Below, one piece after another: positions 1 through 64,000 of a stretch of DNA of 64,000 bases; within the stretch, counting starts at the first letter, position 1; each line of letters starts with the position of its first letter. Below the pieces are notes generated by a model. The model ran no database searches. It was not told the origin of the DNA and was given only the letters and a program-made list of their open reading frames with translations. The stretch is taken from contig BGKB01000053.1 in the NCBI GenBank assembly GCA_003116975.1, positions 248,001 through 312,000 of the forward strand, written 5' to 3'. Both the position numbers and the translations under genes were made by a program. This stretch comes from Aurantiochytrium sp. KH105. Taxonomy: Eukaryota > Sar > Bigyra > Thraustochytrida > Thraustochytriidae.

Positions 1-529
1 CTGCCGATTCTTCGAGGTCCATTTTGTCTGGCTCGGCATCCTTGGGGTGACCGCTGGGCGCCACCGTCGCGGAGCTGCTTCGACCAATGCGGTACGGGCT
101 CCCATGACCGTACTCGGCCTCTTCGCGCACCGCATCACGTTCAGGATCGCGGACAAGGTTGCGCCACTTGTCCTTGAGGTGTACACTCGTTCGCACCTGG
201 TTAAATTTGCTCTTGTACCGCTGCAGAATCCGCGACCAAGGGTTCTTCTCGCGGCCGAGCTCACTAAACCCGCGTTTCAGGTAGTGCACCTCCTTATCTG
301 ACCACTGTATTTTCTGGTGGCCGAACAGCGGGTCCGCTTTCTTGGATGGGTCGAAGCGGACGATGTTCCGCCATTTGTCTTTGAGGTCCACAGAAGTCCG
401 CCGCGAGTTGAACTCGTAGGCGCTAAGGATCTTGCGCCATTTCTGCCGCGACGACTTGAACTTCTCCACGCCCTCCACCAGGTTCGCGATCTCCTGCTCC
501 GTGAACGGCACGCGCGGCCGTCTGCTCAT
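1..529 (-). CDS. Double telobox-type Myb/SANT protein (3' end outside window)
   Basis: Starts at an ATG at 529 and stays open to the left edge, so at least 176 residues are present and the C-terminus is missing. Two consecutive Myb/SANT repeats are visible, about residues 7-65 and 75-130. Each ends in a third helix of the telobox type: the first reads VDLKDKWRN and the second VHLKDKWRN. This helix is the hallmark of TRF/plant TRB-class proteins that bind duplex telomeric repeats; two such repeats in tandem is less common than one. It is probably a nuclear telomere or telo-box promoter binding protein. Upstream of the ATG the frame becomes an Arg/Thr-rich translation of a GAC/GAG repeat, which argues against an earlier start. 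The gene is divergent from the MORN gene. Confidence 0.75.
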   Translation of the reverse strand, partial: MSRRPRVPFTEQEIANLVEGVEKFKSSRQKWRKILSAYEFNSRRTSVDLKDKWRNIVRFDPSKKADPLFGHQKIQWSDKEVHYLKRGFSELGREKNPWSRILQRYKSKFNQVRTSVHLKDKWRNLVRDPERDAVREEAEYGHGSPYRIGRSSSATVAPSGHPKDAEPDKMDLEESA

Positions 530-1481
530 GGTGCTGCGCGAGCTGCTCGGCCGAGGCCTCCTCCTCCTCCTCCTCCTTGTCGCCGTCCTCGTCCTCGTCC
601 TCGTCCTCCCTTTCGCGGGTACTGACGGCGCGAACCTCGACGGAGCGCACGGCCAGCCGGGACCTGCAGGGGGAGGGCGGGCGCGCGGGCGCGCAGGGCG
701 CGGGGCGGGCCTCGCCTGCGCGCGTCGCGCGTCGCGGGGCGGGCGGGCGGGCGCGGCGTGGCGGGGCGGCACGCGGATCCCAATCAATGCGCGGCCGGAT
801 GCGCGTTCTCCGCGGCCCGGCCCGGGCGGCCAGCAGCGGCCGGGCCGCGCGGGAGCGGGCGCGGGGTCGGGCCGCGAGTGGGGCTGCGCAGCCTGCAGCT
901 GCGCGCCGAGCCAACCCGAGCGGTCGCAGCGGCCGCCGCGCAGCGGCGCCGCGCGTCGCGCCCTCGGTCTGTCTCTGCTTGCGCCCCCTCCGTGCGTGGT
1001 TACGAAGGGGGGGCCCCCAGCTTCGCCGCGCCCCGGCGCCGCCCAGACTCCGTGGCTGGCCCCTTTCACGCGAGTTCTTTTTTCCTTTGTCATTATATTT
1101 TGGCATGGTACCTAAAAGTGGTGGGGTGGGGAAGAAGTTCGGGGTTTTAAGAGTGGGTAAATGCCGGGGAAAAAACGCAGGAGAAGGGCGGGGAGGAGAC
1201 AGGGAACCCCCCCAGGTGGTGCCGGAGAAAGTGAGGATAAGCCGAGGATGGAGGAAAATCGATAAGGGACCTAACGAAGAAGATAAAGAGGCTCAAACGC
1301 AACGGACCGATGATGATCATCATGGTGTTGATGATGGTCATGATGGCGAGGCCCACGCAGGCTGGGCTCGACTTCTTGTTGCAGCACAGAACTTCTTGTT
1401 GCACAGAACTTCTTGTTGCAGCACAGAACTTCTTGTTGCAGCACAGAACTCGCGCCAGGAGGCGAAGAGAGGAGAGGGAGG
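530..1481. other. Divergent intergenic region, GC-rich
   Basis: Spacer between the divergent Myb and MORN genes. It is GC-rich with a (CCT/GTC)n-like stretch near 560-610. Long open frames exist on both strands, but they are arginine/alanine-rich translations of GC-rich DNA and overlap each other, so I do not call a gene. It probably holds both promoters and 5' UTRs. Confidence 0.5.
1371..1447 (+). repeat. 20-bp tandem repeat, four units, in MORN gene leader
   Basis: Four head-to-tail copies of a 20-bp unit beginning ACTTCTTGTTGCA. Units lie at 1371-1390, 1391-1407 (missing 3 bp), 1408-1427 and 1428-1447. The array ends about 35 bp before the MORN gene ATG, so it is likely part of the 5' UTR or core promoter. 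Confidence 0.9.
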
Positions 1482-2987
1482 ATGGCACTGACGTCTGCCA
1501 AGGCTTTCGAGCTCGGAGTCTTGCGGCGGAGTGATGATCAAGAAGCACAAGATGAGGCCCGACTTCGACGGGTCCTGGGACACCGAAAGTCCAGGGCGTA
1601 TGCGAGAATGCTGGAGCGCGCAAAGGTGCCGAGGGCGGCGATGAAGTACCTGCCTGCGATGAAACCCGTGGAAACTTGCGAGGTGGGCAGCGAAACGCGA
1701 AGATTGCTCAAACGAATTGAGTTTAACTTTGAAAACAAACCACGAAAGCTTGATCGCGCGCTTGATGAAGACGAAGCAAACGAAACTCATCTCGACGAAC
1801 ATAACAACAACAATGACGAGAATGTCAACAGCAAAGACGAGGGCGACGAAGACGACGAAGACAGCTCCGCTGAAGAGTCTGACTCGGACGAGGAAGGTTC
1901 CGACTCGGACGAAGAACTTCATCTCTCCGGCGCAGACGCCAGCAGCAGCACGAGCAGTGGCGATGAAAGCGACGAGAGCAGCGAACAACAGGCAGCAAAT
2001 CTCACTCAACTCGACAAATGGGACAACCTTGCGGAAGAGTTTCGCCCAAGCAAAAAAGATGAGCCCCCTTGCGTAGCGATTGGGCGCATGCATGCAGCCG
2101 ACCCTGCCGAGTACGTTGTGCCAGACCTCAGTTCTGTTGGTCAAGATCTCGACCTAGGTATTCAGGAGGAGCCCGTGGTCCCTGGGCTCCCTGGATTTGC
2201 CGTTCAGCCGCGCCCCATTGCCAAAAGTCGGGGCGCGGAGCCCTTTTTCAATTATGTCGGGCGCTGGGAAGCAGGTTCTCTCTGTGGAGAGGGAGTCTAC
2301 GTCTTTGCGGACGGTGAGACATATCGTGGAGGGTGGCTTAACAATCTTCCGCATGGCCATGGCATCGCCAAGTATCCAGACGGATCCTTATACGAGGGGG
2401 AATGGAGTCAGGGCGCCAAACATGGCACCGGTGTGTACATGAGTGCGGACAAGAGCCGGTATGAGGGCGCTTTTGAGAATGGCCGGCGCACGGGTCACGG
2501 CAAGGTTTCTTTGGCGTCGAAGCTGACGTATGAAGGGGCTTTTGTCAATGGCAAATTTCACGGACGCGGTGTGATGAAGTCTCCGCTAGGTTGGGAGTAT
2601 TCTGGCACGTGGTCACGAGGTCGTATCCTCGGCACAGGAGCCATCATCAATCCTGAGGGAGAGCGGACTGTCAAGACATGGAGACGACCCATTTCCTTTC
2701 ATCGGGCGGTAAGAAATTTGAAAGAAGATACTGAGACACGATTTCGTCGTAAAAACGAGTTCAGAGTCCGATTGCGCGCCTTTCTCTTTGAGCAGGACGT
2801 TCAGCGTCATGTACGACGAATTCGAGACGACATGGCGCAGGCCGAGTTGGACCGTATCGAAGAAGAGCGCGAAGAGCTCAACCGTCTTCGATATGAACGA
2901 AGGGAACAGCTGCGCAAGGCTAAGGAAGATGCGCTTAATGGCATTGAGAGCGGCGACGAAGGTTATAATGATGATGACGATGATGAC

Positions 2988-3019
<32 letters not shown>

Positions 3020-3068
3020 TGAGGAGGAGGACGAGGAGGAAGACGAGGACGACGAAGAAAACAAATGA
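1482..3068 (+). CDS. MORN-repeat protein with acidic tail
   Basis: 528 residues from the ATG at 1482; the open frame reaches 1413 only through a TTG inside the tandem repeat. The N-terminal part is low complexity and very acidic (Asp/Glu/Ser, about residues 85-180). Six consecutive MORN repeats of about 23 residues follow, roughly residues 258-395, with the family pattern Y-x-G-x-W/F...G-x-G (for example YEGEW, YRGGW). A charged coiled coil (about 440-505) then leads into a run of aspartates and glutamates at the C-terminus, encoded by GAC/GAT repeats. MORN repeats bind membranes or scaffold cytoskeletal and flagellar structures, for example in radial-spoke and basal-body proteins. A structural role at membrane or axoneme is the natural guess, but the partner cannot be read from the sequence. 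Confidence 0.8.
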
Positions 3069-3179
3069 GTATTTAGCAAGAGCGCAACGTATTGTATTTT
3101 ATCCCACCTTTCCTTTCCATGAGCGTCATTCTGATAAAGACCAGCACGTTTTCGCTGCAAAACGAGACTCCTTGGCAAG

Positions 3180-3240
3180 AGCGAGAGCGAAAGCGAAAGC
3201 GAGAGCGAGAGCGAGAACAAAAGCGAGAGCGAGAGCGGAA
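3180..3240 (+). repeat. GAGCGA/AAGCGA hexamer repeat
   Basis: Imperfect GAGCGA/AAGCGA hexamers lie in the short space between the convergent 3' ends of the MORN gene (3068) and the helicase gene (3252). Probably 3' UTR microsatellite. Confidence 0.7.
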
Positions 3241-3251
3241 ACAACACCTTC

Positions 3252-6200
3252 TTACTCGTCTTTGCTAATATTCTCCGAATACGAAGGTTGCTGCGCAACC
3301 CACTGCCGCTGGATTTGGACTTGCTCCACGCGCGCCCGTCCCATGCTCAGCGCCTTTGGCAAAGATTTTGCCCGATTGCGCTCTGGTGTTGTCGGCGCTT
3401 TCTTGCGTTTGGAACGGAGGCGACGCGGGCTCCCCGCAGTGGCAGCACTCGCGACTTCGTTGGCGCGTGGGGTCCGTGGCACTTCCGGGGGGCGTGGCGG
3501 CTCCTGCTTCGGCCCTAAAATCATATCAAGGATGATAAGGGCTGCCCGTTTATCGAGACGTGCATTGTATTCACCACAGGTTGCATGTGCAAGGCATGCA
3601 AGACATCCGCTTGATGATTGACAGGAGCAATTGGCTACCATGTCTCTACATGACTGCAACATAGGAAGCATCTTGAGATAAGCAGCCTCGGCGATACCCA
3701 GCCCGCCGGGACAATCATCAAAAATCATCAGACGAGGCGGACGAGGCCGCTTGATGAATTCCGCGTCGTGCTCAATGCCCACATTGCTCGAGTGGCACAT
3801 AATGTGCACCTGGACTAGTTTTGCAAGCATGTGATTGATTCCATGAATCCCGGCACGCACGTCCCGTCCGGCCTGAGCCACCGCAATCTGAACCTCTGTG
3901 GACAAATCCACCCATGCTGCTTGCGTTTCGAAAAATAGTGATGGAAGCGTGAACTCGTGCATTTCAAAGATTCGACCTGATCGTAGCCAGATCTTGCGAT
4001 AGCCCCACACAGACCGCTCGATTTGCACGGCTCCACAGTGCACGTCCAGACCAGGAAGCAGTCTTTCCGTGTCAAAGCGACCCATCACCTTGACGTAATT
4101 ACAGTCGCGGGGAGAAGTATAGTAATTGACGTGAGTCGGGTGCGCCCACGCCTTGTATGAATTGAGGTCCATCTTGGAGACTAGAAAACTCCGCCCTTGG
4201 TGCATGTATATCGCCCCGGGGTACAGTTCAAAGAGCGCACGCGAATACGGAATTGTATCCATGAGCTCCCCACCCGAATATAGCTCAAAAGTGACCGGGT
4301 CCACGACGCGCAGACTCACATTGTTCCATGGTTTGCAAAGTTTGGCGTGCGTTTGCAGTGCGCCATGGGGTAATCGGATCGCAAGATTGTCTTCGACCAA
4401 GTCCGAAAGAACCTGTGTCAACGTTTCTTGGTTTTTCTCGTGCGTGCCTCCGAAAAGTCTACGATCCTCCTCGCCGTGAAAGGCTCTCTCGTGCATGGCG
4501 CAAAGCAAGTGGTCTTTGAGCACATACTTGTTGAAAGGGTCCAACACGGCACGCTCGACGCGTCCACGATCGAGGAGCTCGTTAGGACGCTGCGCAAAGT
4601 ATTGATCTGTGGGCCCGTTAAAGCACACAAAGAGAGCGAGCGCGTCTTTGCCGGACCGCCCCGCGCGACCCACTTGCTGCCACATGGAAGCTGCACTGCC
4701 AGGGTACCCGAGCAGGATGACAGCGTCGAGGTGGCCCACGTCGATTCCAAGTTCAAGCGCGTTTGTTGCTGTCACGGCAATGAGCCGTCCATTAAAAAGC
4801 TTGTCCTCGATAACTCGACGTTCTGCTGCCTGATAACCACCACGATATCCAGCCACAAGATCTGCCAAGTGAGGTTGACCTTGAGCAAATGTCGGAGCCA
4901 AGTCACGAGTTTTGTCCTGAGATTCATACACCTTGCCCTTGTATCCTTGCTTCAGCTCGTCCTGCGTGTACCGCAGAACAAGTTCAGTCAATTTCCGTGT
5001 GCGGCAGAACGCCATCGTTTTCACGCCGAGTCGGGTCAGCGCCGAAAGCAGCAGCGCAGTTTCATAGATGGAGCTCTTGCGATCAAGCATGCTCTCCTCT
5101 TTGGCATCGACGACCAGAGCATCTGGTTGTCCCTGAGCATTGCCGTCATCACTCAGTTTCTTGTCCGCCTTCTTTGTCTTCTTTTCGTTCTTGACTTTAC
5201 CCTTTTTGGTTGTTTTGGCATCGTTCGCTTCCTTTTTGGCGTTCTCCGCAAAGCGTTGGCTTGGATGCAGGGGCGGGTTCCATATGCCAAAAAGTCTACG
5301 CCCGCATGGAGATCCGTCCATATCATCCCCGACGGCAAAGAGTTCATTCGGGCTCGAAGGACACAAGAGAGAAAAGAGTTCAACGGGGTTGGCGATGGTC
5401 GCGCTGCACGTAAAAAATTGAGGTGATCGCACCGCGTACATGGCACAGACTCGCTGCAAGCGACGCAACACGCAAGCTACGTGCGATCCAAAAATACCGT
5501 GATATGTGTGCGCCTCGTCAATAATCACAAATCGTAATCCGCGTAAAAAGTTTTTCCAATGACGGTGTTGCGGAAGGATGGTCACGTGCAGCATGTCAGG
5601 GTTGGTGATGATAATTTCGGCATCCTTGCGAATATCCTCGCGATCACTCTGCTTGGTGTCACCATCATACGTGCACACTCGTACGCGTTTACTCGCGCGC
5701 GCGCCAATGGCAGAGGCAAGCCTTCGCGTGGAACCCAGCTGATCTTGTGCCAACGCCTTTGTCGGAAAAATGTAGAGGGCAGTCACTTCACGTGCGCGAT
5801 CTGGGAGCTCATCCTCTTCAGACGCCTCTACCTCTTCTTGTTCTTGCTTTACCTTTGCGCGCTTACCTTCGTTGTTGAGCGAGGTTACCTTTTCATCAGA
5901 AAAGCAGAAGCCACCAGACTCTGTGTTGTCCTCGAGAAAGCCTGCGGACTTTACATTGTTTCCATCGAGATTCTCGAATGCATCTTCTGCTTTGATCGTT
6001 CCCTCCTCTTTCGAAAGAGGGCCATTTTCTGTCTCTTCCAAGGAAAGAAGATTGCCTTCTTTCAGCAACGTATCAAAGACGGGAATGCCGAAGATGAGAC
6101 TTTTGCCCGATGAGGTTGAGGTAGACACGACGATGTTGCATCCACGTCGGGCGGCGTCGATGGCTAGCGCTTGATGTTTGAAGAACTTCTCGATGCCAAA

Positions 6201-6968
6201 GTCGAGAGCTAGACTCTCTGCGATGGCAGCGTGAAGAGGGTGCGCCAAATCGGCAAACTGCTGCTCGCGTCGAGGGTAAAGCTGCGTGTATTCAAGCTGC
6301 GTCTCGTAAAAAGGGCAGTCCTTTAAAAAACGCACAATGCCTTCGAAATCAAGACCGTGCTGACTGTCAGGACTCCGATATAATGCGGCTAAATCTTGGT
6401 GGATAGGACCCTCAATTGGAGCCGCACTTGACCCGTTCTCGGTGCTACTTGGCGGGGCGCTCAGCAGAGGGGCCGGAGGAAGCGGTTCCATTTCGAGACT
6501 GGAAGGATTACATGCAGCGACACCCGTCTCGTACGCCTTGGTGCGCTTCTTGAGCGCAGTTTTGCCAGCGCCGACATATCGCTTTTTCACGATGATCTCC
6601 AAATGGTAGACAATGTGATCCACCTTGAACGCCAGCGGTGGCTCTGGAGTTTGTTGTTGGGCCATGGTTGTTGGCCCGCCTGCACTCGCCTCTACAGGCA
6701 CGTACTGCAGACAGAGCACCTCTGGTGCGAGGTGAATGAGCTGTCGAATGCGATCGAGGGTGAGGTCCACCGAGGCCCTGCTCAAGCTCTTGACCATATT
6801 GATCGTCACAGGCACTCTGCAGCTAATGTGTTTCTTCGTGAGAAAGCTCACGGCCGCGTCGAGCACCTTGCACTCCCTCAGCACCTGTTCCTTGGTCTGC
6901 GCCGCCGTCGAGGCCGCGGTGCCCTCGGCGCCGCCATGCCCGGCACTCTCCGCCTCGACGCCCGCCAT
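3252..6968 (-). CDS. HRQ1: Hrq1-type RecQ4-like DEAD/DEAH helicase with DUF1998
   Basis: 1238 residues from the ATG at 6968; the frame is open to a TTG at 7133, but that extension is Arg/Pro/Gly-rich. A superfamily 2 helicase core is clear: Walker A STSSGKS with lysine about residue 289, motif II DEAH at 484-487, motif III SATI, and motif VI QVGRAGRSGKD. Between the RecA lobes are lysine-rich and acidic inserts. The C-terminal part has FDDCPGGLGIA followed by a cluster of cysteines (CSCQ..SGCLACL...C), matching the DUF1998/MZB zinc-binding module. This order is that of fungal and plant Hrq1 and bacterial YprA-like enzymes, 3'-5' DNA helicases of interstrand crosslink repair and telomere maintenance. 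The last ~80 residues are basic, possibly nuclear localising. Convergent with the MORN gene. Confidence 0.88.
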   Translation of the reverse strand: MAGVEAESAGHGGAEGTAASTAAQTKEQVLRECKVLDAAVSFLTKKHISCRVPVTINMVKSLSRASVDLTLDRIRQLIHLAPEVLCLQYVPVEASAGGPTTMAQQQTPEPPLAFKVDHIVYHLEIIVKKRYVGAGKTALKKRTKAYETGVAACNPSSLEMEPLPPAPLLSAPPSSTENGSSAAPIEGPIHQDLAALYRSPDSQHGLDFEGIVRFLKDCPFYETQLEYTQLYPRREQQFADLAHPLHAAIAESLALDFGIEKFFKHQALAIDAARRGCNIVVSTSTSSGKSLIFGIPVFDTLLKEGNLLSLEETENGPLSKEEGTIKAEDAFENLDGNNVKSAGFLEDNTESGGFCFSDEKVTSLNNEGKRAKVKQEQEEVEASEEDELPDRAREVTALYIFPTKALAQDQLGSTRRLASAIGARASKRVRVCTYDGDTKQSDREDIRKDAEIIITNPDMLHVTILPQHRHWKNFLRGLRFVIIDEAHTYHGIFGSHVACVLRRLQRVCAMYAVRSPQFFTCSATIANPVELFSLLCPSSPNELFAVGDDMDGSPCGRRLFGIWNPPLHPSQRFAENAKKEANDAKTTKKGKVKNEKKTKKADKKLSDDGNAQGQPDALVVDAKEESMLDRKSSIYETALLLSALTRLGVKTMAFCRTRKLTELVLRYTQDELKQGYKGKVYESQDKTRDLAPTFAQGQPHLADLVAGYRGGYQAAERRVIEDKLFNGRLIAVTATNALELGIDVGHLDAVILLGYPGSAASMWQQVGRAGRSGKDALALFVCFNGPTDQYFAQRPNELLDRGRVERAVLDPFNKYVLKDHLLCAMHERAFHGEEDRRLFGGTHEKNQETLTQVLSDLVEDNLAIRLPHGALQTHAKLCKPWNNVSLRVVDPVTFELYSGGELMDTIPYSRALFELYPGAIYMHQGRSFLVSKMDLNSYKAWAHPTHVNYYTSPRDCNYVKVMGRFDTERLLPGLDVHCGAVQIERSVWGYRKIWLRSGRIFEMHEFTLPSLFFETQAAWVDLSTEVQIAVAQAGRDVRAGIHGINHMLAKLVQVHIMCHSSNVGIEHDAEFIKRPRPPRLMIFDDCPGGLGIAEAAYLKMLPMLQSCRDMVANCSCQSSSGCLACLAHATCGEYNARLDKRAALIILDMILGPKQEPPRPPEVPRTPRANEVASAATAGSPRRLRSKRKKAPTTPERNRAKSLPKALSMGRARVEQVQIQRQWVAQQPSYSENISKDE

Positions 6969-7508
6969 GCCCGGACCTGCCGACGGCCGACGGCCGGCCC
7001 TTGCAGGTCCGCCGGGGCGGGACGGGCGAGGCGAGGAGCGGCCCGAGAAGCGCGGGCCTTGGTCGCCGCCTGCGCGCCGGCGCGCAGAGGAAGGCCTTCT
7101 CTCGCGCCGGGTTGCCGCTCTGCTGGCGCGCAACGGGGTCCAGAATCACCGCGCTCGAACTCGTCTCTTCACAATCAACCAAAGTCAAGTCGCGAACCGA
7201 GGGCGCCTGCGCGCGAGCGGGCGAGCGAGCGTGGGCACCTGGGAAGACGCGCGGGTCTGTCGCTGCGCAGAGTTGCAGCAGCAAACGAACGTGAAGGGAC
7301 GGAGGGGAAGGCCGGAGTCTGCGAAATCGAGGTCGATATCGACGACAGGCGAAAGCCGAGCGAGCACGGTGACGTGCTGGCCTGACCACCTTGGAGAGGT
7401 GACAAGGCCCTGCTCGAGGCTCGAGGCTCGGAGCGCGCGATAGTCAACTCGGGGGGGGTACTTGAACCACAGGACCTGCGTTGAAGAGGAAAGTTTGATC
7501 TGGATACG
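6969..7508. other. Divergent promoter region, helicase / ARM-LamG genes
   Basis: GC-rich 540-bp spacer between two divergent ATGs. A G9 run lies near 7451-7459. No supported gene; likely a shared bidirectional promoter. Confidence 0.5.
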
Positions 7509-10500
7509 ATGGGCCAAGATATTTCCGGTCTGGAACTCTTTGACGGTCTTCAAGAGCAAAAGATTCTTCGCGCAGATGACGACAATCTCTACGAGCAGAG
7601 AGCAGAGCGGTCCGAAGCTGAAAGAGAGTCGAGCGAGAGGGTGTTGGAAAGAAGAAGCGAGGATCCACAGGCCGGCCTCTCTGGTGCTCTGGGCGACGAA
7701 CTTTGGGCGAGCCAGACTCTATCCCAGGTCAAGAATGCAAAGAACCAGCGAAGCGCGCTGTGGCATGTGATTCGTCTCACCATGAGTCAGGTACAGCAAG
7801 GCGTCTCCTTGGATATTACAACGTCTCCACATTTGGTGCGCAACGCCATCATGCCTGTTCAGGGCTCATCGCTTGACGAGCTGTTGCTCTTTGCGTCCTT
7901 TCTCAACATAGTCTATCCCTTTTCCTCCAACACATCATTCGGCTTTGCAAAGCTCGCCACTGGACCTGACTTACGTATGGGCCCACGGCAAAATCCGTCT
8001 TATGCAGCCGCGGTACATTATGCCACACTAATGCGCGAAGATTATAGCGGTGCCGCCAGCAATCTCTCATACTTGTTGCTTGCAGCGGACCGCCGTACCG
8101 TACGAATCGCAAGTCTGGCTCTGGCCATCTTGGTCGTGCATCCAAGCTCACGAAAGCTGTCGCACGAGCCCCACGGTTTAGCAATCTTGTGCGCCGACAG
8201 AGACCCTGTCATGCAGTACCTCGGCGTGACGACCCTCGGCAATCTCTGCGCGAACAAGAATAGTGGCGAAAATTCTCCCGATAGTATGGGCATTTCGAGC
8301 GAGATTCAAGCGGTCATGCGCACGTCGATACCAATCCTTTTGCAAATGCTTGTAGACCCGGAAACGCCCCTCTTTGTTGCGGAGGCTGTTCTCTTTACGC
8401 TCTTTAATTATGTGCGCATCTCCTCCGCGGGTGCCTCTGTCGCCCACGCTATCATTGTAGTTGACGCAGAAGGCAAAGCACATGCTTCTGTGGACATTCA
8501 TGTCGGCAAGGACGCGCGGAGCGGCGCGACGGCGCCGGTACTAGCCTTGCCCTCCGAGCGTCAACGCTTCTTTATGCTGCACGTGCTCTTTGGCCTGCTG
8601 CACGGTGTGGGGACCGAAGACCTTGCGTCTGCCCGAGCATTTCCTCACTTCCAAGAATGGAGTGAGACTTCGGATTTGGCGCATACACTGGTTTGCATGC
8701 TCCTTTGCGAGCTTTCGCGGCCGCAGGAGAATGCACATTTATTCGCAGCTTCAGTAGATACCGATGCGCGACGGCATTCCAACCTCAAGCGAAATTCGCG
8801 GGCCCGTCTTTCTCGTGCTCTTTTTACGCCGCAGTCGTCCTTTTCGAGTGACTTGCCATTCGTCACAGATACAAGTCCAACCACGTTGGGAGAGACGTAT
8901 TCTTCACGTATACTTTTGCTTCTCGAACTTTACAGAGAACAGGATTTCTCCCCTGCTTCTACAGCTCTCGCGGCAGCATCTCTTTCGCTCGGGCTTCTTT
9001 CATTAAGTGAAGGAGATAGGGACCCTGCCCCTGCTATGGATAAAAGTCCTCCAATGGCCACATGTGACCAGACACAAGAGAGCGCACCATGTTTTCATTC
9101 CGGCACTATTGCCTCCAACAATTATTTGGAGCCTCTTTTGGCAGCATTTTCTCGACAGAAGAGCGCCAGCTTCGATCTTCATTGGGCGCACTTCCGCGTC
9201 GCCCCCGAGCGTACCTCGGCACGAACGCAACTTTTGTCGGCGGATGTGCTTGGCGACATTTGTGGCAAGGAAATTGGCATTGACAGCTTCCTTAAAAGTA
9301 TGGAAGACCGAATGTGCGAGGTCACGCACGATACCGACTTTGACGAAGTCTGGATCGCATACTTTCAGAACCTTTTCATGAACCGTCTTGAGGACCTGGT
9401 GCACGCTCATCTTGCTCGAGACGATGCTGCCAAGCCCAAAATTGCTGGACAAGGTGGCGCAAAGTTCGTCTTACAACTTTTGCATGCGATTTTGCAGACG
9501 TGCGCAGACAAAGATGTTCTCGTCCGCACCCTCAACACCATTGCTCGACTTGCAATATTTGATGCCGATGCCGCCATGGCTCTGTGTGAGCGAGGCGTCG
9601 TGCGCAGGCTTGTCCAGATGCTCTGGGTGATTTGCGCTGACCAAGGTATCCTGGCTGTAGAGATTACTGAAACAGATGAAGAAGAGGTACTCTCGGTGTT
9701 TCCCGACACTAGTGACCATATTGATAGAGCCGAGGATTCTGGGAACCCAAGCGCGAACGAGAACACTCGATCTCGAGATACGGGTCGACGGCAACGTCAA
9801 GATTCCATTGTTGCTGCATTGCTCACGCCGAAGCACGGGAACAAGAACTTCCACGCGGATATGCTGTTCAATCGGATACTGGTTGATGCTGCGCTTCGAA
9901 GTCGTTTGCGTTACGTGCAAGGCTTGCTCGGGCCAGAGCTCGTTCTTCACGTTCTTCGCGCCTTGAATGCCTTTGCCGTGCACGGCGCCCTGCGAGATGA
10001 GATCGGCATCAATCTTAAGATGCGAGGATTCTTCTTTCGACTCTACGAGGTTTTCGAAAACGCACGGGATAATACAAAAACTTTTCGTGTCCCCGCAAAA
10101 TTTCAAAGCACTAATCATGCAGACGGCTCGATGCCTTCAGCGCGCAAGTTTGCTCCTGCTCTGGCAGTGGATATGCTTGACGAAATAGTGATGGGGATTG
10201 GATGCCTAACCGCTTCGACACATGCCATTTCACGGCAACGTTGGTCACTTGCAAGGAACCGGGAGCTCATGCAACACCTAGTACGCGCCGCAAGGGAAGC
10301 AAGTGTAACTCAGCAAGAGAAGGTATCTCTTGACGCTCAGCAAAAGAGCGTCAAATCTTTGTGTGCGTTGGAGAACATGGCGCGCTCACGCGGTGTAAAA
10401 GCTGCTCTACTTTCGCACACGGATCTTTTGGACGCGCTGACTGAAGTTTTGACGGTCACGGAGAGATGCACGCAGCATCGTGCGCAGCAGCGCGAGATCG

Positions 10501-11756
10501 CGCTACGCCTTTTGCGAAATCTGATTCGATCCCCTCACGGTATGACGTTGTGGCTTCAATTTGCGTCCGATGCGCGAGCTAATCTTGACGCATCCGGCAA
10601 TGTCTGTGGGGCTCGCGTAGGTGTGGACTTTACGCCACATCCGAGTTTGGACGCTCTTCGTAAGCTAACGCGGTCGCCTCTGAGCCAGAGAGACTCAGTA
10701 CTTTTGCGCGCGGGGCCATGGGGAAAGTTCGACTGCGATGTGCGTGATCGAAACTCTCGCAGTGAATCGAGTCTTCAGATGCCCTTGTTCCGAGAATGTT
10801 GGGGTGTCAACTTTTCTAAAAATACAGGCATCGCATTCAAAGGGGATCAGGTTCGCCTAGGAAGTGCTTGGTCTATTGGAGTTTGGTTCGTTTGTGGGCC
10901 TGCGTTTGACGCAGCACAAGTGTCGCAGTTCAACGCCGCAGCTTCTTCTTCATCTTCTTCATGTTTCCAGACGTCATTTACTTTGGTGCAAACACATCGT
11001 GGTGATCGACCTGTTTGCATCTTGCGCCGGCAAGTCACAGAAGCCGGCAAGACGATCTTCGAGCTAGGCTCCTTTTGCGCTGCAAACGGGACATGGTACG
11101 GGAGCGGAATTGATCTTGGTGCATTGAGGCAAGGCTGGCATCACCTCATGGTTGTCGGTGTCGCAGGCAAAACTCGTTTCTATCTGGACGGCGGATCACA
11201 TCTTGCTTGCGCTCTCATCCGCTATCAGGCGAAGGGGGATATTGTGCTAGTGGGCAACGGTGGCGCGCTCGACGAGTCTTGGGGGACAGCCGCTGATTTT
11301 CGTGTGTATCCCTTTGCACTGGGCAAAGATGCACGTACGTGGGACTTGTATGTTGATGCTCGCACGTGGGGACCGAATTGTTTTGCTGACGCTGCTACAT
11401 TTCTCCTCCTTCTTTCTCAGCAACAACAGCAAGAGAAGATGGTCATGTCGATTTCGATGCACGCGCCGCCTGGGCTTCTTCGTTTACTCGTCGCGCAGCA
11501 TCAGCGCGGCGCGCTCCTCGAGCTGCTGCTAGCAGAGACGAAGCGCTTTGGTGTCATATCCGCTGCGCGGATCATGGCAGTCGAGGTTCTTGGTGACCTC
11601 GCACTCTGCGCTCCCGTGCGCGCACACGTGCTTGAGTCTTGCATAATCGACTGCTTGATCGAAGCTCGTGAAACTACATCAAGAAGTAATTCGAGTGGCG
11701 CATGTGACACCGCGCTGGAGAAAGCTTTGAATCGCCTTGTCATGAATGCAAAGTAG
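7509..11756 (+). CDS. Large ARM/HEAT-like protein with C-terminal LamG/ConA-like domain
   Basis: 1415 residues from an ATG at 7509. It begins MGQDIS, which fits an N-myristoylation consensus (Gly2, small residue at 6). Residues about 90-1060 are leucine-rich alpha helices with armadillo/HEAT character (for example PLFVAEAVLFTLFNYV and EIALRLLRNLI), broken by charged linkers. About residues 1098-1275 look like a concanavalin/LamG jelly roll: GIAFKGDQVRL, SIGVWF, a tryptophan-histidine GWHHLMVVG strand and RFYLDGG. BEACH proteins also join ARM repeats to a ConA-like domain, but no BEACH or WD40 part is visible here. No enzyme motif was seen; a membrane-associated scaffold is the best inference. 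The downstream intergenic space is short. Confidence 0.6.
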   Translation: MGQDISGLELFDGLQEQKILRADDDNLYEQRAERSEAERESSERVLERRSEDPQAGLSGALGDELWASQTLSQVKNAKNQRSALWHVIRLTMSQVQQGVSLDITTSPHLVRNAIMPVQGSSLDELLLFASFLNIVYPFSSNTSFGFAKLATGPDLRMGPRQNPSYAAAVHYATLMREDYSGAASNLSYLLLAADRRTVRIASLALAILVVHPSSRKLSHEPHGLAILCADRDPVMQYLGVTTLGNLCANKNSGENSPDSMGISSEIQAVMRTSIPILLQMLVDPETPLFVAEAVLFTLFNYVRISSAGASVAHAIIVVDAEGKAHASVDIHVGKDARSGATAPVLALPSERQRFFMLHVLFGLLHGVGTEDLASARAFPHFQEWSETSDLAHTLVCMLLCELSRPQENAHLFAASVDTDARRHSNLKRNSRARLSRALFTPQSSFSSDLPFVTDTSPTTLGETYSSRILLLLELYREQDFSPASTALAAASLSLGLLSLSEGDRDPAPAMDKSPPMATCDQTQESAPCFHSGTIASNNYLEPLLAAFSRQKSASFDLHWAHFRVAPERTSARTQLLSADVLGDICGKEIGIDSFLKSMEDRMCEVTHDTDFDEVWIAYFQNLFMNRLEDLVHAHLARDDAAKPKIAGQGGAKFVLQLLHAILQTCADKDVLVRTLNTIARLAIFDADAAMALCERGVVRRLVQMLWVICADQGILAVEITETDEEEVLSVFPDTSDHIDRAEDSGNPSANENTRSRDTGRRQRQDSIVAALLTPKHGNKNFHADMLFNRILVDAALRSRLRYVQGLLGPELVLHVLRALNAFAVHGALRDEIGINLKMRGFFFRLYEVFENARDNTKTFRVPAKFQSTNHADGSMPSARKFAPALAVDMLDEIVMGIGCLTASTHAISRQRWSLARNRELMQHLVRAAREASVTQQEKVSLDAQQKSVKSLCALENMARSRGVKAALLSHTDLLDALTEVLTVTERCTQHRAQQREIALRLLRNLIRSPHGMTLWLQFASDARANLDASGNVCGARVGVDFTPHPSLDALRKLTRSPLSQRDSVLLRAGPWGKFDCDVRDRNSRSESSLQMPLFRECWGVNFSKNTGIAFKGDQVRLGSAWSIGVWFVCGPAFDAAQVSQFNAAASSSSSSCFQTSFTLVQTHRGDRPVCILRRQVTEAGKTIFELGSFCAANGTWYGSGIDLGALRQGWHHLMVVGVAGKTRFYLDGGSHLACALIRYQAKGDIVLVGNGGALDESWGTAADFRVYPFALGKDARTWDLYVDARTWGPNCFADAATFLLLLSQQQQQEKMVMSISMHAPPGLLRLLVAQHQRGALLELLLAETKRFGVISAARIMAVEVLGDLALCAPVRAHVLESCIIDCLIEARETTSRSNSSGACDTALEKALNRLVMNAK

Positions 11757-11904
11757 TACGACGACAATGTGACAAACAAACGAAGGGACAAATCTTTGAG
11801 GGTGAGGACTCTAGAACAGTGAATAACATCAAATGCAAATGCGAACGCAAATACAACCTGTAGCTTTCAACTGTTTTTGGCAATCACAAAGGAATAAACC
11901 AGAG

Positions 11905-13116
11905 TTACGGCATGGCACGGTAATGTTCATAATGTTCTACAGAGTTCGCGTGCATGCCTCCAAAACGAGGTTGCTGCGAGCCATTTGGCAATGATGCTCG
12001 AAAGCGCTGTATTCGAGACGACGCGTGTTTGGGTGGAGGGTTCCGTCGTTGGGCTCTCTTGTTGAAAGCATTCGATCGTTGAAAGACATTCGCTGCTGCT
12101 ACATCTTCATCATCATCTGCCAGCTCGGAAAGACTCTCGCGAGCGAAGAGTCTCTTTTGAGCAAAGAAGCCAACTGTTGCCAATATATAGGTCGCTACAA
12201 CGCAAATGTAGTATTGCCATGAGCCCGCCGACGGGTCAGCATGGAGGTCGCAGAATTCGCTGGGGTATTTGTTGGTGATAATACCGCACGCCTTTACGCA
12301 CAGGTAGGCGCCAATAAAGACGAAGTTGGCCATGGCCAGTGTACGCCGATGAAGTTTTCTGGAAATCACAAGACCTGTATTGACGCAGAGGCCTAATGCA
12401 AAGAAGAAACCCGCGCAGATAGAAAAAGTATAGTAGGGTAGCTGCTCGTTCTTGACCAGGCGGTACACGCCGAATGAGTTGAGCATGATGCCGAAGATCA
12501 TCCATCCGAGTGAACAGCCTAGAATGATGGCAAATTTTGACCCTGGACGATGGCCTGCAACAGCCATGGCAAAGATGGCGCTGAGCACGAGCGCGGCTAG
12601 ATACGCCGCAGCAAAGGGTGTAATCCAGCGAGCGGTTGGAAGAGAGGCCCCAAACCAGACGATCGCGTACCCAATGGTCCCATAGCCATAAGCAAAGACG
12701 AGTAAAGTACATGTTTTAGGCCATTTGACACCTCGAAGGAGTAGAATGAGCCCCATGGCGGCACCAAAGAGGGATACGATTGATGTCATAACCCTGTACT
12801 TTGACTCAAAGCCTTTGGGTGGACATACGAAGCGCGCATCATCATTTATCGAGGCAGAGTCTCCTTGTCCTTGTCCTGCTGTTGCTGTCATTGCCTCGCT
12901 GGCTGTCTCGAGAGCAGCAACAGGTTTGTCGATCGCTGCTGCTTCAAAGAGATCTCCGCCCTCATTCTTCCGTATAACCGTGGCATGGTCTTCCCTTGCG
13001 TCGAGCAAGAACTCATCTCGTGACGGAAGCCGCGAGGCATCAGCTATCCGCAAGGGCCCTACAAGAGCGCACGCCACAAGCACAACGACGGCGAGCGCCG
13101 CAGACGAGCGTCTCAT
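11905..13116 (-). CDS. Seven-span membrane protein with signal peptide (TM7S3/TMEM198-like)
   Basis: 403 residues from an ATG at 13116. A hydrophobic leader (about 1-27, ending ADA) looks like a cleaved signal peptide. A luminal or extracellular region of about 75 residues follows. Seven hydrophobic spans lie between about residues 105 and 325, spaced as in the DUF4203 (TM7S3/TMEM198-like) family, with small loops and Gly-rich helices. The C-terminal ~75 residues are basic, disordered and probably cytosolic. Family assignment rests on topology and general look, so another seven-span family remains possible. Divergent from the four-span gene at 13692. Confidence 0.55.
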   Translation of the reverse strand: MRRSSAALAVVVLVACALVGPLRIADASRLPSRDEFLLDAREDHATVIRKNEGGDLFEAAAIDKPVAALETASEAMTATAGQGQGDSASINDDARFVCPPKGFESKYRVMTSIVSLFGAAMGLILLLRGVKWPKTCTLLVFAYGYGTIGYAIVWFGASLPTARWITPFAAAYLAALVLSAIFAMAVAGHRPGSKFAIILGCSLGWMIFGIMLNSFGVYRLVKNEQLPYYTFSICAGFFFALGLCVNTGLVISRKLHRRTLAMANFVFIGAYLCVKACGIITNKYPSEFCDLHADPSAGSWQYYICVVATYILATVGFFAQKRLFARESLSELADDDEDVAAANVFQRSNAFNKRAQRRNPPPKHASSRIQRFRASLPNGSQQPRFGGMHANSVEHYEHYRAMP

Positions 13117-13691
13117 CGCGCGAAGCGGGACTTGGCTTCGTTTTGCTCGGCGCTGATCGTGGTACGTATCCTTCTTTTGGTTTTGATGCCGCCCGAAGGG
13201 CTCGCCCCTTTCGAAACGACCAAGCCTCCCGCGTCAGGCGCGGCCGGCCTTCCTCCCTCCGCGCGAGGCAGACGGGGCTCTCCGCGGCCTCCGGCAGGGA
13301 CGCCCGCGACTCCCGCGGCGGCGGTCGGCGCCTCCCGCCGGAGCGGAGTTGGGTTTCTGCCCGTCCCGCGGCGCTGCTCGAGCTGCGCCGCGCCGAGATC
13401 CTGCGCCGCGCCGTGCCGCTCCCCGCGCGGTTTTTAACACGCGGTCCACGCGCCGGCCCCTGCTTTGCACGCGGGGTGCGAGGGCGGGTCTGCTGTTACG
13501 GACCCGGCGCGGAGGGCGCGGGCCTCGGGCGGCGCAGCGCAGCGCGGAGCGGAGGGCAAAGCGCGAATCGAGGGCGCGAAGACAATCTTCGATCGATCCT
13601 CGCGCAGGCCGCGCAGACGGCGCGCGGGAGCGGCCTCCGCGCGGGCGAGGGCTCGGGCGGGGTCGCGCAGGAGCAGGGAACGACGCGCAGC
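13117..13691. other. Divergent promoter region
   Basis: 575-bp GC-rich spacer between divergent start codons at 13116 and 13692. The plus-strand frame is open across it but gives Arg/Gly/Ala-rich sequence with no conserved look, so it is treated as promoter and leader. Confidence 0.45.
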
Positions 13692-14513
13692 ATGGGCCTG
13701 CGCCACGAGGCGCCGCGCAGCTGGCTCGAGCCCGAGGTCTTCGGCGAGGACGCGCCGTTGCTCGAAGATGAAGAGATGCGCGGGAGACGGGACAAGGAGA
13801 GGGAGAAGGGCCGCCAGGAGCAGCGGCAGGAGCAGCGGCGGCAACGGGAGGGGGCAGAAGCGGCGTACCGGGGCCCGCGCGTGGATGAGGTGACGTGGTC
13901 GGTGAAGGTCCGCCACTCGAGGGGGTACTTGGCGCTGACGCTGGTGCAGGTCGCGGTGATCGTGGCGATGATTTCGTGGATCTCCATTGATCGCGCCGCG
14001 GTGCATCATCCGGTGTTCGTGGTCTTGGAGGCCTTTGTGACGCTCTCGGTGTGCTTTGACACGATGCTCATGATCCACTTTCAAGGCGCGCGGGCGTACT
14101 TTTGCTGTGGGGTCGCTGGTGGTGGAGACTACAGGTCGCCAGGCAGCCCTGGCCAGGTCGGGCTTCGAGAAGCGCGCGAGGCAGCCTTTGGCGGAGGCGT
14201 CTCGCCAAAAATGCAACACAGCTTCGTCAGAGATGAAGACCCGCAGACAATGCGCGCCTTGAGTGGTATTCTCAACTATGCGCAATTAATGCTGGCGTTG
14301 TTGAGTGTGGCAGGCTTTATTTCGACCCTTCTCATTGGCAAGATTGATTGGGAGGAAGATGTAGCCCTCACGCTCTTGCTGGTTCGTTGCGTGGTACTGC
14401 TCATCTTTTTCGTTTTGAATCACTTTCGCAATGCGCTCATTCAAGGCCGAATGCTTCGTTTCTGCGAGCTCCGCGGCAACGAGGTCGACGCGGAATGGGA
14501 TGTGGCCTTTTGA
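13692..14513 (+). CDS. Four-span membrane protein, unknown function
   Basis: 273 residues from the ATG at 13692. The open frame runs upstream to 12996, overlapping the divergent neighbour, but that part looks like GC-rich leader. Residues 1-60 are charged with a Glu/Arg/Gln-rich coiled-coil-like stretch. Four hydrophobic segments follow at about 85-105, 112-132, 200-222 and 230-250. The loop between spans 2 and 3 is about 65 residues, Gly- and Cys-containing and followed by a charged SFVRDEDPQT stretch. The protein ends in an acidic tail, AEWDVAF. The layout recalls small eukaryotic four-helix membrane proteins, but I do not recognise the family. Confidence 0.6.
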   Translation: MGLRHEAPRSWLEPEVFGEDAPLLEDEEMRGRRDKEREKGRQEQRQEQRRQREGAEAAYRGPRVDEVTWSVKVRHSRGYLALTLVQVAVIVAMISWISIDRAAVHHPVFVVLEAFVTLSVCFDTMLMIHFQGARAYFCCGVAGGGDYRSPGSPGQVGLREAREAAFGGGVSPKMQHSFVRDEDPQTMRALSGILNYAQLMLALLSVAGFISTLLIGKIDWEEDVALTLLLVRCVVLLIFFVLNHFRNALIQGRMLRFCELRGNEVDAEWDVAF

Positions 14514-15059
14514 TCTTCTGATGGATGACGGGCGTGGTGGATGGTATACAATGCCTTTGTCATTGCCATTGCCATTGCCATTGCCGCCACTAACGTGACG
14601 CGGAGGACTCCTCGTCCATCGCTGACTGACAGCGACAATGTGTGAGGTGAGGACAGAAGCAGAGGTGACCCATTCCCGCCTTGCACTCTACCGCTGCGCT
14701 CTCAGCTTGCGGGGGGCACCTCCTTCTTCTTCCTCTCCATTGCAAAATTTCTGCTGCTGCGCACGTCCAACGTCCGGCTCGAAGCCGAAGCGGAGTCCCC
14801 ATCGCCGACGAAGTCCACGTCCTGCGGGCTGTGCTCGCGGGCAGTGCAGTCGCTTCGCTCTCTCTCGGTCGCTCTCGGGGCCGCGGGTTGGTGGGTGTGA
14901 CGCGAGCGAGAAAGCAAGTCGCCAAGCCCAAGCCACCTCGCGCGCTCGCGAGGCCGCCCTCTGAAGCGCCGCGGACGCGCCGGCGCGCTGCGGAGCCGCG
15001 CCCTGCGGAGCCGGGCTCGGGCTGCTCGGCAGCACGGGGCCGCGCACGAGAAAGCGACG
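14514..15059. other. Intergenic region with CATTGC repeats
   Basis: 546 bp between two plus-strand genes. Four tandem CATTGC hexamers lie at 14561-14584, just after the upstream stop codon. The rest is GC-rich and probably holds the ICT1 promoter. No supported gene. Confidence 0.5.
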
Positions 15060-15623
15060 ATGCTGGCGGCCGCCATGAAGGGCCGCGGCGCCATGGCGAG
15101 ATGGTCTCGCGCGGCGCCGCGGCTCTTGTCCAGCAGCGCGCAGGCCACGGGCGGGGCAACCCAGGACGGAGGAGAGGGAGACGCCGGCGCAGACCGGGCG
15201 GACGATGCCCCGCTGACCGTGGACGTGCCGAAGAACGCGATCCGGTTCAAGGCCGTGCGGTCCTCGGGCCCTGGAGGCCAGGCCGTGAACAAGCAGTCCA
15301 CCTGCGTGGAGGCTCGGGTGAACCTGTACGAGGCGTTCTGGCTCCCGGATGATGCGCGTGAGCGTCTCATGAATGACGAGGCCAACCGCATTAATAAGGT
15401 CGGGGATCTCATTGTTGTCGTTCAGGAGCAGCGGACGCAAGAGTTGAACAAACGCATTGCCCAAGAGCGCGTTCAACAGCTCCTCGATGCTTCTCTCGTG
15501 GCCCCGAAGGAACGAGTTATGCGAGTTGGTATTTCTGAAGCTGGCAAGGAGTATCGCAAGGAAAGTAAGCGTTATCGATCGAAAATCAAGCAGGCGCGAC
15601 GCGTCTCGAAGAAAGACTGGTGA
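15060..15623 (+). CDS. ICT1: Mitochondrial peptidyl-tRNA hydrolase ICT1/MRPL58-type (GGQ)
   Basis: 187 residues. The first ~40 residues are Ala/Arg/Ser-rich without acidic residues, typical of a mitochondrial presequence; ATGs at residues 1, 6 and 12 are all possible starts. The catalytic class I release-factor motif GPGGQ is at residues 70-74, followed by AVNK, which is the strongly conserved context. A basic C-terminal helix (KYRSKIKQARR type) matches the ICT1/YaeJ tail that enters the empty mRNA channel of stalled ribosomes. There is no codon-recognition domain, as expected for ICT1 rather than mtRF1. The predicted role is hydrolysis of peptidyl-tRNA on stalled mitoribosomes. Confidence 0.92.
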   Translation: MLAAAMKGRGAMARWSRAAPRLLSSSAQATGGATQDGGEGDAGADRADDAPLTVDVPKNAIRFKAVRSSGPGGQAVNKQSTCVEARVNLYEAFWLPDDARERLMNDEANRINKVGDLIVVVQEQRTQELNKRIAQERVQQLLDASLVAPKERVMRVGISEAGKEYRKESKRYRSKIKQARRVSKKDW

Positions 15624-15715
15624 CGACAACCCAACAAACGAAAAGAACATACCGCGTGTCGTTTTTTGAGTTTCTTTCCTTGATCTGTACTTCTTTGATA
15701 ACGCACGGGCTTTGC

Positions 15716-15835
15716 GATGCGATGCGATGCAATGCAATGCAATGCAATGCAATGCAATGCAATGCAATGCAATGCAATGCAATGCAATGCAATGCAATGC
15801 AATGCAATGCAATGCAATGCAATGCAATGCAATGC
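15716..15835 (+). repeat. Pentanucleotide satellite (GATGC)3(AATGC)21
   Basis: Twenty-four perfect 5-bp units: three GATGC then twenty-one AATGC without interruption. Because the period is 5, it is open in several frames (MQCNA.. and CIALH..), which creates false ORFs. It lies about 90 bp after the ICT1 stop codon. Confidence 0.97.
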
Positions 15836-15866
15836 AAGAATAATTAGGAAAGTAGGTTATCCCTAT

Positions 15867-15886
15867 CCCCCCCCCCCCCCCCCCCC
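15867..15886 (+). repeat. C20 homopolymer
   Basis: Twenty consecutive cytosines about 30 bp after the AATGC array. Length is likely variable and may be imprecise in the assembly. Confidence 0.9.
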
Positions 15887-16498
15887 AAACACACAAAGAA
15901 TAAACAAAGAAAAAAGAATCATGTATACTTTCTATCGCAACGATTATATAACTACACGCCAAAACGGCAAGGCAGTCTAGGCCTAGGCCAAACTTTACTT
16001 GGACTGTGAGATGCTCACTCCCCGGACACTTCACGCAAAACTTTTACAATTCGACTCTTTGCTGCATGATCTGCGTTTTGACAATCGATTCAATGCCCAC
16101 ACTCCATCTCTTTTTCCAGACCCTGAGCAACAGAGAAGAAAGCCAGAGAGGACCTTGAGCTCGAAGCGTGTGACCTCCGTACGGGCAATCGATACCTGAA
16201 GGAACAAGACATTCTGCGAGGCACTGCTGTGAGATGGTAGAAGAAAAACAATAACAACAACAACAATGGAGCACCTCGAGCTGGTCCGATAGGAACGCGT
16301 CAGCTCCTCCTCCTCCCTCCTCCTCTCACGGACGAAAAAGTGGCAAAGCGGAAAAAATGCACTTGCTTTAGGTAGATCTACACTCACTTCAAAGCGACGC
16401 AAAAGACGCTTCATGAAGTCAAAAAGGTGCCTGAATTCACCGAGGAAAAAGTGGGCATCTAATCTAGGCTGGCTTCAAAAAAGAATGCGATTATTTCA

Positions 16499-17658
16499 GA
16501 ACTTGATCGTTGATTGCATGCCTGCATGACTGCTTGTGCGGTCACACATATTATACTGCTTCTGGAGAAAGTGCTCGTTGAAATATCGGATGTCCTGCGC
16601 AAGCTCGGCAGGCGTTGCTTTGATGGTGGCGTTCCTGAAACGAGTCAGGCGAACTTCCCCCGTGGTCGTCCATGACGAAAGTGGAGGCCAGGTCTTCCGG
16701 TTCGTCCACACGAAGAGCGACGACTCCTCCACGCACCATGGGAAGAGTCTCCCGCGCCATGTCCACTACGGCCTTCGATTCCCAAAGTGACTGTATAGCG
16801 AATGGCCCTTCCACGTTATTGCGACAATAAAGTCCGAACAGAGGTGGCGACCTCCGTGGAGACACCACGGCGCGTGCCGCGATCCCCAGAGCGGCCAAAG
16901 GGTCTCGTACACCTGCGTCACGTGACAACACCACGCCCAGGATCTCACCTCCTCTTCGAACGACAGAGGGAAAAGCAGCAGCGATGCATGAGGACCGATA
17001 TCTGAGTAAGCAGTCTTCAGCTGACACAGCGTAAATTGCTTCCCACGTCGATGCCACATATCGGCGATAGCAGTACCCTCCCCTACGAGCCACTGTTTAC
17101 GGCACAACCTTTGACGAGCTGGTGTATTATTGGCCTCAGTTTCGCGGAAGATGTCAATGCACTCGAAGATGATGTTGTCAATGGGCCGCAACTCGGCAGG
17201 GCGGTCTGCATTAAGGCGTGTCCTTCAGAGTCCACTGTGTACGATCTTCTCCAGTGACGGGATGGGAACGGGTACGTCAGAGTTATCAAGAGAATTAAAC
17301 TCATCCCGAGTAAAGGTCTGGTCACTGCAAGATCGCACGAAAAGATGCCCGATATGAGGAGAATGCCATTGCCCTTGCAGTCGGAAAAGCAGACGCAGCA
17401 GGTGTCGCGCATGATGTATTCGGCGACAACCGCGCTGGTGTACGGCTTAGGACTGAAAAAACTGCAGTTGTAGTAGATGTGCTCTCGCACTCGCAATGTG
17501 TCGAACATCGGCCAGAGAGAAGCCGCCCTGGTCGCATCAATGCTAGTGAGCAACGCTTTGCTCGTGCGACGGACCTGGATCATCACCCATGGTCCCGCGT
17601 ACGCAAAGACCTTCTCCAGCGCCTCCTGCGGCAGCGCGTCCAGTCGCGGTGCGCCCAT
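16499..17658 (-). pseudogene. Decayed F-box-like gene, several frame shifts
   Basis: An ATG at 17658 opens LPQEALEKVFAYAG, an F-box-like N-terminus (L-P-x-E-x-L-x-x-I/V-F). Protein-like sequence then continues in shifting frames down the minus strand: the starting frame to about 17340, the next frame (FVRSCSDQTFTRDEF...) which meets a TGA at 17226-17224 and continues (RPIDNIIFECIDIF...), a third from about 17000 (SLWESKAVVDMARETL...), and back near 16660 (ELAQDIRYFNEHF...), ending at a stop near 16499. No clean GT-AG pairs join these blocks by eye. Loss of frame in at least three places plus one stop suggests a pseudogene; poor consensus or unusual introns are the alternative. No intact neighbour paralogue is present. 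Confidence 0.5.
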
Positions 17659-17961
17659 GGTATCTTCTTTCGTTCCGGTTCTGTGTAGAACCGCCGTCTT
17701 GTGATTGTGGTTGGGCTCGCAAAGTTATACACGCTGGTGCAGACGATGAAGAAGAACCTTTCGGCTGCCAGTTGGCCAGCCAGTTGGCCAGCCCATAGGC
17801 CAGCCCGTAGGCCAGCCCATAGGCCAGCCCGTAGGCCAGCCAGCGGGGACCGCAAAACCGTCGCAGTCGCGCGTTTGCGAAGAAGAATTGGTTACAGGCG
17901 AGCGGGCCTCGGAGCGTGGCATACAGAAGGCGTTGTCGGATGATCTGAGATTTATTATTAT
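17659..17961. other. Spacer with 12-bp minisatellite
   Basis: 303 bp between the F-box-like remnant start and the 3' end of the nuclease-kinase gene. It contains the GGCCAGCCC repeat array. No gene seen. Confidence 0.6.
17773..17843 (+). repeat. GGCCAGCCC(A/G)TA minisatellite
   Basis: Two GGCCAGCCAGTT-like units are followed by four 12-bp units that alternate GGCCAGCCCATA and GGCCAGCCCGTA, then a partial unit. The strict A/G alternation means the last amplified unit was probably 24 bp. Confidence 0.9.
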
Positions 17962-20088
17962 TTACAATGGGTCAGAACCATTGCGCAAGGACTTGAGCAA
18001 TTGTGTTGGAGAGAAGCGCCTCATCATGGACTTCCTGACGACGATGCGGCCGAATACTCGAGTCCACTCGGCATCAAAAGACTCGTGATCTTGGCGGCAG
18101 TGACGCAAATCAAGACTCGCCATTCCAAGATCAACAAGTCTGACCGTTCCGTTTCCTTGGATAGTGACATTGCGCAGTCCCATGTCGCCATGAGTGATAC
18201 CAGCACCGTGCAGCCTATCCAGAAGTGCATGGACTCGCGAGTGCACGGTATTGAGCCCGACTGACCTCGCCGTTTGCTGCCCGACTTTCGATCCGAGAGA
18301 GTGCCCAGTATTGGACATCACAATCATGAAGTAAAAGCCCCCATCAATGGGAAACTCTCCACTGTAACGGACTACAGGGAGCACGCTGCCTTGCAGTGCG
18401 CGAGCTGCACCATCGTAGAGACGGGCTTCTTCCACTAACATGCCCATAAATTCGGTGGCCTGCTCATTGTTGAGATTGTAGCCGGTGTCGTACGAAGTCT
18501 CGTCGTCTAGATAGAGTGACGCCTTGGCGAAGCAGTCGTGGAAAGTTATACCTGCGATTTCGAGGGTGCTGTCCGAAAAGCCAACGCCGTATGCACCATG
18601 AAGTGGGACTACACTTCCTATGGATGTACAGACGGTCAACACAGCCAGCAAATCGTCCCTTTCGGAATTGTCACCGCCGCTGCCTGCCTGTCGGAATGTC
18701 GTTTGTGCCTGACTAGAGGATGCGATGCTGGATTCAAATTTGCTCGTGTCGGGTCTTCTGTTCGGTAATTGATCGGTGTTTTTATCGATCCTGTTTTGAA
18801 TCGCCTTGTTGTAGGAATCCGAGTCAAGTCCGGACGGGATCAAGGTCTCGTCCTTCATTACAAGATGAACGAATACGGTCATCGCCTGCAGGAGCGAAAT
18901 TGGCTGTTCGGCAAAGATATTGCCCATGGTGATGTTTCCAGGTCCCGCGTCCGATGCGTTCGCGTCTTGCGCCATGGTAGCTGTCCATGGCTCAAATCTC
19001 TCGGAATGGTGCAGCGTCGTCTGGCCGTTTTCGTCGATATCGAGCTTCAAAAAGTAGGTGGACTCCCAATTCGATAAGATGCCATAGCGACATCCAGTCA
19101 GCATCATGTAGCTGCACACTTGGGTCACTGGATGTCTCACGGATGTATACGTTTTTCTTCGAGAGCTACCGCTTCCCTCGCCAACTGGTTTCAGCTCACT
19201 CCTTTTGTATTCTTCGAACGTGGTTTTGCTTAAGGTCTTGTCCGTTTTGTATTCGATCATGCAAACCGGGAACGACTCCAAGTAAATTACGCCGTCCGGT
19301 TGGCGTGGTGTTTTTGAGACGAAGTCGAAGACCTTATAGTTACCACCGCTCTGATAACTGAGTTGGACGCTGTTCGGTTCGTTGGTTGTCCTCAAGATAT
19401 GCTTCGCAGCTTCGTACAGTTTCTTCATGATGTCCACGACGCACTGCTCGGAAGTACCTGGCTTGTAATCGCGGAGGTACACAATTGACTCGGGGAAAGA
19501 ACTACGTTTTTCTTGAAGGGCGACAAGCCTGCCGACAAATTCTTGCAGATCGCTGTGAGAATATGCACATTCATCGAAACTGGCAAACCCCCATGGAACA
19601 GCGATGTCGGGGCTGTAGAAATGTGGAATGCTCGTAGTACCCGTACTGCTCGCATTTATAAAAAACGGAGGGTCGTGTGCCATAAGGTTGCTCCATACAG
19701 ATACCACCGCCTCCTGTCTCGCTCGAAGTTCCGCGATTTCTTGAGCAAGCGCCTGTCTTCCAGCAAGGGCATCATCCAATTCCCTCTTGAAGTCCATCTC
19801 GCGCGTCTCGGATTTGCGCTTCAAGCCGCGCACTTCTTCGCGGAGTCTAGCTTCAGAAGCTTCCCGTTCTTCGCGCTCCCTTATTCGTCCCGCCTCAGCA
19901 TCCAGGTAATCGGCTAAATGATCTGGGATCCATGATGTGTCTCCATCGCTCCTCCTAACAAGCGACTCCAGTTCATCGGACGCTTCTGTGATGAGATGAT
20001 GATCCGAGGGATTCTTTTTCCATTTCTTGATTTGTGCAAAAGTGACATTTTGCACGAAGGTATCTTGCTCATCCTCCAAATCGAGCAT
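17962..20088 (-). CDS. PD-(D/E)xK nuclease-like domain fused to HGD-type kinase (CR-effector-like)
   Basis: 708 residues from the ATG at 20088; the frame opens upstream only to a TTG. Residues about 62-130 form a charged coiled coil. A restriction-endonuclease-fold signature follows: P264-D265, then E279-x-K281 in a hydrophobic strand (VCMIEYK), and a helix with Q323, the usual PD-(D/E)xK order. The C-terminal part is a small kinase: alpha-C glutamate in EEARLYDG (553/554) followed by LQG..LP, catalytic loop HGDMGLRN (633-640) and metal-binding DLG (653-655), the pattern of FunK1/RIO-like minimal kinases. Nuclease-plus-kinase proteins occur among Crinkler-type (CR) effectors described in many protists and fungi. 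Activity and target are unknown. The N-terminus shows no obvious secretion signal. Confidence 0.6.
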   Translation of the reverse strand: MLDLEDEQDTFVQNVTFAQIKKWKKNPSDHHLITEASDELESLVRRSDGDTSWIPDHLADYLDAEAGRIREREEREASEARLREEVRGLKRKSETREMDFKRELDDALAGRQALAQEIAELRARQEAVVSVWSNLMAHDPPFFINASSTGTTSIPHFYSPDIAVPWGFASFDECAYSHSDLQEFVGRLVALQEKRSSFPESIVYLRDYKPGTSEQCVVDIMKKLYEAAKHILRTTNEPNSVQLSYQSGGNYKVFDFVSKTPRQPDGVIYLESFPVCMIEYKTDKTLSKTTFEEYKRSELKPVGEGSGSSRRKTYTSVRHPVTQVCSYMMLTGCRYGILSNWESTYFLKLDIDENGQTTLHHSERFEPWTATMAQDANASDAGPGNITMGNIFAEQPISLLQAMTVFVHLVMKDETLIPSGLDSDSYNKAIQNRIDKNTDQLPNRRPDTSKFESSIASSSQAQTTFRQAGSGGDNSERDDLLAVLTVCTSIGSVVPLHGAYGVGFSDSTLEIAGITFHDCFAKASLYLDDETSYDTGYNLNNEQATEFMGMLVEEARLYDGAARALQGSVLPVVRYSGEFPIDGGFYFMIVMSNTGHSLGSKVGQQTARSVGLNTVHSRVHALLDRLHGAGITHGDMGLRNVTIQGNGTVRLVDLGMASLDLRHCRQDHESFDAEWTRVFGRIVVRKSMMRRFSPTQLLKSLRNGSDPL

Positions 20089-20681
20089 AGTATCGCGTCG
20101 TGGTAGTGCGGCTGCAGCCGCGCGCCCGTCCCCGCACAACGCTTGGTTCGCTGTAGCACCACTCCTCCCGCCCGGTGCGTTGTCACTTGCGCACCGACAC
20201 GCTTTCCCTCGCTCGCTCGGATTCTGCTGACCTGCCCGGTTTTTGCTCGACGCTGGGCTTGAAAGCTGCCTATGCGTGGTTAGGTTTGGTTCTTCCTACA
20301 AGGTTGGGTTTAGGTCACACTGTGTGCGCGCTACTCATTCCGGCCGGCATCACGGTGACACGATTTTCTGCGGCTTCACGAGATCATAGTACGCTGTCTA
20401 ATGTGTTTGTAAAAAACGGACTTTGGCATCCGCTGCTTATCCCGGCACCATACGCACTGTATTGGCAGAATGCATGCAAAGTCGCTTATCCCGGCACCAT
20501 TACAAAGTATACATTAGTATTCTTGTGTTCTCAACGGCCAAATACGTGCGCGCGATTCGCGCTGTCCGAGACAAAGACCAAAATGGCGGTGCAAGCGACA
20601 GCAGCGGCGGCGGCGGCGCACAAGCGGGCCGCAGGCGCAGCTTGTCGCGGGCAATAAGTAGCTACTTTTCGACCTGGAAGA
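20089..20681. other. Divergent spacer, nuclease-kinase / membrane gene 1
   Basis: 593 bp. It has GGTTAGG/TTTAGG-like motifs around 20278-20312 and a 17-bp direct repeat (GCTTATCCCGGCACCAT, at 20435-20451 and 20484-20500). No gene supported; likely both promoters. Confidence 0.45.
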
Positions 20682-22439
20682 ATGAGTCAGGATCGCAAGG
20701 ACCTCCTAGCACGTGGTGACACCCTCGCTGATGCACCGTATCATGGACCCCCTGCAAGTGTTCTGTTTCCTACTCAACGACCGATTGAAATAGACAAGGC
20801 TCATACGCTGAGTACGCTGCTCGGCATCTCAGCACAGCACCTACGATCCCTTCTGAAATCAAAGCCTGGGCTTCTCTGCATCGCCTTGCTCTTTGTGCTA
20901 TTTTGTTCCAGCGGAAGCATCTTTCTTCTCTCGCTCCTAGATCTGGTGAGACCGGGCTTGGCATGGATGGGAGCGCTAACACTGTTCACTAGCCTCAACG
21001 CCTCTTTGCTTATGAACCTCAAGATTGCGAAACTCTGCTTCAGGCACTTCGACACTCTCTTCTTGGCTGCGAACGAGCTGATTTGGATGATGAGTTTCGC
21101 TACCGGTTTCGAAAGCTCCGGCATTCGCATTGGTTCGAGCATCATCCTCAATTTTATGCTGTATTTATGCTGGGATGCCTTCTCGGCGAGATTTCGCGCC
21201 CTATGGACACTTCCGGCCATGGCGCCGGCAGTTATCGTCATGGCGAACCTCAGTGCGGCCTGCTTCATGGGCTGGATCCCTCTCAACCGCAGATTTGTGA
21301 ATCTTGCTGGTGTCAATGTAGATCTTGGAGCGCGCATTGCCATGTTTGGCGCCACAACAGTCCTGTACGGATGCAAAGGGCTTCATCGCTGGCAGCACGC
21401 GCGTCCTGGCGAATTCTATACGATGCGCTCTCCTGTCGTACGCATATCCGTACCAGCACACCTCCTCGAGAACTATGCAAACGTCACAAAAGAAATTCAT
21501 GCGATTTCGATGCAGAGACGACCTCTTGTATCGACTGCAGATTCCGTGACAGTGGCGATCAGTTTGAGCCCTCCGATTCCGGTGAAGGTTGGTTGTACCG
21601 TGGCATGGTCCGTATTCGGGCCTCGGGGCATTCGCATGGTGTCGTACATGACAAAACGCAAGGCCTGGCTTCTGGTCATATTTTCGCTCACTTGCTCCCA
21701 CATTCTCATCTTTTTCACCATGCTTTGGGATACAGGGGGGCACAATGTACATGACCTGTGGCGTGTTTGCGTCATCACCTCGTTGGCGCCCTTTCTCTTT
21801 TGGAGTTTGTGGCTCAACACAAGCATCTTGGGCCTGGTCGTGCGGACATTTGACTTTTCTTTCCTGACAGCGAGTATCTTCTTGTCCAACGTCGCGCTCA
21901 CGCTCGGCCTCGAGGACCAAGGTGTCGCTGCCGCGCTGTGGTGTTATTCGACCATCTTTTGGTTTCCCTGCCTCGGCGATTGCCTGCATAAACGGCTCAT
22001 GCCGCGTCTTTTACGGACCTTGATGGCTTCTCTCGCGATTGTTAATGTTGCGCTGTTGACCGCACGGATTGCTCTTGGAAGTTTTCCAGGATTCACGGAT
22101 CGTTCATTCTGCTTCCAGAGCGCGAATTCTTCGTCGGATGCAGCACGAGGAGCGGGCTGTCTCTCGCTCGCTCAGGTCATCATCGGTGCGGCATTGAACA
22201 TTATGGTGTTTTTGTGCAAGTTTGCTGTCGATGCGCGGCGGTCTCAGCATCTGCGATCGCTTTCAGCGCCTTTACAGACTGCTGTTTTGCCCCGTTCACT
22301 CTTGGCGCAGTACACACGCATCGTAGATACTATATTAATGTGCGGCGAGGATATTGCAATGGAACGACATACAACGCGCCGAGCACTCGTCCTTTTCCAA
22401 CGCTCCCGTAAGGTGTCTTCCGTCTCCATGTGCACATGA
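20682..22439 (+). CDS. Polytopic membrane protein, family member 1
   Basis: 585 residues from an ATG at 20682, with about ten to twelve hydrophobic spans. It is a divergent relative of the two genes at 25320 and 27741. All three share two equivalent halves. In each half, two spans lead to a (M/L)N...L...F(D/E)..FL motif, then more spans, then a W/GD..AF-type motif, then a cytosolic stretch with a V-P-x-x-L-x-x-Y element (SVPAHLLENY in the first half, VLPRSLLAQY in the second). No transporter or enzyme signature was recognised. The last ~85 codons and 30 bp of 3' UTR are copied at 24134-24419. The tail is rich in Arg and Ser. Confidence 0.7.
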   Translation: MSQDRKDLLARGDTLADAPYHGPPASVLFPTQRPIEIDKAHTLSTLLGISAQHLRSLLKSKPGLLCIALLFVLFCSSGSIFLLSLLDLVRPGLAWMGALTLFTSLNASLLMNLKIAKLCFRHFDTLFLAANELIWMMSFATGFESSGIRIGSSIILNFMLYLCWDAFSARFRALWTLPAMAPAVIVMANLSAACFMGWIPLNRRFVNLAGVNVDLGARIAMFGATTVLYGCKGLHRWQHARPGEFYTMRSPVVRISVPAHLLENYANVTKEIHAISMQRRPLVSTADSVTVAISLSPPIPVKVGCTVAWSVFGPRGIRMVSYMTKRKAWLLVIFSLTCSHILIFFTMLWDTGGHNVHDLWRVCVITSLAPFLFWSLWLNTSILGLVVRTFDFSFLTASIFLSNVALTLGLEDQGVAAALWCYSTIFWFPCLGDCLHKRLMPRLLRTLMASLAIVNVALLTARIALGSFPGFTDRSFCFQSANSSSDAARGAGCLSLAQVIIGAALNIMVFLCKFAVDARRSQHLRSLSAPLQTAVLPRSLLAQYTRIVDTILMCGEDIAMERHTTRRALVLFQRSRKVSSVSMCT

Positions 22440-22469
22440 TTTGGGTTGCTTCGTCGTTTTGCTCTCTTC
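22184..22469 (+). repeat. 286-bp direct repeat, copy 1
   Basis: Matches 24134-24419 with about six substitutions in 286 bp and no gaps. This copy is the 3' end of the intact membrane gene 1 plus the first 30 bp of 3' flank. Confidence 0.95.
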
Positions 22470-23226
22470 ACTATTGACGCAAAGTCTGTCTGCGAGAGAG
22501 AACAACAAAGATGATTCGTGTAACATAAAAGAAATCTCCCCTCCGCGCGTAGCGCGATGAGGAGGAAGAAGCTGGAGTCTCTCGCTGCCACTCGGAGACT
22601 GTACTTTTTTACCTAGCCAGGTTGCAAGGGAGTAGAACGGTTCTCGTCAAGGCGACAATATTCAGTAATGCGCTCGGTCTTCGTCAAGGCGGCATTACGC
22701 ACTGAAGGAACGATACGCTGGACCTCGTTAAGGCGGCATCATCTCAGTGGGTGTGACGTTGTGTCACACGCTACTCGCGTTGCGATGCGCGTAGCGATTC
22801 GCATTACGGTGTGCGTTGCGGTGCGCGTTGCGGTCCGCTCGCTGGGTGTGCGCGTTTCGGTGCGCGTTGCGGTACCGAACGTTGGGATGCTACAGCAGCT
22901 TACCACCTGCTGATGGCTAGAGTAGGAGCAAGCTTGACAGACCCGAAAATCCGCACTTGCGTTCCGCAGATCACGGCAAGGACGCCCGGCTTCGGCCAGG
23001 AGAGCGCGAATCTGGTCTCTTCGAGCCACGAAACTTCGAAGACGAAAAGATATCGCGAGTGCGGGCCGCGCGGCGCGGTGGCGAGTTGCGTGCAATCCCG
23101 CATCCCTCCCTTCCTCCCTCCCTCGCTCGCGCGCTCTCTCTGTTCGCGTGGAGGCATAGCGCTGTGCTGCGCCAGCAAGCAAGCAAGCAAGCAAGCAAGC
23201 AAACCCTGTTTCCTCGGACAGTCACG
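22440..23226. other. Repeat-rich spacer before the small kinase gene
   Basis: 787 bp. About 22640-22755 has three degenerate copies of a TCGTCAAGGCGGCAT-like unit spaced roughly 36-45 bp apart. A hairpin GTGTGAC-gttgt-GTCACAC lies at 22751-22769. About 22775-22875 has degenerate GTGCGCGTTGCG repeats, and about 23171-23202 an (AAGC)n microsatellite. No gene is supported. Confidence 0.6.
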
Positions 23227-24018
23227 ATGTCGCAGCGGGAATCGAGGTCGTCGAAGCGGGAATCGAGGTCGTCGAAGCGGCGGTCGGGGTCGCAGCGGCG
23301 GACAGGGCCGCGGTCGAGGGTGCAGCCACGATTGAGAGGCGATAGCTCGGTCGCCTCGGGGGGTGCAAGTGCGTGGGTGAAAAGCCTTCACGATGAGTAT
23401 CAAACGAGGCAGCCCGGTGCGTCTTCGAAGAAGCACGCGCCTGACTTCCAGACCAAATGGGACACCGACACCGGTATCCCGTTGAGTGCTTCTGAGTTTG
23501 GAAGCATCCTTCCACTGCCTTGGTCGGCGGACTACACGGTCGTGTCGGAGTCGGCACGTTTTTCGGTGAAGCGTCTTCGGCTTCCGAACGGCGTCTGCAT
23601 CATTATCAAAACGCTCGTTGTTCGCGATTCCGAAGCGCCGCGCACAGACACTTTATGCCGTGAGACTGAAGCGTACACTGCGTTGGAGGCTCTTCAAGGC
23701 GTTGCTATCGTGCCCCTTGTGTACGGAGGTTTCGTCGGGCCCAAGTCGAACTGCTGGCAAGTCGTCGCCACGGTGGATCTCGGGACCAATTTGGAGTGCG
23801 TCGCGAAAAGTCGTCGAGAGTCTCTCAAAGAACCTGCGCGTTGGTCGCTCCAGCAGTTACACGCACGCGGATTCTTACACGGGGATGTTGCGCTGAGAAA
23901 CTTCGTTGTCCCGGACGGCTCGGAGCGCGTGTTCCTTATTGATCTCGAGTCGTCGCGAGCATGCGCTCAGCGCGAAGAACTTGACGCAGAAATGGCTCAT
24001 TTTGACAGTCTCTTCTGA
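23227..24018 (+). CDS. Small HGD-type protein kinase-like protein
   Basis: 263 residues from the ATG at 23227; the frame continues upstream to 22957 but through repeat-like sequence. The N-terminus has three ESRSSKR/RRSGSQR-type basic repeats, partly from a duplicated 21-bp DNA unit. The kinase features are beta-3 lysine K128 (IIIK), alpha-C glutamate E146 (RETEAY) followed by LQG..IVP, catalytic loop HGDVALRN (218-225) and IDLE (D239). The protein stops about 24 residues after that aspartate, so the C-lobe is minimal. It resembles the C-terminal domain of the nuclease-kinase protein at 17962-20088 (shared HGD..LRN and E.Y..L..LQG spacing), though too diverged to be a recent copy. It sits inside the 286-bp direct repeat pair. 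Role unknown; a CR-type effector or stand-alone regulator is possible. Confidence 0.65.
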   Translation: MSQRESRSSKRESRSSKRRSGSQRRTGPRSRVQPRLRGDSSVASGGASAWVKSLHDEYQTRQPGASSKKHAPDFQTKWDTDTGIPLSASEFGSILPLPWSADYTVVSESARFSVKRLRLPNGVCIIIKTLVVRDSEAPRTDTLCRETEAYTALEALQGVAIVPLVYGGFVGPKSNCWQVVATVDLGTNLECVAKSRRESLKEPARWSLQQLHARGFLHGDVALRNFVVPDGSERVFLIDLESSRACAQREELDAEMAHFDSLF

Positions 24019-24133
24019 AAAGTCGAGATCGTCCATTTCTTTTTCTTAGACTCAAGCTGTGAATTCGCATCTACAACCCCATTCATCTCTTTCCCTTTCT
24101 TTTTCTCTCCTTGCTTTCGCGTCTCGCTCTCAA

Positions 24134-24389
24134 CGGTGCGGCATTGAACATTATGGTGTTTTTGTGCAAGTTTGCTGTCGATGCGCGGCGGTCTCAGCAT
24201 CTGCGATCGCTTTCAGCGCCTTTACAGACTGCTGTTTTGCCCCGTTCACTCTTGGCGCAGTACACTCGCATCGTAGGTACTATATTAATGTGCGGCGAGG
24301 ACATTGCAATGGAACGACATACGACGCGCCGAGCACTCGACCTTTTCCAACGCTCCCGCAAGGTGTCTTCCGTCTCCATGTGCACATGA
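24134..24389 (+). pseudogene. 3' fragment of membrane gene 1 (duplicate)
   Basis: Copies codons from about residue 502 to the stop codon of the 20682-22439 gene, in frame and without internal stops, with an ATG at 24111 joined to unrelated upstream sequence. One predicted hydrophobic span at most remains, so a function is unlikely. The high identity to the parent points to a recent event. Confidence 0.85.
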
Positions 24390-24419
24390 TTTGGGTTGCT
24401 TCGTCGTTTTGCTCTCTTC
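24134..24419 (+). repeat. 286-bp direct repeat, copy 2
   Basis: Second copy, offset 1950 bp from copy 1. Sequence outside the repeat differs on both sides. The ends lack TG...CA, so this is not an LTR pair. Confidence 0.95.
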
Positions 24420-25319
24420 TTTGGGTTTTGTTTTTCAATTTTGAAGACCGGTGACACTACCTCGATAAGTCTCAAATGCTGAAGAAAGCGCTGCTTGCCC
24501 AAAACACGCTGGATCAGTTGGCAGTTGGTACTACTATGAGCCAGGGAGTCCGGCGGCAACGCAAACTCTGGTCTCCCGCCAACTTACAGTTAACAACATC
24601 TTTTTATAAAGTTCAAGTTATACGATTTCTCAAGTATAACGGCTCGGACTGACCGTGATCGCCGGCCCCCCTTTCGACCGGGCAGTAAATGTCCGTTTTG
24701 GGTAAAAGTTCCTTGCAACTGAACGGACACTGTGCAGCTAGCGCTGCCGCGGTACTGCACTGTGCGAAGGCACGTCACTGCCAGCCTAGCAAAGTATACA
24801 TGCACGTAGCATGAGCCTCTGACTGTAAGCGGATTGCCATGGAACGGACAAATAGTCCTATGCTCTCGACCTTGAACAAGGTGACCGATTCTTACACTTT
24901 ACACGGCGAGGGGAGGCTCTTGCAGCTCGCGGAAAATTTAAAAACCGTTGCGAGACAGTCATCACATCACCCTCTGCTCAGCTGCTTCGGAGAGATTTGT
25001 TGGAAGGTGTCCGGTCAAGCCCTGCAATTAGGAGGTCAGGAGCGCGGGCGGTCTGTTTTATGCAAAAGTATTAGAAGGTGCTACGGGGTTTAAGCTAGAT
25101 CTTGACCTGAGCCTTCGGCACGGAGTCGAGTCATTCTGCGCACGAATCAAAGTGAGATCGTATCACCCAAGTCAGGCGGGAAAGTGTAGCAGGGAGTATA
25201 ATGAAGCAAGGGGAATACTTTGGCAAGTAAATACAAACCTCTGGCAGTGACGAAACGCCACGAAGCGTGCACAGCACAACTTACTTCATGCGCTCTCCTT
25301 ACACCGGCCGAGGCTGAGA
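24420..25319. other. Intergenic, nothing recognised
   Basis: 900 bp, lower in GC than most of the window, with short ORFs only on both strands. I see no gene, tRNA or transposon feature. The last part presumably holds the promoter of membrane gene 2. Confidence 0.5.
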
Positions 25320-27233
25320 ATGCTGCCTCCAGACAAGAGCGACGCAGTGGCATGGGCGACGTACACAAGCAGACAGCAGAGCTTGCGATCGCTCCAGAGC
25401 ACGCAGAGCCTGCCAAAGCTACGAACGCTGAGCGAAGCCGAAAAGACTGACCTTGTGCGTATCATTGTGCCGTCGCTCACGCCTTTCACACTCCATGCCA
25501 AGCAGTCGATCGGCTATATTCTTGGAATCCGAAAAGAAAAGCATGCTCACGTATCAAGTGTCTGGCGAAAGCTATCCAAGAGAGGCCGAACAATCGCTTA
25601 CCTGCTCACGGCCTCGTTGCTCTTCTTTCCTCAGATCGTCTTTACACTTTCATTGGATGAAAGCCACGGATTTGCTTGGGTTGGCATTACGGCGCTTGCG
25701 CCCGTGGCATATCTCGCTCTCTTTATGAATGTGCGCGTACTCGGGCTCACATTCTCGCAATTCGAAGCCCGCTTTCTTGGGATCAATGCGCTCGCGTGGA
25801 CAGTATTACTTTATTATGGCGTGCATGATACCTCGGTACGTGTCGGAGCATTGTCCATGCTCGCTGACGCGCTGCTTCTCATGTTCTGGGACGCGCTGCC
25901 TCAGTTCTTTCGACACGAACGTACGCTCTCGCTGGTACTCCCGATCTCGGCAATGTTCATTTGGCAAAGTTTTGTGGCATTTTTCCATGGCATTCGACTC
26001 GATGAAACCTCGCTCCGCTTCGTAGGGATAGACTTCCGAATACCTGCCCGTCTCAGCGCGTTTGCGGCGACAACAGGTATCTATGGTCTTGGGCATGTCG
26101 AGCGATGGTTGTCCACGAAGAATGACGATTTCAGCACAATTCGCGTTCCCGCAAAGTCGATCAAAATCCCTGAACAAGCGCTGGAGGAACTGAGCCATTG
26201 TCTTCACGAGGTGAGATTGAGGGCTCGTAAACGCTCCGGAAGTTTGTTTTCTCGCAAGTTGAGACGCGGCTCTCAGACCGCTCCGGTCACACCTGGCTCA
26301 GTTCTGCAAAAAGCTTATTCAAACGATTTAATTCGTGCTGCGTCCAGCGCTTCTTCCTCAGAGGGAAGTCGCGGCGCAGAGTCTAGCCCATTTACGGTCC
26401 TCGCCGCGCGTGCGCCTTTGCAGATCAGCACAAGTGATACGATCGTAGCATACTGGTTTGGACCTCGTATTGGAGACGCCGTATTCGAGTGGAACAAGAG
26501 GCTGGGTTACTTTTTCTTCCTCATCTTTCAAGTGGGTCATATTCTAGTGCTTTGGTGCATGCAACCAGGCGGCGCTTGGGCCTGGTGGCTTTTGTACGTG
26601 ATGACGGGGCTCCCGACGCTCGCGTGGCTTTGCATTATGAATCGATTCGTGCTTCGGATGGTGGTGAAATCTTTTGAGTTCAAATTCATGTTGCTCAACA
26701 TTGCAGGATTTTGCGTGACCGTCGCGATGGCCATGCAAGACAAGCGAGCAGCTGCCGCAATGGTGGCTTACCTTTTGTCAACAGGACTAGGATCGGTGAT
26801 GGACGCTTTCCCACGAGCAATGCTAACGTTCAAGGTGCGAATTATGCTCGGTATCCCCAACCTTGCGACGCTCTCTATCCTGGTTTACCAGATTTCCGCA
26901 GGAATTCTACATCCCTTTAAAAGCCAACAAGCATGCCTCACAAAAGGTGCTTGTATCACACAGGCAGATCTTGCAAGTGGCTTTGGGATCAATATGATTG
27001 CGTTTCTTTTTCGGGTTGGATTTATCTTGCTGCGATCGCCAAGCTCATTCGGTTCAGTTTCGATGGAAGTGAGCATTCTTCGTGTTCCTGAAGGGCTCAT
27101 GACACACTATCTTGCGCTACATCATCGCTATTTGGAGCCAGATAAGGTGAGCTCATCTGTCTGCGAAGCTGATCCAAGCGAAGTAAAGGTCACAGATGCG
27201 ACATCTGCACCATGTGTTGTTTCATCGTCCTGA
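25320..27233 (+). CDS. Polytopic membrane protein, family member 2
   Basis: 637 residues from an ATG at 25320. It is a close tandem paralogue of the gene at 27741, aligning over nearly the whole length from the start (LPPDKSDAVAW versus SVPDKINATTW). About twelve hydrophobic spans fall in two halves of similar order. MNVRVLGLTFSQFEARFLGIN in the first half corresponds to MNRFVLRMVVKSFEFKFMLLN in the second, and FWDALPQFF corresponds to VMDAFPRAM. Each half ends in a V-P-containing cytosolic element (VPAKSIKIPEQALEEL; LRVPEGLMTHYLALH). A soluble Ser/Arg-rich linker of about 80 residues separates the halves. No known transporter signature was recognised. It is more distant from member 1. Confidence 0.75.
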   Translation: MLPPDKSDAVAWATYTSRQQSLRSLQSTQSLPKLRTLSEAEKTDLVRIIVPSLTPFTLHAKQSIGYILGIRKEKHAHVSSVWRKLSKRGRTIAYLLTASLLFFPQIVFTLSLDESHGFAWVGITALAPVAYLALFMNVRVLGLTFSQFEARFLGINALAWTVLLYYGVHDTSVRVGALSMLADALLLMFWDALPQFFRHERTLSLVLPISAMFIWQSFVAFFHGIRLDETSLRFVGIDFRIPARLSAFAATTGIYGLGHVERWLSTKNDDFSTIRVPAKSIKIPEQALEELSHCLHEVRLRARKRSGSLFSRKLRRGSQTAPVTPGSVLQKAYSNDLIRAASSASSSEGSRGAESSPFTVLAARAPLQISTSDTIVAYWFGPRIGDAVFEWNKRLGYFFFLIFQVGHILVLWCMQPGGAWAWWLLYVMTGLPTLAWLCIMNRFVLRMVVKSFEFKFMLLNIAGFCVTVAMAMQDKRAAAAMVAYLLSTGLGSVMDAFPRAMLTFKVRIMLGIPNLATLSILVYQISAGILHPFKSQQACLTKGACITQADLASGFGINMIAFLFRVGFILLRSPSSFGSVSMEVSILRVPEGLMTHYLALHHRYLEPDKVSSSVCEADPSEVKVTDATSAPCVVSSS

Positions 27234-27740
27234 CATAGGCCTAATATTTGAATTTCTTTTGATTTTTAACCTGCTGCTGTGTATTTCGGTTGATTGAGTT
27301 GTTTTCCGGGCAAGTCGGGCCATCTCCCCTCTCCCGCCATCTCCCCTCCCCTCCTCATTAAACCAACCCCCTGTTTCCCCTCCTCGCGGAGAGGGGGGTT
27401 TAAGCTGTGGCAAAGTAAATGTTTACTTGGAATTACACAGTACGGTGTGGCGCAGCTCCGCTCCTGAGTGCTTCAACGGATTTTTCCTCAGCTTCGTCTC
27501 GTTTTTCAATTCTTTCTGACGGCTACTCTGCTACGTCCACTTCCCCTCAAAGGTTGTACTACGTGAACAACGGAAGGTGTTCAGGCAGAGTCTCCAACTA
27601 CGTGCCTTCGTTGATTACGGCACGGCGCGGCTCGGCACAGCACGGCGCGGCGCGGCGCGGCGCGGCGGCACGGTGCAACGCAGCGCGACACGCGCTGGGC
27701 TTTGGTACATGCGCGCTCGCTGCGTTAACCGCGCCCAAAC
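27234..27740. other. Spacer between tandem membrane paralogues
   Basis: 507 bp. It has an imperfect hairpin (arms 27358-27372 and 27392-27403, TTAAACC(AA)CCCCCT / AGGGGGGTTTAA) and a GGCGCGGC-rich microsatellite near 27630-27672. No gene supported. Confidence 0.5.
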
Positions 27741-29627
27741 ATGTCCGTGCCAGACAAGATCAATGCAACGACATGGGCGTCGCTCACAACGAGACAGCAA
27801 AGCTTGAGATCACTCCAAAGCTCGCATAGTTTACCAAAGTTGCGCGTGCTTGGCGAAGCTGACGAAATGGATCTCGTACGTGTCATTGTACCGACACTCA
27901 CACCCTTTACACTTCAAGCCAATCAGTCAATTGGTTGCATTTTGGGCGTCAGAAAAGACAAGGAATTCTACTCGTCTCGCGTCTGGCAAAGGTTGTCGAA
28001 AAGAGGGCGAACGGTTGCGTACCTGCTCATGACGATTTGCCTCTTCGTTCCTCAAGCAGTCTTTATACTCTCATTGGATGAGATTCAAGGACCGGCATGG
28101 GTCGGTATTCTGGCGTTGGTGCCCGTGGCTTATCTCGCACTCTTTATGAACGTGCGCGTGCTCCGACTCACGTTTTCGCAGTTCGAAGCCCGATTCCTTG
28201 GAATCAACGTGCTGGCATGGACCGCGTCACTCTATTACAGCGTGCACAATCCGTCGGTGCGCGTCGGAGCTCTGTCGATGATAGGCGACACGCTATTGCT
28301 CATGTTCTGGGATGCGCTGCCACAATTCTTTCGTCACGAACGAACGCTTTCGCTGGTGCTCCCAATTTCAGCGATGCTCATTTGGCAAAGTTTCGTGTCC
28401 TTCTTTGACGGTGTTCGATATGACAAAGCATCACTTCAGATTGCAGGGGTGGACTTTCATATCCCTGCCCGCCTTAGCGCGTTTGCAGCGACAACGGGTG
28501 TCTATGGTCTCGGACATGTTGTTCGCTGGTTGTCCACCAAGAATGATGACTTTAGCACGATTCGCGTTCCCGCCAGGTCGATTAAGATCCCCAAACAAGC
28601 CCTTGAAGAGCTAAATATGTGTCTACGTGAGGTGAGGACGCGGGCTCGTAGACGCTCGGGTGCTTTGTTCTCTCGCAAATGGACATCTCACAATGGGAAA
28701 ATTCTCCCTGTGTCTTCGCGCGCGAGCACTCTATCGACCTCGGGGATACGACAGCTCGCAGACCCAAGTCCATTTGCTGTGCTTGCCGCCAGCACGCCAA
28801 TGCAGGTCAATACAAGCGAGACCTTTTCTGCGTATTGGTTTGGTCCTCGTATCGGGACGGCTATATTTGAGTGGAACAAGAAGCTGGGCTACCTTGAGGC
28901 CTTGAGTTTTCAGACGGGGCACTTTCTGGTTCTCTGGTGCATACGTCCAGACGGCGCTTGGGCCTGGTGGCTCATAATTGTAACGATGGCGATTCCAGCG
29001 CTCGCATGGCTCTGCATCATGAATCGTGTCCTCATCAGACTGGTTGCGAACTCATTCGAGTTCAAGTTCATGCTGCTCAATATTTTGGGGTTTTGTTTGA
29101 CAATCTTGATGGCCACACAAGATGCACGGACAGCTGCGGCAATTACGACTTATCTGATGTCGACGGTGCTGGGATCGCTAAGTGATGCTTTTCCACGTAC
29201 AATGCTGACGTTCAAGGTGCGAATTTTGCTCGGAATCCCGAACCTCCTCACGCTCTCCATTTTGGTGTACAAAATATCCGCCGGTCTCCTCGTTTCCTTT
29301 GTCAGTCGCGAAGTGTGCCTTGCAAAGAGCGCTTGTGTTTCGCAAGCCGATCTCGCGAGCGGCTTTGGGATCAACATGATCGCCTTTCTCACTCGGGTCG
29401 GCCTCCTGGTCATGCCGTCGCCCAGTTCGCTCGGCTCGATCACGATGGATGTGAGCATTCTCCGCGTCCCGGACAAGCTGATGGCTCACTACCTTGCGTT
29501 GCATCATCTCTATTTAGAGCCTGACAAATCAGGTCCTCCGGTTCGCGAAGATGCTGCGCCTGACGCCATCGAGGAACACCATGAACCGGCCCCAAGAGCT
29601 CCAGAGCCATCTCCTGCTTCTTCTTGA
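27741..29627 (+). CDS. Polytopic membrane protein, family member 3
   Basis: 628 residues from an ATG at 27741. Nearly colinear with member 2, with the same two-half layout and about twelve spans. The linker between halves and the Pro/Glu/Ala-rich C-terminal tail are the most diverged parts. The conserved blocks (NVRVLxLTFSQFEARFLGIN, FWDALPQFFRHERTLSL, LSTKNDDFSTIRVPA) are nearly unchanged between the two genes, which indicates purifying selection after duplication. Function unknown; a channel, transporter or receptor is possible from topology alone. Confidence 0.75.
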   Translation: MSVPDKINATTWASLTTRQQSLRSLQSSHSLPKLRVLGEADEMDLVRVIVPTLTPFTLQANQSIGCILGVRKDKEFYSSRVWQRLSKRGRTVAYLLMTICLFVPQAVFILSLDEIQGPAWVGILALVPVAYLALFMNVRVLRLTFSQFEARFLGINVLAWTASLYYSVHNPSVRVGALSMIGDTLLLMFWDALPQFFRHERTLSLVLPISAMLIWQSFVSFFDGVRYDKASLQIAGVDFHIPARLSAFAATTGVYGLGHVVRWLSTKNDDFSTIRVPARSIKIPKQALEELNMCLREVRTRARRRSGALFSRKWTSHNGKILPVSSRASTLSTSGIRQLADPSPFAVLAASTPMQVNTSETFSAYWFGPRIGTAIFEWNKKLGYLEALSFQTGHFLVLWCIRPDGAWAWWLIIVTMAIPALAWLCIMNRVLIRLVANSFEFKFMLLNILGFCLTILMATQDARTAAAITTYLMSTVLGSLSDAFPRTMLTFKVRILLGIPNLLTLSILVYKISAGLLVSFVSREVCLAKSACVSQADLASGFGINMIAFLTRVGLLVMPSPSSLGSITMDVSILRVPDKLMAHYLALHHLYLEPDKSGPPVREDAAPDAIEEHHEPAPRAPEPSPASS

Positions 29628-29915
29628 TGACATACATGCACGTGTATATTATTCGATTTTGACGTCTTCTTGTTTGCCAAACGGTGCTTGCTCTGAGTAC
29701 ACTGCCCTTTGCTTTATCTCTTTCCTGTCACTCGCTGTGCGTCCACCATGGTCGCTTGCATGGTCGAGACTTCACTTCCGCGGAAGGGTGGCTGGAAGTC
29801 TCGGCTTCACGACCATGGCCTCGCTAATTTGTAGGCCCAGCACTTGACCAATCAACCATCATTCGACCACTCCTCCGTGCCGTGCCGTGCTGACAGTCTG
29901 CGTGGGCGCCGCACA

Positions 29916-31238
29916 ATGAGGGCCTTGGGCCTCGCGCGGACGCTGCAGCGCGTCGGCAGGGCGCACAGTCGGGCGAACAGCAGCCCGACGTCAACTTGGC
30001 AGAACTTGGCAGAAGGCTGGGCGCCCATGTCGACGTCGACGTCAGCGGTGTCGAGCTCGAGCTCGAGCTCGAACTCGACCTCGACCTCGACCTCGAACTC
30101 TGCGCAGGCGTCCTTTGCAGGGACCGCGTCGAGGGCGACGACGATGGCGATGACGGCGACGACCCCGGCAAGAGCGGTGAGCAAGCGAGATGTAAAGGAA
30201 GCCGGCAATGTATGGAGCGCAGACGCAGCTGGAGCTGCACCTGCTACTTCTCGTAAGGGAGCGAGGGGCCCGCCAACGCGATGGCAGCGAATTCAGGAAG
30301 CTCTGATTCCGTATCGCGTAGGTCTGCGCAAATTTCTCACAAACGTCGGTGTTGCGTACGATCTCATTAAGTGGAGTCTCGTGGACTTGGACCGGAAGCT
30401 GACGCGCAGGGAGCGACGTCTCGTGCTCAAGACCGTTCTCGACCTGCTTAAACTTGTTCCCTTTGCAATCATTGCAGCTGCTCCGGGAGGAAGCCTCCTC
30501 CTCCCGGTGCTCGCTCGCTACATGCCAAGCACGTTGCCCACAACCTTTAATATGCCGTCGCGCACCGAGCTGGAAAAAATCGTACAGACCTCGGAGCGCG
30601 AAACCTCCCTGAAACGACGCATGGATCGCGAGCTTAAGGGTGCCATCGAGCGCATGGTTTCCTCAATGCACACCAATCAGGTGTCCTATTACAAGGAGGT
30701 CCGTGAACTGCTTGAGGAAGCGACGCAGGCGGAGTCCCTGGGGGAGGAGACCTCGCCGCTGAAAATGTCGAGGTTCTCGGACGCGGATCTGCTCGACATC
30801 CTCAATATGCAGCAATTGGAGCTCATCGCAGCTTACTTTAAGCTGCCACTGCCAGGGGCGATGCGCGCGCACGTTGTGGGGGCGACAGCTTTTGTTGACT
30901 CGTACCGGTTTTCCATGTTGCGATATCAACTTTCGCGTTACGCAGCCAAGCTCACGGCAGACGATGTCATTCTCGTAGAGGAAAATGTGAACAAATTATC
31001 GGACGAGGAGCTCCGCCAGACCTGCGAGGCACGAGGACTCATCATCACGAGCTCATTGGACCCGCCATTGAGTTCCATGGCGCCGGAGTCGAGAGAGGAG
31101 ATGCTTGCTTCACTCAATCTTTGGCTTCTCGCTTCAGTGGGACGCCACGTTCCAGTGGTGCTTCTCGCATTTCGCAATCTTGACGCGTCTGCGCCAGGCA
31201 TTTCCATGGAAGAGAGTGCAAAGGACGCCAACGCGTAG
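29916..31238 (+). CDS. LETM1: LETM1-like mitochondrial inner-membrane protein
   Basis: 440 residues from the ATG at 29916; the frame opens earlier at 29844 without protein-like character. The N-terminus MRALGLARTLQRVGRAHSR is a good amphipathic mitochondrial presequence. A Ser/Thr-rich linker encoded by TCG/AGC repeats follows (about 40-65). The LETM1 core is recognisable: a DLLKLVPFAIIAAAPGG hydrophobic span, LLPVLARYMPSTLPTTF right after it, and a downstream helical region with the FSDADLLDILNMQQLELI pattern of the LETM1 ribosome-binding-like domain. LETM1 family proteins serve in mitochondrial K+/H+ (or Ca2+/H+) exchange and matrix volume control. No EF hand is seen. Confidence 0.85.
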   Translation: MRALGLARTLQRVGRAHSRANSSPTSTWQNLAEGWAPMSTSTSAVSSSSSSSNSTSTSTSNSAQASFAGTASRATTMAMTATTPARAVSKRDVKEAGNVWSADAAGAAPATSRKGARGPPTRWQRIQEALIPYRVGLRKFLTNVGVAYDLIKWSLVDLDRKLTRRERRLVLKTVLDLLKLVPFAIIAAAPGGSLLLPVLARYMPSTLPTTFNMPSRTELEKIVQTSERETSLKRRMDRELKGAIERMVSSMHTNQVSYYKEVRELLEEATQAESLGEETSPLKMSRFSDADLLDILNMQQLELIAAYFKLPLPGAMRAHVVGATAFVDSYRFSMLRYQLSRYAAKLTADDVILVEENVNKLSDEELRQTCEARGLIITSSLDPPLSSMAPESREEMLASLNLWLLASVGRHVPVVLLAFRNLDASAPGISMEESAKDANA

Positions 31239-32008
31239 CTTTATACAGATGTTCCTTGCCTCTTTCTGTTGATGGAATTTGCTGTTTTTTTTTGCATTTT
31301 TTCTGTCTCTCCCTCTCTATCCCTTTGTCCTCCTCCTCTTCTTGTTCGCAAGTTTGGATTGAAGTTGCGTTGATGTATTACTACTACTACGTATACCGCT
31401 CCTGTTTGCGTCCGATTGCCCGCCTTCACAATTTCTGTCGATTGCTCTAATACTAAGTCTATGCTGTGCGCGGCGATTGACACCGTCCTCGGCATGCGGC
31501 TGCCGCACGTGCAAAGTGTTCGTCCCCGTTCCCCCTCTGCCAGCCAGGCGAACTCAGTTTCGCGGCACGAGCGCGAACCTACCAGTCATCATAGAGTAGT
31601 CTTCTCCTTTTCGCAACGTCCTCCTGCCGCCAGCATCCGCGTTGCCGTCCTCCCTCATCACCGTCACCACCTTCAACAACGTCCTCACCATCACACCCGT
31701 GGCATGAACATCAAGACCATGAACATCGCCCCTGTGGTGCACCACGTCGGCCAATTGGCCGTGCACGCGCGCGGGGCATCTCGCACCTCTCTGCCCCTCG
31801 CGGCGCGTGCGCGAGCTGCCCCCCCTACTCCCCCCCCGGACCGCGCGTTCAGGCTGCAGTCCCGGGGAAACCAGACTCCCCTCCCGCCCCCCCGGCGAAT
31901 CCCCGCGCGCCCTGGCCGGCGGCGCGATTGCATGCATGCATGCGTGCGGAGAGGCGCGGCCAGAACCTCTTCGGGGCCGCGTACGTCCGCGCGGCGAGGA
32001 GCGGCGCG
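31239..32008. other. Intergenic, long leader region
   Basis: 770 bp between two plus-strand genes. It has a T9 run near 31284, a short (TAC)n at 31377-31391, and an alternating GCATGCATGCATGCGTGCG stretch near 31930-31948 just before the next gene. No gene supported. Confidence 0.5.
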
Positions 32009-33229
32009 ATGGGGTGCGCGAGCTCGCGCGCGTACGGCGCGGACGTGCGGCGCGGCGACCTGGGCCCACGCAAGGCGAGCAAGAAGCCCGTGCGGTTCGG
32101 GCCGCGGAACGACGCGCGGAACAACGCGGGCGCGCTGGCCTTTCCGACGGCATCCGCAGACGAGCTCTTCAGCGGGGGCGCCGCCGCCGCCGCGCGCGAC
32201 GCGTACGGCGTGGAGAGCGACTTCTACAAGCGCGGCGCGGCGCAGCAGCAGCAGCAGGCCCGCCGCGGACGCTCCGCCCTCGACGGCGATGACGAGGACG
32301 ACGCGCGGACGCGCGAGGGCCCGGCGAGGAGGCGGAGGCGGAGCGCCTCCTCGCGCCAGGACCGCGGACCCAACTCCGGCCGCCGCCAGCGCCCCGCGTA
32401 CGCGCGCAGCGAGAGCGAGGACGAGGACGAGGACGAGGAGGTCGAGGTCGATGCGTACGACACCACGGGCGGCTTTGCCTCGCAAAATGTCTTTGGAGCG
32501 GGCTCTTCGGGCTCGTCGCGGCGCAAGTCAAAGCTGAGGGCCCGCGTGAGTCTCGGGCGGCGCAAGGCCGGCGCTGGCGCCGCCGGCGCGCACGAGTACG
32601 CGCTGGCGCCGGCGATGATGCAGGAGCCCGAGATCGACGATGCCGACCCATGGGACCGCGACGAGGGGCAAGCTTCAAGGCGTAACGTCGGCAGCAGCCG
32701 CAGCAGCAGAAGCAGGTCGCGGCGCCAGGACGCGCCCATGCCGCCGCCAGCCTTCCACAGGGCCGGCCCGGCAGCACCTCCCCGTAATCCGCCCTCCTCC
32801 ACGGGCGTCGCGGTGCGCAAGTCTCTGGGCCGCATCAAGAAACAGCTTCAGCCGGGATCGTCTTCAAGCCCGCCGCCGCCACCGCCGCCACCGCTTCTGC
32901 CAGAAATGTCTCCTTACCCTCTGCAGAAAAAGTCGTCACGTTCGCCGCGGCGCTTCGGCGCGGATGACCTCTACGATGACGATGCCTCTTCTGTTTCTGT
33001 GAGTTCGAGTGAGCGGACGACGTCGCGGCGGTACGGCGGACAGTCCGCATTGCCTCCAAGCCGACGCACTGTGGGCGAGAAGGCATGGCTTGGCCAAGAC
33101 AAGACCCAGTCGGGCACTCCGCGTTTTAGCAGCGACACGCCGGTCGGCCGATCGTGGGACCGCATCCAGGCCGTTGCAGCTCGCAAGAGCGGCGATTCTG
33201 AGCAGTACCGCAGCCCTTACTACCGATGA
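32009..33229 (+). CDS. Putative N-myristoylated/palmitoylated disordered protein
   Basis: 406 residues from the ATG at 32009. It starts MGCASS, a strong dual lipidation motif (Gly2 for N-myristoylation, Cys3 for palmitoylation), so membrane anchoring is likely. The rest is low complexity: Ala/Arg/Gln runs, an acidic patch ESEDEDEDEDEEVEVDAYD (about residues 134-152), Ser/Arg stretches, and a proline run near residues 288-300. No folded domain was recognised. The frame continues upstream of this ATG to 31928, but that would bury the lipidation motif, so the 32009 start is preferred. Confidence 0.65.
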   Translation: MGCASSRAYGADVRRGDLGPRKASKKPVRFGPRNDARNNAGALAFPTASADELFSGGAAAAARDAYGVESDFYKRGAAQQQQQARRGRSALDGDDEDDARTREGPARRRRRSASSRQDRGPNSGRRQRPAYARSESEDEDEDEEVEVDAYDTTGGFASQNVFGAGSSGSSRRKSKLRARVSLGRRKAGAGAAGAHEYALAPAMMQEPEIDDADPWDRDEGQASRRNVGSSRSSRSRSRRQDAPMPPPAFHRAGPAAPPRNPPSSTGVAVRKSLGRIKKQLQPGSSSSPPPPPPPPLLPEMSPYPLQKKSSRSPRRFGADDLYDDDASSVSVSSSERTTSRRYGGQSALPPSRRTVGEKAWLGQDKTQSGTPRFSSDTPVGRSWDRIQAVAARKSGDSEQYRSPYYR

Positions 33230-33546
33230 TTCTTGATCCCTAATGTCTCTTTTGGAGGGGCCTACTTACTTTTCTACCTCCCATACATGCATGACCCCTA
33301 CGTATACACCCGTTTCTTCTTTTTCTTCTTCGTTTCCTGTCTTCTACTTTTACATCAAGAAATGAAGAAATAATATTCTGCTTTTCGCGATCGCCACCGA
33401 AGTCATGAGCTTCCTACACTCCTATCGCCGAGTCACTCATCCGAGACAAGACGAGACAAGGCAAGGACATGGCGACTAATTGTAAGGAGAAGAAAACAAC
33501 AGTATGAAACATTAAGCCCGGTGAATTAAAATTGCACAAGAGGTGG
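33230..33546. other. Convergent 3' flank spacer
   Basis: 317 bp between convergent stop codons. It contains a short GAGACAAGACGAGACAAGG repeat around 33442-33463, the same GACAAGACGA type found again at 39914-39944. No gene. Confidence 0.5.
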
Positions 33547-34611
33547 TCACTTCGACTGAAACTCTTGCATCACAACGTGAAGGTCATCGAGAAAGCGGAA
33601 GATGCCTGGAGTCCGGTTCACCCAGTCACGAAACTGGTCTTCCGACATACTCTCGGAGGATTCTAGACCCACATCTTCCCAAACACGGTCAGCAAAGAGC
33701 GAATAAGATCCACGAAGCTTGTCCTTGAAACGAGGAAGTGGGCCATCTTCAATGAGAGCCACGGCCTCTCGCGCAGCATCGTGAAAGATTGAGGCCGGAA
33801 CGGCGTCATCTCCATCTCCACAGGCTGAGATTTCGGCCATGCACTTGTTGCGTACCGTGTCGGAGACGTTCACTTGATCTGTAGCCCCGACTGCAAGAAA
33901 CTGATCCCAAAGACTATCGGCATAATCGCGCGAAAATGAGGTGGAAGGCTCGTCGGCAAGATATTCGACGGCATCCACGAAGCGCAGGAGCTCGTCCGCC
34001 AACTCTGACTTGAGGTAATCCTCGAAACACTCACGACCGAGTTCGACGTTGAGAACGTTTCGCAGTCGCGTACCAAGCACGGCTGCGATCATGTCATTGA
34101 ACTCGCGTCGCGAGATGCTCCCGTCGCGATTTGTGTCAAAGAGGCGAAAGGCAAGCTCGACGTTGTCCTGAGCCGATCCCCGATACGTGAGCACGCAAAA
34201 GGTGACGACGAACTCTTGCGCGTTGATGCTTCCGTTCTGGTCGGCATCGAAGAACATCCACAGCTTGCTAAAGAGCTCTGGCTCGACCTTGATGCCCATG
34301 GCCTTGAAGGCTTTGCGCATTTGCGTCTTGTCCATTTCATCCTTGCCGTGGTCGCCGTTTACCAGAGCTTTGAACTTGGCTTCGAGATCTGCCGCTGCCT
34401 GCGAGTGTTGGCGGTCGATCGCGCGTTTCTCGCGCGCGAGGTTCTGCAGCTGTTTTTGCTTCACCGCGTCCGAGGTCACCGCCAGCGACTTGTGGCCCGG
34501 GAGGGTCAGCTGCTGCTCCTGCGGTCCGAGCGCCCTGCGCTGGCGCGCTTCAATCTCGCTCTTGGGGCCTGCCGGCGTGCACAGCAGCTTGCGCAGCGCG
34601 TTCAGGCTCAT
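33547..34611 (-). CDS. EF-hand protein with C-terminal RGS-like domain
   Basis: 354 residues from the ATG at 34611; the longer frame starts at a GTG. Two canonical EF-hand loops are visible: 122-133 (DADQNGSINAQE) and 159-170 (DTNRDGSISRRE), both with all calcium-ligand positions filled and the -z glutamate present. A degenerate pair may precede them near residues 85-115. From about residue 190 to 300 the sequence follows an RGS pattern: FEDYLKSE..ADELLRFVDAVEYL, then LWDQFL....DQVNVSD, then IFHDAAREAVALIEDG..PRFK. This would join calcium sensing to a G-alpha GTPase-activating or G-protein-binding domain. EF-hand identification is firm, RGS is by pattern. Confidence 0.7.
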   Translation of the reverse strand: MSLNALRKLLCTPAGPKSEIEARQRRALGPQEQQLTLPGHKSLAVTSDAVKQKQLQNLAREKRAIDRQHSQAAADLEAKFKALVNGDHGKDEMDKTQMRKAFKAMGIKVEPELFSKLWMFFDADQNGSINAQEFVVTFCVLTYRGSAQDNVELAFRLFDTNRDGSISRREFNDMIAAVLGTRLRNVLNVELGRECFEDYLKSELADELLRFVDAVEYLADEPSTSFSRDYADSLWDQFLAVGATDQVNVSDTVRNKCMAEISACGDGDDAVPASIFHDAAREAVALIEDGPLPRFKDKLRGSYSLFADRVWEDVGLESSESMSEDQFRDWVNRTPGIFRFLDDLHVVMQEFQSK

Positions 34612-34940
34612 GACGGCCACGACCCTTTCCCCCTCAGGCTGCACCTCGTCCTTCGCCACCAGCCAGCTCGTCCGCCAGCTCGATAACCTCGCACGCTCGG
34701 ACGCGCTCCGGCCCGACAGCGAACTCGCGCGGGCTTGCCGACAAAGAGTACAAGCGCGGCGCGGCTGGTCCGGGTCTGCCCACGCAGCAAGCTCGCCCTC
34801 GTTTTGCGTTTGCTCGTACAGTCTGCGGTCTTACTTCGAGGGCAAGCTCTGGGCCCGGCAGGTCATCGGCCACGCGATATCTGTTTGTCTTCACGTACGC
34901 TAGGCCCTGCGTGCACGTGCCGCGCACGGGCCTCTTTTAC

Positions 34941-35004
34941 TGCGCACCAGACGCGGTAAAAGTAAACACGAACTACCATAAAATTTTACCGGGTCTGGTG
35001 CGCG
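34941..35004. repeat. Imperfect 21-bp inverted repeat
   Basis: Arms 34941-34961 (TGCGCACCAGACGCGGTAAA..) and 34984-35004 pair at 19 of 21 positions around a 22-nt loop. It could be a hairpin or a remnant of terminal inverted repeats. Confidence 0.85.
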
Positions 35005-35678
35005 ACTCACGGTGTCCAGCGTGGGCCATCTCGCGGACTTTCCATCTCGCATCGCATCTCATCGCATCGCATCGCTGCGACAGGCGCGCCGGGCTAGGTC
35101 GGGTCGGGGTGAGGCGAGGCGCGCGAGCCTTGACCGCGCCGCTGCGCAGCGCCGCTGCGGCGGCGGCAGGCTGCTCAGAGCGCGCGCCCTCTTCACGGCT
35201 GACCTGGCGCGTGCCTTGGGTGGCCGGCCGGGCCAGTTGCCCTAACCAAACTTACAGTTACTACTACTACTCGAGCAGGCACAGGCACGCAAGCCATGGC
35301 AACGCAACACCAGCCAGGTCGCTGCTGCCTGCTGCCGCTGCTGCAGCTGCTGACGCGGCGCGACGGCCTGCGCGTCCACCGGCGTGCCTGCGCGCGAGAC
35401 CCAGACGCTGGCGGCTGCGTCGAGTATCTTGGCGCGTGCGTCCGGCCACACAGCCAGGTATCAACAGCAAGTAGCGCGGCAAAGGGGGTGTGCACCGTGC
35501 AGGCAAGTGCCTTTCTATGCTTGTGGCAAACCGCGACCATTTCTTGTGCATTGTACATCAACCGCCGCCAGCGCATGTCATCGTTTTGCTACATCGGATT
35601 GCGGCCTATCGCATGCAGTTCTGCAGCCGCCGGTTGATGCGATGCGCAGGCGACAGCTAGGTGCGACGCGTGCACAGG

Positions 35679-35762
35679 AAGGAAGGAAGTTGCAAGGAAG
35701 GAAAAGGAGGAAAGGAAGGGAAGGGAAGGGTAGGGAAGGGAAGGGAAGGGAGGCGAGGAGGG
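35679..35762 (+). repeat. Purine-rich GGAAGG/GGGAA tract
   Basis: An almost pure purine strand of GGAAGG, GGAAA and GGGAA units. It may form triplex-like structure. It lies about 250-330 bp upstream of the LRR-kinase-TIR gene ATG. Confidence 0.8.
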
Positions 35763-36008
35763 CCCGGGGACCCGCGCGCCCCCGCGGGAAAGGTGTGTAT
35801 TGAACGGATCTCTTTCATGTAGTATGTATGACGTGAACCTGAAATTGGCTTGGCCTATCTTACCTCGGCTTGGTGTTGCTGTGATGGTTAATGTGTGAAC
35901 GATGTGCGAGGAAGATAAAGGGGCGCGGATTTCGATGAGTAGCCAGCCACTCGCGACCAAAGGAGAGGCAGAATCATTAATTTGCGCCGGCTGCCAGGCG
36001 CGGCAGCC

Positions 36009-39000
36009 ATGGAGATGCGCGAGGCCGTGCGCAAGGCGCTCGCCGCCGTCGAAGCGGGCTGCGAAGAAGTCGTCCTTAAAGACGCCCAGCTCACAGCGAA
36101 CGAGCTCGCGAGTATCGTCGAGGTCTTGCAGAAAGACACCAAGGTACGAAAGCTTGACCTCTCCGGCAATCCAGAGCTCGGATCGCAAGCGGGCGATCTC
36201 CTGCGATCCTTGCTCCAAGTGAACGCAAGCCTCGAGGAAATCGACCTCTCTGGCTGCTCAGGCATCGGCGCAAATGGTGTCGGACGACTTGCCGGCGGCC
36301 TGCGCGTGAACATGTCCCTGCGAGCGTTGCATCTACGCAACACCGAGATCGGGGGGTTGATGGGCAGCAAGCAGTTGTCGCGCGCGCTGCGAGCGAATTG
36401 CTCACTGGAGCATCTCGATCTGCGCATGAACGGCCTCGGGCCCAGAGGCATCAAGCATTTGGCCAAGGCGCTGGCCAAGAACCAAAGTTTGCAGGTTCTC
36501 AATATTAGCGAGAACGACATCTCCGACGAAGGCGCCGTGCTCATTTCTAAAACCCTGCGCGAGAACCGCAGTCTCGAGAAGCTCGACATGTGGCGCAATG
36601 GAATCGGCGAGCACGGAGCCTCGCATTTGCGCGAGGCCGTGCGCCAAAATTCGGTGCTGCAGACTCTAAACGCAGAAAACGTCATTCACCGGAACGATCA
36701 CGCAAGAAGAGTCTTCCATAAATCACCATCCTCGCCAACCAGTCCTGGCGCCGACCCTAACGCCCCGGTGGACAGACAGAGTGCGCAACTCTTTCGGTGT
36801 CTCTTTCTGCACACCGCCGACGGCGACATGAGCTTTCGAACTGCTGGTGCAATCAGTGAAGAAGGCGAGGAGAACGAGGATGATGACGGTGGCGATGAGG
36901 AATGCGAAAGCATGGGCGCTTTCGCAGCGGGTGCGCACGAAGCCCCAGCCCTCACGATTGATGACCCCGACGCGCAGAGCATGCTATGGGAAAGCACGCC
37001 CATCGAGCCACTGCAATTCTCTCCAGAAGCTTTTCGTCTTGCGCGAGACGAGACAGATCTCTTTGTCTGGTGCATTGATCGTCTCTCCGAAAGCGAGGCG
37101 TATCGCACCATGCTGCATGATCCGCTGCGGACGTCAAGACTGTGGCTACAAGAGATGCCGGGGGACCTTACCCCGATGGCGCACCTGATTATGGGCAACC
37201 GCGAGTCGCCGACCGGCGCCGAGATGGTGTGCACCAAGATCTTCAACAAGATGACCATTCATGAGGGTCGGCTGCTTTTCAAGGCCAAAGATAGCGCAGG
37301 GCGCACCTTTCGCTCGCTCGCCTCTGGCCATGCCAGTGACAACGTTGTAGCATGGGCAAAAGGATACGGGACTTATCTCTTGCGGTACGACGTGCAAGAC
37401 GGACCTCCTGTACACGAGAGCAAAACGTGCGCCGTTCACTTTGCCACCGATATTGTCAACGAGCAGGAAGTGGCGCTAAAGATCATGAAGGACGCCGAGC
37501 AGTTTCGCAACGAGCTCATTTCGCGCGGACTCATCTCGCCCAACGACAAGCTCGAGACCCTCTCCGATGTCTTGGAGGCCAGTCCAGAGGCCGAGAGCCG
37601 TCTGACCCACGTCGTCCCCATCGTACGCGCTCATTGCGTGGACAAGTGCATTGTCATGCCACGCGCGACTCGCTCTCTCTTCGAGGCCATTAACACGGAG
37701 CAGTTTGTCGGTCGTCAGCTCGGGAAAATTCGCGCAATTGCGCATGCGCTTGCGGTGGCGCTGCTCGAGCTTCAGGTCCAGGGCCGAATTCACGCAGACA
37801 TCAAACCACGGAATTTCGTTCGCGTCTCCAAGAGCTCACCGCAAACTTTTGAGGCAGCCAACGGCGCCTTGGACCTGAGTGCGAGTTGGCGGGGCACTTC
37901 GTCCAGGTCGGTTCGTAGCGACACATTTGATGAGAGCGACGGTGTAGAAATCGACGCAGACTCATCCTGTCCTGCGGGAAGCAACGAGGTCTGGCAGCTC
38001 ATTGACCTCGACGCATCTGTCAAGCTCGGCGAACTTGCCGGCGAAAAGCACAGTAGTGGGTACTGCCCCCCGGAACTTGCTCGCAACCTCTTTCCCCATG
38101 GTGCGAGCGGGACCGTGGTTGCAGGTTCGGGGTTTGATGTGTGGAGTTTTGGCGCGATCCTCTATCAGATGCTTTCCGGTACAAAGCTCTTCATGGTAGA
38201 CGAGACGGACGACAACCTCGTCAATTTTCACGAAAAAGCCGAGCTTTGCAACTGGATTGCAATCGACCGCGACCGTCTTGATCGCATCAACAATGTCGAG
38301 TGGCCGCGGTGGGAAATGGAATACGCCAAGGACCTTGTGCGCGGCTGTCTTATGGGTGACCCCTCGGAACGTCTGCAGCTTGCGGACGTTCTCAAACATC
38401 CCTTTTTTACGACGGCTCGAGGCCGGGCCTCGCTGGCAGAACGCGTAGACGCTGCCGCTGCTGCTGCGGCTGCTACTGTTGCTGCCACTGGCAATTCTAT
38501 TGGCACGAAAGCTTTATCGACGGAGTCCAAAGACGAAGGTGAATCAGGATCGGGGTCGTCGCCGCCGCCCATGGACGCCACGAGACGCATTCTGTCCTTC
38601 CGGGTCAAGGTCGAGCAGCCGTCAGGGGGCGGCGCTGCACGGGCCAAAGGTCTCCCCCAGCGCAGGCGCGCAGAGCTCGAGACGGTTTTCCCGCAGCGAT
38701 ACCATTATTTCCTCTCGCACATGCAAAAGGAGGCCGCCGGTATCGTCAAGGACCTATACCTGAATCTGACCGAGGCTCGATGTTTAGCATGGATCGACAT
38801 GCATGCTGAGGATCTGACGCAGGAATCGATGCGTCAAGGTGTCGAGAACTCGAGCTATTACGTCCTCGTGCTCACGCGCAACGTACTGTTCCGGCCCTTT
38901 TGCGTAATGGAGCTCTTTTGGGCGATTCAACACCATGGGGACGAGTCGGAGCGGCGCATCTTTTTTATTGTGGAAGAAGATTCGCGATTTTCGCCATGGA

Positions 39001-39884
39001 ATCAGGATCTCGACGTGCCTTGGCTTTCCACGGGAGAGCTTGCCGAGGCCCTTCGGGCTTGCAAAGGTGCGGGATTGACCTCGGAGGCTGAGGCAAGTCG
39101 CACCGAGGCGTACCACGCAGCGCAGAGCGCGCTAAAGGCTGGTCTGCAATCTTTGCTGGAAAGTGATTCCCGTGCGGATCCTCGTCTTGGTGTCGATGAC
39201 ATTCTGTGTGCTGCGAAAAAGTACGTGACACAAGGCGTTAAGATTCCGTATCGCCGCCGAGCTTTTGAGGAAGCGGCCATGATCGAGGAGCTGCTCGCAG
39301 TGAGCAGCTATTGCTCGCCGCACGCTTTGCGCGAGTCCGCGGCTGCTGGGGACCAGCCCTCGCAAGAGGATGCCACAGTGAAGGATGTCTATATTTTATA
39401 CCACGAGAGTGGTGCTGCTGTGGCCAAGGAATTGGCGAGCTCGATGCGAGAGAGTCCGGGTGTGCAGCTCCATGGCGATCATTTTACGCTACAGTCGCAG
39501 GTTCTTGCGACCGCAATGGTGCAAAAGCTGCAACGAAGGGTCAAAGCAGATGCATTGCTCATTATTCTCCTCAAGGACGGTTTTTTCAACAAGGGTAGCT
39601 CGCTTGTGCAGGAAGTCTTGCAGTCTTGGGTATGCGAGCAGGGGCGACCATTTGTCATGTTGCAATACGATTGGTCCTTTGGCGGGCCGGAACAGGAAGG
39701 GGTGCAGCCAGAGTTACGCTCTGCACTTTTCGATCTCACAGAAATCATGCCGTATCGTAAGCTTGAGCGCAAACACGAGCATAACGCCATGCTCAAGGAG
39801 ACGAAGCGTCGACTCATGCTCAACGCCGCGAGATATGAGGCTGCATCAACGGCGTTGAGGAAGACCATGCTTGCTCATACGTAG
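36009..39884 (+). CDS. LRR - kinase-like - TIR - TIR-like receptor-type protein
   Basis: 1291 residues from the ATG at 36009; the frame opens at 35982 through a TTG. Residues about 15-230 are ribonuclease-inhibitor-type leucine-rich repeats of about 28 residues (LRKLDLSGN, LEHLDLRMN, LQVLNISEN, LEKLDMWRN types). An acidic linker (280-310) follows. A kinase fold spans about 470-800: VALK (K491), catalytic loop HADIKPRN (595-602), DLD (666-668) in place of DFG, and GFDVWSFGAILYQML. A TIR domain starts at YHYFLSH (898) and keeps a C-x-x-E-L element with E968, where catalytic TIRs carry the NADase glutamate. A second TIR-like unit starts near 1126 (DVYILYHES) with VQEVL at the matching place. This suggests an intracellular immune- or cell-death-type sensor. 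Confidence 0.8.
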   Translation: MEMREAVRKALAAVEAGCEEVVLKDAQLTANELASIVEVLQKDTKVRKLDLSGNPELGSQAGDLLRSLLQVNASLEEIDLSGCSGIGANGVGRLAGGLRVNMSLRALHLRNTEIGGLMGSKQLSRALRANCSLEHLDLRMNGLGPRGIKHLAKALAKNQSLQVLNISENDISDEGAVLISKTLRENRSLEKLDMWRNGIGEHGASHLREAVRQNSVLQTLNAENVIHRNDHARRVFHKSPSSPTSPGADPNAPVDRQSAQLFRCLFLHTADGDMSFRTAGAISEEGEENEDDDGGDEECESMGAFAAGAHEAPALTIDDPDAQSMLWESTPIEPLQFSPEAFRLARDETDLFVWCIDRLSESEAYRTMLHDPLRTSRLWLQEMPGDLTPMAHLIMGNRESPTGAEMVCTKIFNKMTIHEGRLLFKAKDSAGRTFRSLASGHASDNVVAWAKGYGTYLLRYDVQDGPPVHESKTCAVHFATDIVNEQEVALKIMKDAEQFRNELISRGLISPNDKLETLSDVLEASPEAESRLTHVVPIVRAHCVDKCIVMPRATRSLFEAINTEQFVGRQLGKIRAIAHALAVALLELQVQGRIHADIKPRNFVRVSKSSPQTFEAANGALDLSASWRGTSSRSVRSDTFDESDGVEIDADSSCPAGSNEVWQLIDLDASVKLGELAGEKHSSGYCPPELARNLFPHGASGTVVAGSGFDVWSFGAILYQMLSGTKLFMVDETDDNLVNFHEKAELCNWIAIDRDRLDRINNVEWPRWEMEYAKDLVRGCLMGDPSERLQLADVLKHPFFTTARGRASLAERVDAAAAAAAATVAATGNSIGTKALSTESKDEGESGSGSSPPPMDATRRILSFRVKVEQPSGGGAARAKGLPQRRRAELETVFPQRYHYFLSHMQKEAAGIVKDLYLNLTEARCLAWIDMHAEDLTQESMRQGVENSSYYVLVLTRNVLFRPFCVMELFWAIQHHGDESERRIFFIVEEDSRFSPWNQDLDVPWLSTGELAEALRACKGAGLTSEAEASRTEAYHAAQSALKAGLQSLLESDSRADPRLGVDDILCAAKKYVTQGVKIPYRRRAFEEAAMIEELLAVSSYCSPHALRESAAAGDQPSQEDATVKDVYILYHESGAAVAKELASSMRESPGVQLHGDHFTLQSQVLATAMVQKLQRRVKADALLIILLKDGFFNKGSSLVQEVLQSWVCEQGRPFVMLQYDWSFGGPEQEGVQPELRSALFDLTEIMPYRKLERKHEHNAMLKETKRRLMLNAARYEAASTALRKTMLAHT

Positions 39885-39913
39885 CTCTCCTCATGGAGGT
39901 CAAGTATCCAGAA

Positions 39914-39944
39914 GACAAGACGAGACAAGACGAGACGAGACGAA
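39914..39944 (+). repeat. GACAAGACGA repeat in 3' flank
   Basis: About three units of a GACAAGACGA/GACGAGACGA decamer in the short convergent space (39885-40167). Confidence 0.75.
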
Positions 39945-40167
39945 GGCACACGACTCAGGTATTTGCTTTGCGCCGATATGTGGAAAAGGGACTTTTGCAG
40001 CATGTCTCCGTGGAACAATTATTTTGTTTCCCTTTGATGTTGTTTCCACTCAAGAAAGAGACAGGAAGAACGAAATGGTGAGACATCAGATTTCCTACCG
40101 TTATACTTAGTAATTTGAAAACAAGGCTCGACACAGTTTATTGAACTGCACTAACGCATTTGCCTTC

Positions 40168-41157
40168 TTAGTGTCCATGGCCGTGGCAAGGCTTACCACC
40201 GTGAGAATGGCCGTGGCCGCCATCGTGCGAATGGCCATGACCACCGCCGTGCGAATGGCTCTCCTCGTGTCCGTGGCCATGGCAGGGCTGGCCGCCATGA
40301 GAGTGGCCGTGGCCACCACCAGAAATCTTCTCCATGAGCATCTGAAAGGCCTGAAAGCGCATCATGGACTCGGCGTCCTCCTCCGAAGGGTTCTCGAGGT
40401 AAGCCGAAGCCTCCTTGGGATCCATGGCCTGAAGCTTTTGCTGAAGCTTGAGACCCTCCTGCTGAAGGCCAACAGCAAACTTTTGGGCTTCCTCGCCCGA
40501 AAGGGTCGTGAGCTTCTTCATGATATCCTCCTGAACGCGCTCAAACTTTGCCTCCCGCAGTTTGCGCATCACCCACGCTTCCCTGCCGAGCATCAAGGTG
40601 CCCTCGACGTCGTCCTCGACCCGGGTAAAGTCCTCAATGTGCTTGGCGAGAACCGTCTTTTCATCCTCGTCGAGGTCGTCGCCAGAGAGGCGGAAGCCGG
40701 CGTTCATGACCGCATTGGACGCCTTGGCCTGGTCGACGCCGTACTTTTCCCAGATATCCATGTACAGCTTGTCGATGGCGTCGCGCACGCGGGCGTAGCG
40801 CTCTTTGGTGACCTCCTCGTCCACGTCCGGGGTCGCAAGAGGCAAATCGGTCAGCTTTTCCTCGAGAGAGGTCTTGAACTCTGTCGACTTGAGCGCCTCC
40901 ACTGCATCCCTGAAGAACCAAATGAGAAGCTCCGTGGACACTTCTCCGTCAGCGGCGCCCGCTTTGGCGGCGTCGGCCGAGAGCGCGTCGGCATCCACGC
41001 CGAGGTCGAGATCGCCCATGATGGCCGCCAGCTCCTCGTCCTTGGTCCCGGACTTGAGCGCCTGCTTCACGAGCTCTTGGATCTTCGCGTCCTTCTCGCG
41101 GCCCTCCTTCTTGAGCTCCTCCACGCGCGCCTGCAGCTCCTCTACGCGGCTCACCAT
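40168..41157 (-). CDS. Helical protein with Gly-His-rich metal-binding-like tail
   Basis: 329 residues from the ATG at 41157; a much longer frame runs upstream to 41679 but it is Arg/Ala-rich leader and overlaps the next gene. It starts with a short coiled coil (EELQARVEELKKEGREKD). The middle is alpha-helical and acidic with no known domain recognised. The last 50 residues (280-329) contain 17 histidines in GHGHSHGG and PCHGHGH units plus two cysteines. Such tails bind Zn, Ni or Co and occur in metal chaperones and ZIP/CDF loops, but no membrane span is present here. A soluble metal-buffering or chaperone role is inference. Mirror ORFs on the plus strand come from the repetitive codons. Confidence 0.65.
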   Translation of the reverse strand: MVSRVEELQARVEELKKEGREKDAKIQELVKQALKSGTKDEELAAIMGDLDLGVDADALSADAAKAGAADGEVSTELLIWFFRDAVEALKSTEFKTSLEEKLTDLPLATPDVDEEVTKERYARVRDAIDKLYMDIWEKYGVDQAKASNAVMNAGFRLSGDDLDEDEKTVLAKHIEDFTRVEDDVEGTLMLGREAWVMRKLREAKFERVQEDIMKKLTTLSGEEAQKFAVGLQQEGLKLQQKLQAMDPKEASAYLENPSEEDAESMMRFQAFQMLMEKISGGGHGHSHGGQPCHGHGHEESHSHGGGHGHSHDGGHGHSHGGKPCHGHGH

Positions 41158-41477
41158 CTTCTCGTGTTCTTTTTCTTGCCTTTCGCGATGCCGCCGACGG
41201 CGACGACGGAAGCGCGGCTTGCAGCGGCGGGCTGGGACTGCTGTTGCGGCGGCGGCCGACGCGCGCGCGCGTGCGTGCTTGCTTGCGTGCTTGCTGGCTG
41301 GCTGGTGTGCTCGCGGGCGGGGCTGTGAACGCCGCGAAAGCTGTTTGCTTTCGCCCTCTTTGGTGGTCGCTCGCTCGCTCCCTCTTCTTGCTCGTAGTGC
41401 GGGGATCAAGATCAGGCGCGAGGAGTCAAATGGCTCAAAGACAATGGGTCCAAAGGCCTTTGGAAGGCCGAGTACGA
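41158..41477. other. Spacer between two minus-strand genes
   Basis: 320 bp, probably the promoter and leader of the His-rich gene. It contains GCGTGCTTGCTTGC-type repeats near 41270-41310. No gene. Confidence 0.5.
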
Positions 41478-43058
41478 CTACGGATGATGGACCAAGTTCC
41501 ATTGCCGCCCTTGCTGCAGGAGCGCGAGGATGGCGTCGAGTTTGGCCTCCATGCGATCCATACGCGCGGCACGGGCAACCTCGAGATCCGCTCGACGCGA
41601 TTGGTCGGCGAGGACGTCTTCGAGACGGGCCTCGAGCTGGCCCATGCGGTCGAGAAGGGACGAATTCCCGCACCCACACGCCTGGCGCTCCTGTGCTGAC
41701 TGCTGCACAAGAGATGATCTTCGAGGAGCAAAGGTGCGGAGCACAAGACGTCTGCTTTCTTCTAAATTTCCAAAGAAGAAACGCCCTGCAGCAGGCTTGT
41801 GCTCGTTGCTGATGGCAAAATCACCGTCGTCTCCCACATTGCTCGATTCGCTCGAAGCAGCCTTTGCGTCCAATAGAACGTGGAGACGGAGTTTGAGAGG
41901 ATAGCCTGTCGTAAGAGGACTCAACGCAACGCCTCGACAAACTGTATCCGGGCCAAGACGGACTTGCGCGAGCATTTCCGACCCGGAAAAAATCTCGACA
42001 TGGGAGGCGAAGGCGATAGCAAACTGTGAGTCAGCGTGGAGGCCGGACACAAAGAGCGCAGACTCGCGGCGCGCCATGGTCTTGTGCTGCTGTGACTCGC
42101 CTTCACCCTTTGCAGCGATCCGTACAATGACTCGGGACACGGATGCAGAAAGCTGAGCCCGCTCCTTGGCCTGGGCTCCAGCAATATTCATGAGCGAACC
42201 AAGAACGCCGCCAGGTGCCTCGGATGGCGCTGTCTGCGCCGTGGCGGGACCTGTCGACACATTGAGTGCTTCTTTGAGACCAAATGAGTGCATGCTTTTC
42301 GATGCTCCGGCAGCAAGCTCTACGCTCTCGCGAACCTGATCAACAGCATGAGTGCCGCAGAGGGCAAGCACTCCCAAGGGCCCGCTCTCGAGGCTACAGA
42401 CGGCACCATTATGCGCAAGGTCCTTCCAGACGAGCGCGTCTACGCCCGCGCCTGCGGATGGCTCCAAACTGGCGACTTGACCGAGTTGATTGCCGATGAA
42501 AAGCCGTGTTCCGAACCAGCAAATGGCGCGCAAGGAAGGCGCCTCTTCGATGGACGCAGCGCGGAACGGCACGCTTGTCTCATGAACAGGCCACACAAGG
42601 ACGGCGCGATCCTGCATAATGGCGAGCACTTTACCACTATCGTTCCATTTCAGGCGGCGGGCGCGAGCCTTTAGCACGTATTCTTGCCCTTTTCCGTCGG
42701 CAGACTGCGCATTACGATTCCACACGTGAACGCGATCGTCGGTACAAGCTGCGACGCATTCTTTGCTTGGCGCGATAAGGAGAATTGGTTTGTTCTTGTG
42801 TTGCATCTGGAACACTTCTTGTCCTTTTCCGTCGCTAAAGGTCGTGTGCGCAGCAACATCTTGTTCCATGTCTGCGACCATGACGCAGCCCTGACACGCC
42901 CAGACAAGTTCATTGGTCGCGTGGAGATCATTGTCATGTCTTCTCGACGTCGGCCTTGCGCGCACTTTACTCGCGCTCTGCACCTCCACGCACAACTCGA
43001 GCTCCTCAGCCTCAGCCTCGCCCTCGCTCGTCTCGTCCAGTGGGCTCACGAGCGGCAT
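41478..43058 (-). CDS. WD40/beta-propeller-like protein with C-terminal coiled coil
   Basis: 526 residues from the ATG at 43058; the frame opens at a TTG at 43181. After an acidic start (EGEAEAEELELCVEV), residues about 60-420 have repeating short beta-like segments, some with WD40 character: AACTDDRVHVWNR, LKWNDSGKVLAI and DRAVLVWP. The propeller is weak after the third blade and contains a long insert. The last ~75 residues form a Leu/Arg/Asp/Glu-rich coiled coil (LLDRMGQLEARLEDVL, MDRMEAKLDAILALL). The layout of propeller plus coiled coil recalls Edc4-like scaffolds of mRNA decapping, but length and detail are insufficient to say so. Confidence 0.55.
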   Translation of the reverse strand: MPLVSPLDETSEGEAEAEELELCVEVQSASKVRARPTSRRHDNDLHATNELVWACQGCVMVADMEQDVAAHTTFSDGKGQEVFQMQHKNKPILLIAPSKECVAACTDDRVHVWNRNAQSADGKGQEYVLKARARRLKWNDSGKVLAIMQDRAVLVWPVHETSVPFRAASIEEAPSLRAICWFGTRLFIGNQLGQVASLEPSAGAGVDALVWKDLAHNGAVCSLESGPLGVLALCGTHAVDQVRESVELAAGASKSMHSFGLKEALNVSTGPATAQTAPSEAPGGVLGSLMNIAGAQAKERAQLSASVSRVIVRIAAKGEGESQQHKTMARRESALFVSGLHADSQFAIAFASHVEIFSGSEMLAQVRLGPDTVCRGVALSPLTTGYPLKLRLHVLLDAKAASSESSNVGDDGDFAISNEHKPAAGRFFFGNLEESRRLVLRTFAPRRSSLVQQSAQERQACGCGNSSLLDRMGQLEARLEDVLADQSRRADLEVARAARMDRMEAKLDAILALLQQGRQWNLVHHP

Positions 43059-43530
43059 CGCTCGTTCTCGCGCGGCGTCTGCCTCGACCGTCTTGTGCCT
43101 CTCGCGCTTCGCCCTGCATACAAACGTTCGCCCGCCACAAGGAAAACTTTGCTTCTTTCTCCACCAGGTAGGCTTTTTCAAGAACCCTCTTCAGGCGAGC
43201 CAGGAGCGTCGCAGATGTACTACGCGCGCCCGAAGCCGTCAAGATTGCAGTGTGCTATTGTTGTTGTTGTTGTTGTTGTCTGCCTTGGGACGACCCGGCG
43301 GGGCCCCAGAAAAAAGGGGGACGCGAATTGGGGGTCTCGGGGCGCACGTGAAACGGTTATCGCCTTTCTTGCTCCACTTGCTTGCTTGGACTCCGAGCGG
43401 GAGTCTCGCGCGGCAGTTCTGATCGACCAAGGCAGCGTTGCGCACATCGCAGGGGAGCGGGCGCGGCGCGAGGCGAGACACCCGCGTGCTCGCGAGCGCG
43501 TGCGAGGACGAGGAGCAGCGGAGTCCGACG
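43059..43530. other. Divergent promoter region with (TTG)n
   Basis: 472 bp between divergent ATGs, with a run of about seven TTG triplets at 43259-43279. No gene supported. Confidence 0.5.
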
Positions 43531-44442
43531 ATGGACTTCATGGACGTGGACACGATGGCGGCGGCGCTCGCGGCATGCGGCATGGCCATGGCGGCGGCCC
43601 AGCTGGCGGTTCAGGCGAGGGCCACGCGCAAGGCGTGGCTGAGACGCCTTGCGAAGGCCAAAGCTGCGCTTGAGGAGGCCGAGCAGGCGGAGACGATCGA
43701 GGAGGACATGGACACGGCAGAGATCGCGGCTCCGGTTGCCGAGGACAGTGTGGACCTCAAAGAGCAAGCGCAAGAGCAAGAACACGTGCAAGAAAAAGAA
43801 GAAGTTGAGGCGACTGAGGCAGTCAGGGATGACGAAGAGACCTCGACTGCTGACAATACTTCTAAAGAGGCGACGACAAGCTCCACTCCGGTTCCTCTGG
43901 CCGAGGACGATACCAACCTCCACCTTCCGGAGGAAACTCCTCCTGGTTCCGAGCCATTGGCAACAGCTGTGTCGAAAGCTCTCGAGAACGAGTCACAGGA
44001 GGAAGAGGTCGACGAAAACAATGAGCAAGAGGCGGAGACTCGTGTCGAGGCAGAGAACCCGCACACGCCGGAGCAGCAAGCCCCGCGACGTGGCAGGCGC
44101 TCGACAAGGTCCTCAACGGCGACCTCGGGCGTGAGTTCCAAGAAACGGAGCACAATGACGGCGCGTAAGACGAGAAGTACGCGGTCATCAGACACGGCCG
44201 ACAAGGAAAACGAGACGGACCCTCGGCAGCAACTTTTGCCAGAAGAGAACAAGGATGAGAAGGAAAAACCATACGAAGACTCGCTGGGCGATCTGGTGAT
44301 GATGGATAAAGTAAAGCGCACAGCGCAGCGCAGCAGCAAGAAAATGTCGTTTGATGCGGACACCGTGAGCGAGGCGTCCATGTCGTCGCGTCGTTCTGCA
44401 CGCGCGCGACGAGCACCCAAAATCTTTGAGCCTGAGTGGTGA
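43531..44442 (+). CDS. Acidic, disordered probable nuclear protein
   Basis: 303 residues from the ATG at 43531; the frame opens earlier at a TTG at 43438. An Ala-rich helix with a short basic stretch (ARATRKAWLRRLAKAK) is followed by a long Glu/Gln/Ala/Thr-rich acidic region (about 50-195). A basic Arg/Ser/Thr patch (PRRGRRSTRSS, SSKKRSTMTARKTRS) then resembles AT-hook-like or nuclear-localisation sequence. The C-terminus is basic then ends KIFEPEW. No domain was recognised. Confidence 0.55.
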   Translation: MDFMDVDTMAAALAACGMAMAAAQLAVQARATRKAWLRRLAKAKAALEEAEQAETIEEDMDTAEIAAPVAEDSVDLKEQAQEQEHVQEKEEVEATEAVRDDEETSTADNTSKEATTSSTPVPLAEDDTNLHLPEETPPGSEPLATAVSKALENESQEEEVDENNEQEAETRVEAENPHTPEQQAPRRGRRSTRSSTATSGVSSKKRSTMTARKTRSTRSSDTADKENETDPRQQLLPEENKDEKEKPYEDSLGDLVMMDKVKRTAQRSSKKMSFDADTVSEASMSSRRSARARRAPKIFEPEW

Positions 44443-45462
44443 TCAATTGCAGGATTTCACTTGGTCTGTTCATTCGTGGCCAAGTTAGATTTTATGATAA
44501 ATCCTGCAAGCCGCCGGGCTCTTGAGAGGGCGCAAGGAAAGGAAAAAATGCTGCGGTCGCTGAAAAGGTTGTGTATTCCGAGCCAGGCAGGCTTACCGAG
44601 AAGAAAAGTTTAAAAAAGAAAGGAGCATGAATCAGAAGATCAAGGAACTACTTGTAGGCCAAGTTGTTGGAAATCAACAATCTGTTGCTTCAGGCGAAGG
44701 CGACGAGTACGCCAGGGAGACGAGTGGGCAAGGCAAGGCAAGGCAAGGCAAGGCAAGGCAATGGGTGATTTTGGTGGAAGGGTGGCTTGGGACGAAAGCG
44801 CGTGCGTATCGCGATGGTGTCCATTGATACGCGAACACATCCATGTTGCGACATCAAGAGATGCAAGCAACATCCGGATGGAGATGCAAGAGGAGAGGAA
44901 GAGAGGAGAAAAACTATGACACATGGGTATTTCTTATTCATCGCACAATCGCTTTCAGGTGTGCCGAGGAACCCGAAAAGAAGGTGCATGCAATGCATGC
45001 GGCGACATCTGTTTCGTTCGATATCGCACGTGCATCACAACACCTCCCCGCATGGTTCCATCGGGGCTTGTCTACTCGCCGAGGGATATACTAATGGTCG
45101 GACCTGAGAGTCGTGTGTGGATGTGTCGATGAAATGGAAGAAAGGAGCGCGTGCGTGCAGGACATGATGAATGGGACAGGGTCAATCAAACAACCCTGTA
45201 TTCGTGTTGCACGCTCGCAGAAATGGAAAAAAAGGGGAAGAAACAAAAGCGCAGGAAGAAAGGACGAAGCCTGAAAGCCGCTGCTGAACGGCTGGAGACG
45301 GAAGAGAAAAAGAAAAGGCAAGAAGGAGAGGTCATCTGTCTGCCTGGCCACCCACACTACGTGGAAGCACCAAACAAACCTCTCTCGTGTCTCTCTCTCT
45401 CTCTCTCTCCTTCTTTGTGAGTGTGTGTGCGCGCGCGCAATCGCAAAGCCCTCGCTCCCATT
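44443..45462. other. Intergenic with (GGCAA)7 microsatellite
   Basis: 1.0 kb between convergent genes. It contains (GGCAA)7 at 44727-44761 and (CT)n at about 45393-45408, followed by GT/GC-alternating sequence to 45440. ORFs are short and unlike proteins. Nothing else recognised. Confidence 0.6.
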
Positions 45463-46458
45463 CTAGGGGAGCACGTTCTCGAGAAAATCGCGCGTGCGCT
45501 CGACACCCCAAAAGAGTGCGGCGTTGGAGGGGAAGGCGCGCACGACGGTCGCCATGAGGCCGCGGTAGAAGCCGCGGAGACCTTCAGTGCGCATGATCAT
45601 GGCCGCCGTTTCACGCATGTTGAGCTTGGTGCTCGAGAAGAGCTGCTGCTGCGTCTTGATCGCGTCGGCCGGAAGCGCGACGAGCCAAAAGGCCGTGCCG
45701 CCGAGACCACCGGCCGTAAGGACCTGGGCATCGGTCGAGGTCATGAACTTGTTGCCATCGAGCGCAGCGCGTGCAAACTCGTAGACGCCAAAGAAGGCAA
45801 TGTTGCCCGGGACCTCGCGGGCCACCGTGGCGCCCATGCCGTGAAAGAGGCCAGCGACACCCTCGCGCCGGAGAACCGTGGCGGCGCAGTGCATCGCAGA
45901 AGGGCCCTCTCCGGCCTGGACGCGGACCTTGACAAGCTCAATGGGGCAGAGGATGGCGCTGGCCACAATGGCAGCCATGCTGCCCGCGACGGCGCCCTTG
46001 CCGAGCGCCGCAGTCGCCTCGCTCATGGGGCGGTCACCAACCACGCGCTCGAAGATCGCGTCGGTGGTCTTGAGGATTTGCGCGTAGCTCATAAAGAGGA
46101 CGGCATTCTCGAGGGCGTTGGCCAGGACGGCAGGGCCAGCGCCGGCGTAGAGGCCGTTCCAAACCCCGCGGGTCTTGACGAGCGAGACGAGGCAGCCCAG
46201 CGTGGACGTGGGCTTGGCCGCGTAACGCACCTCGGTGGTGGACTGCGCCTGCATCAGGACCTTGGCCGTGTCGAAGGGGTGGCCCACGGCCACGCAGCAG
46301 AGGCCTCCGATGGTGCCTGCCGAGAGGTCGACGAACATGGGCTTGGCATTTGCCACAAGCGCCGCGAGACCTCCGCTGCCGGCCTCCCTGACGTCGAGTG
46401 CGCCGGCAGGCGCAGCGCCAGTGGTGGCGCCAGAAGCTCCGGAGGTGGCCACGGTCAT
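45463..46458 (-). CDS. Mitochondrial carrier family (SLC25) protein
   Basis: 331 residues from an ATG at 46458. Three tandem carrier modules show the signature P-x-D/E-x-x-K/R: PFDTAK (61-66), PIELVK (172-177) and PADAIK (263-268). The second-half signatures include GLYAGAGPAV, GLFHGMGAT and GFYRGLMATV. About six membrane spans are expected and the N-terminal ~40 residues are a variable extension. The GLYAGAGPAVLANALENAV stretch and PxE in module 2 resemble the carnitine/acylcarnitine and ornithine carrier group, but substrate cannot be set from the motif alone. It would exchange metabolites across the inner mitochondrial membrane. Confidence 0.9.
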   Translation of the reverse strand: MTVATSGASGATTGAAPAGALDVREAGSGGLAALVANAKPMFVDLSAGTIGGLCCVAVGHPFDTAKVLMQAQSTTEVRYAAKPTSTLGCLVSLVKTRGVWNGLYAGAGPAVLANALENAVLFMSYAQILKTTDAIFERVVGDRPMSEATAALGKGAVAGSMAAIVASAILCPIELVKVRVQAGEGPSAMHCAATVLRREGVAGLFHGMGATVAREVPGNIAFFGVYEFARAALDGNKFMTSTDAQVLTAGGLGGTAFWLVALPADAIKTQQQLFSSTKLNMRETAAMIMRTEGLRGFYRGLMATVVRAFPSNAALFWGVERTRDFLENVLP

Positions 46459-48274
46459 TAGCTGCCTGGCTGCCGGTAGGCTTGCCCGCTCGCTCGCTCG
46501 CTTCTGTCCCGCCCGGCCGGACGCCTCGCTGCTGCTGCTGCTGCTGCTGCTGCTTGCTTTGCTCTGCTTTGCTTTGCTTCGCTTTGCTTTGCTCTGCTCT
46601 GCTTTGCTCTGCTTTGCCTGCTTGCTTGCTTGCCTCGCTCGCGGTTGTCACTCGCTAGGCCAGGTCGCGGTCCTCGCTCCGATGGTTGTGGTTCTGCTGC
46701 TCGCCTCCGCTGCCGAGGTCTCTCCTCCGCTCGATGCGCCGCCGGGCGGTACTGCCGCCGCGACGGCCGAGGCGCCACGCTCGCGCGCCTCCCTCCCTCC
46801 CTCCCTCGTGCGCCTCGCGGCGCCGGTCCGTTGCCTGCTCGCCTTCCTGCCCCGCCAAGAGGCCGCGCCGCGCGCCGCCGCCCCGGCTTTCGTGGCTCTC
46901 GCGGCTGCGCTTCCCGGCGCACCTTGCGCGCCTTGCGCGGCCTAAAACCGGTTAGGTTTGCGCCGTTCTGGTTAGGGTCGCGTGCCCGCGGCGCCGCGCC
47001 CGCGCCCCCGCGCGCCGCCGGGTCCGGTGCGGGCGTTCGTCATGGGTAGGCAGGAAGGGAAGCGTACGAGACCCGGAGAGGGGCTTCGAACTTTGGGGGA
47101 TTTTTTTTCCGTGCGCCGACTTGCTGAACGGCGACATAGTACGTGCCGTCGAGAGCGGTGCCGGCTCCAGCGACCCGCTCTTGCGAGGAGGTAGAAGTAA
47201 CGAGCATATGCAGACCAGGCTGCGGCGAGAACGCGCGCGACCATTGGTTGGATTGCGGCACGCAGCCATGGCCAGATGGCGGCCGCAGGCGGACGTTTTC
47301 GCGGCGGCCTCCTGGGAGGGAAACCTGCGAGAGAATAGCCAGCCCACACGCAGGCGTCTGCCGAAGATGTCGTGGGAGAGGTGAGAAATGGACGGCTCCG
47401 AGACACTGCGGCGAAGAGAGCGGGAAGAGAGCGACACGGGAGCAAGGGACAGAGGACGTCCACCTCGGCCGGCATGAGTGGCCGGAGGCAAGAGGAGCAG
47501 CAGCAGCTGCAGCAAACGAGGCCGGAGAGGGGGCGACGGGTGGACGCGGGAAGGGGGGTCGATACCGAGCGAGCACGCGAGGCCATGCGGGCAAGGGGCG
47601 GCCGGCTCGTGGAGCAGAGATAGGGCCATGGTGGTAGTTTACAATGTGCGAGGAATTTGACGCTCATGCGCGGGCAAGAGAAAGAGCGAGACAATGGGCG
47701 CTGAGACCAGCCGAGGTAGTCAGTCGACTTGGGAGACAAGAGGCACAGAGCCGGGACCAAAGCGAATCAAGCCGCACGAGGTAACATGCGGTCGCTGACT
47801 CACAGGCTGAGTTGTCCCCAGTTGTGAGGCACAACTCGAAGTCAATCAGCACAAGTAGACGCAATGCATACCCTTGCGTCCGTAGCAAAATGATCAGCGA
47901 GTCAGCTCCGCCTAGACTCAAATTTACTTGAGGTGAGAGAATACATGCTCAGAACGATACGGTTGAAGGAAAGACGCGCGCAGCGGCATAGCCTGTGACA
48001 GACAGCCTTGCGCGCAACGATAGTATTCTTGTATGAAAAGCGCTGGCAATAACTAGGTCTGAGCAGTCCTTGTCTGCCTTTCACTAACAGCGAACAGCCT
48101 CCTGTGCACTACGCGCTGGCCAGTTTTACATCTCAAGAAACACCATCTGTCGTTTAATTTAAAGCAACCTGCCTCGCGTGCAGCTCGCATCGAACTCGAA
48201 CTCTGAATAAGGAAAACTCATGTGTACAATATTGTATGAAAGTTTACAAGTAGGCTTCGTGCGCGCCTAAGAAA
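46459..48274. other. 1.8-kb intergenic region, no supported gene
   Basis: Contains (GCT)n at about 46529-46553 and GCTTT/GCTCT repeats to about 46640, a GC-rich part, and GGTTAGG-type motifs at about 46950-46979. Frames of 150-260 codons are open on both strands at 46950-47760, overlapping each other. Their Arg/Pro/Ala/Ser composition and lack of conserved motifs argue against coding. The stretch 47760-48270 is lower in GC and without features. Confidence 0.5.
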
Positions 48275-49006
48275 TTACGCCTGTCGCTTCCTATAGCACA
48301 CGGCCTTCGATGACGCCTGGTACGCATCCATGTCCTCCTTGTGCAGCTCGCAGCGCCCTTGACCGTCCTCAAGGTAAGCGCCCTCCGGCACGTACATTGG
48401 GTCAATGTCCTGGAACTCGTAGTACTTGCACCAGTCATAGTCCGAGCACGCCTTGCGGCACTCGTACTCGGTGCACGGCTTCTTGGCGTTGCACTCTGTT
48501 TTGTACTCGCCGCTGCCGTACGGGTGGCCCCAGTGGTCGTACTCTTCGCGGCAAAAGCCGTGACCGACGAGCTCGTATTCGTCTTCCGGCGCAGGATCCA
48601 CAGGAGGCTTGACGTGGCACTTTTTCCAGTTAGATGTCATGTACGCCTGGACGCACTCGTTGCCGTCTGCCTTCTTGTAGGCGCCGACGTAGTCGTGGTG
48701 GATCTCGCACTTCTCCTTGTATGCGTTGTACTCGTAGCCGGTGCATGCAGTGCCTTGCTCGTAGCAGAGGTCGGCGCAGTCCGACTTGGTGGCCACGTGC
48801 TGGTAGAGCTCAAAGTCGCCTTTGCCGACGGGCTTGCCGTGCGCGTCGTACCTCTCGCGGCAAAAGCCATTGCCGAGTTTGCGAAAGGCGAGGCATGTCG
48901 GCTGTGCGTGCTTGATGGTCTTGGTTTTGGCTTCTGTGGCGTTGGAAGCCTGGGCCGAGGCGCCGAGGACGGCCAAGACGAGGACGAAGAGGGCACTTGC
49001 GCGCAT
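48275..49006 (-). CDS. Secreted cysteine-rich protein with two apple/PAN-like units (A)
   Basis: 243 residues from an ATG at 49006. The N-terminus MRASALFVLVLAVLGASA is a clear signal peptide. Two related units follow, about 37-125 and 143-238. Each has GNGFCRE/GHGFCRE, YD..G.P.G.G.(F/Y), a C...C pair, a C..YE(Y/F) element, then RCE/KCE.H followed by a (G/D)AY turn and a final C. The spacing is apple/PAN-like, a fold used for protein or carbohydrate binding. All cysteines are likely paired. It is a divergent paralogue of the gene at 49719. An extracellular matrix or adhesion role is plausible; substrate unknown. Confidence 0.75.
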   Translation of the reverse strand: MRASALFVLVLAVLGASAQASNATEAKTKTIKHAQPTCLAFRKLGNGFCRERYDAHGKPVGKGDFELYQHVATKSDCADLCYEQGTACTGYEYNAYKEKCEIHHDYVGAYKKADGNECVQAYMTSNWKKCHVKPPVDPAPEDEYELVGHGFCREEYDHWGHPYGSGEYKTECNAKKPCTEYECRKACSDYDWCKYYEFQDIDPMYVPEGAYLEDGQGRCELHKEDMDAYQASSKAVCYRKRQA

Positions 49007-49718
49007 CTTTTTTGTTTTGGGGTTTCTTTCTTGGAATGAGCTTGCTTGAAGGCTTGCTTTTTGAAGGCTTGCTTTTCGAAGGCTTGCTTTGAGGCTTGTG
49101 GTTTGCGTTTTGCTGATGCTCGGCAGCTTGCGATTTTCGAGACCGATGAGCCCATCGTCCGCTTACTACGTTCCCTTTCTATCTCGACCATGTTCCAAGT
49201 TGCAGAGCCGGACCCAGCACACACAGGCCAGCTCTCATACTAGCACCCTCCTACTGGGCTAGTAGGTGGAGATAGCCAGGCAGCTTTGTCTTCCTTCCCC
49301 CTTTTTCGCATCGGACGCTCCTTCGAGTTCATGTACGCAAGGGCCAGGGCGTTGGCCTCGCGTTCATCGTACAGCTCGGCTCCGCCGTCCATGCACATGC
49401 TGTGACTCCGCGTATACGCGCCCACGTCCACGCAGTGGCAGCTTTGATCTCATCACATCGGCCATCGAAGTCATGCGTTGGTCACCAGTTACTCGACTCG
49501 CTCCCAATAAAGAAAGAGGCAGACGAGCCAGTGAGTGAAGATGAGCCGGTATTGTGAAGTGAAGTGACACTTCTGGCATCGTGCACGCGGGCTCGAAGGC
49601 CCGTTGCGAGACAGACGACAACCAGAACCAGAACCTCAAAGCAAACCTCACAAAGCAAACCTCAAGCCAAAGAACACAAAGCCAAACACTCCCAAAGCAA
49701 AGCAAAAGGAACAGAAAG
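49007..49718. other. Divergent spacer with mirrored AAGC-type leader repeats
   Basis: 712 bp between the two divergent paralogues. On the left leader there are three or four GAAGGCTTGCTTT units (about 49049-49092). On the right leader there are AAAGCAAACCTCA units (about 49637-49670) and AAAGCAAAGCAAAAG. Read in the direction of transcription both leaders are therefore AAAGCAA-rich, suggesting a shared origin. Confidence 0.6.
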
Positions 49719-50486
49719 ATGGAGATGAACATGCGAGCCAGCATTCTTCTCGTCCTCGTCATGGCCGTTCTCGCCACCATGGGCGAAGCAGCCAGCCTGC
49801 GCTCCAAGGCCCAGACCACCTTGCAAGACTCACGCAAGCTCACCTCGCACCCGCACAAGCCCATCTGCTTGGCCTTCAAGAAGCTCGGCGACGGCTTTTG
49901 CCGTGAGAAGGTCGACCACTACGGCAACCCTGTCGGAACCGGAACCTTCAACCTTTACAAGCATATCGAGTCCAAGAGCGAGTGCGCCATGCTCTGCTAC
50001 GAAGACGAAGACTGCACCGGCTGGGAGTACGACAGCCGTAGCCATCGCAAGACGTGCGAGGTGCATCGCGGCGAAGTGGGCGCCTACAAGGCCAAGCATG
50101 GCGTCGAGTGCTACGAAGCATACAAGACGGCAGACAAGAGCGAGTGCTTTACGCCTCCCCGGCCGGAGCCCGAGCCGACGTGTGAGTACAAGCTTGTTGG
50201 CAATGGCTACTGCCGTGAGGCCTACGACCACGACGGCACCCCGTACGGCTTGGGAGACTACAAGACGTACTGCAACAAGGACAAGCCGTGTGTGGAGGAC
50301 AAGTGCCGCGAAGCCTGCACGGGCTACGAGTGGTGCAAGTACTACGAGTTCAAGCCGATCAACCCTGACAACCTTCCGTGGGGTACCCACATCGAGGAGG
50401 GTGCAGGTCGCTGCGAGCTGTACCGCGGATACATTGGCGCGTACAAGCCGTCCTCCAAGGCAAAGTGCTACGCGAAGAACTGCTAA
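49719..50486 (+). CDS. Secreted cysteine-rich protein with two apple/PAN-like units (B)
   Basis: 255 residues from the ATG at 49719; the ATG at 49731 (MRASILLVLVMAVLATMGEA) matches the start of paralogue A and may be the true start. Signal peptide, then two units (about 47-135 and 155-250) with the same GDGFCRE/GNGYCRE, YD..G.P.G.G, YEWCKYYEF and RCELYRG.(I/V)GAYK elements as paralogue A. Cysteine positions are conserved. A Pro/Glu-rich linker (PPRPEPEP) separates units. It ends KNC. Confidence 0.75.
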   Translation: MEMNMRASILLVLVMAVLATMGEAASLRSKAQTTLQDSRKLTSHPHKPICLAFKKLGDGFCREKVDHYGNPVGTGTFNLYKHIESKSECAMLCYEDEDCTGWEYDSRSHRKTCEVHRGEVGAYKAKHGVECYEAYKTADKSECFTPPRPEPEPTCEYKLVGNGYCREAYDHDGTPYGLGDYKTYCNKDKPCVEDKCREACTGYEWCKYYEFKPINPDNLPWGTHIEEGAGRCELYRGYIGAYKPSSKAKCYAKNC

Positions 50487-51118
50487 ATTACTCCTAACAC
50501 ACGAACTGTAAACATAGATAAACCAGCAACCAAGCTCCATTTTTCTCTCACAGTCGCGGGCCCCGGTTCCCAAGACCCCCAATTTCGATACCTCAATTCC
50601 ATAGACCCCAATTTTACCAAGACCCCCAATTTCGATACCCCAATTCCATAGACCCCAATTTTCCCTAACCCTAGCCGTTCTGGTTAGGTTCTCCGAATTT
50701 TCCCGAGGCGGATTTCCCCCACCCGACCCGAAGCCACGAGCCGCGTGCCCCGGGGGCAACCGCCGCGGGGTCCGGTGCGCGCGGCGGCGCGCAGGAGGCG
50801 GCGGCGGCGCGGGCGCGGGCGCGGCAGAAACCTAACCCGGCGAGCTAGGGCGCGGTCAGGGTCGGCTAGGGTCGCGCGCGGCCGCTGGGCGGGCGGCGAG
50901 GCGGGGCGGGGCGGGGCGGCAGGCGACGCGCGGCGCGGCGAGGCGAGGCAGGCGAGGCGCGGCGGCGCGGAGGCCGGGCGGCGGACGCGGGCGGCGGCGC
51001 CCTCGACCGGCTGGGAAGGAGGCCTGCCTGCCTGCCTGCCTGCCTGCCCCTGCGAGGCGCGGGATCCGGGGTCCGTCTGCCTTGCGTTGCGGTGCGGTGC
51101 GGGGCGTTGCTTTGGGCG
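50487..51118. other. Spacer with 47-bp duplication and telomere-like motifs
   Basis: 632 bp. It contains the 47-bp tandem duplication (50571-50664), CCCTAACCCTA and GGTTAGG motifs at about 50662-50690, and further CCTAACCC and GGCTAGGG motifs at 50831-50870, then very GC-rich sequence with (CTGC)n near 51027-51047. No gene. Confidence 0.6.
50571..50664 (+). repeat. 47-bp tandem duplication
   Basis: Two copies (50571-50617 and 50618-50664) beginning CAAGACCCCCAATTTCGATA, nearly identical, ending next to a CCCTAACCCTA stretch. Confidence 0.9.
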
Positions 51119-53473
51119 ATGTTTAGCAGGAGGTTTTTTCCCAGGGGGGGCAAGAGGCGCGGGGAGGGGGAGAAGATGGGGAAGGGCAAGAAGCAGCGCG
51201 GCGCGATGAAGAAGTACCTGGAGACGATGCTGGAGATTGGGCGTGAGGATAAAGGCGCGAGGGAGAGCATCGCGAATAAGAGCGAGGCCGAGACCATCGA
51301 CGCGCTGATGCTCGAAATGGCCGCGGCGAGGTGGCAGCTCGACATGCTCAAGGTGCTGCCGCAGACCATGTCGTCCAAGCAGGTCAATGACTGCATGAAC
51401 GAGAGCTCGCGCGTGAAAATCTTCGTCACCTTTTCTCACATCAGAAAGTGCGCGCGTGACCCCGACATGCTCGTTGAAATGCTCGAAGATTTTAAGGAGA
51501 CCGTTCAAAGCCTTGCGCTCCCGGACGACGTCTCGCTAATGCGCGACATCGTCATCAAAGAGTACGAGATCCAAGCCGTGCTGGCCCGCTTTGCCGGCGA
51601 GGTCCCCGTGGTCGTGCAAAAGGCCGCCATGCGCGCCCATGGCGATAATGATGGCGATAGCGACAGCGACGAGAACATGGCGGACGATAGCGACGACAGC
51701 GTTGACGAAGCCAAGGCCGCCAAGGCCGCCAAGGCCAAGACAGCCAAGGCGAAAGCAGGCAAGGCCCCTCGAAGCAAGTCGCGGCGCGACGACGACGACG
51801 ACGACGATAGCGATTACGACGATGGCAGCGACAAGAATGGCGCTGATGATGATGATGACGAGGACGAGGACGATGACGACGACGACGACCTTCCCGCGTC
51901 AAAGCCGCCTGTTACCAAGGCTTCGCTTCGAGCCCTTCGCGAAGCCATCGACACGATTCTCAGGCCTCCCGAAGATGACAGTGTCGAGACAGAAAACGAC
52001 GCAGAACTCGCCGAGACCTCGCCCGCCGCGGCCGCCTTCAAAATGGCGCGGGAGGCGCTTGAGAACGTCCACAGAGCCTTCAAGGCCGCGCAAAAGAACT
52101 CGCGCTCTCGCCTGAACCAAAAGAACCACGAAAAGGCAGTGCGAGAAGCGCAAAATATCTTTGCCGAATTCGAGGCTTCGCACCGCTGGGACCACTTTAT
52201 TGCCCTCCTCGAAGAATTCATGCGCTACTGCCAAACCTTTGCCATCCCCAGCACACCACGGCTCCTGCGCCTGCTCCGCAACGGATCGTATCAATCCCAC
52301 GCGCCTTCCGACGAGAATCTCGTGGGGGATCAAGGTGTCGTTGGCGACGTGGCGGATTCCTTCGAGGACGGGCCGGCGACGCCCCAGGATCAAGTGAAAA
52401 AGCCCGATGCCGCCGGGCAATCTTCGCCTCCGCCGTTGCCTCGTAGCGCGGCTCCTGCGCCTCGTGCTCACGCGTCTGTCTCTGAGATGACCTCGGGCGG
52501 TTTCCGTCCGTCCACACTTTTGCGCCAAATGAAGCTCGACTTTCTGCGTCGCGGTAATCATTCCGAAGCTGACTGGGCCGAAATTTGCGAAATGACCCCG
52601 ATCCAGGCGCGCGAAAAGGTCACCGACTTTGTGCAGAGCGCCGTCGCTGCAAACTCGCACGCCTCCATGCAGGACCACGCGGGTTCTCGCGGCTCGTACA
52701 TGCCTCTCACACAGTCCCAGGACCACCATGACGATGTGACCGCCCACCATGCTCACCAACATTCCATGGACGTAGACGGCATGCAACAGCTCACGCAAGG
52801 CCCTGCCAGCGACGACGAAGTCTTGAATCAACATCTGAAGCACCACCAGCAGCACATTGCGGGCCATGTCGACCATGTTGATCATGTTCCCGACCACGAC
52901 GACGACGATGATGATGACGATGGACACACCGTTGTCGATGACGCCAAGCGTCTCCGCCAGCAGTCGAGGCACAGGCGCGCCAAAGTCAGAGATCCAATCG
53001 AGGTATTGATGCTCGGGGGCAAGCCTGGTCAGACCATCGATGTCTCCCCGGGCAGCACTACTCTCGGCGTTCGCCCGCGCACGGCGCCTAAGCGCAAGCT
53101 GATGTACGACTCCAACGCGGAAAACGACTCGCCATTTGCGTCGCAATTTGACGACGAAGCAAACCGTCGCACGTCATACTCCCAGGTTGCCGCCGCCAGG
53201 ACCGAGGAGCTCTTCGAAAAGGCACTTGCGCGCAAACGCCGCAAGCCCATTCCCTGGTCTGCAAAGGAAAGCGAGGCCCTCGCAGAGGGCGTTCGTGTCC
53301 ATGGCTCGGGCAACTGGGCCGCCATTCTCAGAGAAGATCGGGAGAGCGCCGAGCCTGTGTTTCACAAATCAAGAACCAGTGTATCCCTCAAAGATCGAGC
53401 TCGCAACATTATGCTAAAGAAGCAGCGTGAGAAAAAGGCACAGGAAGAGGCCGGTGCTCACGCGGACCAGTAA
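51119..53473 (+). CDS. Telobox-Myb (TRF-like) protein with acidic middle
   Basis: 784 residues from the ATG at 51119; the ATG at 51176 (MGKGKKQRG) is an alternative. The first ~160 residues are helical (possible TRFH-like dimerisation region, not proven). The middle has long Asp/Ser acidic tracts and a KAAKAKTAKAKAGK basic run, then a helical domain (about 250-400), His/Asp-rich stretches (about 535-615), and a C-terminal Myb/SANT domain at about 708-770: PIPWSAKESEALAEGV..HGSGNWAAI and third helix VSLKDRARN, close to the telobox VDLKDKWRN. A single C-terminal telobox Myb is the TRF/Taz1/TRFL design for binding duplex telomeric DNA. It has a partner-like gene at the left edge (1-529). Confidence 0.7.
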   Translation: MFSRRFFPRGGKRRGEGEKMGKGKKQRGAMKKYLETMLEIGREDKGARESIANKSEAETIDALMLEMAAARWQLDMLKVLPQTMSSKQVNDCMNESSRVKIFVTFSHIRKCARDPDMLVEMLEDFKETVQSLALPDDVSLMRDIVIKEYEIQAVLARFAGEVPVVVQKAAMRAHGDNDGDSDSDENMADDSDDSVDEAKAAKAAKAKTAKAKAGKAPRSKSRRDDDDDDDSDYDDGSDKNGADDDDDEDEDDDDDDDLPASKPPVTKASLRALREAIDTILRPPEDDSVETENDAELAETSPAAAAFKMAREALENVHRAFKAAQKNSRSRLNQKNHEKAVREAQNIFAEFEASHRWDHFIALLEEFMRYCQTFAIPSTPRLLRLLRNGSYQSHAPSDENLVGDQGVVGDVADSFEDGPATPQDQVKKPDAAGQSSPPPLPRSAAPAPRAHASVSEMTSGGFRPSTLLRQMKLDFLRRGNHSEADWAEICEMTPIQAREKVTDFVQSAVAANSHASMQDHAGSRGSYMPLTQSQDHHDDVTAHHAHQHSMDVDGMQQLTQGPASDDEVLNQHLKHHQQHIAGHVDHVDHVPDHDDDDDDDDGHTVVDDAKRLRQQSRHRRAKVRDPIEVLMLGGKPGQTIDVSPGSTTLGVRPRTAPKRKLMYDSNAENDSPFASQFDDEANRRTSYSQVAAARTEELFEKALARKRRKPIPWSAKESEALAEGVRVHGSGNWAAILREDRESAEPVFHKSRTSVSLKDRARNIMLKKQREKKAQEEAGAHADQ

Positions 53474-54202
53474 ATAGTCGCCACTGAAGATTGACGTGAA
53501 TGAATTGCTGTGAAGAAGCACATTGTACCTTGCTCGCCAGCACCACTGCGAAGGCCATTTTCTCGTGCCGGTTTTTCTCTTGACGCTGTGCGCATTCCCG
53601 CCGCTTTCCTCTTTATTGTATACCACCACCTGTGTCGCCGACGTCTATCTAGCCAGCCCTCGCTTTTCATCTTGATGTGCTCCACTGCCTGCAAGAGGCC
53701 ACTTTTCGCCTAAAACTTACGATTATACTGTAGTATACGTCTGAGTCCGCATCCCAATCTCCTCCGTTCAGCCAGAGGGCTAGCGCGCGTCGTTCATGCC
53801 ACGATTTTATCCATCTCTTCCGTGGCCTTGCGGTGAAGCTGCATGGCGAGCTCAACGCGAAGGAGACCGAGAACGCAATACAGACCGACCCTTGGCTCGC
53901 GAAACAGCTGCATCAAGAGCTCAATTGTGGCCGGCGACAAGACAAAACGAGGTCCCTGGCGCCACCTCGGAATCCTGGCAGGCCAGTAGCAATACGTAGT
54001 AGTATAGTCGTAAAACAACTAGTAGGAACAGGAAGCAAGCAAGGCCCCGTGGGTTTCGTGGTTGCGAACAGCCGCGAACGGAGACTCTGGCAGGGCAGAC
54101 CTCAAGCACTGCACTGCAACTGCACATCCCAACGCACACGTGCCCGAGCGAGCGAGCGAGCGAGCAAGCGCGCAGCAGCGAGAGGGGAAGAGGACCGAGA
54201 CG
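53474..54202. other. Intergenic, no supported gene
   Basis: 729 bp between plus-strand genes. A GAGCGAGCGAGCGAGC microsatellite lies at about 54146-54167 just before the phosphatase start. Short ORFs only. Confidence 0.5.
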
Positions 54203-55075
54203 ATGCTCGCGGCGGCGCGACGTGGATGCGTGCTCGCGCGCGGCTCGGTGCAGCAGTCGCAGAAGCGCGGCATGGCCGGCATGGCGCACGAAGAGGTCGT
54301 CGCGCTGTGGAAGTCCGCCAAGGCGGTGTGCTTTGACGTGGACAGCACCGTTGTCACTGAGGAGGGCATCGATGTGCTTGCCGAGCACTGCGGAGCTGGT
54401 AAGTCGTTTTTTGCTTTCTTTTGGGGTGGGGGGGTGGGGTGTAGGATTGTCTTCAATTGATGAAAAAATGCACGCGCAAAAGACTAATGAAAAGCGCATG
54501 CATGTGAAATGTGTGCAGGCGACGCCGTCGCGGCCTGGACGCGCAAGGCCATGGGTGGCTCGGTGCCCTTCCACGAGGCGCTTGAGGCGCGTCTCAACCT
54601 TTTCGGTCCCTCTGTCAAGGATATTCAAGACTGCAACACCAAGCACCCGCTCGAGCTCACCCCGGGCATTGCCGACCTCATCGCCACACTCCACGAGCGC
54701 AACGTTCACGTGTACCTGGTGTCAGGTGGCTTCCGTCAGATGATCAACCCGCTTGCCGATATTCTCAACATCTCGCGGGATCGCATCTACGCGAACAACT
54801 TGCTTTTCAAGGAAGACGGATCCTTTGCCGGCTTTGACCCTGAAGAGCCCACGTCGCGCGCTGGTGGCAAGGCCAAGGTCGTGCAGACCCTCAAGGAGGC
54901 TCACGGCTACGACCCCATTTTTATGATTGGCGATGGCGCCACCGACATGGAGGCTCGTCCTCCGGCAGACGCCTTTATCGGCTTTGGTGGCGTCGCTGTT
55001 CGCGAGGTTGTCAAGGAGGGTGCTGATTGGTTTGTCACGGACATGAACGACCTCATCAAGCCCCTCAAAGAGTAA
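54203..55075 (+). CDS. PSPH: Phosphoserine phosphatase (two exons)
   Basis: Exons 54203-54398 and 54519-55075 join in frame (tgc gga gct g | gc gac gcc) to give 250 residues. Motif I DVDST is at 45-49 with the catalytic Asp45 and Asp47. Motif II SGG (VYLVSGGF) and motif III GDGATDMEA with the metal-binding Asp are in exon 2, as is a PLEL cap region. This is the HAD-superfamily enzyme that hydrolyses phosphoserine to serine, the last step of the phosphorylated serine pathway. The first ~27 residues are basic and Ala-rich and may be an organelle-targeting extension; a second ATG (residue 24 or 27) would give a cytosolic form. Confidence 0.93.
54399..54518 (+). other. Intron of phosphoserine phosphatase gene
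   Basis: 120 nt, donor GTAAGT, acceptor TGTGCAG, with an internal G-rich stretch. The reading frame is broken inside and restored across the junction. Confidence 0.92.
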
Positions 55076-55163
55076 ACACAGAGACCGATTGACTGCTCGC
55101 GTAGCCTCCCATTGAGCGTGAACAACAAGAATCTAACACTTTTCAACTTAGCTCGCTAGTCTT

Positions 55164-57242
55164 TCATGATTGTTCTTCTTCTGACCCCAGGGCAAAGTAG
55201 CCTTGCGCTCGCGCCTGGACCACACCGGCAGAGGCAAATTGCCTTTTCAAGGCGTGCGACAAGTATACATCGTCGCATTCTTCCTCACTCTCGTTCCCTC
55301 TTTCACTGTCGCTTACGCTTTCGCTGTCGCTTTCGCTTTCGCTGTCGCTGTCACTTTCACTTTCGCTTTCGCTGTCACTTTCACTTTCGCTTTCGCTTTC
55401 GCTTTCGAGTTCAGACTCGTGGCTGGTGCTGGTGCTGGTGCTGCGGGTGTCGTCACTTTCGCTGCTACTAAAATAAGTTGTGCTACTCGGCGATCCTTGT
55501 GTCTGGGGTGCAAAGAATGGACGCTGCGCGTGCACACGTGATTCGAGGGTCGCCATGCGACCAGGATCATGGACTTCATCAAGGAAACTCAAAAGTGCCG
55601 CGTGCGCGCCAAAGCCACCAACACGCATTTCATCGTAAATGTCCGCTGACGACCGATCACCCTGCAAGCGACTGCGTCCATTGCCAGATCTAGACGCATG
55701 CTTCCGCCTACCTTTTGACGTGTGCATACTTTTTCGAAGTAAACCGAGATACCGGTCGTCGTACAAATCGTCGAGGGCCTTCATAAAGACTTCGTGCCGT
55801 CGGGCGTCCCGGCTCTCAACGCTCACCTCATGGGCGCGACGGCGTGAGCGGAGGATAGCCAAGCTTTTTGCGCGTTTGAGGCCTGCTAGAGCTGCACGGG
55901 AATTCTCCTTTTGCGATCGCTGCCGGGCGACGAGACGACAACTTGCAGCATATTCAAGGTCCTCCATACTTTCGCGGCTCTCATCAGGCTCATAGCTCGT
56001 GCCTCCTGTCTCTCGAGCACGTCTTTCCTCTCGAGCACGCTGCAAAAGCTTCTCACGAAAGTTCTCTGCACGCAAAGTAATGTTGTTCATATCCTCTGTA
56101 CCATGCGAGATGAACTCCTCCTCCAAGTTCTCTCTCTTTTTGTCATATGGAGTCACAGTATTCTCGTCCTCATCATCGCAGTCTGTTTCTCCTTTCCAAA
56201 ATCTCGCAGCTCTCGAGATAATTCGCGCTTGTCCCTGACGATAACGATCCAATCTTTCCGACAGGTCCCATACAAGTTTGCGCGAACCGTATTGAATGTC
56301 CGGCCTTCGCCACCTTTGTGTGCATCTCTTGTGCCAGCGCTGCAGATAGTACGTTGCCAACTGACCCAGTGATGTGCATCGCGCGAGGACGCGTCGCTTA
56401 AGAGTCAAACCATGCTGACTTTGGGCTCTCCAAACGTGGAACGACCGCTTGAGATATTTCTGCCCAAGTTGGCAAGAGAGCGCAGCAAAGCAACCGGAAA
56501 GGATTCGTCTCTCTCGCAATGCAGTGACTGCAAGATCTGCGCCTTCTTCGAGAGCTGCACAGATACCTGTATGATGCATGAGTTGGTCCCAGCCGTTGCG
56601 TAAATCTATGCGATCAGATAGTCGAGCCCAGAGCTTGCGCATTGTGAACCAGAGACGCCATTGACGCAGGACTCGACGCAAAAGGCGCTTTCTTACAAAT
56701 GGACGCATACGTGCATTCGCTGCGTATTCCCACTTTCGTTGCGACGAAAGCCGGCACTCGTTCCAGTGCCTAAAAGACGTCGTGACCCGGTGTCGTGACA
56801 TTCGCGCACGCACAGCAGTTTCCAACGCCTCGCGTTCTGCGCCATTTTCACGCGCAAGCACCGCCCAATGCAGCATGACCCGCAACAATGTTTTGCGCTG
56901 TGACCTTCGCAACGCCAAAGACCACGAGCGCCATGCTCGACTCAATTTCTCACGCATCCATCGTGTGATGCACTTTTCCACGAGTACTTGTCTTCGTTTA
57001 CGCTGCGCGACGACCACGGTCCACGCCTGCATCGCATGCCTTAGTCTTGACACGCGTTTGGCGTGCAGTTCTAGCTGGTCTTGCAGGATTCTCTTTCTCA
57101 GCATCGCCGCGCCAAACGCGGCAAATTGCACCTGGCGCGCCGTGCAGCTCACCGCTCGCGCAGCGCTATTGCCTCCTCCTCCGCCGCCGCCATCCCGCCG
57201 TCTCGGTCTCCCAAGGCTGCCTCGTGCAGATACCGACCGCAT
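55164..57242 (-). CDS. Sfi1-like Trp/Arg repeat protein with Ser-Glu tail
   Basis: 692 residues from the ATG at 57242. Residues about 45-330 are helical with repeated Trp flanked by basic residues about every 25-35 positions (AMQAWTVVV, ITRWMREKL, AWRSWSLAL, HWAVLAREN, FRHWNEC, LRQWRLWF, FHVWRAQS, LQRWHKRC). This is the pattern of Sfi1 repeats, long helices that bind centrin at spindle poles and basal bodies. Middle residues (about 340-470) are charged and disordered. The C-terminal ~110 residues include a long alternating Ser-Glu/Ser-Asp tract, visible on the plus strand as (TTTCGC)n. Convergent with the phosphatase. Confidence 0.65.
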   Translation of the reverse strand: MRSVSARGSLGRPRRRDGGGGGGGNSAARAVSCTARQVQFAAFGAAMLRKRILQDQLELHAKRVSRLRHAMQAWTVVVAQRKRRQVLVEKCITRWMREKLSRAWRSWSLALRRSQRKTLLRVMLHWAVLARENGAEREALETAVRARMSRHRVTTSFRHWNECRLSSQRKWEYAANARMRPFVRKRLLRRVLRQWRLWFTMRKLWARLSDRIDLRNGWDQLMHHTGICAALEEGADLAVTALRERRILSGCFAALSCQLGQKYLKRSFHVWRAQSQHGLTLKRRVLARCTSLGQLATYYLQRWHKRCTQRWRRPDIQYGSRKLVWDLSERLDRYRQGQARIISRAARFWKGETDCDDEDENTVTPYDKKRENLEEEFISHGTEDMNNITLRAENFREKLLQRAREERRARETGGTSYEPDESRESMEDLEYAASCRLVARQRSQKENSRAALAGLKRAKSLAILRSRRRAHEVSVESRDARRHEVFMKALDDLYDDRYLGLLRKSMHTSKGRRKHASRSGNGRSRLQGDRSSADIYDEMRVGGFGAHAALLSFLDEVHDPGRMATLESRVHAQRPFFAPQTQGSPSSTTYFSSSESDDTRSTSTSTSHESELESESESESESDSESESESDSDSESESDSESVSDSERGNESEEECDDVYLSHALKRQFASAGVVQARAQGYFALGSEEEQS

Positions 57243-58060
57243 GCGCCTCTAACCCTGCAGGAAATACACAATGGCTTTTGCGCTGGCCCAAGTCCTCGCG
57301 CAGCTCGGGGTGCAGACGAATGGGACGCCTTCTCTTTAGATACATTACGGATGAGGCGAATGTGCCGCCACTACCGGACGTAACGGAAAGCCCCCATTCT
57401 TCTGCCTCCTTGTGCCGATGCCACCAGGCTAATGCCGAGACTGTACTATAAGACATGTGACATATATCTATTCTTGTAATGTTAATGTTCTACACTATTT
57501 GCTGCCCACGTGTCGTGGCTTTCTCATACCTGACAAATCAATAAACTGTATGTTATACAAATCCGTATTGCTTGAGTCTGGTACGAGGTGGTGCAACTGT
57601 TGTCAAGAGCACTGAAAAAAAATGCAACGTGTATTGATTTGGCGCGGTGTCCGGTAGCAGGCAACGCACGCGCCAGAGGACTGCAAAATGCGCGGTGGCG
57701 TCGCGGCGTCAGTCATTCACGCATCGAGAAGCAGCGGCGATCTATCTTGCCCGCGACGCAGAAGAGGCGGACGCAAGTACGTGGCGCCGCGGGGCGCCGC
57801 CCGCCCGCCCGCCCGCCCGCCCGCCCGCCCGCTCCCCACGCCCGCTCTCCCGCGCCGCCCGGCCCGGCCCGTCCGCGAAGATGGCGTCTCTGAATGGCCA
57901 GCGTCATTGAGCACGAAGACGAAGACGGCGAAGGCGACAAGGCGACGGGAAGGAAGGGTGCGGCGGCGGCGGCGGCGGAGAGGGAGGGAGAGGAAGGACG
58001 AGAAACTGACGAGATGAATTGCGCGCGCACAGGTTCCCGGTCGAAAAAGCCAAAGAGAAA
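57243..58060. other. Intergenic region
   Basis: 818 bp between the divergent Sfi1-like and bc1 hinge genes. It has a (CCCG)n-like stretch at 57799-57831. An early ATG at 57881 opens only a short frame. A 5' UTR intron of the hinge gene is possible (CAG at 58030-58032) but unproven. Confidence 0.5.
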
Positions 58061-58261
58061 ATGTCGGACGATCCCGTGGACCCCCGCCCGGAGATTGAGG
58101 AGGCGTGCAAGCCGGGCTGCCAGAAGTACTGGAAGGAGTACGAGGCGTGCGCAGAACGCGTGCAGGCAAAGGGCGAGGGCCACTGCAGCGGTCAGTACTT
58201 TGATTTCTACCACTGCATTGACGCGTGCGCCGCTCCCAAGGTCTTCAAGACCGTCAAGTAA
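58061..58261 (+). CDS. QCR6: Cytochrome bc1 complex hinge subunit (QCR6/UQCRH)
   Basis: 66 residues from the ATG at 58061 (MSDDPVDPRP). Two C-x9-C pairs (C20-C30, C42-C52) plus C16 and C56 form the twin-disulphide helical hairpin of the hinge protein, and the YFDFYHCIDACAAPKVF ending is highly typical of the family. In complex III it sits with cytochrome c1 and eases electron transfer to cytochrome c. The acidic N-terminus is short compared with yeast. Confidence 0.9.
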   Translation: MSDDPVDPRPEIEEACKPGCQKYWKEYEACAERVQAKGEGHCSGQYFDFYHCIDACAAPKVFKTVK

Positions 58262-58369
58262 GCAAAGCCCCCTCCTCGCTTCACAAGTGATTTTTCTTGC
58301 TGGCTCGACCCCACCCACACGCGGCGGGCGACAAGCAGAAATACCCAACAACTTTACTTACTAAACGGA

Positions 58370-61300
58370 TTACAGCGACACTGTGCCTCCTGTCTGATCT
58401 TCGTCTCGCCCAAGGCGCTCTTGATGTTCTGCACCAAAGAGAGTTGACCCTTGTTCACCTCCGACTCTCCCTGACTCGCTGCGCCGCTGCGGCCGTCCTC
58501 GCACGCGAACAGCGTCGTGCAGCTTCTCCCACTCGTTATGTGGCCGGTTGAGATACTTGAAGTGCGGAAACAACCTGACGTTGAGCTCCTCGACGAGCGT
58601 CGGGTAGCTTGCCATTGTGTGCGAGGGCTCCGCACAAAAGCACCACGCCCACGACGCTGCCGCGGATGTCGAGTACGTCTGCGTCAGCGCCTGGGCCGCA
58701 GCTTGAGACTTGCGCGACTCCAAATTTAGGTCAAAGTCCCGACTTTGCATCCGAAGCGCACCGGACCTTCGGTGCGAGTTCACATAGACAAGCGCTTGCA
58801 AAGCACGCACGTAGATACGGAGATTGTCCTCCTCAGAAAGACCCTCCTCTGCGATCTGTTGCGCTAGGTAGCTTGAGTGCCCTGTTGATGGTGACGCCGA
58901 AGAAGAGCCGCCTCGAGTCCCACTGCTCTCGCCTTCCATCTCTGCAACCTGGCGTACCCCAGTCACTACCGCTGCGTCAAACCTCATTGTTGATGTTGTT
59001 GTCGCTGTCGCTGATGCTGTCGTCGTCGCTGTCGACGCACCAAACGGCATTGGCGGAAGACGACTGAATACCGCTGAAGCGAGCGAAGAGAGCATGCCTG
59101 CCTTGTCAAGGGCGATCCTTTGCAAAGCCGCCATCGCCACATGAAGTTGCTGCACCTTGAAGGCCGACTCATTGACCGTTGGATCCTCTTCATGCTCCTG
59201 CGTCGCCAAGTCAAAGAGTAGAAAGACCATTGGTAAAAGCTTCATCAGGCTTGGCTGCAAAAAGCTGCCACTCGGCCGTGTCATCTCTGTTCGCACCGCA
59301 AACAGAATGCTCGAACCCACACGCGCCAGCACTTCACTGGGCGGTGTCAATCCCGTTGCGAGGGCATACAGTTCCAGGACAAACCACGTATGCCATGCAC
59401 CGCGACGAATTGCGCACGCCTCAAGCTTGAGAATGCTGGCCTCATCATCGAGCACACGACCAAAGTCTCGTTCCACACACAAGGCCGCAATAACGGGACC
59501 CAAGTCCGTACGGACAGTGAACCAGCTTTCCAGCGCTGCTTCCACCACTTCGATGGCGCGTGCATCGCGCGACACACTACGCAAGGCCGCAACAATGTGC
59601 AAGGGAGCACAATGAGGCGTTCGCGTGATGAACGAATGCACGAGACAGCCAATGCCCACGCCCGTCACTGAAAAGGAGTTCTCCGCTTCCAGAGCGCTTG
59701 CCGGCGCCGGAGGCACACCCCCTTGTGCCCTCGTAAAGACACTTTCATTGCTGGATCCCCCCAACAGCGAATTTTGGCTACTGCCGCTTCCTGTGGAGGC
59801 AGCGCGGTGCCGCGCAAGTCGCCGCATGCCCATTGCGAGCCGCGCGCCCGCTGAGCTTACTGCAGATCCCGAATTCTTTGCATCAGGCTCCTCGGGGATA
59901 ACCGATGCAATGCGGTCAAAAGGTGCCTCGCCCCGAGCAGCTGCAATCATTGTTGGGAGCACAGATCTCCACATCACCTTCCAATAGCGCCATTGCTGGA
60001 CTGTCGCCCCAGCGCCTGGCGGGCAGTCTCCCCGTCCATATTTTGATTCACTCCAACCGTGCTGAGTACCGGATTCGTCCGACAACTGGCGGCCCGCTGA
60101 GTCGCGCTCTGCCTCCAGCGCATGACTCCGATCTCCGCCAGGGCCAAGATCAAGATTGTGTGCGCTCTCGTGCAGCCCACTCTCGTCTTCATGAAACTGT
60201 AGGGTCGTCGGCAGCGACTCGGAGATGGACCGAAGAACATTTTCAACCTTGCCAAACACCAGATTGGCAACCCCGAGGTCGCCGCTTTGCAGACCGCCAC
60301 TGCTCGAGCCAGCGCGTACGCACACGACGCCAGTCACGTTTAGCAATGTAAATACATCGGTCAGAGCCGCGTCCATACTTTGAAGGACTCGTTCGTGGCT
60401 GTCAATTCTCGCAATCTCTCGAACGCCGTCCACGTGATCGCAGGCCTGGACGTATGGCCCTTCAGGGTCTGCCAAGAGGCCAAGAACGCGCTGCATGCTC
60501 TCGTACACTAGCATTACCAGCGCACCTGAAGAAAAGGGTAACGAAGATGACTCGGACACGAGTTTCTGCAAGCCGGATATGGGCGCCACCGTTGCAGTGG
60601 TTGTCGCCGCTGTACCTCCCACTGTTGTTGCTGCTCCTACCACGTTTGAGGGGGACGACGCTGACGCTCCTTCGACGGAAATAGCGGACTTGTGCGATAC
60701 AAGGGTTGCTCGTAATTGGCTCGACAGTAGAGAAAGGACGCAGCGTTCTCGCTGCAGGGCATCAAAAAGAGAGGTCTCCGCGGCCTGGTCCAGAACACGC
60801 GCGTTCTGACGCTGCGCCGCAAGCGAGGTCGCAGTCCCGAACAAACGGATGGCAGCAACAGCCTTCTTCTCTGCAGTATCCACCGCCACACCACGAGATG
60901 AAGCCCTTTGCGCGGGGATTCGCGCCGCTTCAGCCTTTGGCAGCACGCTCAGCAACATTTCTAGATCCATACCAACCGCGCGAAACGAGTTCGGGTCCAC
61001 GTGCGACCACGGGAGGCCATGCGCTACCCCAAAGTAATACTCACAAAAGCTCGGAGGAACCTCTTGAGGCTCTTTAAGAAGAAGCGTAAACGTGAGCCGA
61101 AGCACGTGAGCATAGAATTCTTCCGGTGGCGTAGTGGTGAGCGAGTCGCGGCGCATCGCCGCCTCCACGGACCGCCCCCTGGCCGCAAGGGTCGCAGTGA
61201 AGCGCCGATGGTCAGATTCAGCAAGTGGCGACCAGTTTAGTTGCTCTAGCATATGTCGGATCATGATAAACACCGGATCACTCGATGTGTGGCTCGCCAC

Positions 61301-64000
61301 GAGACGCAGGAACTCTGCGAGAATTGCATCACAGAGTGTCCACGTCTTCCATGGCAGTTCTTTCAAGGCTTTGGTGATTGTGGCGAGGACCTGCTTGTTC
61401 GCAGACGAGGCAAGATCGTCCACAAAGAGCCACCACACTTGGTCTAGCACCCAAAATGGCTCGACCTGCTGCGAGACTGCGTTGAGATCGCTCACGCATG
61501 CCACAAAGCTCTGGAGGACCGCAGCTGCTAGAGTTTCCTGGTTTTTCTGGCCTACGGTCCAAGGAGCTTCATACTTTCGCTGGGACCCTGTCTCTGGCTC
61601 TGCCTCGTGGCCGGCTTCGAGCTGCGCCGCGGAAAGCCCAAGATTTCCCAAAAATTCGTTTTCGGGCGGCACGGACACCTCACTTGCCAAATAGCGTCCC
61701 GCCAGATCCGGATTCAGTGGCGAAAGGGCTTCCTGCGGGGACTTGTCGAGAAACTCAGAAAGAAGCCAGGGACGAAACAAGGTCGCCAAAGAGGCCCACG
61801 ATCGAACAAGCAATTCTTTCGGCCAAATGGACTCGTCATGCGCGCTGTCGCGAATGAGAGCACACATGAGCAAGATGATCTTGTGCGCGAGCCGCGCGGC
61901 GCGTCCGACGAGCTCGAGTGGCCCCCATTGTTTCACCAGAGGCCCTGGCTCCGTGCACACAGTCACAGCGCTCCCGCTGCCGTTCATACGCAGCTGAAAG
62001 TAAAAGCTCCCCAGTGCGTCGCAAGCTGCAAAGAGGGTCTCAGCGTCCACGGAACGCCATATGCCAGTCCCGATCTCATGCAATACCGCGTCCCAGACCT
62101 TGCCATTCAACGGAGCGCCTTCGCTATCCCTTGCTTGCTGCGGAATGTGGACTCGCAAATTCGTGCTTGCCGAATCTGCAGTCTCAGTGCCCGTAGGCTC
62201 GCCCTCGGATTCGCGCGCCTCGACGCCATCCTCACTGGCCAGCGCCAAGTCTTGAAAGCTTGGCCCAATACTTTGGTCGCCGACGAGGAGCTTGAGCGCC
62301 TCCACAAAGTGTTCTTCGGGACTTGCTTTGCAGACTGCGAGAAATACCTTGACGTGAAAGTCGAAAAGTTTCGTCTCGGCCGCAGCGTCTTCGGGCGTCA
62401 CATATGCGGCCGCCGTTGCTGAGGCAGCTCTGCCTGCCTGACTGTGATTCCTCCAGCCCCTCTGTCGAAGGACACTCGCGGCCATCACCAAGAGCTTGGT
62501 GCGCAATTTGTGGCTCGGCTTGAGGGCCAACCACGGCGCAAAGTCAAAGTGTTCCAGGACAAGAATCATGTCTCGAGCAGGAATCTGAGGGATGGATTTC
62601 CAAGCGAGAACGTAAAAGTCCAGCAACCTTTCCACGATATTCGACGGTCGATAGAGCGGGCTCAAGAGGTGGATTCGGTGCGGGTCTTCCAGCATGCTGG
62701 CCAAAATGAGCATTGTGTCCTCCTCGTGCGTTCGTGCAAATGCGTGACCGGTCTTGCTGATTGTCGTCCACAGCACACGCTGCGCGGGGGGGAATGCTCG
62801 CGTCAATGGGCTTTCCGCCTGCAAAAGGGCTCTGAACCACGCCAGGCCGCGCTGGTGTGCTTTGACACTGTGCGTGGCATCCTTTGACGACGCAAGCGCG
62901 CAAGTATGACGAACTGCTGCAATGAGCGTGGCCACCAAACTGCAAACGTGCTGCTCATCCTCGGAGGCTCCCGCAAGCGCAGTCGCCATCGATAGCGAGT
63001 CGACACTGCTCGTGGACAAGAATCGCTCACGATGGCGCCGCTTCTCCGACGGCAATGGCGCGGGCATCCACCCATACGAGAGTGCGAGCCAAAGATCCCA
63101 GGTCTCTGCAAGCCGATGATCCACGTCTTGGTCCAAAACAGACTCTTCAAACGGAATGTCAAACTGATAGGGTTCGGTATCCTTGCCAGAAGGAGCATAC
63201 TCGTACACTGTCTCGACGCGAGACTGTTGTACGTAAAGATGAGGAAGGCATTCGCGGATCTCTTTGGCGAGGTCATTTGCCTGTGCAGTTTGCCCCGCGT
63301 ACGTTTGCGCGCATACGGTCAACTCGTGCAAGATTGCTTGCACATCCACGCTGCTCAAGTCGAGAGATGCTGGCATCACGGGCTCGCGATAAAGGTACAC
63401 GGGTGCAGGTCGAAAGGTTGCAGCGGCTCCTGTCAATGCGAGACTACTGGCACGGCCGGAGCTCCCGCGCGTACTGGAGAGCGAACCCGAGGGAGCGGTA
63501 CGTCTCGCAGCACTTGCGGGGCACCATGACCCGCATGAAAACACCAAGTCATCGCGATGCGGCGAGAGATCAACCAGATCGAACCAAAGCAAGGAGCGCA
63601 CGCCTGCTGCACCGTTCTCGCTGTAGTTACCATGCGAGTCCGGGCCACTACCCGAAGACGCTTCGGACGACTCAGACGTAGTTGTCGTCGACAAGGATCC
63701 GTGCGTCAAGGTGACGGGTTGAACGACTTCGTGCATGCGTTGCAGCAGAGGCTTGGAAAGCAGGTCGTAGAGCCGCTTCACGCAAAAGTCGGGGCCAAGC
63801 TGATTCAAAGCCGATAATTCTGAAGACGGCGAGCCCATCCATGCGTGCGGGTTGGCGTCTCGAAGCCAGAGCGAGACCGCACCGTAAAAGCACGACAAAG
63901 ACTCGAGATGCGCGCTGCTTCGATAATGCAAGCTGAAGTCGGCGTCAGATCCGCCACCCGCGGGATCAACTGACCCAGTTGAACTCGAACGCCGACGACT
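58370..64000 (-). CDS. Very large helical protein, possibly EPG5-like (5' end outside window)
   Basis: At least 1876 residues; the frame is open to the right edge, so the true start is outside. The stop codon is at 58370. The sequence is largely alpha-helical with Ala/Ser-rich low-complexity linkers and Thr-rich stretches. One block near 62500-62700 (PLYRPSNIVERLLDFYVLAW..FDFAPWLALKPSHKLR) recalls the EPG5 autophagy tethering protein, which has similar length and a helical-solenoid build, but I cannot confirm it. No catalytic motif or membrane span was seen. Other large ARM-like scaffold proteins are alternatives. Convergent with QCR6, 108 bp apart. Confidence 0.55.
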   Translation of the reverse strand, partial: SRRRSSSTGSVDPAGGGSDADFSLHYRSSAHLESLSCFYGAVSLWLRDANPHAWMGSPSSELSALNQLGPDFCVKRLYDLLSKPLLQRMHEVVQPVTLTHGSLSTTTTSESSEASSGSGPDSHGNYSENGAAGVRSLLWFDLVDLSPHRDDLVFSCGSWCPASAARRTAPSGSLSSTRGSSGRASSLALTGAAATFRPAPVYLYREPVMPASLDLSSVDVQAILHELTVCAQTYAGQTAQANDLAKEIRECLPHLYVQQSRVETVYEYAPSGKDTEPYQFDIPFEESVLDQDVDHRLAETWDLWLALSYGWMPAPLPSEKRRHRERFLSTSSVDSLSMATALAGASEDEQHVCSLVATLIAAVRHTCALASSKDATHSVKAHQRGLAWFRALLQAESPLTRAFPPAQRVLWTTISKTGHAFARTHEEDTMLILASMLEDPHRIHLLSPLYRPSNIVERLLDFYVLAWKSIPQIPARDMILVLEHFDFAPWLALKPSHKLRTKLLVMAASVLRQRGWRNHSQAGRAASATAAAYVTPEDAAAETKLFDFHVKVFLAVCKASPEEHFVEALKLLVGDQSIGPSFQDLALASEDGVEARESEGEPTGTETADSASTNLRVHIPQQARDSEGAPLNGKVWDAVLHEIGTGIWRSVDAETLFAACDALGSFYFQLRMNGSGSAVTVCTEPGPLVKQWGPLELVGRAARLAHKIILLMCALIRDSAHDESIWPKELLVRSWASLATLFRPWLLSEFLDKSPQEALSPLNPDLAGRYLASEVSVPPENEFLGNLGLSAAQLEAGHEAEPETGSQRKYEAPWTVGQKNQETLAAAVLQSFVACVSDLNAVSQQVEPFWVLDQVWWLFVDDLASSANKQVLATITKALKELPWKTWTLCDAILAEFLRLVASHTSSDPVFIMIRHMLEQLNWSPLAESDHRRFTATLAARGRSVEAAMRRDSLTTTPPEEFYAHVLRLTFTLLLKEPQEVPPSFCEYYFGVAHGLPWSHVDPNSFRAVGMDLEMLLSVLPKAEAARIPAQRASSRGVAVDTAEKKAVAAIRLFGTATSLAAQRQNARVLDQAAETSLFDALQRERCVLSLLSSQLRATLVSHKSAISVEGASASSPSNVVGAATTVGGTAATTTATVAPISGLQKLVSESSSLPFSSGALVMLVYESMQRVLGLLADPEGPYVQACDHVDGVREIARIDSHERVLQSMDAALTDVFTLLNVTGVVCVRAGSSSGGLQSGDLGVANLVFGKVENVLRSISESLPTTLQFHEDESGLHESAHNLDLGPGGDRSHALEAERDSAGRQLSDESGTQHGWSESKYGRGDCPPGAGATVQQWRYWKVMWRSVLPTMIAAARGEAPFDRIASVIPEEPDAKNSGSAVSSAGARLAMGMRRLARHRAASTGSGSSQNSLLGGSSNESVFTRAQGGVPPAPASALEAENSFSVTGVGIGCLVHSFITRTPHCAPLHIVAALRSVSRDARAIEVVEAALESWFTVRTDLGPVIAALCVERDFGRVLDDEASILKLEACAIRRGAWHTWFVLELYALATGLTPPSEVLARVGSSILFAVRTEMTRPSGSFLQPSLMKLLPMVFLLFDLATQEHEEDPTVNESAFKVQQLHVAMAALQRIALDKAGMLSSLASAVFSRLPPMPFGASTATTTASATATTTSTMRFDAAVVTGVRQVAEMEGESSGTRGGSSSASPSTGHSSYLAQQIAEEGLSEEDNLRIYVRALQALVYVNSHRRSGALRMQSRDFDLNLESRKSQAAAQALTQTYSTSAAASWAWCFCAEPSHTMASYPTLVEELNVRLFPHFKYLNRPHNEWEKLHDAVRVRGRPQRRSESGRVGGEQGSTLFGAEHQERLGRDEDQTGGTVSL

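Follow-up and report, generated by a model that had tools for sequence, protein, structure and literature searches.

Kinase and TIR domains have been described together in choanoflagellates, where Kinase TLRs combine leucine-rich repeats (LRRs), a membrane span, a kinase and a TIR domain, and Kinase TIRs lack the membrane span (Richter et al. 2018, PMC6040629). Both architectures are given there as uncharacterised and as unique to choanoflagellates in the genomes compared. Other comparable known systems are SARM1 and TIR-1, the plant TIR-NB-LRR receptors (RUN1, RPP1) and the ROCO/LRRK proteins. A further report describes LRR-ROCO candidate immune receptors in brown algae and a TPR-ROCO-TIR protein in Chondrus (PMC11378527).

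The gene analysed here lies in the window, the whole 64,000-nucleotide stretch of contig BGKB01000053.1 from the marine thraustochytrid Aurantiochytrium sp. KH105. Its product shares with the choanoflagellate proteins the joining of kinase and TIR in one chain, and with the Kinase TLRs also the LRRs and the placement of the kinase before the TIR. It differs in its stramenopile source, RNI-type LRRs, lack of a membrane span, extra TIR-like unit, and the H-x-S-x-x-C and D-x-D signatures of its kinase, and the likeness drawn here to the published proteins is one of architecture (PMC6040629). With Pkinase and TIR matches both over the Pfam cut-off and no hydrophobic span, it has the composition of a Kinase TIR; the LRR-kinase-TIR order fits a Kinase TLR, but the transmembrane segment is absent. 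No row of our three protein searches was named as choanoflagellate, many rows being nameless. The initial annotation had set the domain combination apart from plant TIR-NB-LRR and animal Toll proteins; it does differ from these, but the choanoflagellate Kinase TIRs and TLRs (PMC6040629) are a precedent.

Compared with SARM1 and TIR-1, the window protein has no ARM or SAM match and carries LRRs and a kinase instead, its NADase activity being putative. The plant order is reversed, with a kinase mid-protein, and Pfam gave no NB-ARC match at E ≤ 1 in the window protein. ROCO/LRRK proteins, like this genome's own Roc-COR-TIR proteins, resemble it in combining an LRR or WD40 sensor, a switch and a TIR domain, and some of the TIR sequences are close; Roc and COR gave no Pfam match at E ≤ 1 in the window protein. 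What is new here is that the protein comes from a distant lineage, that its LRRs are not accompanied by a membrane span and that its kinase has a distinctive signature; kinase-plus-TIR proteins as such are already known, though unstudied. The architecture thus extends beyond choanoflagellates, to which it was confined in the genomes compared by Richter et al. 2018 (PMC6040629). A literature search that fell short of most subscription papers and all preprints found no paper on a TIR domain with a kinase in a thraustochytrid or labyrinthulomycete.

An intact and slowly evolving gene

The 1291 codons are uninterrupted and intronless (Table 1). A database protein, 'Protein NLRC3' of Hondaea fermentalgiana, is 99% identical to the product and of equal length, and a second gene copy, 99% identical, lies on contig C180 of the 76.0 Mb assembly, which we infer to be the other haplotype. 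The two copies differ at 99 of 3873 bases (78.5 silent and 20.5 replacing differences), and the resulting dN/dS of 0.076 rules out a random open frame. By part, the ratio is lowest in TIR1, the LRRs and the kinase, reaching 0.061 in the second TIR-like unit, 0.18 in residues 330–459, and 0.49 and 0.21 in the linkers; these values come from our own Nei–Gojobori script applied to one copy pair, with only 1 to 4.5 replacing differences per part (1 in TIR1). On this sequence comparison, the gene is intact and slowly evolving, with constraint concentrated in the LRR, kinase and TIR1 parts.

The annotated claim that one protein holds all the domains is borne out by the single open frame, by the database protein, which equals it in length, and by two relatives with this architecture, 68% and 53% identical over residues 330–1291. 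The same observations argue against two separate genes, on the grounds of gene predictions and open frames rather than RNA. Because the second copy differs mostly silently and these two relatives have the same architecture, the observation goes beyond chance. LRR_6 (64 bits, cut-off 23.4), Pkinase (61 bits, cut-off 31.7) and TIR_2 (residues 901–991; 39 bits, cut-off 28) all exceed their Pfam cut-offs; NCBIfam gave no match over cut-offs for the window protein. Of 19-residue windows scored by Kyte–Doolittle hydropathy, none exceeds 1.6 (top value 1.39), so no membrane span is indicated, in line with the annotation. The order LRR, kinase, TIR in one soluble protein is therefore supported. The ten neighbouring window frames scanned contained no related domain.

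Table 1. Positions in the window of the gene and its parts
Feature	Position	Strand	Basis
Whole gene	36009..39884	+	1291 aa, TAG stop, no intron; 99% identical Hondaea protein of equal length; dN/dS 0.076 against second copy
RNI-type LRRs, eight 28-residue units, residues 22–222	36072..36674	+	Pfam, ribonuclease inhibitor match, repeat layout; dN/dS 0.024
Pre-kinase region, residues 330–459	36996..37385	+	Partly conserved among relatives; no Pfam match
Protein kinase domain, residues 460–815	37386..38453	+	Pfam Pkinase 61 bits; weak PDB matches to LAMMER/CLK and others; dN/dS 0.037
Glycine-rich loop site, here GPPVHESKTCAVHFA, without GxGxxG	37401..37445	+	H469, S471 and C474 in 37/37 rows with residues; 2/39 gapped
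K491, ATP-anchoring lysine	37479..37481	+	38/38 rows with residue; 1/39 gapped
Catalytic loop H595-A-D597-I-K599-P-R-N602	37791..37814	+	D597 and N602 in 38/39 rows
D666-L-D668 replacing DFG	38004..38012	+	Both aspartates in 39/39 rows; middle residue L, M or F
Variable linker, residues 816–892, disorder only supposed	38454..38684	+	dN/dS 0.21; poor alignment
TIR1, residues 893–1110, helical insert after fourth strand	38685..39338	+	Pfam, predicted model, fold list; dN/dS 0.016
E968, putative catalytic glutamate, helix αC	38910..38912	+	Predicted model and 36/39 rows
TIR-like C-terminal unit, residues 1145–1291, degenerate	39441..39881	+	hhalign to TIR1 profile P 1.8e-8; confident in two-unit model
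VQEVL, residues 1200–1204	39606..39620	+	Glu in 4/39 rows, gap in 27

Relatives of the window protein

The alignment used for residue counts has 39 rows: the window protein, 22 frames from the same genome and 16 database proteins. Thirteen loci (L020, L028, L030–L036, L040, L041, L043 and L044) are not among them, either because they duplicate genes already included, as repeats or second copies, or because their kinase or TIR part is missing. The tree was built from 36 of the 39 rows by a quick method with SH-aLRT support only, P0010, P0011 and L042 having been dropped beforehand. In it, P0001, P0002 and P0003 cluster with both copies of the window gene (support 99). Their sister group (99) comprises 24 rows, which come exclusively from this genome or Hondaea, and the branch that unites these groups has support 91. 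Several outer branches are long and the deeper order is therefore unsure.

LRRs are also found in P0006, P0008, L039 and, from precomputed domains, P0055, so the LRR-kinase-TIR arrangement either was in place before the window gene or has multiple origins. P0012, P0013, P0059, P0060 and P0061 have ankyrin domains in place of LRRs, P0061 with no TIR listed. The relatives were collected in three protein searches of 13, 44 and 34 rows, each scoring roughly the 8000 best candidates; most rows of the 44-row search have only LRRs in common, and the weakest dozen of the 34-row search resemble general kinases.

A putative mechanism and the TIR1 domain

We see about an even chance that this conserved, soluble protein works as a sensor within a single polypeptide, LRR input passing through the kinase to NAD+ cleavage by TIR1. 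The RNI-type LRR arc would bind a signal or an inhibitory partner; binding would free or pair the kinase domain, which could then phosphorylate itself or its linkers. TIR1 units would subsequently assemble and, to judge from fold and residue conservation, cleave NAD+ through E968, yielding a cyclic ADP-ribose-type signal or depleting NAD. The C-terminal TIR-like unit, which lacks the conserved glutamate, would most likely serve assembly or autoinhibition. Should TIR1 prove to be an NADase under the control of its own kinase, one molecule would join phosphorylation to NAD signalling, and the sensor–switch–TIR immune logic of plants and animals would recur in a remote unicellular lineage, where a kinase takes the control role. 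The idea is open to direct testing, given that thraustochytrids can be cultured and that a protein of this size can be expressed.

The initial annotation named a non-TIR fold in region 890–1050 as one observation that would overturn it; the predicted model of residues 895–1102 is a TIR fold, with pLDDT values of 72–96 by block across residues 895–1104. Both annotated motifs, the YHYFLSH start and C965-x-x-E968-L, are present. Fold comparison of region 895–1102 lists SARM1, TIR-1 and RUN1 as the nearest solved structures, RUN1 tying with SARM1. E968 (model residue 84) is predicted to lie inside helix 79–99, and two features of NADase-type TIRs of the SARM1 kind, a TIR fold and a conserved glutamate on helix αC, are thus both found. 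Searched alone against PDB sequences, TIR1 has no significant match. The top hits, with E values no better than 0.028, are bacterial TIRs, and in the three of these non-significant alignments shown the glutamate of C-x-x-E-L is paired with a glutamate of the bacterial protein. Because the fold is nearest SARM1, TIR-1 and RUN1 and E968 is conserved on helix αC, a putative NAD-consuming sensor is a reasonable reading of the sequence and the model.

An alternative that we consider unlikely, and that resembles what has been proposed for the choanoflagellate Kinase TLRs, is that the kinase is the output and the TIR domains are scaffolds: signal-driven TIR–TIR contacts would gather kinases, which would then trans-phosphorylate targets downstream. 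The kinase catalytic residues are near invariant, a degenerate second TIR-like unit suits assembly, and Richter et al. (PMC6040629) suggest a streamlined pathway that skips kinase recruitment. MyD88 (11.6) and the plant L6 TIR (11.7) are level in the fold list, and the match to this predicted model cannot itself separate enzyme from scaffold. Relatives with E968G also retain the kinase, so the TIR enzyme would be dispensable at least in them. These exceptions (L012, L016 and P0006, with E968G and D930E) form one tight group, L012 being 95% like L016 and 94% like P0006. Against the scaffold explanation, E968 and D930 are conserved in the other 36 of 39 rows and TIR1 is the least changed part of the protein (dN/dS 0.016), neither of which is required of a scaffold alone, and NADase TIRs head the fold list.

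The kinase domain

If TIR1 is the output, the kinase would be its control element. The annotated motifs, VALK with K491, HADIKPRN and DLD at 666–668, are all present. Matches to kinases in the PDB are weak and include LAMMER/CLK-type and other kinases (best E 1.9e-8). Scored against the features of eukaryotic protein kinases, the domain has the K/E pair, HxD, the asparagine and the metal-binding aspartate; the glycine-rich loop and DFG are missing, the window protein reading GPPVHESKTC and DLD, and relatives covering these sites read H-x-S-x-x-C and D-x-D. E502, like K491, is found in all 38 rows that have residues at the site, and H595, K599, D666 and D668 in all 39. The exception at D597 and N602 is P0010 alone, where the gene model is suspected to be faulty.

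Pseudokinases usually lose at least one residue needed for phosphotransfer. A pseudokinase that binds ATP or another nucleotide and acts as the switch instead of an NB domain, with the TIR as the sole enzyme, would account for the altered loop and the D-x-D in every row covering those sites, and other TIR proteins of the genome bear Roc-COR or NACHT-type switches; the phosphotransfer residues are nevertheless kept and constrained, which is not the usual pattern of true pseudokinases, and we rate this explanation as distinctly improbable. The annotation had placed a kinase fold where plant receptors have the NB switch: the mid-protein position holds, but an inert fold is doubtful given catalytic residues kept under strong constraint. 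The kinase of the sensor is probably an enzyme, because DLD retains the metal-binding aspartate and the other catalytic residues are conserved and strongly constrained. The missing glycine loop leaves doubt and, with the DFG glycine also absent, phosphotransfer may be weak or lost.

The LRRs and the pre-kinase region

The RNI type assigned to the LRRs in the annotation agrees with the LRR_6 score, with a structural match to ribonuclease inhibitor (3tsr, E 9e-26) and with a layout writable as eight 28-residue units. Because the LRRs have barely changed between the two copies (1 replacing against 13 silent differences), their input is more likely to be constant (a metabolic cue, damage or a microbial pattern that stays the same) than a pathogen effector that changes fast. 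A fast-response, R-protein-like pathogen receptor with LRRs that recognise variable effectors is very unlikely here: its domain logic resembles TNL and NLR receptors, the 24-row sister group comes solely from this genome and Hondaea, and three near-identical pairs of relatives (paralogues or alleles) are less constrained (dN/dS 0.13, 0.25 and 0.30), but the window gene belongs to a small group in which, its own two copies apart, each source contributes a single row, and it has an LRR dN/dS of 0.024 and eight repeats only.

The ankyrin domains of the distant P0012, P0013, P0059, P0060 and P0061 raised the suspicion of an ankyrin origin for residues 330–459. For this region of the window protein and of four paralogues, Pfam listed nothing at E ≤ 10, and such an origin is not claimed.

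The C-terminal TIR-like unit

The second TIR-like unit proposed in the annotation is partly upheld. VQEVL is present and hhalign to the TIR1 profile gives P 1.8e-8, but the unit is degenerate, with a glutamate that is not conserved. It is confident in a two-unit predicted model; on its own its fold is unconfirmed, and further results for it are weak. VQEVL was considered as a second catalytic glutamate and rejected: the glutamate is present in 4 of 39 rows, with 27 rows gapped, although many of these gaps may stem from uncertain alignment, and the two nearest relatives (the P0002/P0003 pair) read LQTVM and LQAIL. Because of these replacements, a second catalytic site is unlikely on sequence grounds.

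TIR proteins of the same genome

The genome contains at least 150 TIR_2 matches over the cut-off (150 of 258 candidates scored). Among the 150 listed, at least 68 have a Roc match no more than 3.5 kb away, 30 are near a NACHT-type match (NPHP3_N) and 52 are near neither; the Roc count is a lower bound because the Roc list is partial and one of the 52, L055, is Roc-COR-TIR by Pfam. None of the 150 is at a locus of the kinase family, whose TIRs score lower. Pfam scans of eight frames identified WD40-Roc-COR-TIR (L046, L054), LRR-Roc-COR-TIR (L045), Roc-COR-TIR (L055), TIR-NACHT-type-WD40 (L047, L053), TIR alone (L056) and LRR-kinase-TIR, with a TIR match slightly below the cut-off (L039). The TIR1 profile scores 62–68 bits against L046, L054 and L058, and at most 32 against other frames. 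L058 has Roc and TIR matches, WD40 having been checked by Pfam in two of these three close Roc-TIR proteins.

Given this repertoire with Roc-COR and NACHT-type partners, the window protein looks like its kinase version, one effector type being combined with different sensors and switches. We suggest more tentatively, and with some doubt, a unicellular stramenopile NLR-like immune or death system in which an NAD-consuming TIR effector type stands under an interchangeable Roc-COR GTPase, NACHT-type ATPase or kinase, and in whose kinase branch phosphorylation within one polypeptide would directly switch a SARM1-like NADase. Such a switch was not met in the portion of the literature searched.

A scan of viral contigs for a virus-borne family, a weak search with two short patterns only, gave 29 pattern matches and no relative. 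PADLOC assigned the kinase part to mad6 and PD-T4-6 and, weakly, the TIR to PDC-S66; these matches are taken as general kinase and TIR likeness only.

Relatives of the LRR-kinase-TIR protein

In the relatives L012, L016 and database protein P0006, the alignment places glycine at the position of E968, the putative catalytic glutamate of the first TIR domain, and glutamate at that of D930, with the kinase residues retained. This kinase-TIR gene is probably a natural TIR-dead member. The divergent protein L039, which has a long N-terminal LRR region, carries IDMDSA in place of IDLDAS. In the shortened relative L040, the catalytic loop reads HGDVEPRN, with glutamate at the lysine position.

Positions of relatives within their loci, and of other genes and open frames in the window
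Feature	Position	Strand	Basis or remark
L039, divergent LRR-kinase-TIR protein, 1570 aa	2247-6956	-	
L040, shortened relative	3320-4837	-	open frame stops past kinase
L041, shortened relative	2814-4331	+	open frame stops past kinase
DEAD helicase, HRQ1-like, with MrfA-type zinc-binding domain	window 3252-7133	-	domain scan
Long open frame, 1415 aa	window 7509-11756	+	Pfam: no match at E 1e-4
EF-hands and RGS domain, neighbour of main gene	window 33547-34659	-	domain scan
Long open frame, 1853 aa	window 58370-63931	-	Pfam: no match at E 1e-4

Genomic setting

No link between the neighbouring EF-hand/RGS gene and the LRR-kinase-TIR finding is evident. In this single-celled stramenopile the TIR repertoire of the whole assembly (G000; loci L001-L008 and L045-L058) is very large, with at least 150 TIR_2 matches above cut-off and architectures that include WD40-Roc-COR-TIR, TIR-NACHT-type-WD40 and LRR-Roc-COR-TIR.
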